Assembly: GCF_019649055.1 (NCBI RefSeq)
Contig: NW_026570225.1
Span: forward strand, 1,302,001 to 1,366,000
Length of the DNA stretch: 64,000 bases
Direction: 5' to 3'
Source: Paramacrobiotus metropolitanus
Lineage: Eukaryota; Tardigrada; Eutardigrada; Parachela; Macrobiotidae
Position 1 is the first letter of the stretch. Every line of letters starts with the position of its first letter. Of the stretch, positions 1 to 64,000 are shown one piece after another. The position numbers and the translations under genes were made by a program. The notes under the pieces are model-generated. The model was given only the letters and a program-made list of their open reading frames with translations, had not been told where the DNA came from and made no database searches.

Positions 1-927
1 TCAGCTTGAAACCGAATTTTTAGAAGTGTTTGCCTGACATAAGAACAGTATATAATTATTTCTGTGATATTCGTAAGATAACAGGATGGCCATCCTCCCT
101 GGAGGCAATATTCAAGATTACTCCTTTCGGTATACATATCTGTAAGCTAAAGTGAACGAGCTGAATCAGCTGTTAATTGCTATGGTGTTGTTTTTATACT
201 TAAGTTTATGTCTGCGAATCTGCGGCACCTTACTTTTTGTGCGTTGATTAAAAAGATTTTTGTTAAGCGTTCTGAGGCGTTCCGCTGTGACCAATTTCCA
301 GTTTTGTTAATTGCGTTTTTTCAGCCGAATAAGTCGTTAGGAAACTATCTGTTTCTGTTTGAATCAGAACACACTTTCTGAAGTTAATTAGAACAATTTC
401 TGAAGTTAATTAACTAGGTGTTATGGGGCTGCTGGACACAGGCTAACATGCGTTATGCAGTGAGAACGCTGCAAGTGATATGTTTAAAAACTAACCAGCT
501 GAGCTTTTAATGTGTTAACGATTGCAGTAAAAGATTATGCCGCCACTGTTCCTGAAAAGTCGTACTTATAGTTTGTTTGTGTTTGCTGTCAGCAGTGAGA
601 AATTTGAAATTGTACGTTTTCGCAAGAAAATGTTGACTGTAACCGACTGTTTTTCCTTGTATGGGTGTTTGCCACCCATTGAATCACGAAAGAAATAAGC
701 TTAAGTCCTTATGTATTAAGAGTGTTTCGTGTTTCTATGAAAACAACAATGCAAATTTTCAATGCAATGCAACAACAATGCAACAATGCAACACGTTTTT
801 CGTGTTTGTATGAAAACAACAATGCAAATTTTTCAGCCGTTTGTGTTGTGTATTGTATAGTATTTTCTTATTTTTATCAACGTGAACATCTTTTGCGATG
901 CTAAGGTAGTTGCGTATAATATAAATT
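1..927. other. Intergenic spacer, no gene seen
   Basis: AT-rich sequence with no convincing exon. It holds two small repeats: a 16-bp direct repeat (TTTCTGAAGTTAATTA) near 374-389 and 394-409, and an imperfect 37-bp direct repeat (about 720-756 and 794-831) separated by a CAA/ATGCAA-rich stretch. The short open frames here are low-complexity and repeat-derived, and I do not regard them as coding. Confidence 0.6.
720..831. repeat. Imperfect direct repeat flanking CAA-rich tract
   Basis: A segment reading GTGTTTCGTGTTTCTATGAA and onwards through AACAACAATGCAAATTTT at about 720-756 recurs with few changes at about 794-831. The 37 bp between are ATGCAACAA-type low complexity. It lies about 100 bp outside transposon copy 1. 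It may be a local slippage or tandem duplication product. Confidence 0.6.
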
Positions 928-1595
928 AGTAGGCTCCGCATACCACCTTTATACCACCGTTGGCTCCTAGTACCACCTTTCATACCACCTTTGGCTCCTA
1001 ATACCACCTTTTGCACACCACTTTTGACTCCGCATACCACCATTTAATTTTTTAAAGTTAAATTTTTAATTTATGTAGTTTAATTTATTAACATCAAGAA
1101 ACGAAATCCAAATCTTTCTGTGTACCGGCTGGAAAAAGGTATGTACCAACTAGCAAGTTGAAGGCATTCAGTATCGCAACCGACGCTATGGAAAAACAGT
1201 ACGAACACACATCGGAAATTTGTTTTCGTACTGTTTGTATGGAAGCGTGTGTCCGTAAAGTTCGTACATAACGCTACGTTGCGAACATTGTACACCGAAC
1301 ACGGTATCCGAAAATGGCTGGTAGTAGTGGAGTAATTTGAAAAGACCAGGATTTAATTTTATAACCTCCATGCAACATATATGTACATGAAGCGCAGCGC
1401 GTCGATTTGGACGCGGCTGCATTCGGTTTTCCCAGATATCCTTATTAATTCATAACACTACAGCTGCAAAAAAAATTAAATGGTGGTATGCGGAGTCAAA
1501 AGTGGTGTGCAAAAGGTGGTATTAGGAGCCAAAGGTGGTATGAAAGGTGGTACTAGGAGCCAAAGGTGGTAAAAGGTGGTATGCGGAGCCTTCAC
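928..1595 (+). mobile_element. Non-autonomous DNA transposon, copy 1 (long iterated TIRs, decayed transposase)
   Basis: A roughly 668-bp element bounded by inverted repeats of about 110-117 bp (about 931-1046 and 1479-1595). Each terminal repeat is itself a short array of TACCACCTTT units (GGTGGTA on the other strand) spaced by GGCTCC/GACTCC. The interior carries, on the plus strand from about 1105 to 1270, a frame-shifted and stop-interrupted reading (NPNLSVYRLEKG, then DAMEKQYEHT after a frame change). This matches the relic in copy 2. The element is therefore a decayed member of a cut-and-paste family. It lies about 270 bp upstream of the HIP1 coding start. The left terminus has lost a few bases (AGTAGGCTCC versus GTGAAGGCTCC). 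No clear target-site duplication could be fixed. Confidence 0.85.
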
Positions 1596-1861
1596 CTAAA
1601 TTTAATTAGAAACTTGCGTTATATTAGCAGGTGCTATGGTATTTCGTTTCCTTAACTCTCGGGATTATGTGTAAAGCAGAGGCGTTCTGTTTTGAAATAA
1701 AAATGGCGGGTGACGCAAATTGAGGAACCATACTCGTTTGTTGATAATAATTCATGATTGGGTGCTGAGTCGCTGACCGCTCTGCTAACATCACGTCAAC
1801 GGTTATTTACGGACATGTCGAACCAGAAACGTATATTTATGCTGTTTGACGGACTTTTCAG

Positions 1862-4800
1862 ATGACTGCCCTGCAAAAGGCCGTCAATCCAGAGGAAGTA
1901 CCGGCCAAAGAAAAGCACATTCGCACATTGATTATCGGCACTTTTCAAGAAAAGGGTGCGCATACGTTCTGGACCTTCATTAATTCGCGTATCCCCGTGC
2001 AAGGGAATCCCGTAGTGGCGTGGAAATTTTGTTATGTCCTGCATAGAATCCTGCGTGACGCTCATCCAAGTTCTCTGAAAGAAGCCTATGTGCACCGGCA
2101 GTTTGTAGGAGACGTGGGTCGATTATGGGTCAGTCGGTTGCTGAATGGGCACTTGTTCGTTGCATTGTGGCGAAACAAATATCCATTGTGCGGTGACGTT
2201 TCAGGGCCATCTCAAGCTTGGATATGGTCCGCTGATCACTAAGTATTGCGAACTACTAACGGTCAAACTGGATTTCCACAATAAGGTGGGGCTTAAGAGA
2301 CATCGGCGTTTTTTTATAAAAGCTCATTATAATGTTGAAGCTTTGGTCCAGAATAATGGTCGTTCGAATTCAGCTTATCTGCAGTTTTGCACCGCGGCGT
2401 TTTAGGAGATCACGTCATGCTAACTGGAATATATTCATGTTTTCTCCTTGCAGAATCCCAGATTCCCAGGAAATTTACAGATCAGCAACGATGAACTGGG
2501 CAGAGTGGCCGAGAATGACGTGAATAACTAGTGAGTCTCTGTTTGTCTTGTCGTGCAGAAGTTTTTATTCGAATCGAAGGAGGTTACAGTCAGTAAAAGG
2601 TTTAGGGTGTTTAGGCCATTTAACGTTTCACTGGCGGTAGCAATTTATTTGCTGTCAGAATAAAGTCTCTGCTTTTCTGCTCTTCTTTACTACGACTGCT
2701 ATATGTTAAGAATTTATGATCTTTTTCTAGTTTCCAGTTATCAGTGGAAATGTTTGACTACATGGAGCAAATTCTCGATTTGGCCAATGTCATGTTTGGG
2801 CAGTTCGATATGAGCCGGGCTAATTCCATGACAAATGCCGGACAATGCCGGTTGATTGTTCTCATTCCTTGCATCATGGATTCCTGTCAGCTTTATGACT
2901 TCATCGTCAAGATGATGTTTCGACTACATTCCTGTAAGTGTTGTGAGGTTCCTGCCTTCAGTGTACGCATATTGCATGGTGTGAATGGTTTGTAACTTTG
3001 TATTGTAGCACTGCCTCAGGACGTCTTGTCGGGACACAGGGAACGATTCAACAAACAATTCAAGCTGTTGCAGCAGCTGTACTACTCCTCCAGCAATTTA
3101 CAGTTTTTCAAAAATCTGCTGCAAATTCCATCGCTACCGGAAGTATGGATTTGTCTCTCTTCGCAATCTGTTGATGTTTGCATTCTTCAAGTTTAGTTAA
3201 CAGCTTCTTCCATTTGTTGCAGAAACCACCTAATTTTTTTTCGGCAAGTGCCATTAATCAGCACGTCACACCTGTAGCTAAGGTACAGGAAACCAAAGAA
3301 GCTGAAGGTGATCAAAGCGGAGGATTCCTTGTGGATACTGCAAGCTCTGTGGTAAAGCTAACAAATTTCTATGACCGCTCTGAAAATTTTGTCTCCGACA
3401 AGAAGAACTACGTGGCATGACATTTTTGTATTTTATCCAGGTTTCGTTTGACGATCGGGACAATGATTTTCGTACAGAACCTCTAGCCATGGTGACCACT
3501 ACGAAAACCAATGGTCATCACAACCACAATGGCTTCGGCGATAATTTCGGTGTTCCCCAAGCAGAAATTGTGGAACGGTATATGAGAGTAGTGATATTCC
3601 GTTCAGTGTTAACTGCACGCTTGCATTTACCAAAATTTCATTTGTTAAATGTGAACAGAGACCGCATGATCGATGAGTTACTGCAGCGGATTGAAAGTTT
3701 AGAAAAGGCAACTGATCGGATTAAATCCGATGATCTGATTGTCATCGATGATCTCCGCAATCGGATTGTCGAACTGGAACGTGATTTTGAAGAACTGAGA
3801 GCGCAGCACGAAACTGTAAGGTGTTTTCGGTTTAATTTTCTTGCGATAGTTTTGTTCATAGCCATCTTTTCTATTCTGTGTTTTAATTGTATTTTAGTCA
3901 AATTTATCTAAATTTGAAAAGTGTTGTTTTTTTATTTCACACTTTTTTCGTTATGGTTTTGTCACATATCATGATGTCCTTACAGTCTCCCGAAGCAATT
4001 GTATTGCACCGGATCGCTTTAACTTTGTCTCAGAGTTTTTTATCCTCTTCTGTAATTTTCAAAAATTTAGTTATAGTGATTACGCCTTCACGGATAATGT
4101 TGCTCTTATTGTTGACGGGCGACCAGTGCTCGCCTTCGAGTACTCATGTTTTATTTTTATATAGGAAAAGGCACAACTGCTTCTACAAATCGAAGAGTCA
4201 ACGAGAAATCCACAAGTCATGGCAAATTATGCAGAAATGGACAGTAAGCAATGAATTTTTTTGAATTATTTTCTGCCAATTGGTTAGTTTTGCACAAATT
4301 AAGAATTATTTTGCGTTCTAGGACGATCCAAAGTTGCTGACGAAAAATTCAAGAAAATGCGTGATATTTACAATGAATTACGAGAGAAGCATTTGGTTTT
4401 GCTGCGAGCAGTAAGAGCCTTGATAGTATCAGTGTCAGGTTTCTTTATTTTTTGCAAATTTTTATCGATTTTCAGAATGGCGAGACGGAGAAGCAATGTA
4501 AGAACCTGAAAAAGAATTTGGAGGATACCGAAAAACAGAAAAACGTGAGTGTGAAATTTGCTTACAATATAACGCATCTAATAATTAATGTTGTGATGCT
4601 ACTTCCCTTACAGGAACTGAATATTCAAGTGATGAATTTTAATATGGAGAAAGAGCAGTTAACGAAAAGTTTGAATTCCACTTCCAGCGACGCGCAACGG
4701 GAAATCAGTGAAAAAACATCGGCGGTTCAGAATCTGGAGAGGCGGCTTGCGGTTAGTGCTGTTTTGCATCACAATGACATTGTGAAACAGATTTCGGTAA

Positions 4801-7800
4801 CTTCCTTGGTTCGAAAGAAACTCCGTTGTATTTAGAAAACTTCACCACAAAGTCCTTAGAAATTTCAAAAAATGTATTACACATAAGTTGCACACTGCGA
4901 AATTTTTCTTTTCGCTCTGGTTTCACTGGTGTTTTGATGTGGTGCTGTCAATGGCAGGATTTGGATGCGGAATTGAGTTCACTGCGAGATTCACGAGAAA
5001 GCCTCCACCGGGAAAATCAGGCCGCTCTGCAGCGTTATACCGAACTGCAAGAGCAGCTCAAGCTCTCTGAAGCGGATCTGGAGGATTTAAATTTCCAACA
5101 CAATCTGCAGAAAAAAGCTTTGCGGCAAAGTTTACTTAGTAAGCGATCCACTACTCTAATTCTGTCCGTAATATTTTTGAAATTCTTCTTGCTGTGTGGT
5201 CGCCGTTGCTCTCAGCGTATTTGGAAAGATGCAGTTTTATTCAGAATTTAGTCAAACCTAACGCTATCTTCAGATGTGATATCTGCGTCGGCTGTAGAAG
5301 AAATTCAACATGCTGTGCACACATGGGAACAGCCCGCTTTCACTACATTAACCGCCACACCTGGTAAAACCGGATAACAACCAACATTTTGTGAATCATT
5401 AGTTAGCGTTTTGTCATGAATTAACAGCTGGTGCTTGCAGAGTTTTTGCTGGTCTGTATTGATCCTGCAATTGAGCATATTCAGCAGCTGAAGAAAGCTG
5501 TTGAGAAGGATGATGAGAGTAAGTGCTGCTGTCTTGATTGGATGATTCCTTTATCGTGATTTGAATTAAGCTTTAAATAATGTAAATTTTGAATTTACAA
5601 AAGGAATGCTGGAATTAGCCAAAGAGTTACAGTTAACATTCCATTTTCTATCTCACTGTCTTATCCAATGCATGGCCACATCCCACATGGCTCCCATTGA
5701 CCTCACCGATGGTAAGTGACTCATTTTAGAAATTCCTGTTGAGAATCACACTGTACAGAGGCATAACAAAGTAGTCCTCAGTTTACCGGGTGTTGATTGC
5801 GAACAACTCAGTTGCGATGCGAGACTTGAAGATATTATTTTGATGAAATGGTATGAGTTTCGTTAAATGTGTCTCGTACAGATATGTTGGGACATGCACC
5901 TTGCAACGAAAGCCCTCACTCGTGAGCAGCTTGAACAAACAGTTTGTCGCTGAGTTGTATGTTTTGCAGAGTTTTCGGCACTGGCCAAAGAAATAAGCGA
6001 GCATTCCGTAGATTATCTTGACCGCTTCCGTGATAGTCCACAGGATGCCGATCCTATTTTGGCCACTCTGGAACAGAACCTAGAGGTTCTGCAGCAGCTG
6101 TCCACTGTTCTCATTCCTAAAGTAGAGGACATCAAAGTGGACGAAGTGGCCGACATGGTAGAGAAAGAGCTGCACGATATGGATAAAGCCATTGAGGAGG
6201 CGGCCTTGAAGATCGAAGAGATGCTGGTTAATTCTCGCTCGCAGGATTCTGGCATCAAGCTGCAAGTGAACGCCAAAATCCTTGATTCATGCACTACGCT
6301 GATGGCGGCCATACGGGTCCTGGTTAGGAAATCACGAACTTTACAGCAGGAGATTGTAGCTGCCGGGAAAGGTTTCTCATCTCCGAAGGAATTCTACAAG
6401 AAGAATCATCGGTGGACGGAGGGACTATTGTCGGCCGCGAAAACTGTTGGACTTGGCGCGAATGTTTTGCTGTAAGGATTAAGCGTGAAGTGTGTAGTAC
6501 TATGCCACTAGTGGTGCGAGTTTTGAACGGTGCGGTAATAAATTATAGTGAAGGCTCCGCATACCACCTTTGACTCCTAGTACCACCTTTCATACCACCT
6601 TTGGCTCCTGATACCACCTTTTGTACACCACTTTTGACTCCGCATACCACCATTTAAGTTTTTTCCAGTTGGTTTGTTATGAAATAATAATGGTACCTGG
6701 GACATCCGATTGGTTTGCCCGTGCAGCCAAGTTTAAGATCGGCTCTTCATATAATGCTTCATCGGAGGTTTTAAAATTAAATCATGATTTTTATTTTTAC
6801 CGGCTCGCCATGTAGTTTTAAGGGTTAGAAGTTCTTTCTTTTCACAACACTCCACTATCCATTTTCGGATACCTCTTTCAGTGTGCGATGTTTGCAACGT
6901 TGACAGTATAGACTGCATCCAGAAAAAGAACTTCCGGTGTGTGTTGATACTGTTTTTCCATAGCGTCGATTGCGGTCCTGAACGCCTTCGAACTGCCGTC
7001 TTTTTGCAGCTGGTATACCGAAAGATTTGGATCTCGATTCTTGATACCACAAAATTCACTTAGTAGCAGTTTAACTTCTGCTTAAAATTTTAAAATTAAG
7101 TGGTGGTATGCGGAGTCAAAAGTGGTGTGCAAAAGGTGGTATTAAAAGCCAAAGGTGGTGTGAAAGGTGGTACTAGGAGTCAACGATGGTATAAAGGTGG
7201 TATGCCGAGCCTTCACCATAAATGATTGCGATACTGAAGCTCACCTGCCTGGTTCGTTCTGTAATTTTTGTTCACATTCAAAGAATTTCACCTTAGCGGT
7301 TTGCACCCTCCAACACTTATAAGGATGTTTTCATACTTAAATTTTTGTTCAGTACTGATGGTTCCAGTGCAACGCCTGTGTATTAAGAACCATTGTATTT
7401 TCAGGGAAGCCGCTGACAAAGTGGTGAGTGGGAAAGGCAAGTTCGAAGAACTTGTGGTGGCGTCTCAAGAAATATCAGCAGGGACCGTGCAGTTAGTGGT
7501 GTCGTCAAAAGTCAAAGCGGATAAGAACAGCCAAACATTGGCAGAATTATCCATGGCCAGCAAATCTGTTACTCAGGCTACGGCAACTGTCGTGGCATCG
7601 GCTAAGGACTGCGCACAACTCATTGAAGAAAAGAGTACGATTTCAACAAAATTCCGATGTTGTACTTATTTCATTAATGGCTGATTTGTTTTTAGGCGAT
7701 TTAGATTTTTCCGCATTATCTATCCATAAAATTAAGAAAATTGAAATGGAATCCCAGGTATGAAAGCCTTTTTGTTATGCATGAAGCTTGTACTTGTATG

Positions 7801-7923
7801 TGGAATTTTTAACAGGTGCGAGTACTGGAACTGGAAACGGAATTAACGCGTGAACGTGAAAAACTGAGCGCTATTCGGCGCCAACATTACTCCATGGCCG
7901 GTCAAGAAGGACAAGTGTCATAG
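1862..7923 (+). CDS. HIP1: HIP1/HIP1R (Sla2) clathrin-actin endocytic adaptor
   Basis: This protein links clathrin coats and phosphoinositides to F-actin at endocytic sites. Exons: 1862-2128, 2205-2285, 2454-2530, 2731-2933, 3009-3142, 3223-3351, 3441-3577, 3659-3815, 4165-4243, 4322-4410, 4476-4544, 4614-4751, 4958-5138, 5274-5363, 5441-5518, 5604-5711, 5970-6471, 7405-7634, 7696-7757, 7816-7923. They give 972 residues (human about 1037). An ANTH domain fills residues 1-225 (KAVNPEEVPAKEKHIRT; NPRFPGNLQ; VEMFDYMEQ). A long coiled coil covers about 345-590. The talin-like I/LWEQ (THATCH) actin-binding module follows from about 670 (ASPKEFY-type motif, then WTEGLLSAAKTVG). The C-terminal helix ends in RRQHYSMAG. 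The ATG abuts a splice acceptor and the family has about 30 more N-terminal residues, so a first exon is probably missing upstream. The 933-bp intron before the second-last THATCH exon holds a transposon copy. Confidence 0.95.
6548..7216 (-). mobile_element. Non-autonomous DNA transposon, copy 2, inside a HIP1 intron
   Basis: A roughly 669-bp element with perfect outer ends GTGAAGGCTC/GAGCCTTCAC and inverted repeats of about 109-117 bp (6548-6656 and 7100-7216). The repeats are built of the same iterated TACCACCTTT units as copy 1. The interior is homologous to copy 1 but inverted relative to it. On the minus strand a frame running about 7070 to 6878 is open for over 60 codons. It reads DPNLSVYQLQKDG, AIDAMEKQYQHTPEV and LFLDAVYTVN, the last resembling the first acidic strand of an RNase-H-fold transposase of MULE/ZSWIM type (inference). 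The element sits wholly between HIP1 exons ending 6471 and starting 7405, so it is spliced out. Lengths of the two copies are nearly equal. Confidence 0.88.
6878..7070 (-). pseudogene. Decayed transposase fragment within copy 2
   Basis: This minus-strand frame is the better preserved of two homologous relics. The other is plus strand at about 1105-1270 and carries a stop and a frameshift. Shared residues are PNLSVY, an L-x-K pair, a DAMEKQY block and an HT-x-E pair. The hydrophobic VLFLDAVY segment is visible only here, because copy 1 diverges at that point. The frame ends at a stop at 6878-6880, followed by further homologous but broken sequence (RYPKMDSGVL). No DDE/DDD triad can be assigned from such a short piece. 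The family assignment rests on the look of the motif and is tentative. Confidence 0.55.
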
Positions 7924-10799
7924 ACGGCCGCTTTATCTTGTTCGCACTCCTGCTTCTTTTGAAGTTTTTTTCCGGTGTACACTGAAGGATAAACGCAAAG
8001 TCTGTTGAGCATACTTTTATGTGATTATACATTGGTTGGCTGTTGCTGTGTGGTTGTTCGGGATTTGACAATTCTTTTATTTTGTTCTGTTTTAAAATTT
8101 TACAAATGGGGGTGTACTCATATACCAGTGTGCGTGCAGGTAGCGCTGACTATGACAAACCAAATTCGGCAAGTAATGCTTTGCAATATTTGTTCCAGGT
8201 TTAATCAATTATGGGACAGTTGACAGTGGCAGATATAAAGGCTGTATTATGTGCGTTCACATCCTCGAAAAATAATAATAATTTGTATTATAGACTGCCA
8301 CTTTATAGGCACTGCTGAAAATGTAAAATATAGATATAACAAGTTACGGAATTGTGCTCTGTACAAGCATTAACCACGTAGTATCTGGTGTTTCTGGTAA
8401 ACCCCAAAAGGGCGCACTTATTGTTAAATTGATAAAACAAACAGGCAAATAGAAGCAATGGGTTGGTTCCCTTCGTTATTGCATTTAAACATGTCAAGCT
8501 ACTTTATCATTTCATGCACATTGCACTTATAATAGTTACGGGTAAGTACGGTACGTACGTGCAGTATGGTTGCGATATGTTATAATAATACAGATATTTA
8601 TTATAGCAGTAAGAAATTCAGTATACATTTATTATTGCACTATCTTATCGTGTTAGTTGTCGCTTGCGCGTATTTGGTGGGAAACCCAATCAATTTCCTT
8701 CTGAAATCTCGTTATTATCTTTACTGAAGTGCAGTACTAGTACTAAGCCAATTAGGTTTTATTTTATTAATTAACTACGTAGTAACTATATCGGTAACAA
8801 ATAATATTCCTACGGTACCTGACTACGAGCCTGCTGCTGATTGACCGCGGCTTATTGTTAGAAGTGCACTGTACAATACAGCGTACACAATATGTACAGG
8901 TACCGTATCATGCGAGAGCAGGCTCATCATGCTCGTATACCGCGAATGGTCGCTACTCACCACACACACAAAACTGATTGTTTTCGTTTGCTCGCAAGTA
9001 AACATAATACATCTTCGCCAGCTGTTTTCGTTTTTCCCACGGTTATTTTCAAAATCCTGACTTTCAAATACTCATGTCTAGCTTTTAGCGTTGATATTAA
9101 GTGAATTATATTTACTGATGTTCGCTAAAGAGGTTCTGGTACTTATTTGATTTATGCAATCGATCCATATCCTTGATGGTTGTTAGATTGTCATTGTCAC
9201 AAGAAATTTGTGGACAAACTTCGGTTCATGGAACATTTCAGTCTCATGGAAATCGGAATTCTTGCACTCTTCTGGTTATTATTAAGGACATTTGCTTTGA
9301 TAGCTGCGGTAGTATAATATAAAGTCTACCTCCAGATTAAAATGTTATAAACCTGTGAAATACAATTCGGGAGAAATGGTAAGTGTCAATTACGTACAGT
9401 ACATTCGCTTTTGCAGCACGAGTAGTGTAATTATTATTTGTTAGTTAGTATGCTTCGAAGCAGCAAGTCACTTGTTGCAAGTTGCAACTGTGCTCAACAT
9501 TGATAAGAACTTCTTGTTGTGGGTAACAATAATTATTAGATTCTTTAGTTGGGTAGGAGTTTACTGTATGACGAATGTGACGATAGTTAAGTAGTACTTT
9601 TAGTTTCTTTCGAACTGCCCATTCGACATAATTCGCGCCATATATGATATTATTGGAAAAAAATAAGTATTCGAATATAAAACTGTGGTGAGTGTAATTA
9701 ATTAATAAGTATTCGATACGTACAGACAAGAGAAAGTGTTTCCTTGAGGTTGGCGGAAAATGCATATTACGTAGTAACACTTTCTCCCATTTACTGGCGT
9801 CTGGCATTAACAAAAATTAAATTACTGTACCATCCAGTTTTTCGGATGGCTGCAGGTTGCGGGTTGGAAACTTGCAGCCATCGATATCTCTTACAACTTC
9901 TCTTTATGTATATAGGTATTACATTATCGTTAGTTGCATACTTGCGTGCATGTGGATTTTCTTTGTTGCTTTGCTGTGGTAAATCGTATGTGCGTTACTA
10001 ATAATTATTAGTATTATGCTTTTACTAACGTAAAATTTAGTGGCTTCAGAGGCTTCTGGTACATAACCTGGAAGAAAAAAGCAGAGTAATAAGAAATTAA
10101 GAATCATCATTCTAGTGTAGAACAGAAGAAGGAACATTTAAGCATACTACTGGTACGAGCGTATAGTATAAGAGTATATCTAAATATAAATTTAAATAAT
10201 CTAGATATTTGAATCTATAGGTGTCTACGTTTGTTACATGTTTGTACTGTATTATTAATGTCATAATGCTTCAGTCTGAAACACAAAGCAAAATGAATAA
10301 TACAGATTCAGTGACGCATTTGTACCACAACTTGTGGTCCACCATTAAATTTGAAAACATTTTATGTATTTCCGTGACATTTCGGGTATTAAATATTAGT
10401 TTTTAGAAATTATAAAAAAACATTTAACTGCTCTTTAAGGGGAATTGGTTTTTTTATATAGTTTCTTCGGTTTTCGAAAAACCGTGCTTCAATATCTGTT
10501 GTCTGTTTTTGCATTTTAATCAAGATTTCATATATAAATATGCAGAAATTCTTTATCATCTCTCTAACCAATAACCAACATTATCGCTTATCAGTTATCT
10601 AACTACCAAATATTATTGTCGTTTGAAAACTGAATAAGGTTTTCGTTACATGCTGTAAAATGATAGGAACATAAAGTATGTTGTACGCCAACAAGGTAAC
10701 TGTACTTTTTTGTTTATTATACTTGTTAAATTGTTTCGTGTGCTGAAGACACTAGACACTACATTATTAGCGTGATAAAGCAACAATATCGAGCCGCTG
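7924..10799. other. Long AT-rich intergenic region
   Basis: Roughly 2.9 kb with no exon-like signal in either strand. The first few hundred bases are presumably the HIP1 3' UTR. The rest is AT-rich with many GTAC palindromes and nested forms such as GTACGGTACGTACG near 8547-8562. Two short inverted repeats are present: an 11-bp stem GAGAAAGTGTT/AACACTTTCTC at 9730-9740 and 9776-9786, and ATGGCTGCA/TGCAGCCAT at 9846-9854 and 9873-9881. The open frames of 60-120 codons have composition like the surrounding noncoding DNA. Confidence 0.6.
9730..9786. repeat. 11-bp inverted repeat with 35-base loop
   Basis: GAGAAAGTGTT is followed 35 bases later by its exact reverse complement AACACTTTCTC. It lies in the spacer between HIP1 and PITPNM. 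No gene or terminator role is evident. Confidence 0.6.
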
Positions 10800-11580
10800 T
10801 CACTTTTTTAGCCTTGTGCCTTATGGCGTGATCCGGCACAAAGGCATGTCATGGTCACAAATAACACGTAATATCCATCTCGGCGACGCCGAAGACATCC
10901 CCGCTATTACCGCTAACGCTCGCAGATTGCGCCACTCACACGCAGTGGCGGCTCGGAGCGGCGGAAGTCCGCCTACTTTTTTAGTCCAGCCGCAAGCCTC
11001 TCTCCGTGGTTGCGCCAAACGTTCTCACACACGAGTGTGGCAGTTCTTCTCCTCCGCTTCAAGTGTGTATGTTGTATATGTGCGTGTGTTTATTTGTAGT
11101 GCGCCATGAGAATTGACAAGAAAACCTTTACGTCATTGTACAAGAGCTGCTGATGAGCGCAGTGGGCATGTGAGCGTTTTCTGGGCCTGCGCAAGCGGCG
11201 TTTGTTCCCAAGATTACAGGCACCTTATCGATCTGCTGCGCGTGGATCCCGCGATCGGCTGCTTTATTTCGGCGAGGAACAGCGAAACGCAGCCGAGAGA
11301 CAGAGAGGGAGAGACAGAGCGAGCGAGCAGAGGAGTGTGAGAATCTGGCGTTATATTGGCATCTGGGATTGTCCATCTCTTCCCCGTGTGTTTTTTCGGC
11401 TCGGGATCGTTGTGGTGTTCTGCTGCAGCCTCGATCGCCTGGTGTTGGTGATTATGTTTGACTAATGTCACACAGTATGCACACAGCGTATCCGACCAGG
11501 ATTGCTGGTGGTTATTATTGTTGCGGAGTTTATGCTTTTCTTGCGGATATTATGTGAAGCAGCGGAAGACGACTGCGAGG
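10800..11580 (+). promoter_or_regulatory. GC-rich, GAGA-containing promoter/5' UTR region of PITPNM
   Basis: Base composition changes sharply from AT-rich to GC-rich around 10830-11430, directly upstream of the PITPNM first coding exon. It includes a purine run of GAGACAGAGAGGGAGAGACA type near 11299-11335. This is what a promoter plus 5' UTR of a housekeeping gene would look like. Open frames on both strands here are overlapping, mutually antisense and unlike any family I recognise, so I treat them as by-products of GC content. No TATA box or initiator could be fixed. Confidence 0.4.
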
Positions 11581-14500
11581 ATGCTGATTAAGGAGTACAG
11601 GATTCCGCTCCCCATGAGCGTGGATGAGTACAGGATAGCGCAGCTGTACATGATACAGGTACCTCTACAAAGTGTAACATGGTCTCCTTTTTTTCCATTC
11701 CGTTGGTCCGATTGTGGCGTATAATGGGAAAGTGGTGTTAAAATTAATGCGAAAAGTGTTAGTAGCCGAAAAAAAAGAAGCGAATGTATTTGTTTATCGA
11801 GATGCAGGAAAAATTGCCTGCGTGAATTGCAGGAATGTGCTTCCTGGTTTATAGTGAATTGATTTTTAAAACTCCTACTTTACAGTGCTTATTTGTTCGT
11901 GGTCAATGATTAATCACTTGCAGAATATTTTGCCAAGTTTCTTTTTGAACAGACTTCGTTTTGACTCAGCCTGACTTGCATTGCTCGAAGTTCATATTAT
12001 TATTGCACGCTTGTACTGTAATAAATAATTATACATAGATGTCACATGGTGCACCACATTTTGCGTTTGTTTTTGTATTGGAAAATGCCGGTTTATTGGT
12101 TGTGTGTATTTGCACCAACATTTCTGTTACCAACAGTGTTTCAAGAAAAAATGTGACGTTAATATGACAGATGCGGATCTAATGAGTCAAATGTTTTTGG
12201 GATTACTTATTGCAGCGCATAACAAATAACAACCGCTGCCCAAGTTAACATTACTACTGTACATTCTGCAGAAAATTCTTAAGTTCGTGTCACATGTTTG
12301 TGACGAACACATGTGGGACAGTTAAAAATTGAAACACTATTTTCAGGATGATGGTGTTGTCGTTCTGACGATTTGGGCTTCTGTATCTTCTTTTCCCGTG
12401 GTGTTTTGACTTCAGAAAGTAGCTCACCTGAGTCTGTACGTCTATACAGGGTGATTCAGTGGAATTATGTAGCGCCTCTTTGTGTTGGCTTGCGCTATGC
12501 AGTATTAACGAGCATGTTTTCTGCCGTTGAAGTAAAATCAGTTGGGTAATATGAAGCTCAATTTTTTTTCGTGTACCAAACGATGTCATCGATTTAAGCG
12601 ACGACGATAATAACGATGTTTGCACGGAGCTTTATGGTTTCTGAGAAAATATTGATATGTCGTTATCGTCAAGAAGTGCGCTATACCCTACCGGCTGCTT
12701 GTTACCTTATTGATTGAACCTTGAAAGCATTATTTTAATGCATGCTTCTCGTGTGGAAAGCATTTTTTCCAGGGTTTTTTATATTTCATGGTTTCTTCTT
12801 GTAATCTCGATTGTGTGGTTGTTTCCTATGTTTCCACTTTCCTGTATGGTATCTTGCTTCTGCGTGCACAGTTACGCGCTAATTAGATCGGTGGTTATAG
12901 ACGAAGCGTAGCTGCAGAACTTGACGCATAAGAAATACAAGTACAGATAATACGTGTACAACACTCGGTCGGATATCGTGATCATTAATACGAGTATTGG
13001 TGATAAAAATTAGAAATTCATTATAATATTGTACTGTAGTTGGATACATGCTGTCTGTACTTTCGGTTGTTGTTATTTCGGCAGCCAAGTGTTCAAAATA
13101 TGGCGCAAATAAGATGCTTTTCATATACATCGTACAGATTCAGACAATTCAAGCTCCCAGTAATTTGTTATCTAACACCGATAGCGCCCAGTGATACAGA
13201 AAAAAGAAGATAAAAAGCTAGACTATTTCGTGTTTGGCCACTAGGAGTATATTATAGACTAGAAGTAGGCAATTAGATTCGCAGTCTCTGCAACTTACAT
13301 TAAATAATATAGCCCACGGAACATGATTTTGCATGTATTGTAATAAATAAGTTGTTGGCAGAAAAAATCTCGGTTGGAATCGGAAGGACGCGACTGCGGC
13401 GTGGAGATCATTGAAAACCATCCGTACGAAGGTGGCCCGGGCGGCAGTGGTCAGTTCACTCGCAAAGTCTACCACATTAACCGCATCCTGCCGGCCTTCC
13501 TGCGCAGTATCCTGCCCAAGCAGTTTTCTCCCCAGGCGCATGAAGAAGCCTGGAATGCCTATCCCTACACGAAGACGCGCTACACGGCGCCCTTTATGGA
13601 GAAATTCTACATTGACATTGAGACCGTCTACCATCCTGATCCCGGCACCCAGGATAATGTCTTTAATTTGTCGGAGGATGAACTGCGTCAGCGCACGGTC
13701 GACCTGGTGGATGTGGTAAAAGATCCGATGCCGGCACACGAATACCTGAAGGAGGAGGATCCCAAGGTATTCGTCTCGGAGAAGACCAAGCGCGGGCCAC
13801 TGAGTGTGCAGTGGCTGGAGGAGTATGTCAGCAATCCCAGGAAAGGCCCGATTATGTGTGCCTATAAACTCTGTCGGGTGGAATTCAAATACTGGGGAGT
13901 GCAAAGCAAAACGGAAAAGTTCATCTATGATGTCGGTAAGCCGTGCTTTCGCTTCATATTTTTCTAGAAGATTACTTTCGGATAGAAAAACGGTTTTCAT
14001 AAAGTTTGAGTAGCGCATTCATATTATACTTAATACCAGAAAGACGAAGGACAATTGCATTTTATTTGGTAAAAACGAGCACTGCTTAGAAAAAAATATG
14101 TATGGGAAATTTTGGTAACACCAGCGGTAACATGTGGCACTACCTGGCACGTGTGACACGACTCACCACAGGACTAACTAAATCTAATCTTTCCTACATA
14201 GATCAGGTTTTCCACCGAAATTGTTACGATTGTGTTAGTTTTTATTTATATAATATTCCTGATCACCAGTTCGTAATTATTATGTTACAAAAGTGCTGCA
14301 AAAGTTGCTGCGAAAACGGATACCAGACCGATTGAATGGCCGTGTAATGCAATGCATTATGCATACATGGTTTTGACTACACGTTCCAGTTCTGTGAACA
14401 GGGCAGGACATTCGTGATAGTGCCGTCAGTTAAAAAAATGAATTCACAAATATCATTTTCCACCTGCTAAAAATAGTATCATGTGCGTAAACGCTCGAGC

Positions 14501-17500
14501 GGGCTTACTCCAGTGTGTTGTGGACTCGTTAAAGATTTGTTTGCCGTAATATTTTAACGATTATTGAAAGACTGATTGCCTTCGGTCTGGCATGTGCAAC
14601 GATTAACCGTGATGGAAATTGGGCAATTTGTTTGTTCGTAATGGTGTACTTTGGTGTATCCGATTAGCGATGAGGAAGACAATGCTCCGAGCTCATCGAC
14701 AAGCCTGGTGTTGGCAAGACGAATACCATGGCCTGACCATCGCCGACATTCGCCGTCTGGAACGGGAAACACAGCTGGCGCTGGCTGCCAAAATGGGCTC
14801 ACAAGGCAAGACTAGTTGTAATCGTTTCTTCGTTAACAGTGGTTTGTGAATTTTGCCGTACTTTTCGGTTCAATTTTGGTGGTTATTCCGCAGTTTTTAG
14901 TGCGACGTAAGTTAACTATTGGAAACTGACAAACTGCCACAATGGGACGTTAAATATTTGTGACCTTAGAAACTTGTTTTAGATGAATTTTTTGAATTTT
15001 GCAAATATTTCATTGGTGATTTGGCACGTATTGGCAGATGAGAATGCTCCTCCGTCAGGTCCGTTGTTAAGTGTATCCACCCCTTCCGTCACCGTGAACA
15101 GCCGCCGCAACAGCACTGTTTTATCAGCTGAATCAGCGCCAGCAGGTAACATCAATAACGGTCCGGTGTTGGAGCGATCACGTAGCGGATCCAAGCAGTC
15201 TTTCCATTCACCAAGTAATTTGACCTTTTTGTACACATTACTTTCGTAGCATATGTAACAGCCTGCTAATCTTTAGCCGGCTCATTCGCCCAGGATAATT
15301 GGGTATTAGAGGGTCTCCGAACTGATCTCGATGACGGATCGGATGATGAATTTTTCGATGCCGCAGGTATTGCTGGAAAATGATCTAGTTATCGTAATTG
15401 AATACCTGAAATATTTCTAGTGTCTGAGCGCTGTTATGTTATGTATTTGCTGTTTGAGAAAGGTTGTGCATGTTTTTCTAGAAACTTTTAATTCGAAGTA
15501 AATAACTGAAAAAGAAACACTAACGATAATTGTAGAAACTTTCAATGAGCCAGAAGAAACCAAAGCCAAGCCACTAGTCAGATGGAGCTCGATGGAGCTA
15601 ACCGAAGACGATGAACCAGTCAGTGCTCAACACAGACAAATTGCCAAAGAAGGTACGGTATTTCGTGATATTGCCAATTTTGAATTGTTCCTGATTATCT
15701 GTTCGTATTGGGAAGAAAATCGAGATGCAAATTATGGAATAGAGGTTTTTGTTTCATATTCAGGGAGTCTCAAACAAACAGTCTCACCGTTCGTTTGCTG
15801 TTTCGCACTTTAAGTGTTAGTATCATTATTATCACATTTTAAAGGTAGAAGTATACATCGATGCAGTTCACATTATTCTGATTGCTCGAATACTCTTATG
15901 AGGCACAGAAATTTACCTGAAACTTACCAATCAAAATATATAAGTAACTATTAAATCAGCGACAAGCCTGTATGCAAAGTGTACTATCAGCTTTCAAAGT
16001 GTGTTAATGTTTTTGGAATGCCAGCTGTCAACATTTACCCACCGTTGCTTACAGACAGTATTTTCTCGGCCAGCTTCAAATCAGATTCCAATCGATTGCG
16101 TCTAGTATTGACACAGCCGCCCCGCTCCCTGCCCGGTGCAGCTGACGCTCAGCCGGCTAGCGGGGAAGCGGAAGTTGTGGAGGAAGTGTGCCGGACGTCG
16201 GTTTTGCTGATAGTCTTCCATGGCGGAAGTATCCTCGACAACGGCAGCACCATTGATCTCACCGGTAATCGGGCCGACATCTCCACCTTCACCTCCTGCA
16301 TCGACACTGTCATTAACGCCCACTACCCGGCACTGCACGGACACGTGCAGGTGAAGAATGTCAGGTGTCCGCCCATCTGCGGCGAAGCCTTGACCGTCTT
16401 ATCCAGGTGTGTTTCCATTCGTTGAACGTTCACGTGATGCAGCAGATTCTAGATGCTGTTTTTTCGCAGTCTGACGCCATATAGTCTGGACTTGCCCTCG
16501 TCCACTTCGGACCCCAGCACCCCCACTGCGGCACAGGATTTTACGCATCTCAGCGCGTTGCCGCTTTTTGCCACATCCAACCCCGCTTACCGGGACATCA
16601 TTACCAAAGTGGTTAAGAAAGCTAATCAGACATATGAGGATTTCCTGAAAACCCCCGAGGGAAAGCATTACAAGGGTCCGGTGTATATCGCTGCGGATGG
16701 TACGGCGGGGTTGCTGGTGTACGATGCCCTGTGTCGGTATGGTACCAATGAAGGCTCACTGTCCAGTCTGTCTTCGGAACGGAACGAGACGACAACCGTG
16801 CCACCGGATACAGCAAAAACAACCGCAACATCGGCTCGACCTTCCCTGCGACCTACCATGCACCCCGCATCACGGAGTTTGTCGAATCCAGGAACGGGAG
16901 TCAGCAGTACCCCTATGGCGATTAACGCCGGCACTGTACCGACCTTTGCACCTTTGAACGATGCGGGACGGTATTTGTCGGCACCGGTGGTGGATAAGAT
17001 TGGAGGGAGGAGAGCCAGTGACAACAGTGACACCAGTATTCGCTTTGAATTTGACGTGGGAGATGTCTTTTTATTCGGATGTCCGTTGGGGTTGGTGCTG
17101 GCGTATCGGAAATGTATGGAAAACGTCGACGATAAATTCGGTACGCTTGGTGTCAAAAACAGGCGCTGTGGTATAAATTGATTACTGTACGAGAGAAACA
17201 ATACCAGTAAATTTGTATTAGCCAGTTTGTAAGTGAAGCGCAACGAGGCACATGCAATATATCTTTGTGTGATGGCAGATTATTTCCTAGTTTAAAAATT
17301 TCTTTCTAGTCGTAGTGCTTTGATATTGGGTTTTAATCAGAACCTGATTTCAGTTGCTGTTTATTTTTTCTGAAGGTCCTCCATTGCGTCCATGGTGTGC
17401 TCAGCTGTTTAACCTGTTCCATCCAACCGATCCATCGGCGCTGCGAATCGAGCCGCTTCTCAGCGCTAAATTCTCCTTTATCAAGCCGGTTTCGGTGCCT

Positions 17501-20500
17501 CGTTATCAGAAATTCCCCCTGGGTGATGGACGATCGTATTATCTGTATGAACACATCCAGAATAGTCGGCATTTATTTGAGGACACACCGCGGCCGGCTT
17601 ATGATCTCAATGAGACGATTAACGATGCCGTTTTCCATCATGATCACTCCCCGTTCTCCCTCAACACCGTCAGCCACAGTAAGTCCCATCCAGTGCAATC
17701 GCTTCCATCTATGGTAATCTCTTAATGGATTTTTTGTACCCATATTAAACCGAGCAGGAAAACCACTTTACGTTTGAGAAGATCAGATGATTTGACCTAA
17801 TGAAACTGTAAAAGGGGATTATTTGAATGGTGTGGATTGCTTTCCTTGAGTTGGTTGTGTTGTACTGAAATTTATAATTATTTAGATATCTGCTAAAAAA
17901 GTAACATATATGGGAGTTCAAACACAAGCTTCATGCTGACGTTTATAATTTTTAGTGAACACCAAAAGCGATGAAAATCAGTTTTAATCGTAGTGTAGTG
18001 GATCGCAACTAGCTATTCTCTGTGATGAATATTAGATTGTACCGATACTTGATAACTATATTAAAAAAGGGACTATGTTTGCTTCTCCTTAAAACTAGCG
18101 GCTTGTTGAGCGTTAGGAAGGTAATGATACAGTGTATGCAAGCATGCCGCGTGATATGATGGCCTGCGTGCGTGGCATTGAAGAAAAATGTACATTTGGT
18201 TGTGTTTTTTTAGTCACGCGAAACTGGTGGGGTTCAAAGCGTATCGATTACGCTTTATATTGTCCCGAGGGAACCAGCCAATTTCCAGTCTGCGCTCTCC
18301 CGCATCTCTTTCACGCCAGTTTCTGGGAATCCCTGGATGTGGTGGCTTTTATCATCCGCCAAGTATGCACTAGTCATGACGTCACGCTTGCCATTTTATC
18401 TCTGCTTCCGCTTGTGCTTTATCAGCAGCGACAGTTTAGCATTTCTTTTTGCTCGCGAAAAATTGTTTATCATAAATTCGGCTTTACTCATGCCTGTAAG
18501 CGTAAGGGTTCCGTTAGCGAAGTTGATAATAATTTTGGAATAAGCACTCTGTAGCATTTATTACCTTGTGCATCATGAGAAAAAAATTCTTAATTTGTTT
18601 CATAGATTTTCCAACCGGATAACATATTCCATTCCGAAGACGATAACGCATTCCGCTTGGGCTTTTCCTCACAACGTCCCACTGAGAAATGGCTCCGTCG
18701 GCGGACCTCGATAAAGCTAAAGGTTAGTTTAATTTTGAATGCATTCCGCGATGGCACGGTGTGTAGAGTATCGTTGGCGGTCATGTTGGTGAGTATCTGG
18801 CATGCTGTTGAAGCGTTTTTGTCAGCTGTGTCTGACGCGAATGCGTGTCGCTGACATTCTCCTTGGCGTAAATAATACACGCGTTAAAGGTCAAACGCCG
18901 GGCTTTCGTGCCTGGTCGGATTACGGTGGTTAAATAAAGTCAGACAGTGTGATCTTCCCACTCAGTGCATATTTATACACAAACTTACTTTTTTTCTAAC
19001 GCTTTTTGTACTAAGAACGTATTCACTGAGGATATTGTAAATAATATTTTGGTCATACATCTTGTAACAACTTGTTTTGCAAGGAATTGTGCTTGAAACT
19101 CTGTAGAATTCCGATTTGCTGGTAATTGTTATCGTTTGACATAATGTGGTTAGTTTTGTTTGATGGCTGGCACGTGACGCACTCTGTCATGTATTTGCGT
19201 CATCATTAATGCAAAAAAAAACGTTAACAGTGTGCTATTTTTGGCGGAAATGTGGCTGGCGGAAGTGCAGTATGGTGACGCTGTCCCTCTAACGTTTCAT
19301 AAAATTTCCAGTTTAATGCGGATGATTGCTCCTTAAAGGGGAGCATCCTCTTTGACGTTTGAATCGTCATGACAATCTTACCCACTAACTAAAGCAGCGG
19401 TCCGGCTTTGACACCGTTTATCTGCTTGAGAATCAACTCGTTAAATAAAGATGCGGGTAGTGAGTGTTAAACGCACAGTGAGTTAGATTGTTGGCCTTTT
19501 CGGAAGTTATCTGAATTCTGAGCAAATGTATAATATGTACGTATTTTTATTGTACGCTTTGGCTATAAGGACGCTTTGATTATAACACGGAAAACGGAAA
19601 CTGAATAACCGCGTTGGGATAATGCGGTTGATCGAGATGCATTGAAAAATGCGGTCACAGACTTAATAATGAATGGTGGAATGGACTAAATTTGACATTT
19701 TTTTAAAGCAGAAATCAAATAAAAGCTAATCGATAATACTGCGTTTGTTATGCAGAATATGCATCCAAATCACCGGGGAAATGATGTGGTCGTGGGTGAG
19801 AACTGCGAGCAGGCGTTGAGTGCGCGCTTCATGTACGGACCATTCGATATGTTGACATTGACCGGTGAAAAGGTGGATGTGTACATCATGACCCAGCCGC
19901 CATCCGGCGAGTGGGTCTTATTTGGCACGGAAATCACATCCAGCCAGGGTCGCGTCACCTTCACTGTGCCGCATGACAAGAAACTCGGACTGGGATTGTA
20001 TCCTGTCAAAATGATTGTCAGGTGGGTTTCTGTGTACTTAACCGAAAATCGATGTTTCATTCAAATGGCACTGATGTGGGAACTCTTGTCAGTATCCAAG
20101 TACCGAAGTTGAAGTACCGTATGGTTGTCAAAAATTATCATAACTTATCACTTCATAGTTCATTCCGTTCAGCAATTTATCTGTTGAAAAATGAATTACA
20201 ACCTAGTTGCAAAAAGCTGCATTTATCGTTCGGAACTTTTAAGTCTTAACCCATGTTCTAATGGGTCGTTAATTTCCTTAATTACCGGTGATGCCGGTCC
20301 TGTTCCTATTTCCTCACCGTCGTTGATCGCAACCTTAAGCTTTCTTAATTCTGCATAGGAGTTTCAGACGGTGTGATGAAGTGTTCATTGTATATTTCGT
20401 TTTTCTGTGTGAAAGTAAGGTTAGGAAGATAGTGTACATACCTAATTATAATTTGGTTATCTTAGCGTTTCGAGCAGAAGATAAATGCATCAGAGCAGTG

Positions 20501-22673
20501 AGAGCAGTAGCAGCAGTACTCTGTATGTGAATATTTTGTGTGTTGGGTGCATATCACGGTTCTATTCATCTGCTTTGCAGAGGTGACCACACATCGGTAG
20601 ACTTCTATTTAGCCATAGTTCCGGCCAAGACCGAATGCATGGTGTTCAGTATCGACGGCTCCTTCACCGCCTCCGTGTCCGTGACCGGGCGCGATCCTAA
20701 AGTCCGTCCGGGCGCAGTGGATATTGTGCGTCACTGGCAGGAATTAGGTATGCATCGTTGGTTTGACTAGGGCGGCAAATAGCCTTAACTAGGATGATCA
20801 AGTCGAATCCCCTTCTTATCGGGACTGACATGACGTGGGGATGTGGGTTGCTTACACAATGTCACTGGCTAGGTTATCTGATTATTTACATCACCGGCCG
20901 GCCGGATATGCAGCATCAGGCGGTGGTTAATTGGCTGGCACATCACAATTTCCCCCATGGAATGGTACAGTTCTGCGACGGTCTGGTGGCCGATCCGCTT
21001 AGACAGAAAACCAACTACCTGCGGGCGCTTATTGAAGAGGTGAGGGTTTTCTGTCATTGTGGTGGTCTGCACTCTTTGGTAATGTCGTCCTGTACAGCTT
21101 GCATGTATCAGTGCGGCGGTAGATTGATGCCAGATGGCTTCGATTACAACGCGATAATCAGTTTGTTTGCTCAGTTATAAAGTTTCTAAAGATTACAAAT
21201 TTCTGTATGAATTACGTTCTTCGCTTATGTTTGTTCAGGTTGTAAATAAGAAGTTTATTAATGCCTTTTTATTGTACGGAATGGCGGCCTCTAGACTCTA
21301 GAATAGGCCCCCGTTATTATTAAATTGATATGGAACGGGTAGACGGAAATTCCTAGGCTACTGTACATGCATATGCTGCTGCACGGCGGTGTGCACGCAT
21401 GCTTTTTCTTTAATACAGACTAACCTACCGAGTAGGAATTTTTCTGATATAAAAATTAAATTGGTCCGGGTGCTATATTCTGAAGTAATTAATACTGTAT
21501 GTGATTCTTTTTATTAAATTTTAAAGGTTGTGCTTTGTTTCTGCGTATTTTATTAACATTTGTCAAGTTTCTTCTGATATACTGTACGAGAAACTAAACT
21601 ATGTAAGCTAAAAAAAGCTAAACTAAACTAACTGACTAAACTGACTAACTAATGGTAAGCTACGTACGGTATTGTACTATCTCGTATTGAGACTACTGAT
21701 TGCTACTACAACTGTTTCAAGATGTGTTTGAACTTTGAAGGCTGGTGTCATCATCCACGCGGCGTACGGATCAAGCAAAGACATCCAGGTGTACGGTGCT
21801 GTTGGACTAAAACCCGATCAAATTTACTGCATTGGAAAGGCATCAAAAAAGCTTCAAGACAGAGCAACGGTATGTTAAGCGTTCACTTGAGTTTCCGACA
21901 ATAACGAAGGATATGTTGACCTTACCGGTGCCGGTACTTATGATTGTTGTCCTTTGAATATTCTGAGAAAACGAAAGGAACTGTGATGAACGCACGTATT
22001 TTTTTCGGAACCTGGAATGATTGTATAAGCTGAGTAATAAGTACAGTTAATATAATGATGTGCCTAAGCAGTGCCTGTATCAGTATGAGTTGCTGCAACG
22101 ACGCTTTGTCAAGGTTGCAAAGCTCTGCATATGCACATGAAGGAGAATCGTGAATTATTATTGAGGTTTTATAGTCAGCAACTTCTTAAGTTCATTTTCT
22201 AAAACTTTGTTTCAAATATTATACAGCGCGTTCAGACGACACGTAAAAAGAAATTTTGTTTTGCATGTGATTAACTTTATCAAATTCCTATATCTGAACA
22301 ATGACTGCAGATGCTGACGGAGGGGTATGCCGCACATCTCAACGCCCTAAGTGTGCCGGGAGGATCCCGACCAGCGCAGGGTAATGGCCGGATGATCATC
22401 CGTCGTGGCAACTTCAGTTTACCGACTCCGTCCAGTGCACCGGAAGTGCGCCGCCATAAGTCCATGCAGAAATCGTTTCGCGGTACTGCCACGGTTGCTA
22501 GCCACCTTCCGCCGGAATCCCCGCCCCCCAGTTCCGGTGGCTCCACTTCTTCCCCCTACACTCCGCGCTTCTCCTTCAAAACCCCGGAAACCTCCCCAAA
22601 AGATGACAGTGTCTCATTGAAAGGCAGCTTAGGTGGTACGACAAAGAGGAAAGGCTTTTTTTCCAGATTTTGA
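11581..22673 (+). CDS. PITPNM: Membrane-associated phosphatidylinositol transfer protein (rdgB/Nir2 class)
   Basis: It exchanges PI and phosphatidic acid between plasma membrane and ER at contact sites, supporting PLC signalling. Exons: 11581-11658, 13362-13935, 14668-14805, 15038-15214, 15277-15366, 15536-15652, 16055-16406, 16470-17140, 17376-17678, 18214-18362, 18606-18722, 19756-20021, 20581-20747, 20873-21039, 21741-21869, 22311-22673. They total 1285 residues (human Nir2 about 1244). The PITP domain spans 1-260 ([20 protein letters not shown] start; GQFTRKVYH with the Thr and Lys of the lipid pocket; [12 protein letters not shown]). A FFAT motif (DDEFFDA, about residue 347) recruits ER VAP. 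A lipase-like [11 protein letters not shown] segment precedes the DDHD domain, which ends around [15 protein letters not shown] and VVAFIIRQ. The LNS2 domain follows ([52 protein letters not shown]). The third intron may use a GC donor. Confidence 0.96.
21596..21655. repeat. CTAAA/CTGACTAA low-complexity tract in a PITPNM intron
   Basis: A run of related short words (GCTAAAAAAAGCTAAACTAAAC, shown in part, and CTGACTAAACTGACTAACTAA) marks a degenerate microsatellite within the intron between the exons ending 21039 and starting 21741. Confidence 0.5.
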
Positions 22674-23507
22674 TGTTATAATTTTTGTTCTCCCATGACG
22701 GTGTGGCCCGGTGATGCTTGTACACTTTGAGATTAGTTCAAATGTAGCGATTTCGTGACATTCCTCAGAGCCCTTTTAATTATCCTATTATGACGTATTC
22801 TGTCACAAATTTTTTATACGGTTGTGCTACCGTAAAAGCTTTTTTGTGTTTTGAAGCCAAAAGAAGTAAAATCAAATTGATGTCGGTTGACACACTTTTG
22901 TTGTTCGTTGCACACTTTCGGTTGACACACTTTTGGGTTTTAAATTTTTAATAGGCTTTTATTCTGCGTGCTTGTAAAAGCACTTGAATTTATTCCTTAT
23001 TAATCAAGGAAGAGCTAGAGTGAGCGAAATCATTCAGTCAAATGAAAAAACTGATGTGGAATGTGAAATGGAAGCGATTTGTGAAATGGATACGGTTTGA
23101 GATTTCCATCAGTTCAAGCAACTGCATGATAATTATGATTTATGATGATATTCATGTATGCCCCACAAATTACAGTTCGTAAAGCAAGGAAGTAGTGCAT
23201 TTCGCAAGGTAAACGGACACTCTTGGCAAAGGAAGCATTCGTGGACAGCAAGAATCGTGAGAGTGCAACTTCCGTGGCCCTGAATGACGTTTAAAACGGT
23301 ATGTTGCGAAATCACAATCCATCGCCTCGAGTAAGGAGTTCTCCAACACCAAGCTGTTGTTTGGGTTGTAAGTAAAGCGTATGAAAGTTTCATGATAAAA
23401 GCTGAGCACGACCGACCAAAGTGATGACTTTTAATCAGTTAGCTCGTCTCCGTTGCACAATTCGACAAATATCCATGACCCGTAAAGAAAACAGTAAAAA
23501 CACGGTA
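22674..23507. other. Convergent spacer between PITPNM and eL18
   Basis: This holds the 3' UTRs of the two convergent genes and no recognisable exon. An 18-bp perfect direct repeat TCGGTTGACACACTTTTG occurs at 22883-22900 and 22918-22935, separated by a diverged CACACTTT unit. The overlapping minus-strand frames near 23133-23409 contradict each other and resemble no known family. Confidence 0.55.
22883..22935. repeat. 18-bp direct repeat pair
   Basis: TCGGTTGACACACTTTTG is repeated exactly after 17 bases, and the intervening sequence contains a partial third unit (GTTGCACACTTT). It lies in the PITPNM 3' flank. It is probably a minor tandem duplication. Confidence 0.7.
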
Positions 23508-24563
23508 TTAAACTTTGAATCCACAAGTCTTGCGACGACCACGAGCCCGTTCGAATTTTCGCCCTTTGCTGATGGTATAGGGCCTGAAAGACAATGCACC
23601 AATGAAAAAATGAAAACAAAAAAACAGAATCAGCGTTGAGTCTTACTTTGCATGGGATTTCGGGACACCAGGTGCCAGACCGAAATGCTTGTACGCTTCA
23701 CGGGAGTGACGCGCGCCTACAACACAACGATGTTATTCTAGACATCAGTAGCTTCTAAACTCAAGACTTCCAACAGTTTTTTTTGTGAACGGATTATAAT
23801 GGTGCTTTTAAATCAATACAACGGACAACTCGTAACATTAACTATGCATTATTACTATTATTATTCAAAGAAAATTATTTTGAGAAGCCGAGTAGCGAAG
23901 GCAGAACTGCCATAAAACCAGTAGAAACTAGGTAAAAGCACTAAATGCCTCACCTTGCAGAAGCTGTGTGTTTTCTCCTCGGGGAGACTTCGTGGCCAGC
24001 TGATCGAAGGTGATGATCTCGCCGCCCGCTTTGAGGATGCGGGCGCGTGCTCGCTCCGTGACTTTGAGAGCGCAGACGCGCAGTTTAGGGATCTCGTGGA
24101 TCCTCACGTCGTCCGTGATGGTCCCCACCACAACCGCGATCTTTTCTTGACGACCGATTCGTTTCATGGAAGAAACCTGTTCGCCATTCGCAATCAGTCT
24201 GCTGAACGCACCAACAGAGGAAAGAACGCGTAGCATACCAGTTTCGACAGCGAGAGCGGCGGTCGGTTCGTGCGCGACATACACAGCCGCTTCAGGATGA
24301 TCTGATTGAATTTGGCTTCTGTGCGGCGGGCCAAGAAACGGTACAGCTAAAATGCGAAAAATCACGCTGTTGTTAGTGGATACGGGATAGGCAATCGTGG
24401 CAACAGTCCGGCGAACCTTAACGAGGAGACGAATGTAGACATCATCGGTCCGCGGGGCTTTACGCACAGCCTTCCGGTCGTTCTTATGGACAATGTCGAT
24501 ACCCTGTTTCCCAAAGAAAAATTTGTGATAAATGGATTACATATATGCCGACAAACTTACCAT
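23508..24563 (-). CDS. RPL18: 60S ribosomal protein eL18
   Basis: A structural protein of the large ribosomal subunit. In transcription order the exons are 24561-24563 (ATG only), 24417-24503, 24239-24346, 23954-24176, 23647-23716 and 23508-23583. They total 188 residues, the same length as human eL18. Diagnostic blocks are [94 protein letters not shown] and [11 protein letters not shown]. The start codon is alone in its coding exon (ATG|GTAAGT), joining GGTATCGACATT to give MGID. An unspliced reading across two introns happens to stay open, which can mislead automatic calls. The gene is divergent from synergin, with 637 bp between starts. Confidence 0.97.
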
Positions 24564-25200
24564 TTTCGATGGTAAAAACGCAGATAAAATAAATTTTCGA
24601 TAAAAATCCTAAGAACTGACAAAACCCCGAATGTGGCTGCTGAGGCTGAATGAGGTCCCGACTAGCAAATCGGACTCGAAGTAGCAGTTCTACTTCATGT
24701 CAGTCTGCAGTGACTCTGCCTGTTTCGGTAGAAGCAGTGTGTTGATGACGTCACCAATCGCAGCACTGTTCTCAAGACTGCTCGAGTCAGATCTGTTTTT
24801 ACTGTTTATGAAGCTGGTTGAATCGTTTGATTAAATACGATTTAAGTCCAGTAAAAATATGAAATCAAAATTTTGTCTATGTAATTGCCATAACCAATAC
24901 ATAAAACATTATTTTTTGTAAAATTTAATTGATGACTGTTAAGTAATTGACGTAATATTACTAAGGATTAAAGCGTTTTTGAAGAACCGCTGTGGCTTTA
25001 AGTTGCGCAGAGGTAGAAGTTTTCTCATTTCTAAGATTTTATGAGAAACACTGAAACAGTGATTCACCTGCACAATGAAAATGTCAAATTCAGATTCGGC
25101 TCATAAAACGAGAGTTGGCTGGATGCTTGCACGATTTTGATTTTTTAGGTTAATCAATTTGGTTTTTGTGCTGAATCAGCCTGGGCCTCAAAAAGGGAAA
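24564..25200. promoter_or_regulatory. Divergent intergenic region between eL18 and synergin
   Basis: 637 bp separate two head-to-head genes, so it must hold promoters for both. The synergin side ends with an acceptor (TTTTTTAG at 25141-25148) followed by in-frame codons before the ATG at 25201. Synergin may therefore have an upstream exon within or beyond this region. No TATA box or shared motif is clear. Confidence 0.4.
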
Positions 25201-28200
25201 ATGGATAGCTTTCTCAAGGATCAGCTGCAACGATTTTCGGCTGCACCAGCTGTGCCCACGAAGACTGGAGAAGCGCCTAAAAAAAGCTCCACTCCACCGA
25301 ATGCCCGACCTCCCATTCAAAATGGTAAGAACGTTTCCGTATTTCGAAGGAATCCTCGCGGGCTGCAACTTATCCCATTTACGATTTTGGTGCAGCCACC
25401 AAGCAGCAGTCAGCGGCGCAATGGCCCATCAACCAGGCGTACGAGTTCAGTCCGATGACGATGCATGCGAGTGCACCGCGCATGACCAATTCGGGATACA
25501 TGGGACAGTCCTCGTTCGGAATGACAGGCGAAACGCCGCTGGCTTTTCCCACGGTGGAATTTCGGGGTGTGCCTGGTGGGGGCTTTCAAGCTCCCGCCCA
25601 GATGCCTGCGTTGTCCACTATTCCGGTGCAGGATACCAGCACAGCGTATTACAGCGGGAATATCAATTCCCAGGGCTTTGCACTTCCGGTCAGTGTCTTT
25701 ATAAGCGTTTTGCAGAAGAATTGCACTACATGTATTATATTACTCATTTTAATGACATTCGGTAGTCCGGAGTGTGCCTGTGTGGCTTGCACCGGCCTTC
25801 GGCTTCAGAGTTATGGAGAGAAAAGATCGGATAGATGCTGGTGACAGTACAGACACGTTTCAAATTTCTCAAATTTCTTCGCAGTATGTACATAAGTTAG
25901 CACTACTCAGCGAATACTGTACAATCAAATGAAGGCACGTTTTATTCTCTTTTTAAATATTTTTCATTATTTGCTTGCTTACCACTTTATGGTCAGTATG
26001 CGAGTACCCATGGACAAATTTCATTTTCCAGGTATCCTCTTATTATCCTTCTTCCAGCTTGATGCCCGGCGCCGGCGGTCCTGCACGCAAATCGTCCATT
26101 GGAATGGAAAGAGATTCCTCGCCACAACCGCTTTCTGCGGCTGTAAGTTTGTTTTATCTTTGTCGATGCGAAATTGCTTTGATTTAATTATGGCACACTA
26201 AGTAGTAACACTTTAAAATGACCTGTGTGTAGACTCTGGATTCAAATGACGAACGAAAGCGTCTCGAAGCGCAACGACAACAGCAGAAAATCAAACAGTC
26301 CTTCCATACATCACGCAGCAAAACTGTTGACGCTAATGCTTTGATGAACAGAATAGCCGCTGATTTCCAGACTGTGAACACCGGCCCAGTCCCTAAACGA
26401 CCAGAATCTACTTCGCGACCAACAAGTATGCAAGATACTTTCTGTTTTTGGGGTGTTTCTGTTCGTAATCGTAAGTGACTTAGTGTACGGACGGACGGAC
26501 ACCGAAATGCATACCCTATTATGATAGGGTTTCATTCTGATCCTCTCATTAACGCGCTCAGCATGTGCGTTTTGCATGCTTCAGCTCCCTCCAGCCCAAC
26601 GATGATTTCACCCCAAAGTGCATCCGTATTAAAGGATTCAAGCCCAGAGATAAAACCAGAAGAAATCTTGCGATCGAATGAAACTCACGCTATCCCGTCT
26701 CGCCCCGTTGTTCCAGGTGTGCCTACACAGTAAAATACCTATCCTAGTGGATGATAAATTGACTATATCATGGTTTTTGGCGTCGCTTGATGAATTTCAA
26801 TGTGGGGGTGAAGTTTGTAGCTTAGAAACTTTCTGCGAAATATAGTATAGATATAAAGTGCTGTTTTAGACTTGAACGACATGATGATGAAATTTTCTGA
26901 TCTCTCAAACGTTTCCGGGACCAACAAGAACTTCCAGCCGCCCAAGCAACCGAAAGCCACATTCGCCGCTCGAGCAGCCAGCTTCAGTGTTAGTCAAGCA
27001 GCTCGGGACTGGAAAAACCTTCCGGAAGATATTTCTTCCGCTTTCACAACTGTGATACCCGGTAAGACTGAGATATATAATTTTGACATGGGATTTGCGG
27101 TAGCTAAATAGCTCGCTTAGCTTATGGTTAGGATTTTGATGCATCCATAGTTACTTTACCTTAAACTTGTGACTGACATGCATGATGTTTGTAGTAACTT
27201 TGTACAGTTTATTATAAACCTTTTGGTCGGATGCTTGAATATTAGGCAGTTCCGGGAATTCTCCTGTTAGTCCTCAAGATGATCTTCCGCCCTGGTGCAA
27301 TGCCGATGCCAGCACGTTGCCTCCTGTGTACCATACTATTTTGACACATTTTCGTAAAGGAACATTGATAAGCAAGGATAAGGTCTTGGCGCTGCTGGGT
27401 CAGTCTGGACTGAGCCGCAGTACGTTATCCAGAATCTGGGAAACCGCTAGTCGCACTAGGCCCGATCAGTTGACAAGAGATGAGTTGTGTGCTGCATTAG
27501 CTCTTACTGGATTGGCACAGGTGAGACTAAATGAGTCTTCCGAATTTCAAATTAATGAAGTGCCGCAATGGAGACACTGTGTTAGTTGTTACGACGGTGA
27601 CAAATGCGTATGGCGTGGGATAGTTTTCATTGTGTTTTTTTCGTTTGCGGTTTTGTTTAGCAGCTTTTCCACGACCGTTGTTTGTTTAGCTGTAGTGCGG
27701 CAGCAGGTAATTCGTCGAGTTGTGATGTGTAGTAAGATTTTTTCAGAGTAATTTCGATGTCCAGCATTTAACGATTGACGTATTACGACGCATTCCTTCA
27801 CCGCCGATTCCACAGTTTATCGCTTCTCCGCCTCAACAACAAGTGCCGACAACAATTGCACCACTTCAACCTGTGCATGTGCCTCTTGCGCCGATATCCG
27901 CACAGAAGTTTGAGGATATTCCACTCTATAATTTAAGTTCGCCCAAGACAGCTGCGGTGGACGAAGACGAGTTTTCGGATTTCGTTTCGGCATCCGTTCC
28001 TGCGGAAACGATTGTCGCTCCTCAGCCGGTTTTATCGAAACCGTGGATAATGAGAGAAAGTTCCCCTAAAGTTTTAGAAAAAGGAGGCGACAGTGTTCCA
28101 CCATCTGGAGACTTCAGCAAAAGTACCACTAACGCAAAAAATGGTGAAAAAGCTATTTTCCCATCGATTCAGCCACCACTCAGACACAGCCCCAGTGTTA

Positions 28201-29507
28201 GTGTTGCTAAAACGAGCAACAAGGATGTCATTGCATCAGGTCAGACAGCTTTGATTGCCGATAGCTTAAGCAATCCTTCCACCAAAGAAACAAATGCAGT
28301 TCCTTCGACACAATCCGAAGACGATGGCGGCTGGGCGAGTTGGACGCAAATTTCTGTTACCAATTCGCCAAAATTGCCCTCCCTGAGTCTCAATATTTTT
28401 CCTGCTCTTGTGAAGGAAGAGCCCGCACAAAAAGCGCATGCGAAAGAAGCCATGACAGAGGATCCTTATTCCGCGTTTCGCGAATTGATAATCGATAGCG
28501 ATGCTTCTGTTTTTTCATCGCTGGACACCACACAGCTGGAGAAGTCAGAAGAAAGTAGTGATGCAAAATTAGGAGCGGGGATGGAAAGTCCCTCGGGTGA
28601 TAATCAGTCTGTGAACTCTCTGGATATCTCTACTCTGAGTTTGCAGTTGACCTTTGACGATGAAGACCGGCAGCCTTCCCCATTGCCGAAATCCCTTACA
28701 AGTGACTCACTCAACGAGATGGCAATGGAAGATCACGTGGAAATATGGAAGAGAGCATTAAAAGTCTGCGCCGATGCTATTCAGGAGGGATGCACGATAT
28801 TGAATTCGGTCAGCAACAGCAAAGTCCTTGTGGCAGTAATGGAACGCGCATCCAGCGCTATAGCGAGTAAGCGGAAGCAGACTTTTAAACCCAGTTTTTC
28901 GTACTGTCTTTGAACTTCACAGTATTTAATAGTACTTTTAAGAAAAAGTCAGTGGTCTTATTGCAGTTGTTCAGTTATTTTTGAAAACACGATTAATGGC
29001 GAATACATTCTTCGCAGATATTATCGAAATATACCGGGTGGCTCGTCGAATTTATTTAGCAGCTAAAATTTGTAATCTTATGGACAACAAGGACATCATT
29101 GACGGAATAAAGGAAACGGAAGAGGCGTGGGCGGATTTCGCAGCTTTCCTGAGCATAGGTTCGCTGGAGGTGCGATATGCTTGAATTTTGATAGACAATC
29201 TAAAGCGAAATTCGTCAAGAGATGTTAAAGCTGATAAGTGTGTAAAACTGATATCAAGTGTCTGCTTGCTTTTCAGCCACAACGCGGTTCGATGGATTTC
29301 TCAGGTTGTGAATTTGGCGAGCAACTTCCCCCCGCATCAGCCATTTGCGGTGTTTGTTTGCTAAATGTGGATGGAAAAAGTAAAAGTCGGAAAAATGCAT
29401 TAGATGGGATGAAAGTTGAGTGGAATGGTCGATTTTACCATTCGCCTTGCGCTAATTTTTGGGCTAATTGTGTTACCACAAATTTACCACGGCTAAACTA
29501 TCTCTGA
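25201..29507 (+). CDS. SYNRG: Gamma-synergin (AP-1 gamma-ear binding, EH domain)
   Basis: It partners the AP-1 adaptor at trans-Golgi and endosomal coats. Exons: 25201-25324, 25396-25688, 26032-26142, 26233-26425, 26585-26716, 26870-27061, 27246-27520, 27747-28866, 29018-29169, 29277-29507; 940 residues. The single EH domain lies near residues 360-440 (DLPPWCNAD, LALLGQSGLSRSTLSRIW, LTRDELCAALALTGLAQ). Acidic-phenylalanine ear-binding motifs follow (DEDEFSDF, and DPYSAFREL, which is close to a human synergin motif). A conserved C-terminal module has CGVCLLNVDGKS and YHSPCANFWANCV, a C-x2-C...H-x3-C...C arrangement as in vertebrate synergin. The start is uncertain: codons are open back to an acceptor at 25148, so the ATG used here may be internal. 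The EH domain is closest to that of synergin rather than Eps15, given the matching C-terminus. Confidence 0.92.
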
Positions 29508-29901
29508 AAACCTTGATATTGTCGTAATGTATTTTTCCTTTCGTGTGTATCAACAATGCAACCGATAAAACCGAAGTAAAATCCCACTGAAAAATTAAGA
29601 GTGAAACTTAAAATCAGGTGTTGGTGCACTTATACGCTGTGCAAGTACAGTAGCGTCAAATTTCTACTATTCTGCATAGAATTTTTTAGACCACCAGCCA
29701 CGGCCAGTGAATCAGGAACAACATGTATTTGGATACAGTAAATAATGCACCATCATAAGTATAGCAATAACAAGTAATGTGCCAAACTTTTAAAATTTCC
29801 AATCTTGTGTAACAAAAAACACAGAACTTCAAAGAAACTTAAAGGGCTAAAAAATCACCGAGATGCAGGTGCGGACAATGTCCACTATCAGACAAATCAA
29901 A
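29508..29901. other. Convergent 3' spacer between synergin and Sec6
   Basis: 394 bp of AT-rich sequence between two convergent stop codons. It must accommodate both 3' UTRs. I see no exon, repeat or RNA gene in it. Confidence 0.6.
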
Positions 29902-32900
29902 TTAGCGATAGGTAACCTCGGAAAATATCGTTTTCACCTTCATCTTTCCTAAATCTGCCGACATCACATCCAAAACTTTGGTCCCATCATTCTTATTTAA
30001 ATCACCTAAATCAATCTTCAAATCTCCGCGCACATCCAGTAAACGTGCTAGCTGCTGCGCGGTCACATCGGGGAATTTCTGCACAAACGTGCTCAGCTCT
30101 AGCTGTATCATGTCCTCTGAGCACTTGAGCAACTCGGCAAAATTCTCGAAAATATCATAGCTCAGCATCAAATCCACCTGATCTGGCCCTGAACGTCTAT
30201 CGTCCGTCTGACCGCCGACTTCGCTGACAAACCGCAAGTCCAAATTTAAATTGGTCAGAATATCCATGTCCGCTTTGATGCGTTTGGCCGCATCCTGGCG
30301 TTCGTCATTACTCCGAAAACGCAGTTTCCGATCCAGGATGGCCTGCAGGTAGTACTTCAGAATTTTTAACTGCACCACCTCCATGGTCTCGACATAGTTG
30401 GGCAGCATGAGATGGCGTTTGTAGTCGTTGGAGTAATCCATCAGCGTCATGTGGACGGTCTGCATGGCCTGGGACTGCGAGCGCAGCCATTTGACGGTGA
30501 AAAATTCTGAAATGTAATTCGGAAGCAAATCTTGTATGACTTCTTCTAAAAGACAACTGATAGCTTCCGTTTTGACATGCTCGAAACATTTGCAACATTC
30601 CATCACTTTGTCACTGTGGCCCAGATTGCTCTTCTTCTGTGCCCACACTTGGATGAATTCCACGTAGCGACTGCAGTCATTCACAAGCGCCATCATGACG
30701 TCTGTGTAATTCATAAACTGGGTGCGATCTTTGAACTTTTCCACCTTGAACTCAGTCACTGCTTTCTTCAATGCGTCGCTGCAGACGAAACAACAGTCAA
30801 CCATTAGCGGATTACGCCCTACCGCAAATACTACACAACAATCACCCTGTGCACTAAAAAAACGGTTTACACAATGCGTTGCAGGCATGCATACCGGTAT
30901 TTGAGATTCTACAAGATATGTACTGGCAACAGCCAGGCTCTGACAAAAACGAAAAAAGCCCTTTTCTGATGGCTCGAACGTGCATTACATCAGCAACAGC
31001 GGAAATGAGATCTCTTATCAAAAGTCACGACTTTTTATAACTTGGATTCCCCATCTGGCCCACTAAGAACCCCGATTCGCGTACCTGAAATCGGCCAATT
31101 TCCTCAGACACAGCACGTACATCCTCTTGGAAATCTCATCTCCCATTCTCGCCGCGATATTAATATTTTGATCGAAAATCTGGAAAACATCGGTAGGCGT
31201 TTGTGTCTGATAGAAGGGTGAACTTTCGTCCGGCTTCTGACCGCTTGACCATCCCGCTTTCTCCACGTTTAGTGCACGGTACAGATAGTTGTCCACATTC
31301 AACGACGTCGCTTGCACGTACAACTCCACCAGTTCCTGCGTCTTTTTCGGTGCCAACAGCGGTGCACCCAGACTGCGCACGTCCAGCTGCACGTTAGGAT
31401 GCGAGAGACAGTTCTCGCCTTCGTACTCTTCCAACCATGTCAGCAGCGTCACGATATCTTCCGCCTGCATCTTCTCGTGCTCTATCAATTCCGCAATCTG
31501 CTTCGCAATGGCTTTATGGTACATTTTGGCGTACACGTTCATGATATCGTATTCTGGTGGGAAGCAGGGAATCGCGACGCTTCGGACAACCGAGAGATCT
31601 TTCAACACTTCTTGACGGATAATTTCCAAGTGTTTCACCAACCACGTCTTATCTGCTCTAGCATCGGTTAACTGCGATCCTTCAATTTTTTCTGTCACCG
31701 ATTGTTCCAAAACCTAAAAACTCTTGCAAATGACAATCACCATGACACTACCTAAAAATTACAAACTGTATACAGTATTCGACTTTATTAACACATCGTA
31801 CAATAATTTTTACTGAACATAAACACTTCCCAACGGAAGTTACTACTCGTACATATTTTAATACAACTCACACGCCAAAAGGAACACGAAAATCACTCAA
31901 AAGTGTTAGGTAGGCAACCGGCCACCGCCTGCAAATATGCAAGTACTGAACTGGGGGTAGCAAATCGCCCCGCACCAGACTACCGAACCAGCAGATAGAG
32001 CTGCGGCAACAGCTGTTTGAGTTAAAAGTTAAAACCAGGACGTCTTGTAACCATAACAAAATTATTATCGAACCACAACTACATTGACGTTACCTTTTGA
32101 AGTACATAATCCGCTTGTTATTTTAGCCGCACTATATAAACTGCTTACCTGAAAACACTTGGCCTTCCACTGTTTTGGTCGGTTATGCGGGAGAAATCCG
32201 CTTGCCGCCTTCCGTTCCAAAGCTTTGGCATCCAGCCTTTCCTCGCGTTCAATGATCCTCAGACACGACACAATCAAGGCAGGTTCTTTGCGGATAATAT
32301 TGATCGCCCGGCCCATGTGCACCCAGATCTGCTTGCCCAACTGCACCGACAATGACTCTACAGGCTGGAAATACTTCTCCAACTGCACCTGATCCAGATG
32401 CGACGTGGTCGGCTGCTTGAAGAATTCAAACATGAGATCATCGCGCGATCGCTCCAGATCACTGATCGACTGGTGCGCCAACAGCAGTTTTCCCTCGTCG
32501 ATCAGCTTCCGGGTACGGTCGGCAATTTCTCCCACGTTGAATATCTGCTTGGCGTTCTCCACGGCCGCCGCCAGTTGGCTGTGGCGACTGTGTTCTTCGC
32601 GGATCTCCTTGAACTGGCTGTTGAGGGTTTTCATCTCTTTCAGATCCTTCAGGATGCCTTGGAAGTTGGTCTTCAGGGACCGGGTGTTGGCCACGACATG
32701 GTCCATGTTGCCGATGGACAGCTGGACGCCTTCCACGTGCGACTGCAACATGGTCTTCATCATGACGTCGATGGTGGATTTCTCGCTGGTGATCTGCTCG
32801 TTGCGAGCGCGGAGAATCTCGTCCAGATCTTTAGGCTGATGCAAAAGCGCGGCCACATTCTTCGAAGCCCCATCCGCAATGGATTCTTCAATCACTTTCC

Positions 32901-32916
32901 ACTTCGCCTGGTCCAT
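29902..32916 (-). CDS. EXOC3: Exocyst complex component 3 (Sec6)
   Basis: Sec6 is a subunit of the octameric exocyst that tethers secretory vesicles to the plasma membrane. Exons in transcription order are 32149-32916, 31085-31713 and 29902-30778. They encode 757 residues, close to human EXOC3. Recognisable blocks are HSQLAAAVENAKQIF with the following DRTRKLIDEGKLLLAH, LERSRDDLMFEF, GKQIWVHM, LRIIEREERLDAKALERK, GFLPHNRPKQWKAKCF, TWLVKHLEIIRQEVLKDL, CFPPEYDI, IVTLLTWLEEYEG, DNYLYRALNVE and a final RGDLKIDLGDL region. The N-terminal quarter is coiled coil. With only two introns it has the fewest exons of the large genes here. It is convergent with synergin and divergent from domino. Confidence 0.96.
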
Positions 32917-34767
32917 TTTAGAATTAGGAAAACATGGTTTCACAGTAAAAAAAAACAGTTTACAGTTTACTAACAAACTTAACCCGAAAACGTACAGCAA
33001 AATGCAGGGTAGGTTGCCGTTTCCACAAATGAAACCTGACCACGGCCACCAACGGGAAGCGGCAGTCTGTGCCCGTGGCATATAGTATGAACGAGTTTTT
33101 GTTTCCAGAGGTTTTTTTTACCGTTTCTAAACATTTCGAGCACACCACTTCGTCACCGGAAATTTCCGCAGAGGTTTACAAAAGTTACAGACAACTGAGA
33201 CTAGTTAAATGGATTCTAACGTGTATAATTCTATTGCGCGTAATAAATTATCTGTAAATAATTTATAGCACCCTTTGTCTGTAAATTTGTTATTAAAAAT
33301 TTGACTTCTGCCGGTAAGAAGCGCACTGCATAGTGATGGACATCATGGACTGACGGTGACGCTTCGGACTGCAGGATGATAACTATGTACTGTCTAGTAG
33401 ACAGTACATAGTGTCTACTATATAGTTTCGTTGTGCTTGTATTGCATTACATTGCATGTGGTTATTTTACTTAAAAATTAGAAAATTCTCTTAAACGTGG
33501 TTCCGAAGATGTGTCCTCTCAAATTCGGAAACGCTACTTTATGCACTTTGCCAACTTGAAGTTCATTAAATTCAGTTCAATATCGGGTAACCTCACTGCA
33601 ACGACCGCCATCTTGGGCGAATGGTGAGCCGAATGCATCAGAATTTCTGCGACTTTTTTTCTCTAGCGGCAGTGACCCAGCCGCAAAAGTGCAGTTAGTC
33701 AATTACGTACGTAACACAAGTACCGTCGTCGTACTTGTACGTAATAACAACTCAAAAATTTCATAGGATTACAAATGCTAGAGAATTTAAGCAGAAGATT
33801 CTTATTACTTATAAAAGTGGCTAAACTAGAAACTTAATTTGTCCCAGCGCTTGGATGTAATAACTGCATTACAATCCCTCGAAATGGATTAACTTTAAAA
33901 AGCATAATACTACACACTAGGGTAGGTCGTAGGTGTCGAATTCAGTAATTTAACAATGGTGAAGAACTGAAAATAATGTTAAATATGATCTATAAAATAC
34001 CATAATTAATGAAATTTAACTTGAAAAATTATAGCTGTGTCTTTTTTCCTTAACATGTTTCAGGTTTCAGCAATAAATAATGTTATAAACCGCATTCTAA
34101 AAAGGTGAAGTGTCACTTCAAGTCTTTCTCCCATGTAAAGCTTCACAGCCCGGCACTGTAATTCTTGGCAAACGGCTCACCAAATCAGACAAGTCAGCTC
34201 ATGCAGAGCTCGTAGTTTCATGGAAATTTGACGTGATGAACGTTATTCCACATTGAGGTTGCAAGGTTTTCGTACAGCACCCATCTTGAAGAGATCCTGT
34301 GGTATTTGGAATATCTACCCCACATTTGCTGTATTTTATGATTTTTTAAGAGGTAGTTTGACAACAATTTTTTGATTGTTCACTAAAAATTAGAACATTG
34401 TTGAAAAGTAGTGAAACTGAATCAACTGGCTGTTGTTACCTCAACCCGTTTCGATTTTGGCAATCCTCCGAGTTCGCTGATACAGTTATGGGCAATTTTA
34501 CCGAGTATGCTTGAATTTGCAGGGCAAACCCAGTAAATTAGCACCAGGTACGTTGGCCCGGGTTGGGTCTTCGTATTTCACACATGGCCCATATGCGGGA
34601 ATTCCCTGTTATACAGTGCAGATGTGATAAATAACAAATGCGGGAAACTAAAACGTCAAGCTGGTAAAACAGAATCTTAGCGTTCAAGTTTTTATGGGGA
34701 TTTTTACTTTTCATTTTAGACGACCGGGAATGATTGCAACAGCACCGCTGGTACAAGTTACGTGATT
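32917..34767. promoter_or_regulatory. Divergent region between Sec6 and domino
   Basis: 1.85 kb between head-to-head genes, mostly AT-rich. It contains a perfect 15-bp-arm palindrome at 33382-33412 and several GTAC-rich clusters (for example 33709-33745). No exon of either gene could be supported in it, although 5' UTR exons are likely. The stretch just before the domino ATG (34738-34767) is not conserved enough to judge. Confidence 0.4.
33382..33412. repeat. Perfect palindrome, 15-bp arms with 1-base centre
   Basis: ACTATGTACTGTCTA, one G, then TAGACAGTACATAGT, the exact reverse complement. The following bases (GTCTACTATATAG) partly echo the arm. It lies about 470 bp upstream of the Sec6 start and 1.36 kb upstream of the domino start. 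Confidence 0.9.
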
Positions 34768-37700
34768 ATGGACACCACTCGGCATTCAGACCCCGAGGAG
34801 GATGTGGAGCGGCGGCAGGGGGGCCAGATTGAACTGGTCCCCCCTGATCCGACCGGGCAGCCCCTGGCCAGTCAGGGGGGCACCCTAACGGATCCCGATG
34901 GTCCATCCAAGCGTGTAAAATGGGTGACATGGAGCAAAAAAGATGCCATCAATTTCAGCTCCTTCCCCTCCGCCTTCGACCATAATTTTCCAGGAACCGA
35001 TGCAACGGTTTCATCCTTCGACCCGGTGACCAGCTCAGTTCTCCGGCATTCTCTGGAGATCTCGTTAAGAACGAAGGATGAGGAAGATGCGCAACTGATG
35101 CAAATAGATCCTCCTGCTGCAGACACCGTTAAAGGTAGCATCGATGGTCCGAAGCACACGTAGCCGTGCGATCGATACGTCACAGACTGAGCTGGGCTTT
35201 TGCAGGTGTGACTGCCGTTGTTGATAATGATGCTTTCACGCCTGTTTGTCCCGCATCCCAAAGTCCCCTAAAAAATACTGTGATACCAAATAGTGATATT
35301 GATGTGAGGATCTCGCCTCATCTCTATGGACCAAATAGGCCAGAAGCTCTGAAAACTCCACGACAAGGGTCGGTCGTGGATGCCGTCAAGAAGGCGCCAT
35401 CGCCGATCACTTCCGTTGAACAGGTATATCGTGCACTCGCTTTCCGTCTCGGCATGAACCATCCGAAGTTTCATGCTTTACGGTTTAAAATGTTTGATGC
35501 TGACTGCTTTATCAATATAAGCTTGGTCGCATAGGAGGCAAAAATTCTTGCCAGGATAAATGAGTTGCGCAAAATGGGAAAATGGGAGGATTCGCGCATT
35601 CCCCGCTGTGTTGTCCCGGAACCGTTCAGCCGGGGAGTGAAGAACTTCACGAAGGAAGTGTGCTGGGTGGCTACCCTGATCGAGAAAGAACGGAAAGCAA
35701 AGATTGCCATGGCCAAAAAGGTTTGCCATTCTTTAAGCATTGTGTGCTGGACGATGCTATATCGATCGATCGATATGTAGCTGGCATACGCTGCCAAACG
35801 GTGGCATGAGAAAAAGGAAGAGCAGAAGGAGCGGCAGCAGCGAGAAGAACTACAACGGCTACGGAAAATAGCCAAGCAGGTGTCATCGGCTGTAATGGTG
35901 TGGTGGACGGAAGTGCGGAAAGTGAGTGCACTGTCTCTGCTTGTGTCAGCAGTAATTACTGTGCTCGTGCTGAGGGTAGCAGTTTTTCTCCAGCATAAAC
36001 CTCGGCGTAAAAATCGACAGACAGCTGAACTGACAGTTTCACAAAAGCTGAGTGCCTAAATGCATCCATCTTTTGTTCTTGAAGGTCGCGCAGCTAAAGC
36101 AGAAGGAGGAAATCGAAATCCAAAAGAAGCGGATTCGTGATCTGCATTTACAGCACCTAATGGATCAAACGGAGGATTATTCTAGTCGAATGGCACAAGT
36201 GTTGTCCAAAAGTGCCAGCCAAACTGCCATTGCCGAAAATCATAAGGCAGAGGAAGATTTGGGTAAGACGATTCTGTTTTAAAATGCCGGTGACTCAAAT
36301 GATGGCTGTTAATTTTTAGACATAACAGATCTGGAATTCCGCTTGGATGATGATGAATCTGTTGCGGACGAGGAGGATACAATCTCGGATGAAGAAAGTC
36401 AGTCTACGATGGAAGAGCAGTCACGCGATGAGGGCGCCGCATTGGCCGAAGAGGCCAATGTCCCCCTTGATGATTTCTTGAGCACCTTGCCCCCCGATTA
36501 TCGGGAATACTTGCTATCGCAGCAAGCCAACACATCACCAGATGACGAACCTCCTTCGAAGCGGCTGCGGACGAGGTCCCGGCTTCTCTCGGCTAGCTCG
36601 GTGAAGCAGGAGGAGCCTATGGACGATGATCGTAAATATTTTTCCACCTTTTCTTGGTTGGCATAATCTGTTACGGATGTTGTATTTAGTGCGGCTTCTG
36701 GTCAACGATTCCCATGAACCGCTTCCGGGAGGTTCGCAAGGGGTGAGTAGCCCTGAAGGGCATACATAATGTGCGAATGCAGTTTCTGAAATGATTTTTG
36801 TAAGCCAGTTCGTTATTACTGTGCAGTATGTACAGTCCCAAATTGCTGGTGAATTAAAATGTACTTAGGCATTTGTTTTGCTAGTGAAACGAGGCTTTTT
36901 TAATTTGAGCAGATAAGGGTAAACTTTTTTATTTGGTGGATAAGGATTGCTTCTACAAATTTTTGCACCTCTGTCCTGCCACCTCGAAGAAATAACTTCG
37001 AAGCGGATTCACGAAGAGGTTATAGTGCTTCCATGAGGATAACTGTTTTTAAATCTCGCAACGAGATTTTATGAACAAGTCTGAATGGTACATTATGTTT
37101 GTTTCCCTATTTGCAGGATAGCTCTGTTCTTGACGAAAAAATCCGAAGTCACGAAGCGGCTCTGGAAAAGCTCCGTCCAAAGGGAAATTCGCTGTCCAGT
37201 ACTCAGGTGAGCATTGATTACAAAGCATCGAACTACTAAAAAACTTAAAACGAGCCAAGAGTCACCGTTGAGATGTACTTGTATCGAGATGGTGCTACTG
37301 AGTTCGGACATCAGTGTTGCCTCTAGATTATGCTCTTAGCCCTTGTTTGTCAACGACTAGGACACCTTCTTTTGGTACATTAATTAGTTCTAACTGTGAT
37401 ATCATAGCAGCTTTAATGGTTTTGTTTAATCAGAATTATGTTAGACGTTAGTGGAGTCGGCTCAGTTGACATGGTTATCTCTAATAGGTCGTTACCAAAA
37501 TACCATTTCTGCTCCGTGGACAATTGCGCGAATATCAGCATGTAGGATTGGATTGGCTAGTGTCGTTATATAAGAATAAGATGAACGGGATTCTTGCGGA
37601 CGAAATGGGTTTGGGCAAAACGATTCAGACCATTGCTTTCCTGGCACATTTGGCATGTGAAGAGCAAAATTGGGGTCCCCATCTGATTATTGTGCCCACA

Positions 37701-40700
37701 TCCGTGCTACTCAACTGGGAGCTGGAATTCAAACGGTGGTGTCCGGGTTTTATTATTAAAACCTACTACGGCAATAAGAAGCAGCGAGCCGAGCTGAGAA
37801 CGGTAGGATTTGTAATGGTTACTGAATTGTTTTTTCGTTGTAATTTGAAATTATGTCTTCTTTGTAGGGCTGGACGAAACCAGATTCTTTTCACATTTGC
37901 ATCACATCTTACAAGATAGCCACACAGGATTCTTCAGTATTTCGCCGGATGCGTTGGCACTATTTAATCTTAGACGAAGCGCAGGCTATTAAAAACTGCA
38001 AATCTCAGCGTTGGATGAAAATTGCGGATTTTCCGAGTCAACGACGACTGCTGTTGACTGGTACGCCGATGCAGAACAGTTTAGAGGAAGTTTGGGCTTT
38101 GCTGCATTTTCTGGCACCGGAATTGTTCGAGTCATTAACCATGTTCCAGCAGTTGTTCGCTAATCCTATGACCGCTATGTCCGAAGGACGAAAGCCTCAA
38201 GATACGGCGATCGTGAAACAGCTTCATACTGTGTTACGCCCATTTATTTTGCGCCGCATGAAGACCGAAGTGGAAACACAGCTGCCGAAAAAGTATGAAC
38301 ACGTACTGAATTGTCGTCTTTCCAAGCGACAACGCTACTTGTATGAGGATTACATGTCGCGCACGAAGACTCAGGAAACATTGAAATTGGGAAACTATTT
38401 AAGTGTCATCAATATTCTGATGCAGCTGAGAAAAGTGTGCAATCATCCAAATTTGTTTGAAGAACGGCCGGTGTTGTCGCCATTAGTGTTGCACCCGTTA
38501 TCAGTGGAGTTGCCGTCCCTGGTTTTTGATGCGATCTGTAAGAAGCCGATCGAAGAATTGTCACAACTGATAACTGCTCCTTTTTGGTCAGTTGGGTCAG
38601 AATTCCCATCGAATCTTTCATCGCGTATGCGACATTTGATGCCGAAGAAACCGTTGATCGAAGAGATTCCGGACGTTCCGGATTCGGGACGAAGAGATTC
38701 GGCGTTGTCTTATCCGAAAAATCTCTCTGTTTCGCTAGACATGCTAGAGTTTGATATGGTTGATCTGACGAATGGGCCACCGTTTGTTCCAGCAAATGAT
38801 CGCAAGATCGAGAAGATTGTCACGATCCATTACGGAAAAACCAAGCGCTCTCGACCAGTACGGAAGAATGACGCGAAAAGGAATGGCATGCCGGACGATG
38901 CGGGGGAAAATACCGCAAAACGCCGGAAATTTGTCCAAACTGGGGGGCGCCTTGCCACGAAACAGCTCGCCGAGTTCGTTATTCCACAGAAAAAAATCAC
39001 CCAGCGCGAGGAACATCTGGATGTGCTGGACAAGGTGAATCGTGGACGATGTCGAGTGCGTGCTATTTTTCCACCGGATCTGGTTCGGCTGTTAACGGTT
39101 ATTCAAGAGGAAGAGGAGGAGAGCTCGGGATTCGCAAGCGGTTATCTGTATTGTCGATCAGCACAGAAAGATGTACTAGCGATAGGTCATCGTGGTCTTG
39201 GTTTGGCTGGATTAGTGGAGATGGGTAGCTCGACTTCAGCGGTTTTAGATGATCCGGTCATGAGATTCTGGATTGATCGGTAAGCCGCACACCTGTAAAA
39301 CGTGTGATACTGAAAACCTTTTGAGCTGTTTTTTATTCAGGGCATCGGTGGCTTTTGCGCCCGTTTTGACGAATACTCCTGTGTTGTCCGTGTCCAGTCT
39401 GAACCAAAGATCAAGTGGCTCAGTATGCAGAAATCAAGCAATTCTCGAACCAGCTTTAATAACTGCATTGGAACCGTTGCACCCTGTGGAACGCTTGCGT
39501 ATATTGAAATTTCCGGAAACACGGTTAATTCAGTATGATTGTGGCAAGTTGCAGACTCTGGATGTGTTGCTTCAGCAGTTGTACGAGGAGAAACATCGCG
39601 CACTGATCTTTACCCAGATGACCCGAGTGCTGGATATCCTGGAGGTGTTCTTGACGTACCACGGGTATAAATATTTACGGCTGGATGGTTCGACCGGTGT
39701 GGAAATGCGGCAGATATTGATGGAACGATTTAATCGTGATACGAGATATTTTTGTTTCATCTTGTCCACGCGATCGGGTGGAATCGGAGTGAATTTGACC
39801 GGAGCGGACACAGTGATTTTTTATGATAGCGACTGGAATCCAACCATGGATGCCCAAGCTCAGGATCGTTGTCATCGGATCGGTCAGACACGCGATGTGC
39901 ACATATACCGGTAAAAAATCCATTTTTGCGTGATTGGTTGATCCATTTCAGCGATAACAAATGCAAAATATCCGATGCGACGAAATTTAATATGTGCTAT
40001 GTTCATTGGTAATATTTAGTTTACAGTTTCCCATGTTGACGGTAACGTAATTTCTGTCCGTCGGCGTCGCTAATATTACGGATATGCGTGTATAATGGCT
40101 TACATGCTGTAGGAAATATGTTATTACTTCTAATTAATATACTTATGTGTAACAGTTGAGCAGACGCATATTTTTTGTTGTTAATTACTCTTGAAACGCT
40201 TGGATATTTGTGTTGTTTTTTAATTATAGGCTAATATCTCAGTCCACGGTGGAGGAGAACATTTTTAACAAGGCTAATCAGAAACGGTTGTTAGGCCATA
40301 TGGCTATAGAATCAGGAGAATTCACGACGGCTGTCCTGAAAAAGGTAATCAAATTCGAACATGTCAGCTTTCTGCACTGTTGTTGCTGATTGACCGATTT
40401 TTGCACAGGAAAATTTCAAGGACATATTTGGACTGAAAGATGACGAAACATTCGCAGAAATGGATGAAGACATCAACGAACTCGCTTATGAGAATGCTAT
40501 TTCGAAAGCCGAAGACAGCGCGGATGTGGAGGCAGCTAAAAAAGCCAAAGCGGAAGCCAAGGCGGTGGATGAAAATGAGGAGAACGATGACGATGATGAC
40601 GACGATGAGATCAAATTTAAAGCTATATCCAAGCTGCTTACGCCTGTTCAGTGTTATGGCGTACGTTTTGCTGAGGCTCACGTGCTGGATCAGGATGTGA

Positions 40701-41580
40701 TGGATGAGCTGGCTCAGCACCGGGTATGTTAATGCTAACTTTCGTTGTTTATGTTTGTCGCTGCGGTGGCGTACGTTTTTTTAGCGATTACTTATGGTAC
40801 GTGGCACTACGTGCTTATGTGGCTTCTTAACGAAAAGCATCACACTTGCAGGAAGAAGTAGAGCGTCGTAAAAAAGAATGGGAACTGATGCGTTTAGAAT
40901 CCGCCAAAGCCGAAAAAGCCAAAGCTGCAGAGGAAGCCGCTGCCCCATACGTTGTGGATCGCACATTAATGGACGCAAAGGTTCGCAGCGCAGCAACACC
41001 ACCTGCGCCTAAAGTTGTACATAAGATTATTACTACGAGATCATCTGCTAAAGCCCCTGCGGTCGTTAACACGCCCCCTAACCATCAGAAGAACCAGCCA
41101 GTGTCAGCGCCCATTAAAAAAACGCCCGTAATGGTTAAGGTTCAGCCACGAAGGCCAAGGCCGGTAGTGGTCGCCCCTTTCACCCCGCAGGTGCCGGCTC
41201 CCGTTGAGCCGGAACTACGGGAAGTGGCGGTGACGCGGTCGGCACGGGGCCGATTGAGAATACCAAAAACACCTTTTGAGCCTGGCGCACCGTCCGTGAA
41301 ATTCGTTTTTAGCGCCGCTGACTCTCCGCAACCGTCGACATCCTCGTCTGAGAGCGACGGGTGCGGGCGGAAGGGAAAAGGTTATACTCGTGATCCAGAT
41401 TTCACGGTGACACCTTCCCGACCGGCAAAGGCACCTCCGACACCCAACGGCCAAATACCAATAGGTCGGGGTGCCCTGCGATCGGCCAAAACAACCGCTC
41501 CCAGTCCGTCTGCGACGGTGGGAAGGAATGGGGGCCCGGAACGTATGCGAACGCGGAGTCGTGGCCGTGTTGACGAGTAG
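34768..41580 (+). CDS. dom: Domino/SRCAP/EP400-family SWI2/SNF2 remodeller, core and short C-terminal form
   Basis: It is the ATPase of SWR1/TIP60-type complexes that deposit H2A.Z. Exons: 34768-35134, 35206-35423, 35535-35720, 35781-35921, 36085-36262, 36320-36631, 36690-36742, 37117-37206, 37488-37802, 37868-39279, 39341-39910, 40230-40344, 40409-40723, 40852-41580; 1666 residues if the last exon runs to its own stop. The HSA domain lies about 195-290 (EKERKAKIAMAKKLAYAAKRWHEK over the junction, shown in parts). An acidic linker follows (EEANVPLDDFLSTLPPDYREY). The ATPase has Walker A DEMGLGKT (about 553), DEAQ box (about 655), a long inter-lobe insertion, then lobe 2 (LKFPETRLIQYDCGKLQTL; STRSGGIGVNLTGADTVIF; DRCHRIGQTRDVHIYR). 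The tail KLLTPVQCYGVRFAEAH matches domino/EP400. The stop at 41578-41580 precedes an AATAAA at 41832, suggesting a short isoform. Confidence 0.93.
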
Positions 41581-41831
41581 TTTCACGAGGGCGCGTTTTC
41601 GTTTTTTTATTAAGTTGTTAGAGCAAAATGACATGTTTGTAGCCGGATATTGCTTTTTTTGTTGCTCAGTGGGGTTTTTCTCTGCTTTTTTATCACGACG
41701 ATAGTTCTTTCACTTTTCTTTTGATGGGGGCATACCTAAATTAGTGTGCTAAAAGGTTTTTTGGAAGCTAGATTTTCTTGCAGTGTGATTCGATTTTTTG
41801 TTGTTCCTGACCACAGAAAAGACAATCTGGA

Positions 41832-41837
41832 AATAAA
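41832..41837 (+). terminator. Candidate polyadenylation signal for short domino isoform
   Basis: AATAAA lies 252 bases after the TAG that ends the domino exon 40852-41580. If used, it would end a domino transcript lacking the SANT-containing tail. Confidence 0.35.
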
Positions 41838-42242
41838 AGATAACGGTTGATGATTGGTGGGTTTGAGTTGTGGTTGTATTTTCGGACGTGGTTTGTTTTG
41901 GTTTTTCTCGGAAGCGTCTGGACAATGAGCTTGGCAAAACGTTTTGGTGGGGTTTTTGACGTGGTTTTTTGGGGTGGTTTTATCTCGTTCTCCCTTTTGG
42001 ACAAGCGGAATATAAGTGTAATAGTGGAAAAATGGTTTTGAGTTGCGATTCGGGTTGCCAAGCCTTGTCCAGAAGGGTCAAAACGAGAAACTCTTTGAAA
42101 ACCACGTCAGAAAATTGCCATTGCCTTACCACTTTTCGTCACCGGATGTCTTTTTACCAGAGAAAGCTTTCCTGGGTCCAGGAAGAGGAAATTATTAGCG
42201 AGGTTTTAGGATAAGGAAAATATTAAGACCTTATTTTTGTAG

Positions 42243-45200
42243 TTGTACCACAGCCTGGACACCGGAGAAACAATTCAGGTAAGACGCGCAGGGTAGTTCT
42301 TGTCAGACATCCGAGTAAGGCGATAACTGGAGGAGTAGCTGCTACATTCATACTCTCCTATATCTACATGCATACATCTAATATAGTGGAAATGCTACAT
42401 AATTTATCGTGCAAGAAGACAAAGTAAACTCATAACGTCTACTGCAACCTAATCGTACCTAATGGTAGTAACATAACAGAGATATAAACCAGATACATGT
42501 AAAGAGATATAAACCTCATTCATGTGCTTACTTTAATTTCTAGGCTCAAACTTAATGACTGGTGATTTTTTTGCTTTTGAAAAATTTCAAAAATTAAATA
42601 TTACGCAAAGTTATTTACATTTTTTATTCCTGGAATTAAAAGGTTGTAAGCTTTATTGTGCAGGTTTTATTAATTTGCCAGATGTATGAGTGCTGACAGT
42701 GCATCTATGACGTAGCATAATAGAATTTACAAACTTATTAACAGTCTTTTTCGCACAATTGGTGAAACTCAAAATGTCCCGTTAACATTTTCTCATGGAA
42801 TGTTTTTTAATTGTAGAACAAGGAATCGAAGAATAAATAATGATGTTGTTTTGTGTCTGTAAAGCAGTTTTCAGTGCAGTAGTAGTTTCTGCATTAGATT
42901 CCTGACTTACCTAATTATTATAACATAGAAATTAGGAACAAGAGGTGCAGTTGGTTCTAGAAAGTTTTGAGAGACACATGTAAAGAGGGCCGCAGTTTGA
43001 TTATTGAATAAAGGTTTGGTGACTGGTGGCTGTTTAGGAACACCAGGATCCTGACATGCCCATGTTTGACCTACGAGAGGGTTACATGGCTGACAAAGAG
43101 AACTATCTGGACATTTTCGATGCCCGAGATGATATTGTGCGAGACTTTCAGAAATGGGGCACATTGTACAGAAATCCAGCGCCCGAGCCATTTATCCCTC
43201 AGTTGTCGAAGCGGGCGAACAATCGCTGTAAGTTAATGTTTGTGGTTTAAATAGAGAACCTGGTACTTGGTAACTGTTAGGTTTGTGACTTGTTGACCCA
43301 GTATCTAAAATGGAAAGGCAAATACGCAGTTTGCAGTACAACTTATGCACGGTACGAATACTTTCGAATAGTAACGACGACACCAGAGGTGTCCCGCATG
43401 TATTTCGATAGATTAGACGGTCAGTACTTATACTTAGAGTGAGACAATCCATGAGTGTTTGCTTTAAAACCATTATATGAATATGCACAGATATGAAGAA
43501 TAAAGCAAAGAAGGAAGGAAAGCAGAACCAGGACATGAGTTTATCCGCCGCTGCCAAAGGCGTCAAGCGGAAAGCGGGCAATCCCTTCCAGTTCAGTTTT
43601 GATTTGGCCAACGGGAGAGGCACGCGGTTACCACCGCATATGAGCGGTGGTCGGGAAAACCTCATGGGCGCCGACTTTCCAGAGAGTTTGCCGCAACTAG
43701 AAGCAGCTACAGCTGACTTCCGTACCTTTGAGGATTGGCAGATTGTCATGGTGAGAGTGTACTGTTGCACGAGATCTGCTCAGTTTCACTGGTTCATACC
43801 GTACGACGTATGTTGATTATTTGTATGGAACAGACATCGACGCTAGTGCAAGGAACACCGCCGACGCCTACCGCGCCGGCTCCGTCGGCCACCAGCTGTG
43901 AGTTAGTCTCGTACGTATCCGCCGCATTCAATCCACGCTTTCGTCCGGTGCGGGATTGCCAGTTCCGTTTGAAAGCGATCCGGATGCGTGAGGACAAACT
44001 GGCAAATGAGGAGATTGTTCCGGTACCCAAGAAGAAGAAACGGAATAAGGACGATCCGAATCCGGCTCTGGATAAAGTATGTTGTGATGAGGTTTAGTTT
44101 CATGTCGATGGCAGCGTGATATCTAACATGTTTCCCTTCTAGTTGCCTATGTCGGTACCAAAAAAAGTGGCTCTTGCGGTGCAGGATGATAATAACAAGA
44201 CTCGAACCCAACTGTACCGGGATGTGTGCAGTTCCTTCCGAAATTTCGCTTTCAACGTTCCGAAACCGATTCGGGAACCCGGCACATTATCCCGAAATTT
44301 CTCTACAGCCAGTACGGTGTCGGGTGACGGAGCCGTTGGCGAAGACGGCGCATTGGATCCTCTGATGATCCTGAAACGACGGCAGGATCGTTCCAATATG
44401 AGCAAAAATTTCATAAATGAAAGCACCACACGACTGGCCGCGTCCCTCGGTAAGGGGAGCGTATATACCTAGCATATAGCTTGTTTGCTGAGTTGTGGAG
44501 ATAATTATTTTACCTACTTAATCACGGATACTATGTAGGACTTCGTTTTTTAAAAATTTTATGTAGATACGAAACTTTTTTAGGTTTAACGGTGGATGCA
44601 CATGGGCAGCCGACGCAGCAGAACGCTCTCTGTTCACCTACGCGGCCCGCACCGTCTATACTGCAGCAGACTCTGCAGGCCACGACACCGACCACGCCGG
44701 GCCCGCTTCTCAGTTCCGTGATGGGCGTCCCACCCCGGACACCCTTGCCTTCACCGCAGGTCTTCGCGCTGGGAGGTCCGGCCAGACGACCCGTGTTCAA
44801 TGCAGGAAGTGCGGTGAGTTTCAATAGGAATTCAAAGATGTGGTAAAGCCGTCATGCAAGATTGTATGTCCTTATTTGGTTTATGGTGTGCTGTTTGATT
44901 GGATCATTTCGTCTTTTGTCATTTTAGCGTCTCGTGAGCTTGCTTTTGTTTTTGTTTCTTCAATTGTTGACGGCTAATCTTAAGTTTTAAGTTTTGATTT
45001 CGTTTGCAACTGACAACCTCTGCCATGCTGTATTTCTTTCTGGTGGATAAATCGAATTCTGCTTGCTCTTGGGTGCTCGACTAGGCTTGCTGGGCATAAA
45101 TCAGTTGCCTAGTTTTATATCGGTTGTGTATGATCTTATACGTATGGTTTGAGGTCTTCATCGCTAGCTTTTTTCTGCAAATTTGGCTAGTAGCTTCTCG

Positions 45201-47028
45201 TACAGACTGACATTATCTTATTCGTTTTAGCCCGTATTTTACTGTTTTGTTCGACCTTACGTGGTATCTGCATTTCGTTTTTGGAACTCATTACACGGCG
45301 ACGTCGACATATCGGCTCTGAAGACACTTGACTTCCTGGGGTTTTGTGACAATTTTTGACTTCAGAACCTTTCAGAAATATTACTGATTTGCATTAGTGT
45401 TTTGTAGTAAGCATTGATATTTTTTAAGTCGACCTGGCTTGAATTCTGCACCGATGGTTGTTCTTAAACTGCCATGATGAAGCCCGTGCGCGACGAATAT
45501 AGTTTATTATTATTATTATATTTTGTCGAGGAAAACATAGTTTTTTAGTTAGTTTTATGTAGTAATATTGTGACAAAAACTGTACTAATTTTAATACACC
45601 AAGATTTTTGAAGCGTTTACGGATCAGCGGGTGCAGTTCCATAGGAGCCGCTGTAGCTGCGAGTAAACATGAAAAGTCACAACTTGTGTATGTGTATGTA
45701 TTTTATAGTCACCAGCACCCGGAAGTCCATTACCATCAATTGGATCGACCGCCATTAACCAACTGATTAGCAGTGTTCCTTCACTGGTAAATTCCAGTAC
45801 AGTAAATCCGGCGGCCACGACGACAGTGGCACCCACCGCAACCAGTCCCGCCATCCGTCCGGCCGTTTCTGTATCTAGTAACGCTAATAAAATCGCTCAG
45901 TTGCGCGAACTGTTTCGTCGTCTGGAGAGCCAAAGTGGAACGGCCATCGATGCCAACCGAGTGAAGGATTTTCTGACGTCCCGCGGAATAGTCTTCTCGG
46001 CAGAGCAGATCAACGATCTGGTCAAAGCCTACGGGTCGGGATCGTTATCGAGAGGGGCCGACGGCCAGGCAGCCGCAACTCCCACGACCGTCGCCGCAAC
46101 AGCAACTACGCCTACAGCTGTATGTTAGCAGCGAGACAAGTGTGGGGAAATGTATTTAATTTATTTCAATGTATTTCGTAGGTCCCGGTGGCAGCGGCGG
46201 CAACCGTTCCGAAAGCAATCGCTATTAACGTTCCTTCGTCGCCCGCCATGGTAAGGCTCCCTGCCGCGGCAGGGATTCGGCAGGGTGCAACAGGCCCCAC
46301 CATCAGCCTCAGTCTGCACCCCGCGCCACCAGGAACGGCGACGCAAGTAACGCAGATCGTTGGACGCAGTCCGGGGCCGGCCGTGCGGAGAAACGCCTCG
46401 GCTCCGGCGGTGACCGTTTTGAAAAATGGGCCAGTAATTAGTGGCGCACCACCGGTAAGAGGGATGTCGATTGTGTTAACACGTGTTGGTGAGACTTCGG
46501 GACTGATTGCAGAACGTCACCATCACATCGAAACCCATCCAGTCGGCGGCCGGCACCGTCCCGGTGCAGATCATCCCGGCCAGCGGGGGCGGTGGAACGA
46601 CAGACCTGCGTCTAGCGACACCGGCCGGCGGGGCTATCCACGTTAATAGTGAGCAGCTGAACCGCATCATGAGCCTGTATCCCGGACGGCACAGCATCCA
46701 GCGCGCCGGCAACACCATGTCGGTGCAGCGGGTAGTGGCGCCGGCCACCCCGGGAAGTGCGCCGCAAGCGCAGCACATCACCTTCGTGCCCAACCAGAGC
46801 GGGCAGTCCAATGTGCTGGTCATCCAGCAGGCCAACAACAGCAGCCAGCCCAGTCTCATCCTGCAGCCGCCGCTGCATCTGCAGAGTGCCCAACCGACGG
46901 TCGCCGCCGCTGCCGAACGCGGCACCGCCTCGCCGGTGGTCCAGCAGCAGCTGCCGCCACCGTCACAACCGCCGCCGCAACCAGGCGTTGCTACGCCGCC
47001 AGTCATCCAGACACTACCGGCACCGTGA
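42243..47028 (+). CDS. dom: Domino long C-terminal form (SANT region, low-complexity tail)
   Basis: These exons continue the domino gene by alternative splicing from within the last core exon. Exons: tentative mini-exon 42243-42278, then 43038-43227, 43491-43750, 43834-44076, 44143-44449, 44584-44813, 45709-46119, 46182-46454, 46513-47028. All phases fit (809 residues from 43038). A SANT-like region runs through RTFEDWQIVM, CELVSYVSAAFNP and VRDCQFRLKAIRMRED, where EP400 has EDWALLQAVK and SSKQCRNRYE. LDKLPMSVPKKVALAVQDD then NKTRTQLYRDV aligns with the EP400 NATHTQLY segment. The tail is rich in A, P, T, Q and V and carries one EF-hand-like block (45885-46045). The joining donor inside the core exon is not resolved; several phase-0 GT sites exist. 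Drosophila domino likewise makes DOM-A (SANT) and DOM-B isoforms. Confidence 0.8.
45885..46045 (+). other. EF-hand-like helical block in domino tail
   Basis: Residues KIAQLRELFRRLESQSGTAI then DANRVKDFL, GIVFSAEQINDLVKAYG read like a calmodulin-type helix-loop-helix pair. The calcium-binding loop is off-register: SGTAID has one extra residue compared with a normal G-x-I-D, and the acidic ligands are missing. Calcium binding is therefore unlikely. It is embedded in otherwise low-complexity sequence. Confidence 0.5.
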
Positions 47029-47938
47029 GAGGGAAATGGGGGAAAGGGGGTTTTAGTGGGAGATGGTTGTTTTCGCTTTTACTGATTGTTCATTTTTTGA
47101 GGAATAGTGTTATGTTAGGCTGTTATCTTTTTTTACTTTGCGGGATTTTTGATTGTGGTAGCCGGAAGCGACAGGATAGTTGGGTGTCGCACTGCACCAC
47201 GGGAAGTGATTAGGGGGGTTCGTGTTGTTTTTGTTTATCATATGTTTCCGTCTGTACTTTTGTTGCTTATGTTGTGTACCAAAGGATTTTCTGGACAGGT
47301 TGATCAGTGATGGGTGAATCTTCTTGTTAAGTATGCAAATTGTGAATAAAAATTATCAGTTTCAACGGTGTGGTTTGTGAGCCTCGAGCGGGGTACATCG
47401 TTGTCATGAGTTTTGACAAACAAGTTAGAACAATCGTATTTTGTGGGATCCACTGTCGAAGTGTAACCGTACGAGCAGATGCAATGGTGCACTGGCGATG
47501 TTGATGTTACTGTAGTTGCGAAACCGGTGTGGCAAGTTTGTGTACCGGTTGACGTTGCTGAGGGCATCGCGGTGCATTCGTCTGGTCTCTGCATTATTGT
47601 ACATATGGATGATTTAACGGCACAGGTTGTTGAATAGACGTGGATACGTAAGTCCACTTAAAATGAGAATGATATGAATTTTTATTCGTACTAAATTTTT
47701 GGGTTCTTATTTCGAGTTTGCCGCACGTGCCACTAGTACGTACGGTTGCGCTGGAAAATTACAGTAGTAGTACAGAACTAACAGAAATTGCTTCTAGTCT
47801 GTATAATTATAACAGTTATTGTGTTCACAAATAAACAGTCAACTTACCTGACTGTTTTAAAGACAACATTATGAACAAAGTCATCTGTTTAACTAGGACG
47901 GGCATGTTTGTGCTCGTATATTACACATAAAGCTGAGC
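47029..47938. other. Domino 3' UTR and spacer
   Basis: The domino 3' UTR probably ends after AATAAA at 47345. On the opposite strand, 47304-47657 is a 117-codon open frame with evenly spaced cysteines (PDECTAMPS, QTCHTGFAT, HHCICSYGYTS, KYDCSNLF). It has no signal peptide and no visible partner exons. I list it as a possibility only. The remainder is AT-rich. Confidence 0.45.
47345..47350 (+). terminator. Polyadenylation signal of domino long transcript
   Basis: AATAAA, 317 bases after the TGA at 47026-47028, is the first canonical signal downstream on the plus strand. Confidence 0.5.
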
Positions 47939-48946
47939 ATGCCACGTTATGACAATGATCAGGTAAGGATCCGGAGGATGCTGCACGTATCATGCGTGAT
48001 TTGGGTGGCTGACGTTGTAATGTCGTTGAGCAGATTCGCCGGGAGATTCATTAGCATCCGTGTGTGCAGTCTGCTATTCGGCGTGTACTATTTCCTCCTG
48101 GGCGGTTTCGGGCTGTTCTCCGCTCTGAACGGCCTGCTCATCTACTGGTCCGACCGCGATGTCATCGCCGACAGTCTGAAAGGCGTCACCGGCGACATCT
48201 CCGCTTCCGTGTACTGGGCGGCGCTGCTGTGGATGCTCTTCGGCGGCGTCATGATGCTCATTGGGATCCTGCAGATTGTGTCCATCGACCGGCGCTCGGA
48301 GGCCATGTTCCGCGTGGCGACGGGGTTGCTGGTGGCGGCCGTGGTGGCGCTCACGTGGGTGACGATGGTCTCAGCGTCCAATATCCGGCAGATGTACCGA
48401 GAGCCCAGTGTGCCGGATGAGCGGAAGGAAACAGCCGTTCACCTCACACAGCGATTGGTTTTTGTTACCGGTATGATACCGTATTCGTAAATGGTGCCGC
48501 TCACCGGATTCATACATTTGCCATTTTAAATTGACTTGAACCAAAATTGTTTTATGAGGAACATACCACGGGCCTGTGCTAGGTTCGGCAGAATGGGACG
48601 CTAACCTGAACATCTGTTAAATTGTTTGCAAGAGGCTTATTATTTCTGTAACGCTTATTATTTTTTCTTTCTAGGCTTATTATTTCGATTATTATTACCC
48701 GGTGTCATCTCTTGATTTACAACTGAAATAGTAGAGGTCATATGGCCACGATTTAATTTGTATTTAATTTGTATTGCGATTGCAGGAGCAATAACGGGGT
48801 CGATCGCAGTCGGCTTACTGCTCAATTTGTGCATCATGCTGGAGTCACGGCACAGATACTTCGAAAGTTTACTATTTCCAACCCACCATCCCGTGGCATA
48901 CAACAGTTTTCGCTCCAAAGAAGTCTTAAGTGAGGACATTATTTAA
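47939..48946 (+). CDS. Four-pass membrane protein, family not recognised
   Basis: Two exons, 47939-48470 and 48786-48946, join in phase to 230 residues; starting at the internal ATG 48020 gives 203. Four hydrophobic segments are visible: VCSLLFGVYYFLLGGFGLFS, YWAALLWMLFGGVMMLIGIL, MFRVATGLLVAAVVALTWVT, and one formed across the intron (LVFVTG then AITGSIAVGLLLNLCIML). Charged loops are short, and the C-terminal tail of about 40 residues ends SEDII. The spacing is like a four-TM (MARVEL/tetraspan-like) protein, but it lacks the CCG motif of tetraspanins and the W-GLW-C-C motif of claudins. The 48020 start is attractive because the preceding codons are diverse and a GTAAGG donor-like site lies at 47963. 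Expression and family are unknown. Confidence 0.72.
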
Positions 48947-51583
48947 ACTAAGTGTAATTTACATTGCATTCAGTTAACTGGTGTGCTTTGTGATCTGTTG
49001 GTACACTTTTTAGAACTTTGTTATTCACGGTTGTTTTATTGCTGATTGTAATTTATTGACAATTTTGATCTCACAGTGTCAGTCATTGACATTCGCAGCT
49101 AATTTTGGAGTTACAAAAATCGTTCATCATGCACTATGATCAGCGCTGACATCCCTATCGTGGTCGCCTTATAGAAGTATTGAAGAAAGCGTTGACTGCG
49201 GAATAACCTCAAGTTTATTTAAAAAAAAAATAGATACACTGCAAAACGAAAACAGCTGATTACAGCAACAAAATTTCATTTTTTTCATATGCGTACTGCA
49301 GAATTTCTTGATAAACTAAAAGCCTTAACGTCAAAAACTACTTAATAAACTAGCGGTTATTCGAAGCAAGAAACCTGATTTTATAGCAAATACTGCCAAA
49401 TTGGTCCTGAGTACTTTTACAACACCAAACATGCAGTCACAGCGTAAAATTTTTTTTAATCATTAGAAGCGGTCGCATTGATATTGACCAAAGTTTCAAG
49501 CACTGCACAGAACGCGATACAGTAGCTATTGTACTATGTATATTAACAATAAGCGCTAAATATGTAAATCTGCATAATTATTATACTGCGTACGCATTCT
49601 CTGGGTCAAAATATGTAATTAAGCTGCACTGAGTACTTAAATCGCCATCAAAATACCATTCGGTTTAGGTTGCATTTAATACTACTGTTTTCTATCGAAA
49701 TTTCAAAAAAGGAACCGTTGATAATTATAATTAATTGTGACATATTACGGCCCACCTGTACGAGTATTGTACATCTACTCTGTATGTGTACATATTAATA
49801 AGAAATGCCGCGCTCTACCCTTGAGTATGAGCAAAGATTGCAATTTCATTAATTTTAGTAATGATAATTCATTCTTTACTAGTGTAGTAAAATAAATAAA
49901 CATAAGGTAATAAATAAAACATATTAACTGTGTGATTGGTACTGCGACGATGCGATTTGCTTTTCTCCAATTTTGAAGGTCATGGCTTATATAAGTAAGT
50001 AATCATTTAAATATGGATACTGATACCCATTCATAAATCGCAAAGATAAGATTTTGATTGTTTTATTGGCTTAACGGTTAACCACGCCTACAATCAGTCC
50101 TAATCACTTTCAGAAGATCCACCTACGTACCATAATCACAAGCTGGAAGGATCGATGGATTTTGATCCTTATTATTAATCGTAAGGTTTTTCAGGTTACC
50201 GTACTTATTACTTTACTGATTGCGGTATTCCCTTTGATTTCGCTTTCACCTTTATGCATTCGTTTGCGTGGGATTTCTCATTTCAGGCATATGGTTCTCA
50301 AAGGAATTCAACTTTTAAGCGCTGACATAGTGTAGAACATTACGTTTTAGTTAAATTTTTGCGATTTAGCGTATTTTTCTGGTAAGTGCTTGTGTACAAG
50401 ACTGCTGTCTATCCATATGACTTTAAAACGCACTGTACCAGTATGTACGCACTTCTAGTCTTCTACTAGTGATTGTGGTCTCACCTTCTACGCCGCAGTA
50501 TGTACCGCATTGTCTTAGATCTCGGTCGCAAACAAAACGTGCAATATCGTGTTAATATGATTAGAGCAACCTTTGTCGCTTGATTCTTTGTTTACAATAG
50601 TAACAGAAACATTTTTTTGTACCGATCGCGCTACTGAGTAGATTTCTCTCTACAGACTGTAGGAAACAGGAAGTGATATTTTTCATTGACGCATCGATTT
50701 TATTGCTGGGCACGTTTGCTAATGCGGACCGGAACGAAGCAGGCTTTTTAGGGGGGCAGAAAGTAATTGAGCGGGGGAACTGGACAAAAAACAGTATTCG
50801 CCGCGCTCCACCACGTCGAAGCAAATCGTTGGTAATTTTGACTGCGTGTGTAATCGCGTTAGTTGATTCAAATGTTTTTAAAATTTTGAAAGACTTTGCG
50901 AAATACAAAAGTGACCAGGTTTCATGGAGTGTTTTTATGTGACAGAGCAGCATATGTAGGATCGTTTTAATAGCTCGACGAAAGATTTCAGGAAGTTCTA
51001 GTTCGTTATTGGGCCATGGACCTCTGGCTGGTACGATGAGAGATCTATTGTATGTAAACGCGGGATATGCATTTCCTTACACACCGATTTCTGTTCAAAA
51101 TCGGTAGTATTTCTATGCGATGAATAATCAGAATCGCAGAAATTGCTGTGTTGGTCTTGTATATGCGTTTGGAGGCAAAGTAAGACGCTGTAGAACGCGA
51201 ACGACCATAATTTTGGGACTTTAGTCTTGGTGGCGGTTCTTCGTTGACTGGACAGCTGAAAATCTGGGCCAGTTTGAGTTGCTCGTTCTTGGATGCTTCA
51301 TACTTACGGTTATCTTTAAGCTACGATAGTTATTACATTCTGTGGCATTGTAAGGCAACAGCTTCGATGATATAGCAGCAGCAGAACGATTTTACTTGCT
51401 AGTTACTGTTTTTGGATGACTGCATTACTTAGTCTAATTTCGAAATACCGTGTTTATTTCGAGACGCACCATGCGCAGTACGCTATTGTTATCAAGCTGC
51501 ATCATGTTGCATTCGCTGTCGTAGGAAAGTTACTGGTAGGTGGTGGAGATTTGACTGCCGTTGATTACTCAGATCGGCTGACG
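48947..51583. other. Long AT-rich spacer upstream of the ePHD gene
   Basis: About 2.6 kb without a supported exon. Both strands are open at about 50561-50953, but neither translation resembles a known family and they are mirror shadows. Positions 51400-51583 probably include 5' UTR of the downstream gene. A frame is open upstream of its ATG but reads like untranslated AT-rich DNA. Confidence 0.5.
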
Positions 51584-53410
51584 ATGGACTCATCTTCGAC
51601 GCATCCTGCCCGCATCGTCATAGCGTCGGGCAATCATTCCCGCGTGCAGACGATGAGCATGGCCCAGTCGTTCCCCAGCAGTTCGACGCTTCTCAGCGGC
51701 TTTCCCGTGACCATCGCTGCTCCCTCCACCAGCTCCGGCAGCAACGCTCCCGTCCAGATGATCTTGCTGGACACATCCAGTCATTCGTCCACGTCCGGGA
51801 CGTCGGGAAGGGCCAATTTCGTCAAGATGGTGTCCAGTGGATCGAAGCATTCGTCTGCGTCGGGGAGCAGTGTCATTACACTGACCCCCGTCAGTAAATC
51901 CCCGGCCGTCGTCTACAGCAACCAAAATGGAATCCGTCAGGTTAGTGTCCCGATACTTTGCCGAAGTGTTCTCGTAAGTTGTAAATGCTTGCGAATATTT
52001 GTATTTTGGGGTTTTCTGCTCACTATTCTCGTTTCATTAATCGTTAGGCTGGACCAAGTGCAAATCGAGCGTACACTTCGTCTAATCTCCCCAAAACCAT
52101 CAAAGTGGTGGCCTCTACAAGCGGGAGTGGACAGCCAAGATCACGTAATGGTGTTTAATATTTCGTACCCATGAAGTTTGATGTGTAATCCCATAATTTC
52201 CGCTTAACTGTAAATGGCTGCTTCATTTAGGTCCAGTTTATGGGTCAGCAGCAAATAATCCGAAACCGATTCCCCTAAAACTCATGAAACCTCGCGCTCC
52301 CAATCCCAAAGTACCCAAACCCAGCACGTCGCAGGCCAAAAAAGCCCCCCCTCCAAAGTCTCGTCAACCCATTGCGAAGCCTGTAGCGAAGAAGAAGCCG
52401 GTGAAGAGGAAACGGGCCAAAAAGCGTGACAACACAAGGCAGGACACGTATACTGCCGAGATGAACGATCTGCGCTCCAAGATCCAGAGTCGATTTGATG
52501 CCAAGCGCAAAGTGCAGATTAAAAAGGAGGATGTTGGTTACGACGGTCCCTATATTAAATCCTATCATCTGCCCGAAACTCAGGGCCAAATGCCGGTTCG
52601 CAATTTTATCGTGGACGATCTGGAAGCTCATGTGGTGCCGACGGGCACCAATCGGCATCGTCTAAAGCTGGAGAAACCGACCGGGATGTCGGGTACGGAT
52701 ACGGTACTGACGTGTGCGTTCTGCCATTTGGATCCCGCAGCCGAGCGTGAGACGGGGATGGGCGATCTGATTGGACCGATTCTCGTGCCGGCGGAGGTGC
52801 GCTGGAATCGGAAGCCTGGTGAAGATAAGGCATACGTTTATGTGCATTCCAGATGTCTCGAGTGGTCGTCCAATTTCCGTATGATTGGTTTCGAACTTGC
52901 GGAGCCGCGGGCATTGTTTGAAGATTGTAAAAATGTACGTATATAATGTTTCCCTTGTCCGCTAATATTAGTTTGGTCAGTTGTCCACGAGTTAAAATTT
53001 GGGAATTTCAGTTTGCTAGATTCTTACCGATTGATTATGGAATATGAATGAAAGTTTTATTTTGTTTTTAGACGTGCGATATTTGTGCACGTCGCGGTGC
53101 CACTATCGGGTGTTCGGGGCCTCGGTGTGTGAAAGCGTTTCATTATCCCTGCGCTCAGTTACAAGGTAAACCTGCGCGACCGTACTGAAATGTTACTTGC
53201 TTTCAAGTTTCAACCATCCATCTCTCTCCTTTTAGGACTTAAAATGATTCGTGATTCTCATCAGATTTACTGCGAAACACACCAGGTACGGTTGGTTTCG
53301 AAGATGCTTCGAGTGGACTCATGACAAAGTGGAATTATGATCATTCATAACCTTAATCGTTTTTGTAGAATGCGTTGATGCGTAAGCGAAAGAGAAGTGA
53401 AAAGGCATGA
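51584..53410 (+). CDS. Nuclear protein with C-terminal extended PHD finger (TCF20/RAI1/PHF-like)
   Basis: Exons: 51584-51940, 52048-52144, 52231-52934, 53072-53165, 53236-53285, 53369-53410; 447 residues. The N-terminal 150 residues are Ser/Thr/Gly-rich. A basic Pro/Lys stretch follows (KPVAKKKPVKRKRAKKRD), probably a nuclear signal. The C-terminus is an ePHD: CAFCHLDPA (first zinc pair), GDLIGPILV, YVHSRCLEWSSNF (His and Cys ligands), then CDICARRGATIGC, CVKAFHYPCA and YCETHQ. The order DL-GP, H-x2-C-x-W and GATIGC-CVK-x-HYPCA is that of ePHD modules in TCF20, RAI1, PHF6 and KMT2 proteins, which bind nucleosomes or DNA. The orientation at the extreme C-terminus suggests TCF20/RAI1, but the N-terminus gives no help. 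The start was chosen as the first ATG of the Ser-rich frame. It ends KRKRSEKA. Confidence 0.82.
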
Positions 53411-54362
53411 AAAGATGTTCAAGATGCATTTCTGTGAATTAGATGGTGTTGGTACTTCATGGTTGATATGATTTGCTGATTTTGCAGCACTGATTATGTT
53501 TGTTGACGTTGCACACTGCTCTTTATTTGGAACATGGTGATACTTCTTGTTTCCTTTTGAAAAATCTGGTTGGTGCTATACTGTTATTACGTGAACGTAT
53601 GAGTCTGGATCATTGTTTAGCTCTTGTTTATTTGCTGAAGTTAAACTTTATGCCATCTTTGAGTGCGTGTAAGCAAATAAATGACGAGTCTACAAATTTG
53701 CGAAAAGTAAATAATTAAGTAAAAGATTTTTTTGGTAGCGAACGTACGCTCTCCGGCTCTTTTAGTAGTAGTAACTTTCTTACAATGATAAATTTTCTGT
53801 CTACAGTGGCTCTCCACTTTTCCACCAAAACTTAAATTTAATGACCTACAATTGGTGAAGTCATATTCCGTATCAGCGATATAAAATTACTTAATCTAAC
53901 ATGGAACTACCAAACAGAAATCTGCGAAACGTGTGTATAAATTATACGTTTCTAAATTAACCGGTAAAAATTTTTTTTTGTTAGTGAAAGTACGCTCTTT
54001 GTAGCAGTCTCTCTCATTCCCTCTCTTTGGTACCGCCATAACTCTGCGAATGATTAATGAACAGCAGTCTTCTCCGGATGTTCACAAACTACTCCCGGTG
54101 GTGAATTTTAATAGCACTTCTGCTTAAAATTAATTCACAGTGCAAAATTCAAAATCGCTACAAATAAGACTGCCCAATTGAAACCAAGCCAGCAAAAATC
54201 AAAAGATCACCACCACAAACTCGAACCCCACAAAAGAAAGCACACGATATCCATAGAAAAGCCAGCTGTACTACAGCGTGGTTATTTAAGTATAATATCA
54301 GTCCACTACATAACTGAGATCTAACACAACTGCAAGGAGAAACACGATTCATAATGCCCCGA
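53411..54362. other. Convergent spacer between ePHD gene and C1D
   Basis: About 950 bp, AT-rich, holding the two 3' UTRs. An AATAAA at 53676-53681, 266 bases past the ePHD stop, is a reasonable signal for that gene. Nothing else is supported. Confidence 0.5.
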
Positions 54363-55758
54363 TCACGGAGCCGGTTTCAGTTCCGGTGAAGACACTGTGG
54401 AGGAAGAATCGGGCTCTAATCCTGGAGTGTCGCCTGCACGCACAGCCTGCTTGTTACCATCGTCCGCAACAAGTGCCGGCTTGAGAAATCGCTGCACTGC
54501 TGGAATATCCAGGCGAGAGCTGGGACCGCTCTCCGTTCGCGCGAACAGGCTCGCATGCGGTTCCAAATCAGTAAATTTCCTGGCATAACGCTCCAGCAAT
54601 TCCTGGAATAACCGGTAATATACAGTAATGTCATCTGACATGAGGTCAAGCAACCTGAGGAACTGTTCCAAAATACCTTTCTTTTATTAATGCCCTCCTT
54701 TTCCAAATCCAGTCCATTTAACCGGCAGTACACTAGAAGCCAGATATCTATAGTATTCGTGACATGATACAAAATACCCATGCATTCGTTTCAGTAACAC
54801 AGAATCTGATACCGATTTTCAAATTATACAATAAGGACGAATTAGCTCTACATATATATGACAATAAATCAGCCAATAAAGTCAAGTATGGGTGCATGTA
54901 ATGCACATGTCACGGGAATAACCGATGCTGAAATTTGTAGCTGTCTGGAGCGAAGTACTGATCGAATAAATATCATAAAATTGTTCAAAACATCGATTTC
55001 AAAAGAAAAAATGTAACCTACATGGCATATAAACAAGACATGGAAAAAATCTCTAAGATCTTCAATTCGAAAGAGTATCGTAAAATCAAGAAATACATAG
55101 TTTCGTGTTTAAAATATTTGAACAGTGGCATTTAAGTACTACACTAAAAGTCTAAAATTAAGCAAAGACGTACCTTCGCCCAGAGACACCACGGCATTAA
55201 ACATCCACAAGGTCATATTTTCTTCTTCCAGTGGGGTGGAAAACTAAAAAAATTTGGTCTTAAGCCCACACAATGATCAGAACAAAATCCAGAAAGTACA
55301 ACAGTCCAGTTAAATACGTACTGCATCGCAGTTTCTGACTGGGCATACTGACTTACATGTTTCGCTTTCTCCGCTGCATTGATCTTTACCCAGTTCTCCA
55401 CAAACTGGTTCAGATCGTCGAGCCGTTTAAGCAAGATATCCAGGTTGGTTAGAACTTCCTTTGGCAGCTCACTGGAGAAATCCAATAACTCATGGCCTCG
55501 ATTCCCTGGCCAAGCAACAGTTTCGGCAACCACCAGCTTCTCCTCGCCTGCATCTGTAGTGCTCGGCTGATCCACCGCCGGCCTAGAGGATGCTGTGCCA
55601 TCTTCTTTTGGCGACGCAGATGGGATCTCGGCACCCGATCTTTCTTGTGGGCTATGAGGACTGCGAACCTTGATGGTTTTTCTGGTTCGTCCACTTGCTG
55701 GCGATGCAGCTACGGATACCGACGCTTCGTTGCTGGCGGATTTTCTTTTAGGAGGCAT
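54363..55758 (-). CDS. C1D: C1D/Rrp47-like nuclear exosome cofactor (Sas10/C1D family)
   Basis: C1D/Rrp47 stabilises the Rrp6 exonuclease and guides rRNA and snoRNA processing by the nuclear exosome. Exons in transcription order are 55357-55758, 55174-55243, 54677-54747 and 54363-54602; 260 residues. The N-terminus is basic and Ser/Pro/Glu-rich (MPPKRKSASNEASV). The Sas10/C1D core follows: LLDFSSELPKEVLTNLDILL, DDLNQFVENWV, PLEEENMTLWMFNAVVSLGE, WLLVYCRLNGLDLEKEGINK, then RKELLERYARKF and LDIPAVQRFLKPALV, matching the LDRGAASRFVKNALW block of human C1D. The last intron is 74 bp and open in one frame; splicing AAAG|GTATTT to TTATTCCAG|GAA restores the C1D alignment. The protein is longer than human C1D (141) owing to both termini. 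Confidence 0.82.
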
Positions 55759-56337
55759 CACAGCGCATACGAGTACAGAGTAGAGTCTGACTGCACCGCA
55801 AAAAAAACGAAAAATCCTCTTCGGGACGGAAAATCAAACTATCTGCAAAATACTAGAGGCGAATAGTCAACTGACAGACTACGTAAATAAATCCATATTA
55901 GACCCTTTTCTAAAAATTTCTAAAATAAATCCATATTAGACCCTTTTCTAAAAATTTCTACTAAATACCAAAAATTATAATTTTTATAAAATCAAAAAAC
56001 TGCAAACGATTCAAACTTCAGAACGACGGAAAACGGCCCGTTGTCGATATGGCAACCGCCCAAGTAAACTTTCGTACGTACCTTTCGTAAACTTCCGTAC
56101 GTCATCTCGCCGCTCACAGCAGTGAAGTTTTATAAATGTACAGTAAATTTTTCAAGCGACAAAGTCACCAAGAATAAAGCCCGTTTAAAGGATTATGGAA
56201 CTTAAGGTTTTTTAGTAAATTCAACTTTATTCTGGAGTTCTCAGAGAACAGCTGTCAGCTGAATATCAGCTATCTCATGTTGGTTTAACTATTCAGGCAG
56301 TGTGTTCACCATTCCGAAAACAAGTAGAAGTGTAGAT
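55759..56337. promoter_or_regulatory. Divergent region between C1D and MED28 with a 38-bp tandem repeat
   Basis: 579 bp between head-to-head starts, so it carries both promoters. A perfect 38-bp unit is tandemly duplicated at 55885-55960. Near 56080-56105 CGTACGTACCTTTCGTAAAC and TTCCGTACGTCATC form a small GTACGT cluster. MED28 has an acceptor-like TTCAG at 56292-56296 before its ATG, so an upstream untranslated exon is possible. Confidence 0.45.
55885..55960. repeat. Perfect 38-bp tandem duplication
   Basis: Unit AAATAAATCCATATTAGACC... ending AAAATTTCTA occurs twice without a mismatch at 55885-55922 and 55923-55960. It lies in the promoter interval shared by C1D and MED28. A perfect match suggests a recent event or an assembly duplication. 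Confidence 0.9.
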
Positions 56338-57633
56338 ATGTCATTGAATGAAGGTTTACAAATTCCTCCGCTGCAACATCTTTCTTCGGAATCTGCTGCT
56401 CACATGACTTCCGCTCCCGCAGGAATGGAGACGACGCAAACAGATCAGGCGTTCTCAAGAAAGAGCGATTTCGTCAAACGCCTTCACCAAGTGTCTGAGG
56501 TTATTATGATGATAATAATTCCTATTAATAGTATACCTAGTAATTAACATGAAATGCGCTGGTCTACTCAGTCCATTGTGCTCTTCGCACTGCATGGTGC
56601 AAAGTTAGACACCTTCTATTTGTCGTTTTATGCCATGATCAGCAGCTTTCTTCTTTCTTTGCAGCGCATCTTCGCGAACGTGCTGGGAGACATTAGCGAA
56701 TCTCCTAGTTTTGCTCCCTCTGAATCGCTGGAGGGTGTCCGCCACAATGCCGACCAAGACATTCGAGATCTCATCGATGCGCATGCTCATCTAGACCAGT
56801 TCTTTGCGCGCAAACGCCTCATCTACACTCAGCAACATCCCGAAAAAGTGTTACAATCGGTATAAATTCTGCGATTCACGTTTGGGCAGACGGTAACTGA
56901 TACTTAAGTCTCTTCATTGCAGTACATCGCAGAAATGAAAAAAGCCGTGGCGCGCAAAGAACACCTGATCCGGCGTCACCATACGAATCTGTCCCGCTGG
57001 ACAACCGTCTTGAAAAACGAGCCCCCTCCCTCCACATCGGTCGAAGAGCGTCCCGTCTCCACACCGCAACCACCGGATTCCCCGGCTAAACGGCAAGAAA
57101 TTCCCCGACCAGCGCCGCCCCTTTCCGCGGCCCCCCAGCCGTCCCCCGCTGCTCCCACTTTCCCCTCGCAACCGACGGGGGCGGCTGGCTTATACGGCAG
57201 CAGCGCCCCCAGTCCGCAGCCGTACGTGCAGCCCGCCCCGCCTCCCATGTACCACCGGCCGCAGCACCGCCAGCCCGGTGCGGGGTACATGAACCGAGGA
57301 CAAATACCGCCGGGGGGCTTCTCCCAGGGGTTCAGCGGTCAGCCTTCCTCCTTGTCGGCCATTCTGCAGTCCGCTCCCAGTCCCGGTCCGCTGATGGGGC
57401 AGACGCGACCGATGCGTTCGCAGTCTCCTAGTGTCCCGAGTCCGGCGTCGTACGGAGCCGTTCCGTCACCGCGCGTTCCGTGGCGAGCCTCCGCACCGCC
57501 CGGCGCAGTTGCTGCTCCGTCCATGGGATACGGCGCAGAGGATCCGGGAGCCGCCGGAGATATGGGATATTATCAACAACATTCCCAAGGGATGCCGGGT
57601 AGTGGTGGGGGATCGCATAATATGCCACAGTAG
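56338..57633 (+). CDS. MED28: Mediator complex subunit 28, long proline-rich C-terminus
   Basis: MED28 is a head/tail-junction subunit of Mediator, bridging activators and RNA polymerase II. Exons: 56338-56499, 56665-56859, 56923-57633; 355 residues, about twice human MED28 (178). The conserved coiled-coil core is RHNADQDIRDLIDAHAHLDQ, then FFARKRLIYTQQHPEKVLQS, YIAEMKKAVARKEHLI and HHTNLSRWTTVLKN. Human counterparts are GVDQCIQKFLDIARQTE, FFLQKRLQLSVQKPEQVI and LQRKDALVQKHLTKLRHW. After about residue 155 the sequence is a Pro/Gly/Ser/Gln-rich tail (PPRP-, YGSSAPSPQPYVQ-, GGFSQGFSGQPSS-type) to the end. Two AATAAA signals follow (57709, 57782). The tail's reading frame is open and GC-biased with no stop, so it is probably translated. 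Confidence 0.93.
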
Positions 57634-58130
57634 ACACGGCAGCACAAAGTTACGTCGAATCTTCTTTGACGGGTACATGGCGCTACACGCCCTTTAAGAT
57701 ACTGTTTAATAAATGCAATTCATGTTGTTTTGTTTTTACGTGAGTCGTGTTGTATTAATGGAACCAGGGCATATCCAGTTTAATAAACAGATGCTTTCCT
57801 TTCGTAACTAAGTCTGATACTGAAGAACTTTTTTACTGTATTTTCATGGATTTCATTAAACTAATGATCCAACACCTCTAAACGTTCGTTTAGCGCTCGC
57901 CCTTCTTTGGATTATTCACTGATGACGGCTACAATAAACTTTCTAACCGTAACCCAGTCAAAAATACCAAAATTGGTCGCCTTTGCCGTCTGCGCCTCTA
58001 CACAGCATTAGGAAAAACGCATTCCAGTAAACCATAAAACCAGGTGGTAAATCTTTGCCACGAACGAATTAAAATTCTGGTTAGCGCACAAAAATAAACA
58101 AAATTTGTTTCTTTCAACACGTGAAACCTA
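57634..58130. other. Convergent spacer between MED28 and SENP
   Basis: About 500 bp holding both 3' UTRs. It includes two plus-strand AATAAA signals for MED28. No exon is seen. Confidence 0.6.
57709..57714 (+). terminator. MED28 polyadenylation signal
   Basis: AATAAA lies 76 bases after the MED28 stop. A second AATAAA at 57782-57787 could serve as an alternative. Confidence 0.6.
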
Positions 58131-61100
58131 TCACGTTCCCATGAGTTTTTGCTGCAGGATCTCCCAACATATACGCCGACGAAAGTACGGCATATTGGTC
58201 TGAAATCAATAGTATCAATGTTAATTAAAACAATGAAAAGACGACAGTCTATAGAAAATAAGACCAACCGACTTACATGATCAAAATTAATTTCGCGTCT
58301 CCGAGAAATGTAATCCGCAAACTTCAGCATAAAAACACCACAATCACTGCCATTGTTCTGCAGTGGAATCTTTTTTGCCTGTAACAACGAGAACGCTGCG
58401 ATCATATACCATGGCAAATACGTAGATTCAGAAATGAGTTTACCCGCTCTTCCGCAGACATCCATATCGTCCAGTCTTGTCTATCAAACGACTGCTTCAA
58501 CTTATCACTTTTCTCTTTCTGGAGATACTCTCTGCCAAGAAACCAAACGCAAGTTGCATACATTTTAATTTCTAATCGCAAGACACAAACAAAAAACCTT
58601 CTGTAATAAGAGCGCAAGAAAACGATAAAGACAACTGGTAACTTACAACAACTTTTCAGCACAAGCATGATTTGCTTTTCCAAGAGAGTCATAGTAGTTA
58701 ATCCGTCGTTCTCGCATGTCCATAACCTACGATTCGATATAGCAAAATCTTAATAAACGTAATGTACATATATACTTATCTATATCTCTCTTTTATTACA
58801 ATAATAACAAAATCACAGCAAAGCTGCCAAGAGAAACAACAGCGGGCTTACAGTATCTATATGTTAAACAACACAAGAGAGACCGCCAACGCCATACCGC
58901 CAAGCACCAATGACTGCCTAAATGCACCGGCACAAGCAGGAGATCGTAGGAGAATATGTCCACTTTCTTCGTCCACCGTTTCACACCATCGAATGCCTTA
59001 TTGACAAGGGTTGTGTAGAAAAACGTATTATATGTGTAAACTTTTGGATATTTTTCAGGATGGCGCAGTGCTCGATCAACAATCATTTCCAGATAGAAGT
59101 TGGCTACCTATAAAAAGAACAAAAACTTGGTCAATTTGAACTGAAATTTCAAAGAGTTTTTCAACAAAACTGTCAAGAAAGCATAAGCTCTTAGGGTGCT
59201 TTTATTACTGCTTTACCTCATCGTTCAACCACGAAAGACCCTTCAATGTGGCGATATCTTTGCGCGTCACCTGCAGACGGAATTTATCCGACAACACATC
59301 GGTCGGCGAACCGGAACCGAAAGCTTTCTTCACCACCTCTTCCTCTTCATATGATAATTCTAATTAAAGCAAAACCGAAAAATTGTATAATTATGGTATA
59401 AAGGCACACAGCTGAAGAAGCTTAACGATAAAATGCAACTTACCAATAAAATCGATATCATGACTAGGAGTGGAAGTTTCTATTTGCTGCACACGCTCCG
59501 TTAATTGTTCTAATCTCCGAGTGAACACCTAAAAATTAAGTAATTAACGGATTCGTAGATCTACTTCTAGAATACCGTAACCGGGCAGCAACAGAAAGAC
59601 AAATCCACTCTTTTATGACGTAATTCCATAATACTGTAATAACAATGTCTTTCATAATTTCGCGTTGTCGTCATTAACGCTATGTAAAAGTTCATTATCC
59701 AGGAATTTACCTCAGTAGACAGACGTGATCGGGATAGCACCATGTCTTCATATTCCTGGTAGTTTTTAACATCACGACTGTAAACAATCACGCCCAAGAT
59801 GGAAAATCACTTCACAAAACTGAAAGCACGCCGGGTGGGTTTACCGGATCGAGGGGGTGTTTTTCTGGTAGTTCTCTGCCAGATGACGAAGTTCTGCATC
59901 CCGCTTCTTACGAATTTTACTGATCTGGTCCAAAAAAGGCTTTAACTGAGCTTTCGGTAAAACTGAAAGTAAAGAATTAAAACCTGTTCACACTTTTTTC
60001 AATTTTGTTCCCACCGACAGCATCTATTGCGTAAACACGGTACCTTGCACAGACTGCTCGTCACTTATTGTTATAACAACCGGACTTTGATCCCTTCCTG
60101 AAAATTCCAAGGTATATATTATCATAAAATATTTTTTATATCTCTTAAACCAAACATTCGACAAATGCCAAAAAAATACTGCTGAAAACTGAGACAAGGT
60201 ACGATTAATTGGCCCGTATTGCTCAATATTCACACAGAATTTCAGTGACGTACTGCGCTGAGAGAGAGGAGCCCCGGAAATGTCTTGAATAGACTTCGAT
60301 TTGGCAAGACGCTTCTTCATATCGCAGAGAAAATCGGTTGTTGACTCCTGGGATCTGGAGTACTTTTGAACAGTAGAGCTTCCGGCACTGTTTAAGGATG
60401 CATCGCTGCCATATGCGGACGAAAGCCGGGTTCCTGGAAAAAGAACAGTGGAAGATAGATACTGTACCTATTAGTAGTATCTTAAAAATTACAAACTGAA
60501 TTTTTATCAGCCACTGACATCAGAGAAAAAACATTAGCGAAAAAGGGGTCAGCATTTACCATTTAACGATGTCGAATTCGGTGCAGACTTCGGTTCCAAA
60601 GGCTTTTTGAACGTTGTGGAACAGCTACCACTTTGCTGCTTCTGTTTGTGCAACCCGGCAATCGTCTTTGGCTGATTAGCAGTTACATCACGGAAGTTGG
60701 GCATTTTGAAAGAAGACTAAAAAAGATAACTGGAAATTACGTACACATTAACCAACTGATGGCAGCTCAAAATCTACCGTGAATGTCAGAGAAAGCCTTA
60801 ATTAAACCAAATTTACTCACCTGGCTGGAATCTGAGCAAGCCTGTGAATTATTACGACTGTACAACGGAGGACTCGTTCGCGGAGCCGTAAACAAAGGCT
60901 TTTTGTTTCCCGTTCTTGGTGGATACAACCCAACGCATTCCAAATCCGAGGTGCTAAAACCGGAAATGACGTATTATCGGCATTTATCCACACAACTGGA
61001 GAAAGCCAGCATACTTTTCATTCCTTGGAGTTAATGAAGGCGTGGACGTGCTAATAGATCGAGATTCCGGAGCGCCAAAGGCCATTCGTCGGCTGGGATC

Positions 61101-61906
61101 AGGATTCAAACGCGAATCCTGCAACAATAAATCCACAGCTAAACTTGTGTGCATCCGATTTCTGCGGATACAATTCGACTGCACTAAATGGCGCCAAACA
61201 AACCTAGAAAGGTAAAAATCCCATCAGCCATTACGAAGTAAAAGGGTTTGGACATCGCTTTAACAGTTTTCGGAGGGAAAACTACGCATATCTGCATCAC
61301 CTACCGTACGTACCTTTGCGTTGGAAGTGTGGCGACGAGAGCCAGCAGAAGCTGGCTCACGACTTCCCATGGACGAAATCGGCTTTCTTCCGGACAGCAC
61401 AACACCATTGCGCGCCGAAGTGGCCGCGGAATGATCAGACTTCCCATTCCTATCGTTCATTCTGTTGGCAGGCGTCAGGATTCCTAAATTCGCTGATTTA
61501 AATTTCTTCGCGGGAATTTCTAAAAACCGAAGAATTTTTACGCGGGCAGAGGCTGCATCGTGTGCAGTGATTTCCCTGTATCACAAGCAATGAACCGCAA
61601 CCACAGAACAAAGAAAGTTTAGGAACAACCAAAATCGACATTTTCGTTAGCAGCTACTCCGTACCTCTTATAGTGTCCTCCTCATCCGGAAAATCGTAAG
61701 GATTCAGAGCATCTGCTTTATATGGATAATGATACGAACTCCTGCATTAAGGAAGGAATGCTCAACGAAGACTTCATCGTCGAGTCAAGAACTTGTTCTT
61801 ACCCGTTAGCTTGCGGTTCCTTCCTGTCTTCTCGCGACCGTTTTCTACTGTTAAACAGACTCTCACAAATATATGTCCCTATTCTGCTAAAAAATGACGA
61901 CGCCAT
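58131..61906 (-). CDS. SENP1: SUMO-specific protease (SENP1/2, Ulp1 family, C48)
   Basis: It matures SUMO and removes it from nuclear targets. Seventeen exons in transcription order: 61803-61906, 61665-61741, 61314-61519, 61015-61118, 60821-60953, 60560-60716, 60254-60433, 60044-60097, 59845-59962, 59711-59777, 59444-59528, 59217-59359, 58898-59107, 58647-58726, 58444-58531, 58277-58378, 58131-58199. They give 658 residues (human SENP1 644). The N-terminal 400 residues are Ser/Arg/Pro-rich and unstructured, as usual. The peptidase domain starts near 450 (VTRKDIATLKGLSWLNDE, then VANFYLEMIVDRA). Catalytic residues are visible: His about 542 (VPVHLGSHWCLA), Asp about 559 (INYYDSLG), Gln about 609 (IPLQNN) and Cys about 615 (NGSDCGVF). 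The end MPYFRRRICWEILQQKL matches SENP1. The four N-terminal exons are less certain because they rest on phase and splice signals only. Confidence 0.93.
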
Positions 61907-63283
61907 AACAAACAGATTCAAAAAACCATTGACTATTTCAGCTATTTCCACAAGTCATGGTGTTCTGGGGAACCACGCAAATGCATCACAGATCAATGAG
62001 GAACGCAATCGTTTGCATCATATCCGCAGTGGCAAAACTTCCAAATAACGAAGACAGTCTTTAACATTTTAGTATCATAATACCAAGGAAAACTAATCAG
62101 ATGAAGGCATCACAATCAACAATGTACAGCGCGGGATTGCCGAGGCGGAAAAGTGTGTATACTTCCCTACGTTCCCGTAGGAAAGCGAACCAAGGTTGGT
62201 ATCTTCCAAACTGTTTGCAGCCGTCATCAAGTCAAACGGGTAAACCCAATTAGTTCCCGACAATACTCGACAACCATCTTCCTCCCTTCTCAGGTTAACT
62301 CTTTTCAACTTTTTTTAACCAGTGGACCATTTTCCTACCACACAAAAATGCAATCAACTCTACAATTAGGCCAAATACCACAAAAATGGCAAAAATAAAT
62401 TACTCGAGGAATCGTCAGGCTCTATCTAAACTTCTATACATGCTTTATAGCAGCAGTCAACCGCCTGCTGCTTGTCGTCACTGTTGTGCAAGGAAAACAA
62501 AAAGTTATTAACAAAAAGTTTATAATATAAGTGCCAGCGGGCAGTACAGACTGTAGAGTGTGGCACCTGTGGATTTTGGCTGCTTGCTTCTGTAGTCTTT
62601 TTGTCGGTTTCTGTGTTTGCTAGGTTCGCGAAATGTCGTAAATGCATCTTAATTGTCAGTTGTTTTTACTTATATTGGTTTGAATGTCTGTCGACTGTGT
62701 AGGGTGAAACACTTTGTTTATACTACAAAGTAGTATTGACTATTACTAGTTTACTACTTCTATCAGGACTATGTACGATTTTACTTTTACACGGGAATGT
62801 CCAGTTGTCCGCTAGAATTCAAAAATTACCAATTAATCCAGTAATTAATTTAGTAAATAATAATGAAACCACCCATTCACTATTGTAGTCATAGAGTACT
62901 TCCTCTGACCAATAGCCAAACGATGACAAAATAAATATTCCGTAAAATTAATGAAATTCCGTAAAATTAATGAAATCGCAACATATGCTGCTACGCCCTG
63001 TATGAAGTAGAAGTACGAGTACAATAGTTATTACTCGCATCATGGTTGAAATTACACTGACCGTAAGAACTTCAATAATAAAATATATTTTATAGTTCAA
63101 ACTTCAAAGTAAGTATTACATGTACGTACTTAGTACTATTTACAGTTACAGTTTACAGTTTATTCAAGAGCAGACAAACCCTGAGGCACTCGCTAGTCTG
63201 GTCAGGTAGTTAAACAATAAGAAGAAACAAAACACAACACAAACAAAACACTCCGATAACGGAAGGGTCGAGATACTGAACAC
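61907..63283. other. Spacer upstream of SENP
   Basis: AT-rich with no supported exon. It presumably includes the SENP promoter near 61907-62100. A 19-bp unit ATTCCGTAAAATTAATGAA is tandemly repeated at 62937-62974. A 71-codon minus-strand frame at 62093-62308 has a mixed composition but no recognisable domain or splice partner. Confidence 0.5.
62937..62974. repeat. 19-bp tandem duplication
   Basis: ATTCCGTAAAATTAATGAA occurs twice in exact tandem. It is an isolated simple duplication in AT-rich spacer DNA. Confidence 0.85.
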
Positions 63284-63616
63284 CTAAAGAAGATTATTTG
63301 ACTGCAACATAGCCAAGTACAGATCCACAGAACCACAGTTGAACACTTCTTCCCCACGTAGTTTTTCAACAACACCATTAGTAGTTTTAGTGAATACTTT
63401 TCCCGTTATTTTATCAAACAGTTTCTTCAGCCTCATCTTTAGGGTTGTCTTTCCGATGCACAGCCGCGCGGTGGCATCGATCCGCTCTGTCCGGCGAAGT
63501 TCGTATCTGGCATTCGTTTCCCTGAATGTCAACAGGTTGCACATATATGACGGCACGTTGAAACTGCTCCGGTTACGAATCTTAAACAGCCAAACCGTCT
63601 TAAACAGCCAAACCAA
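63284..63616 (-). mobile_element. Probable 3' remnant of a non-LTR retrotransposon ORF (reverse transcriptase tail)
   Basis: A 110-codon minus-strand frame contains RSSFNVPSYMCNLLTFRETN, then ARYELRRTERID and LCIGKTTLKMRLKKLFDKI. This resembles the short conserved tail after the reverse transcriptase of Jockey/RTE/CR1-like elements (Y-x-LR, then a G(K/R) segment, then L-x-KL(F/W)N-x(I/L)P). No reverse transcriptase catalytic domain lies upstream in this window, so only the end of the element is present. The N-terminal end of the frame is a duplicated VWLFKT repeat from a short tandem (63588-63612). It could instead be an unrelated short ORF. Confidence 0.42.
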
Positions 63617-64000
63617 TATTTAGTTTGTACTAAGTACTTACACGTGAACAAAAGTCTATCGCAGTATAATTCAATTCAATATACTTGCTTCTTCGATTCA
63701 ATATAATTTTTATCTCTAGCCGCATAATTAGTTTTCGAAGTTTGCGTTCGTAGACGAGAGTAAACAATTCCAAACACCACATTATTAGCTCCTGCTGACC
63801 AAGTCAAAATGATGCACTTACGACTGTTCAGGCACTTCGATCATGTGCTGCTTCTATACTTCATATATAAGAGATATCCATATGTTCCACCGCAAAAAAA
63901 TTACTACCATGGATGTGTGATCATCATACACTTTTCGTACTCGTATCCAGTACATTGAAACTTTATCTATAGATATTCGTAGTACTTACTATAGATATTT
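63617..64000. other. Terminal AT-rich sequence
   Basis: About 380 bp with no exon, repeat or RNA gene that I can support. Confidence 0.5.

Follow-up and report, generated by a model that had tools for sequence, protein, structure and literature searches.

Two elements in the 64,000-bp stretch of DNA that we analyzed (the window; 43% G+C, with the appearance of animal DNA carrying intron-rich genes) are most likely non-autonomous cut-and-paste DNA transposons of a single family, belonging to the Mutator-like elements (MULEs) and bearing foldback-type ends. The family was assigned from two copies, both in the window, and membership of the MULE superfamily is probable, not proven; it is argued from ends built as arrays of words like those of Muta1 and Tm1, from a 9-bp repeat that flanks copy 2, and from a weak match to the Pfam family PF21056. 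The copies and their arms are:

928 to 1596, plus strand: copy 1, a foldback-type element of 669 bp, non-autonomous
928 to 1053, plus strand: left arm of copy 1, with 7 TACCACC-type words and 4 GRCTCC boxes
1470 to 1596, minus strand: right arm of copy 1, with 7 words
6547 to 7217, minus strand: copy 2, same family as copy 1, 671 bp, interior inverted relative to copy 1
6547 to 6661, plus strand: left arm of copy 2, with 6 words
7092 to 7217, minus strand: right arm of copy 2, with 7 words

Both copies have the ends that characterize the foldback class, in which short words are iterated to form long terminal inverted repeats. An initial annotation of this DNA had placed the copies at 928-1595 and 6548-7216 and had described their inverted repeats of about 110 bp as arrays of about six words separated by GGCTCC/GACTCC spacers; both copies were confirmed, with arms about 115-125 bp long, 7, 7, 6, and 7 words counted in them, and the spacers present. 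Complementarity between opposing arms reaches 98% in copy 1 (949-1053 against 1470-1574) and 91% in copy 2 (6561-6661 against 7092-7192). Read inwards, an arm starts with RGTGAAGGCTCCGCA, proceeds through paired TACCACCTTT words (0-2 bp apart, with the pairs spaced by GRCTCCNNR), and closes with a final single word. The repeating unit measures 31 bp (GRCTCCNNR, TACCACCTTT, 0-2 bp, and a second TACCACCTTT) and occurs about 3.5 times per arm; Tandem Repeats Finder assigned every arm a 31-bp period and gave the right arm of copy 1 periods of 19 and 33 as well. Variants of this design exist, such as GGCTTTTAA in the right arm of copy 2. The four arms together hold 27 TACCACC-type words, a count made with a script pattern to which we added by eye two words that the pattern missed; each arm includes one weak variant, ACACCACTTTT, and the left arm of copy 2 is one word short of the other three. 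Three of the ends terminate in RGTGAAGG, and the left end of copy 1 has AGTAGG instead, so that damage at this end is possible.

Every exact occurrence of TACCACCTTT in the window (16/16, both strands) falls inside the four arms, as do 21 of the 25 exact occurrences of TACCACC and 21 of 24 matches to TACCACCTTT with one mismatch. When two mismatches are allowed, 27 matches lie inside the arms and 47 outside them, which makes the word unspecific in the window at that tolerance. Folded as single-stranded DNA, copy 1 has a z of -26.3 and copy 2 a z of -18.9, each measured against 20 shuffles. No further copies were detected within the 64,000-bp window beyond these two, and an Rfam scan of positions 1-9000 returned no match at the gathering score. 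Just upstream of copy 1 is a 38-bp direct repeat whose two units (722-759 and 795-832) are 95% identical and begin 73 bp apart.

The array pattern TTTGRCTCCTARTACCACCTTT had no matches in viral contigs and none in genome contigs. A looser two-word pattern found 12 stretches in the viral contigs, which we rejected as relatives; they are judged unrelated to the transposons because only one of the 12 has a GRCTCC box within 150 bp. An identical stretch occurs in two viral contigs, L004 (near 11728) and L006 (near 10858), in which GGTGGTA words face TACCACC words directly ahead of an AAGGAGG...ATG start, and it looks like a phage operator unrelated to the transposons.

Aligned against the reverse complement of copy 2, copy 1 is 70.6% identical with gaps included. 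The interiors are homologous in opposite orientation and align when one copy is inverted; the opposite orientation described initially is right. Of the ungapped positions aligned between copies, 224 of 235 agree in the arms and 269 of 366 in the interiors, once 15 and 105 gapped columns, respectively, are left out; this difference has a Fisher p of 4e-13, and the corresponding K80 distances are 0.049 and 0.33. Because the arms are nearly constant and about a quarter of the interior differs, the interior divergence probably arose in source elements whose ends stayed constant, and the pair offers a clear case of foldback ends conserved while interiors decay. Two shared arm characters (an extra A and a G, common to the left arm of copy 1 and the right arm of copy 2 relative to the right arm of copy 1, in a region where the left arm of copy 2 is gapped) agree with the inverted orientation; one further character, the G or A of the GRCTCC box, instead unites the arms of each copy. 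Within copies, the arms differ at 1 of 120 ungapped positions in copy 1 and at 8 of 110 in copy 2, from which copy 1 is probably the younger of the two.

These comparisons also bear on whether the copies were ever mobile. One could instead suppose that a segmental duplication in inverted orientation, or a local expansion of tandem repeats around the gene, produced them, on the grounds that the copies are no more than 6 kb apart and that the comparison was confined to the window. However, the flanks of the two copies are not homologous (the longest match between the 500-bp flanks is 11 bp, E = 0.41), the homology of the copies stops no more than 8 bp from their termini, and inverted arms bound each copy separately. 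Segmental duplication was rejected on the lack of flank homology, and an immobile origin of either kind is very improbable.

The initial annotation had pointed to target-site duplications as a check. One is supported for copy 2 (9 bp, one mismatch, p about 0.004-0.012), and none that is significant was seen for copy 1:

6538 to 6546, no strand: 9-mer ATAAATTAT on the left of copy 2, a probable target-site duplication
7218 to 7226, no strand: 9-mer ATAAATGAT on the right of copy 2, its counterpart in the probable target-site duplication, with 1 mismatch

With free boundaries, a 9-mer repeat as good or better occurred in 1.2% of 20,000 control pairs, all with an A+T content of 60% or more, and the corresponding values for 8 and 10 bp were 3.3% and 3.6%, so that 9 is the best of the three lengths tested. 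With boundaries fixed within 1 base, the value fell to 0.4% of AT-matched pairs for a boundary chosen after the repeat had been seen. At copy 1, TAAATT abuts both ends and is matched by 9.7% of AT-matched controls; a 9-mer with two mismatches is likewise matched by 9.7% of controls, which are less AT-rich than copy 1's own flanks. One-mismatch 7-mers, a length outside the 8-10 bp of the free-boundary controls, occur in the AT-rich flanks of both copies; at copy 2 there are also flanking 8-mers with one mismatch.

Such shorter matches are what a foldback-type element of another cut-and-paste superfamily might leave, either P/Galileo-like (7-bp duplications) or hAT (8-bp duplications). Long internally repetitive ends have arisen more than once, and Galileo belongs to the P superfamily despite foldback-like ends with several transposase-binding sites, which makes the superfamily of our copies less certain. 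On the other hand, the shorter matches at copy 2 fall inside the 9-bp match, and the sole protein hint, a weak one, is to a ZSWIM/MULE-type domain. We therefore regard assignment to another superfamily as unlikely, although it deserves consideration beside the Mutator-like assignment.

The protein hint comes from the interior of copy 2:

6881 to 7081, minus strand: 67 codons of copy 2 free of stops and weakly matching Pfam PF21056 (ZSWIM1-3 RNase H-like), a possible transposase relic

A reverse frame of copy 2 contains VLFLDAVYTVN, spotted by eye, which we take to recall the first catalytic region of MULE transposases. When trimmed, the copy 2 peptide (one of six hand-picked pieces) matched PF21056, ZSWIM1-3_RNaseH-like, at E = 0.027; this family is presumably of MULE origin. 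A Pfam scan free of selection by eye covered all 16 stop-free fragments of at least 30 aa from the 12 interior frames, and a single fragment, the same one as the hand-picked peptide, had any match, its best again to PF21056 (E = 0.037); for the other 15 nothing in Pfam was reported at E up to 10, in output from which the tool dropped most matches above 0.1. The PF21056 score of 14.4 bits is about half the curated cut-off of 27.2 bits, Tfb2 nearly equals PF21056 on the same fragment (E = 0.083), and a match of another hand-picked fragment to Propeptide_C1 (E = 0.13) gives a gauge of chance matches. Translated whole, with X at stops, none of the 12 interior frames matched a Pfam family at E up to 1, and the differences between copies over the 67-codon stretch show no codon periodicity (20, 19, and 17 of 67 per codon position). 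A PDB sequence search with the copy 2 peptide returned only weak matches to unrelated proteins, and pattern searches for its relatives gave 6 matches in viral contigs and 168 in genome contigs, none of them confirmed by tblastn. No intact transposase gene was found in either copy, and neither the 16 fragments nor the 12 frames, from interiors of only about 0.42 kb, had a Pfam match to a P-type (THAP) transposase. The evidence for a transposase relic in copy 2 is thus suggestive only, as read from these translated frames.

By analogy with related elements, the transposase that moved these copies would have come from an intact relative at another site in the genome. It would bind the repeated TACCACCTTT words as a multimer, with the GRCTCC boxes setting the spacing of the words, and the bound transposase would pair both element ends. 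Cutting would then take place at the RGTGAAGG termini, and insertion at an AT-rich target would produce a duplication of about 9 bp. We propose that the arms are constant because the transposase must recognize them, and that the interior, possibly the decaying remnant of a transposase gene, would be free to diverge. The initial proposal of a DNA transposon family with arrays of the transposase-binding type stands as the best reading of the copies, with the overall interpretation partly supported. A more specific version, which we put forward only tentatively, is that the copies represent an undescribed MULE/foldback family with a composite recognition code, in which 10-bp words, paired at a spacing of 10-12 bp, join a GRCTCC box in a 31-bp frame that the transposase would bind as regularly phased pairs, and in which a single set of ends is strongly selected and shared by source elements that differ in their interiors.

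The gene around the copies encodes Pfam ANTH (E = 2.4e-21) and I/LWEQ (E = 3.3e-34) domains and is HIP1/Sla2-like, recognized by Pfam and by a match to Huntingtin Interacting Protein 12 (HIP12); the earlier observation that a single gene contains or adjoins the two copies is right. The exons that flank copy 2, when joined, match HIP12 (1r0d) over 189 residues across the junction; because this match is gap-free, copy 2 lies within an intron:

6472 to 7404, plus strand: intron of the HIP1/Sla2-like gene containing copy 2, with splice junctions gct/gtaagg ... tttcag/gga; the joined exons match HIP12

An ATG of this gene, at 1862, is 265 bp past the end of copy 1 and is preceded by ttttcag; it may belong to a second exon. 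Copy 1 may thus occupy a 5' intron or lie ahead of the gene altogether. Arms at 931-1061 and 7082-7212 constitute a 131-bp inverted pair, 92% complementary, around the HIP1-like gene, and copies in opposite orientation around it could in principle drive an inversion of about 6 kb.

This location, in or just upstream of one gene, together with arms much better conserved than interiors between copies, would also suit arrays that the host has retained as regulatory elements of the HIP1-like gene. However, transposon ends yield the same pattern of conservation without any host function, and most of the private arm changes are carried by copy 2, whose left arm has one word fewer. We consider retention by the host to have very little probability compared with the conservation of ends recognized by a transposase.

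Around the gene, a Pfam scan of 10 stretches gave matches at E up to 0.01 for five:

13347-13967, plus strand: phosphatidylinositol transfer protein (Pfam)
24000-24536, minus strand: ribosomal protein L18 (Pfam)
29905-30984, minus strand: exocyst Sec6 (Pfam)
37488-37919, plus strand: SNF2-related domain (Pfam)
57998-58480, minus strand: Ulp1-type protease, short stretch (Pfam)

A 38-bp unit in perfect tandem duplication also occurs at 55885-55960.

The copies change no general understanding of transposons. The design of their ends is already known from foldback-type Mutator-like elements; Drosophila FB elements are of the foldback type too. No paper on tardigrade MULEs appeared by title among the matches listed in a literature search, and the arm 10-mers, searched as text, brought up no transposon paper by title among the matches listed. 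Neither "foldback" nor "tandem repeat" appears in the available portions of two general MULE papers (PMC6446971, PMC13359780). Our arms of about 115-125 bp are within the 14-500 bp given for MULE terminal inverted repeats in the accessible part of one of them, a trait that is not exclusive to MULEs (PMC6446971).

The initial annotation did not recognize the architecture of the copies, which does not make it new: similar ends are described, in the excerpts of the papers available, for Muta1 (PMC5225508) and Tm1 (PMC3169594). Muta1, Tm1, Tetris, and Galileo are likened to our copies by published description. According to the same kind of excerpts, Galileo, of the P superfamily, has long ends with internal repeats, where several binding sites of the transposase were identified, and it differs from the MULE reading of our copies in its P-type transposase and 7-bp duplications (PMC3688188, PMC3573991). 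Tetris, from Drosophila virilis, has foldback ends with internal tandem repeats, and its transposase was not found; it was assigned to Mutator because of those ends and its 8-10-bp duplications, and, unlike in our copies, its repeats are about 220 bp long and its ends reach 1,735 bp (PMC4079207, in part). Tm1, a Mutator/Foldback element of Meloidogyne, is described in the sections available as having composite ends of 1-9 tandem short units, unequal in number between ends, mostly 9-bp duplications, and MITE-like members; its unit is different from ours and usually 14 bp, and its end motifs are asymmetric (PMC3169594). Muta1 of Aedes aegypti, a Mutator-like element termed 'type2 Foldback', has in the published extract 145-bp ends in which a short terminal motif is followed by nine 12-bp words with 3-4-bp spacers, 8-9-bp duplications, a genic bias, and >300 putative non-autonomous derivatives, which mostly have only their ends in common and vary in word number between copies; among mosquito MULEs, 10 of 12 long-ended families carry short subterminal tandem repeats (PMC5225508). 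In our copies no intact transposase gene was found and the words are paired in a 31-bp unit with a GRCTCC box, in contrast to Muta1, with which they share long inverted ends of iterated short words.
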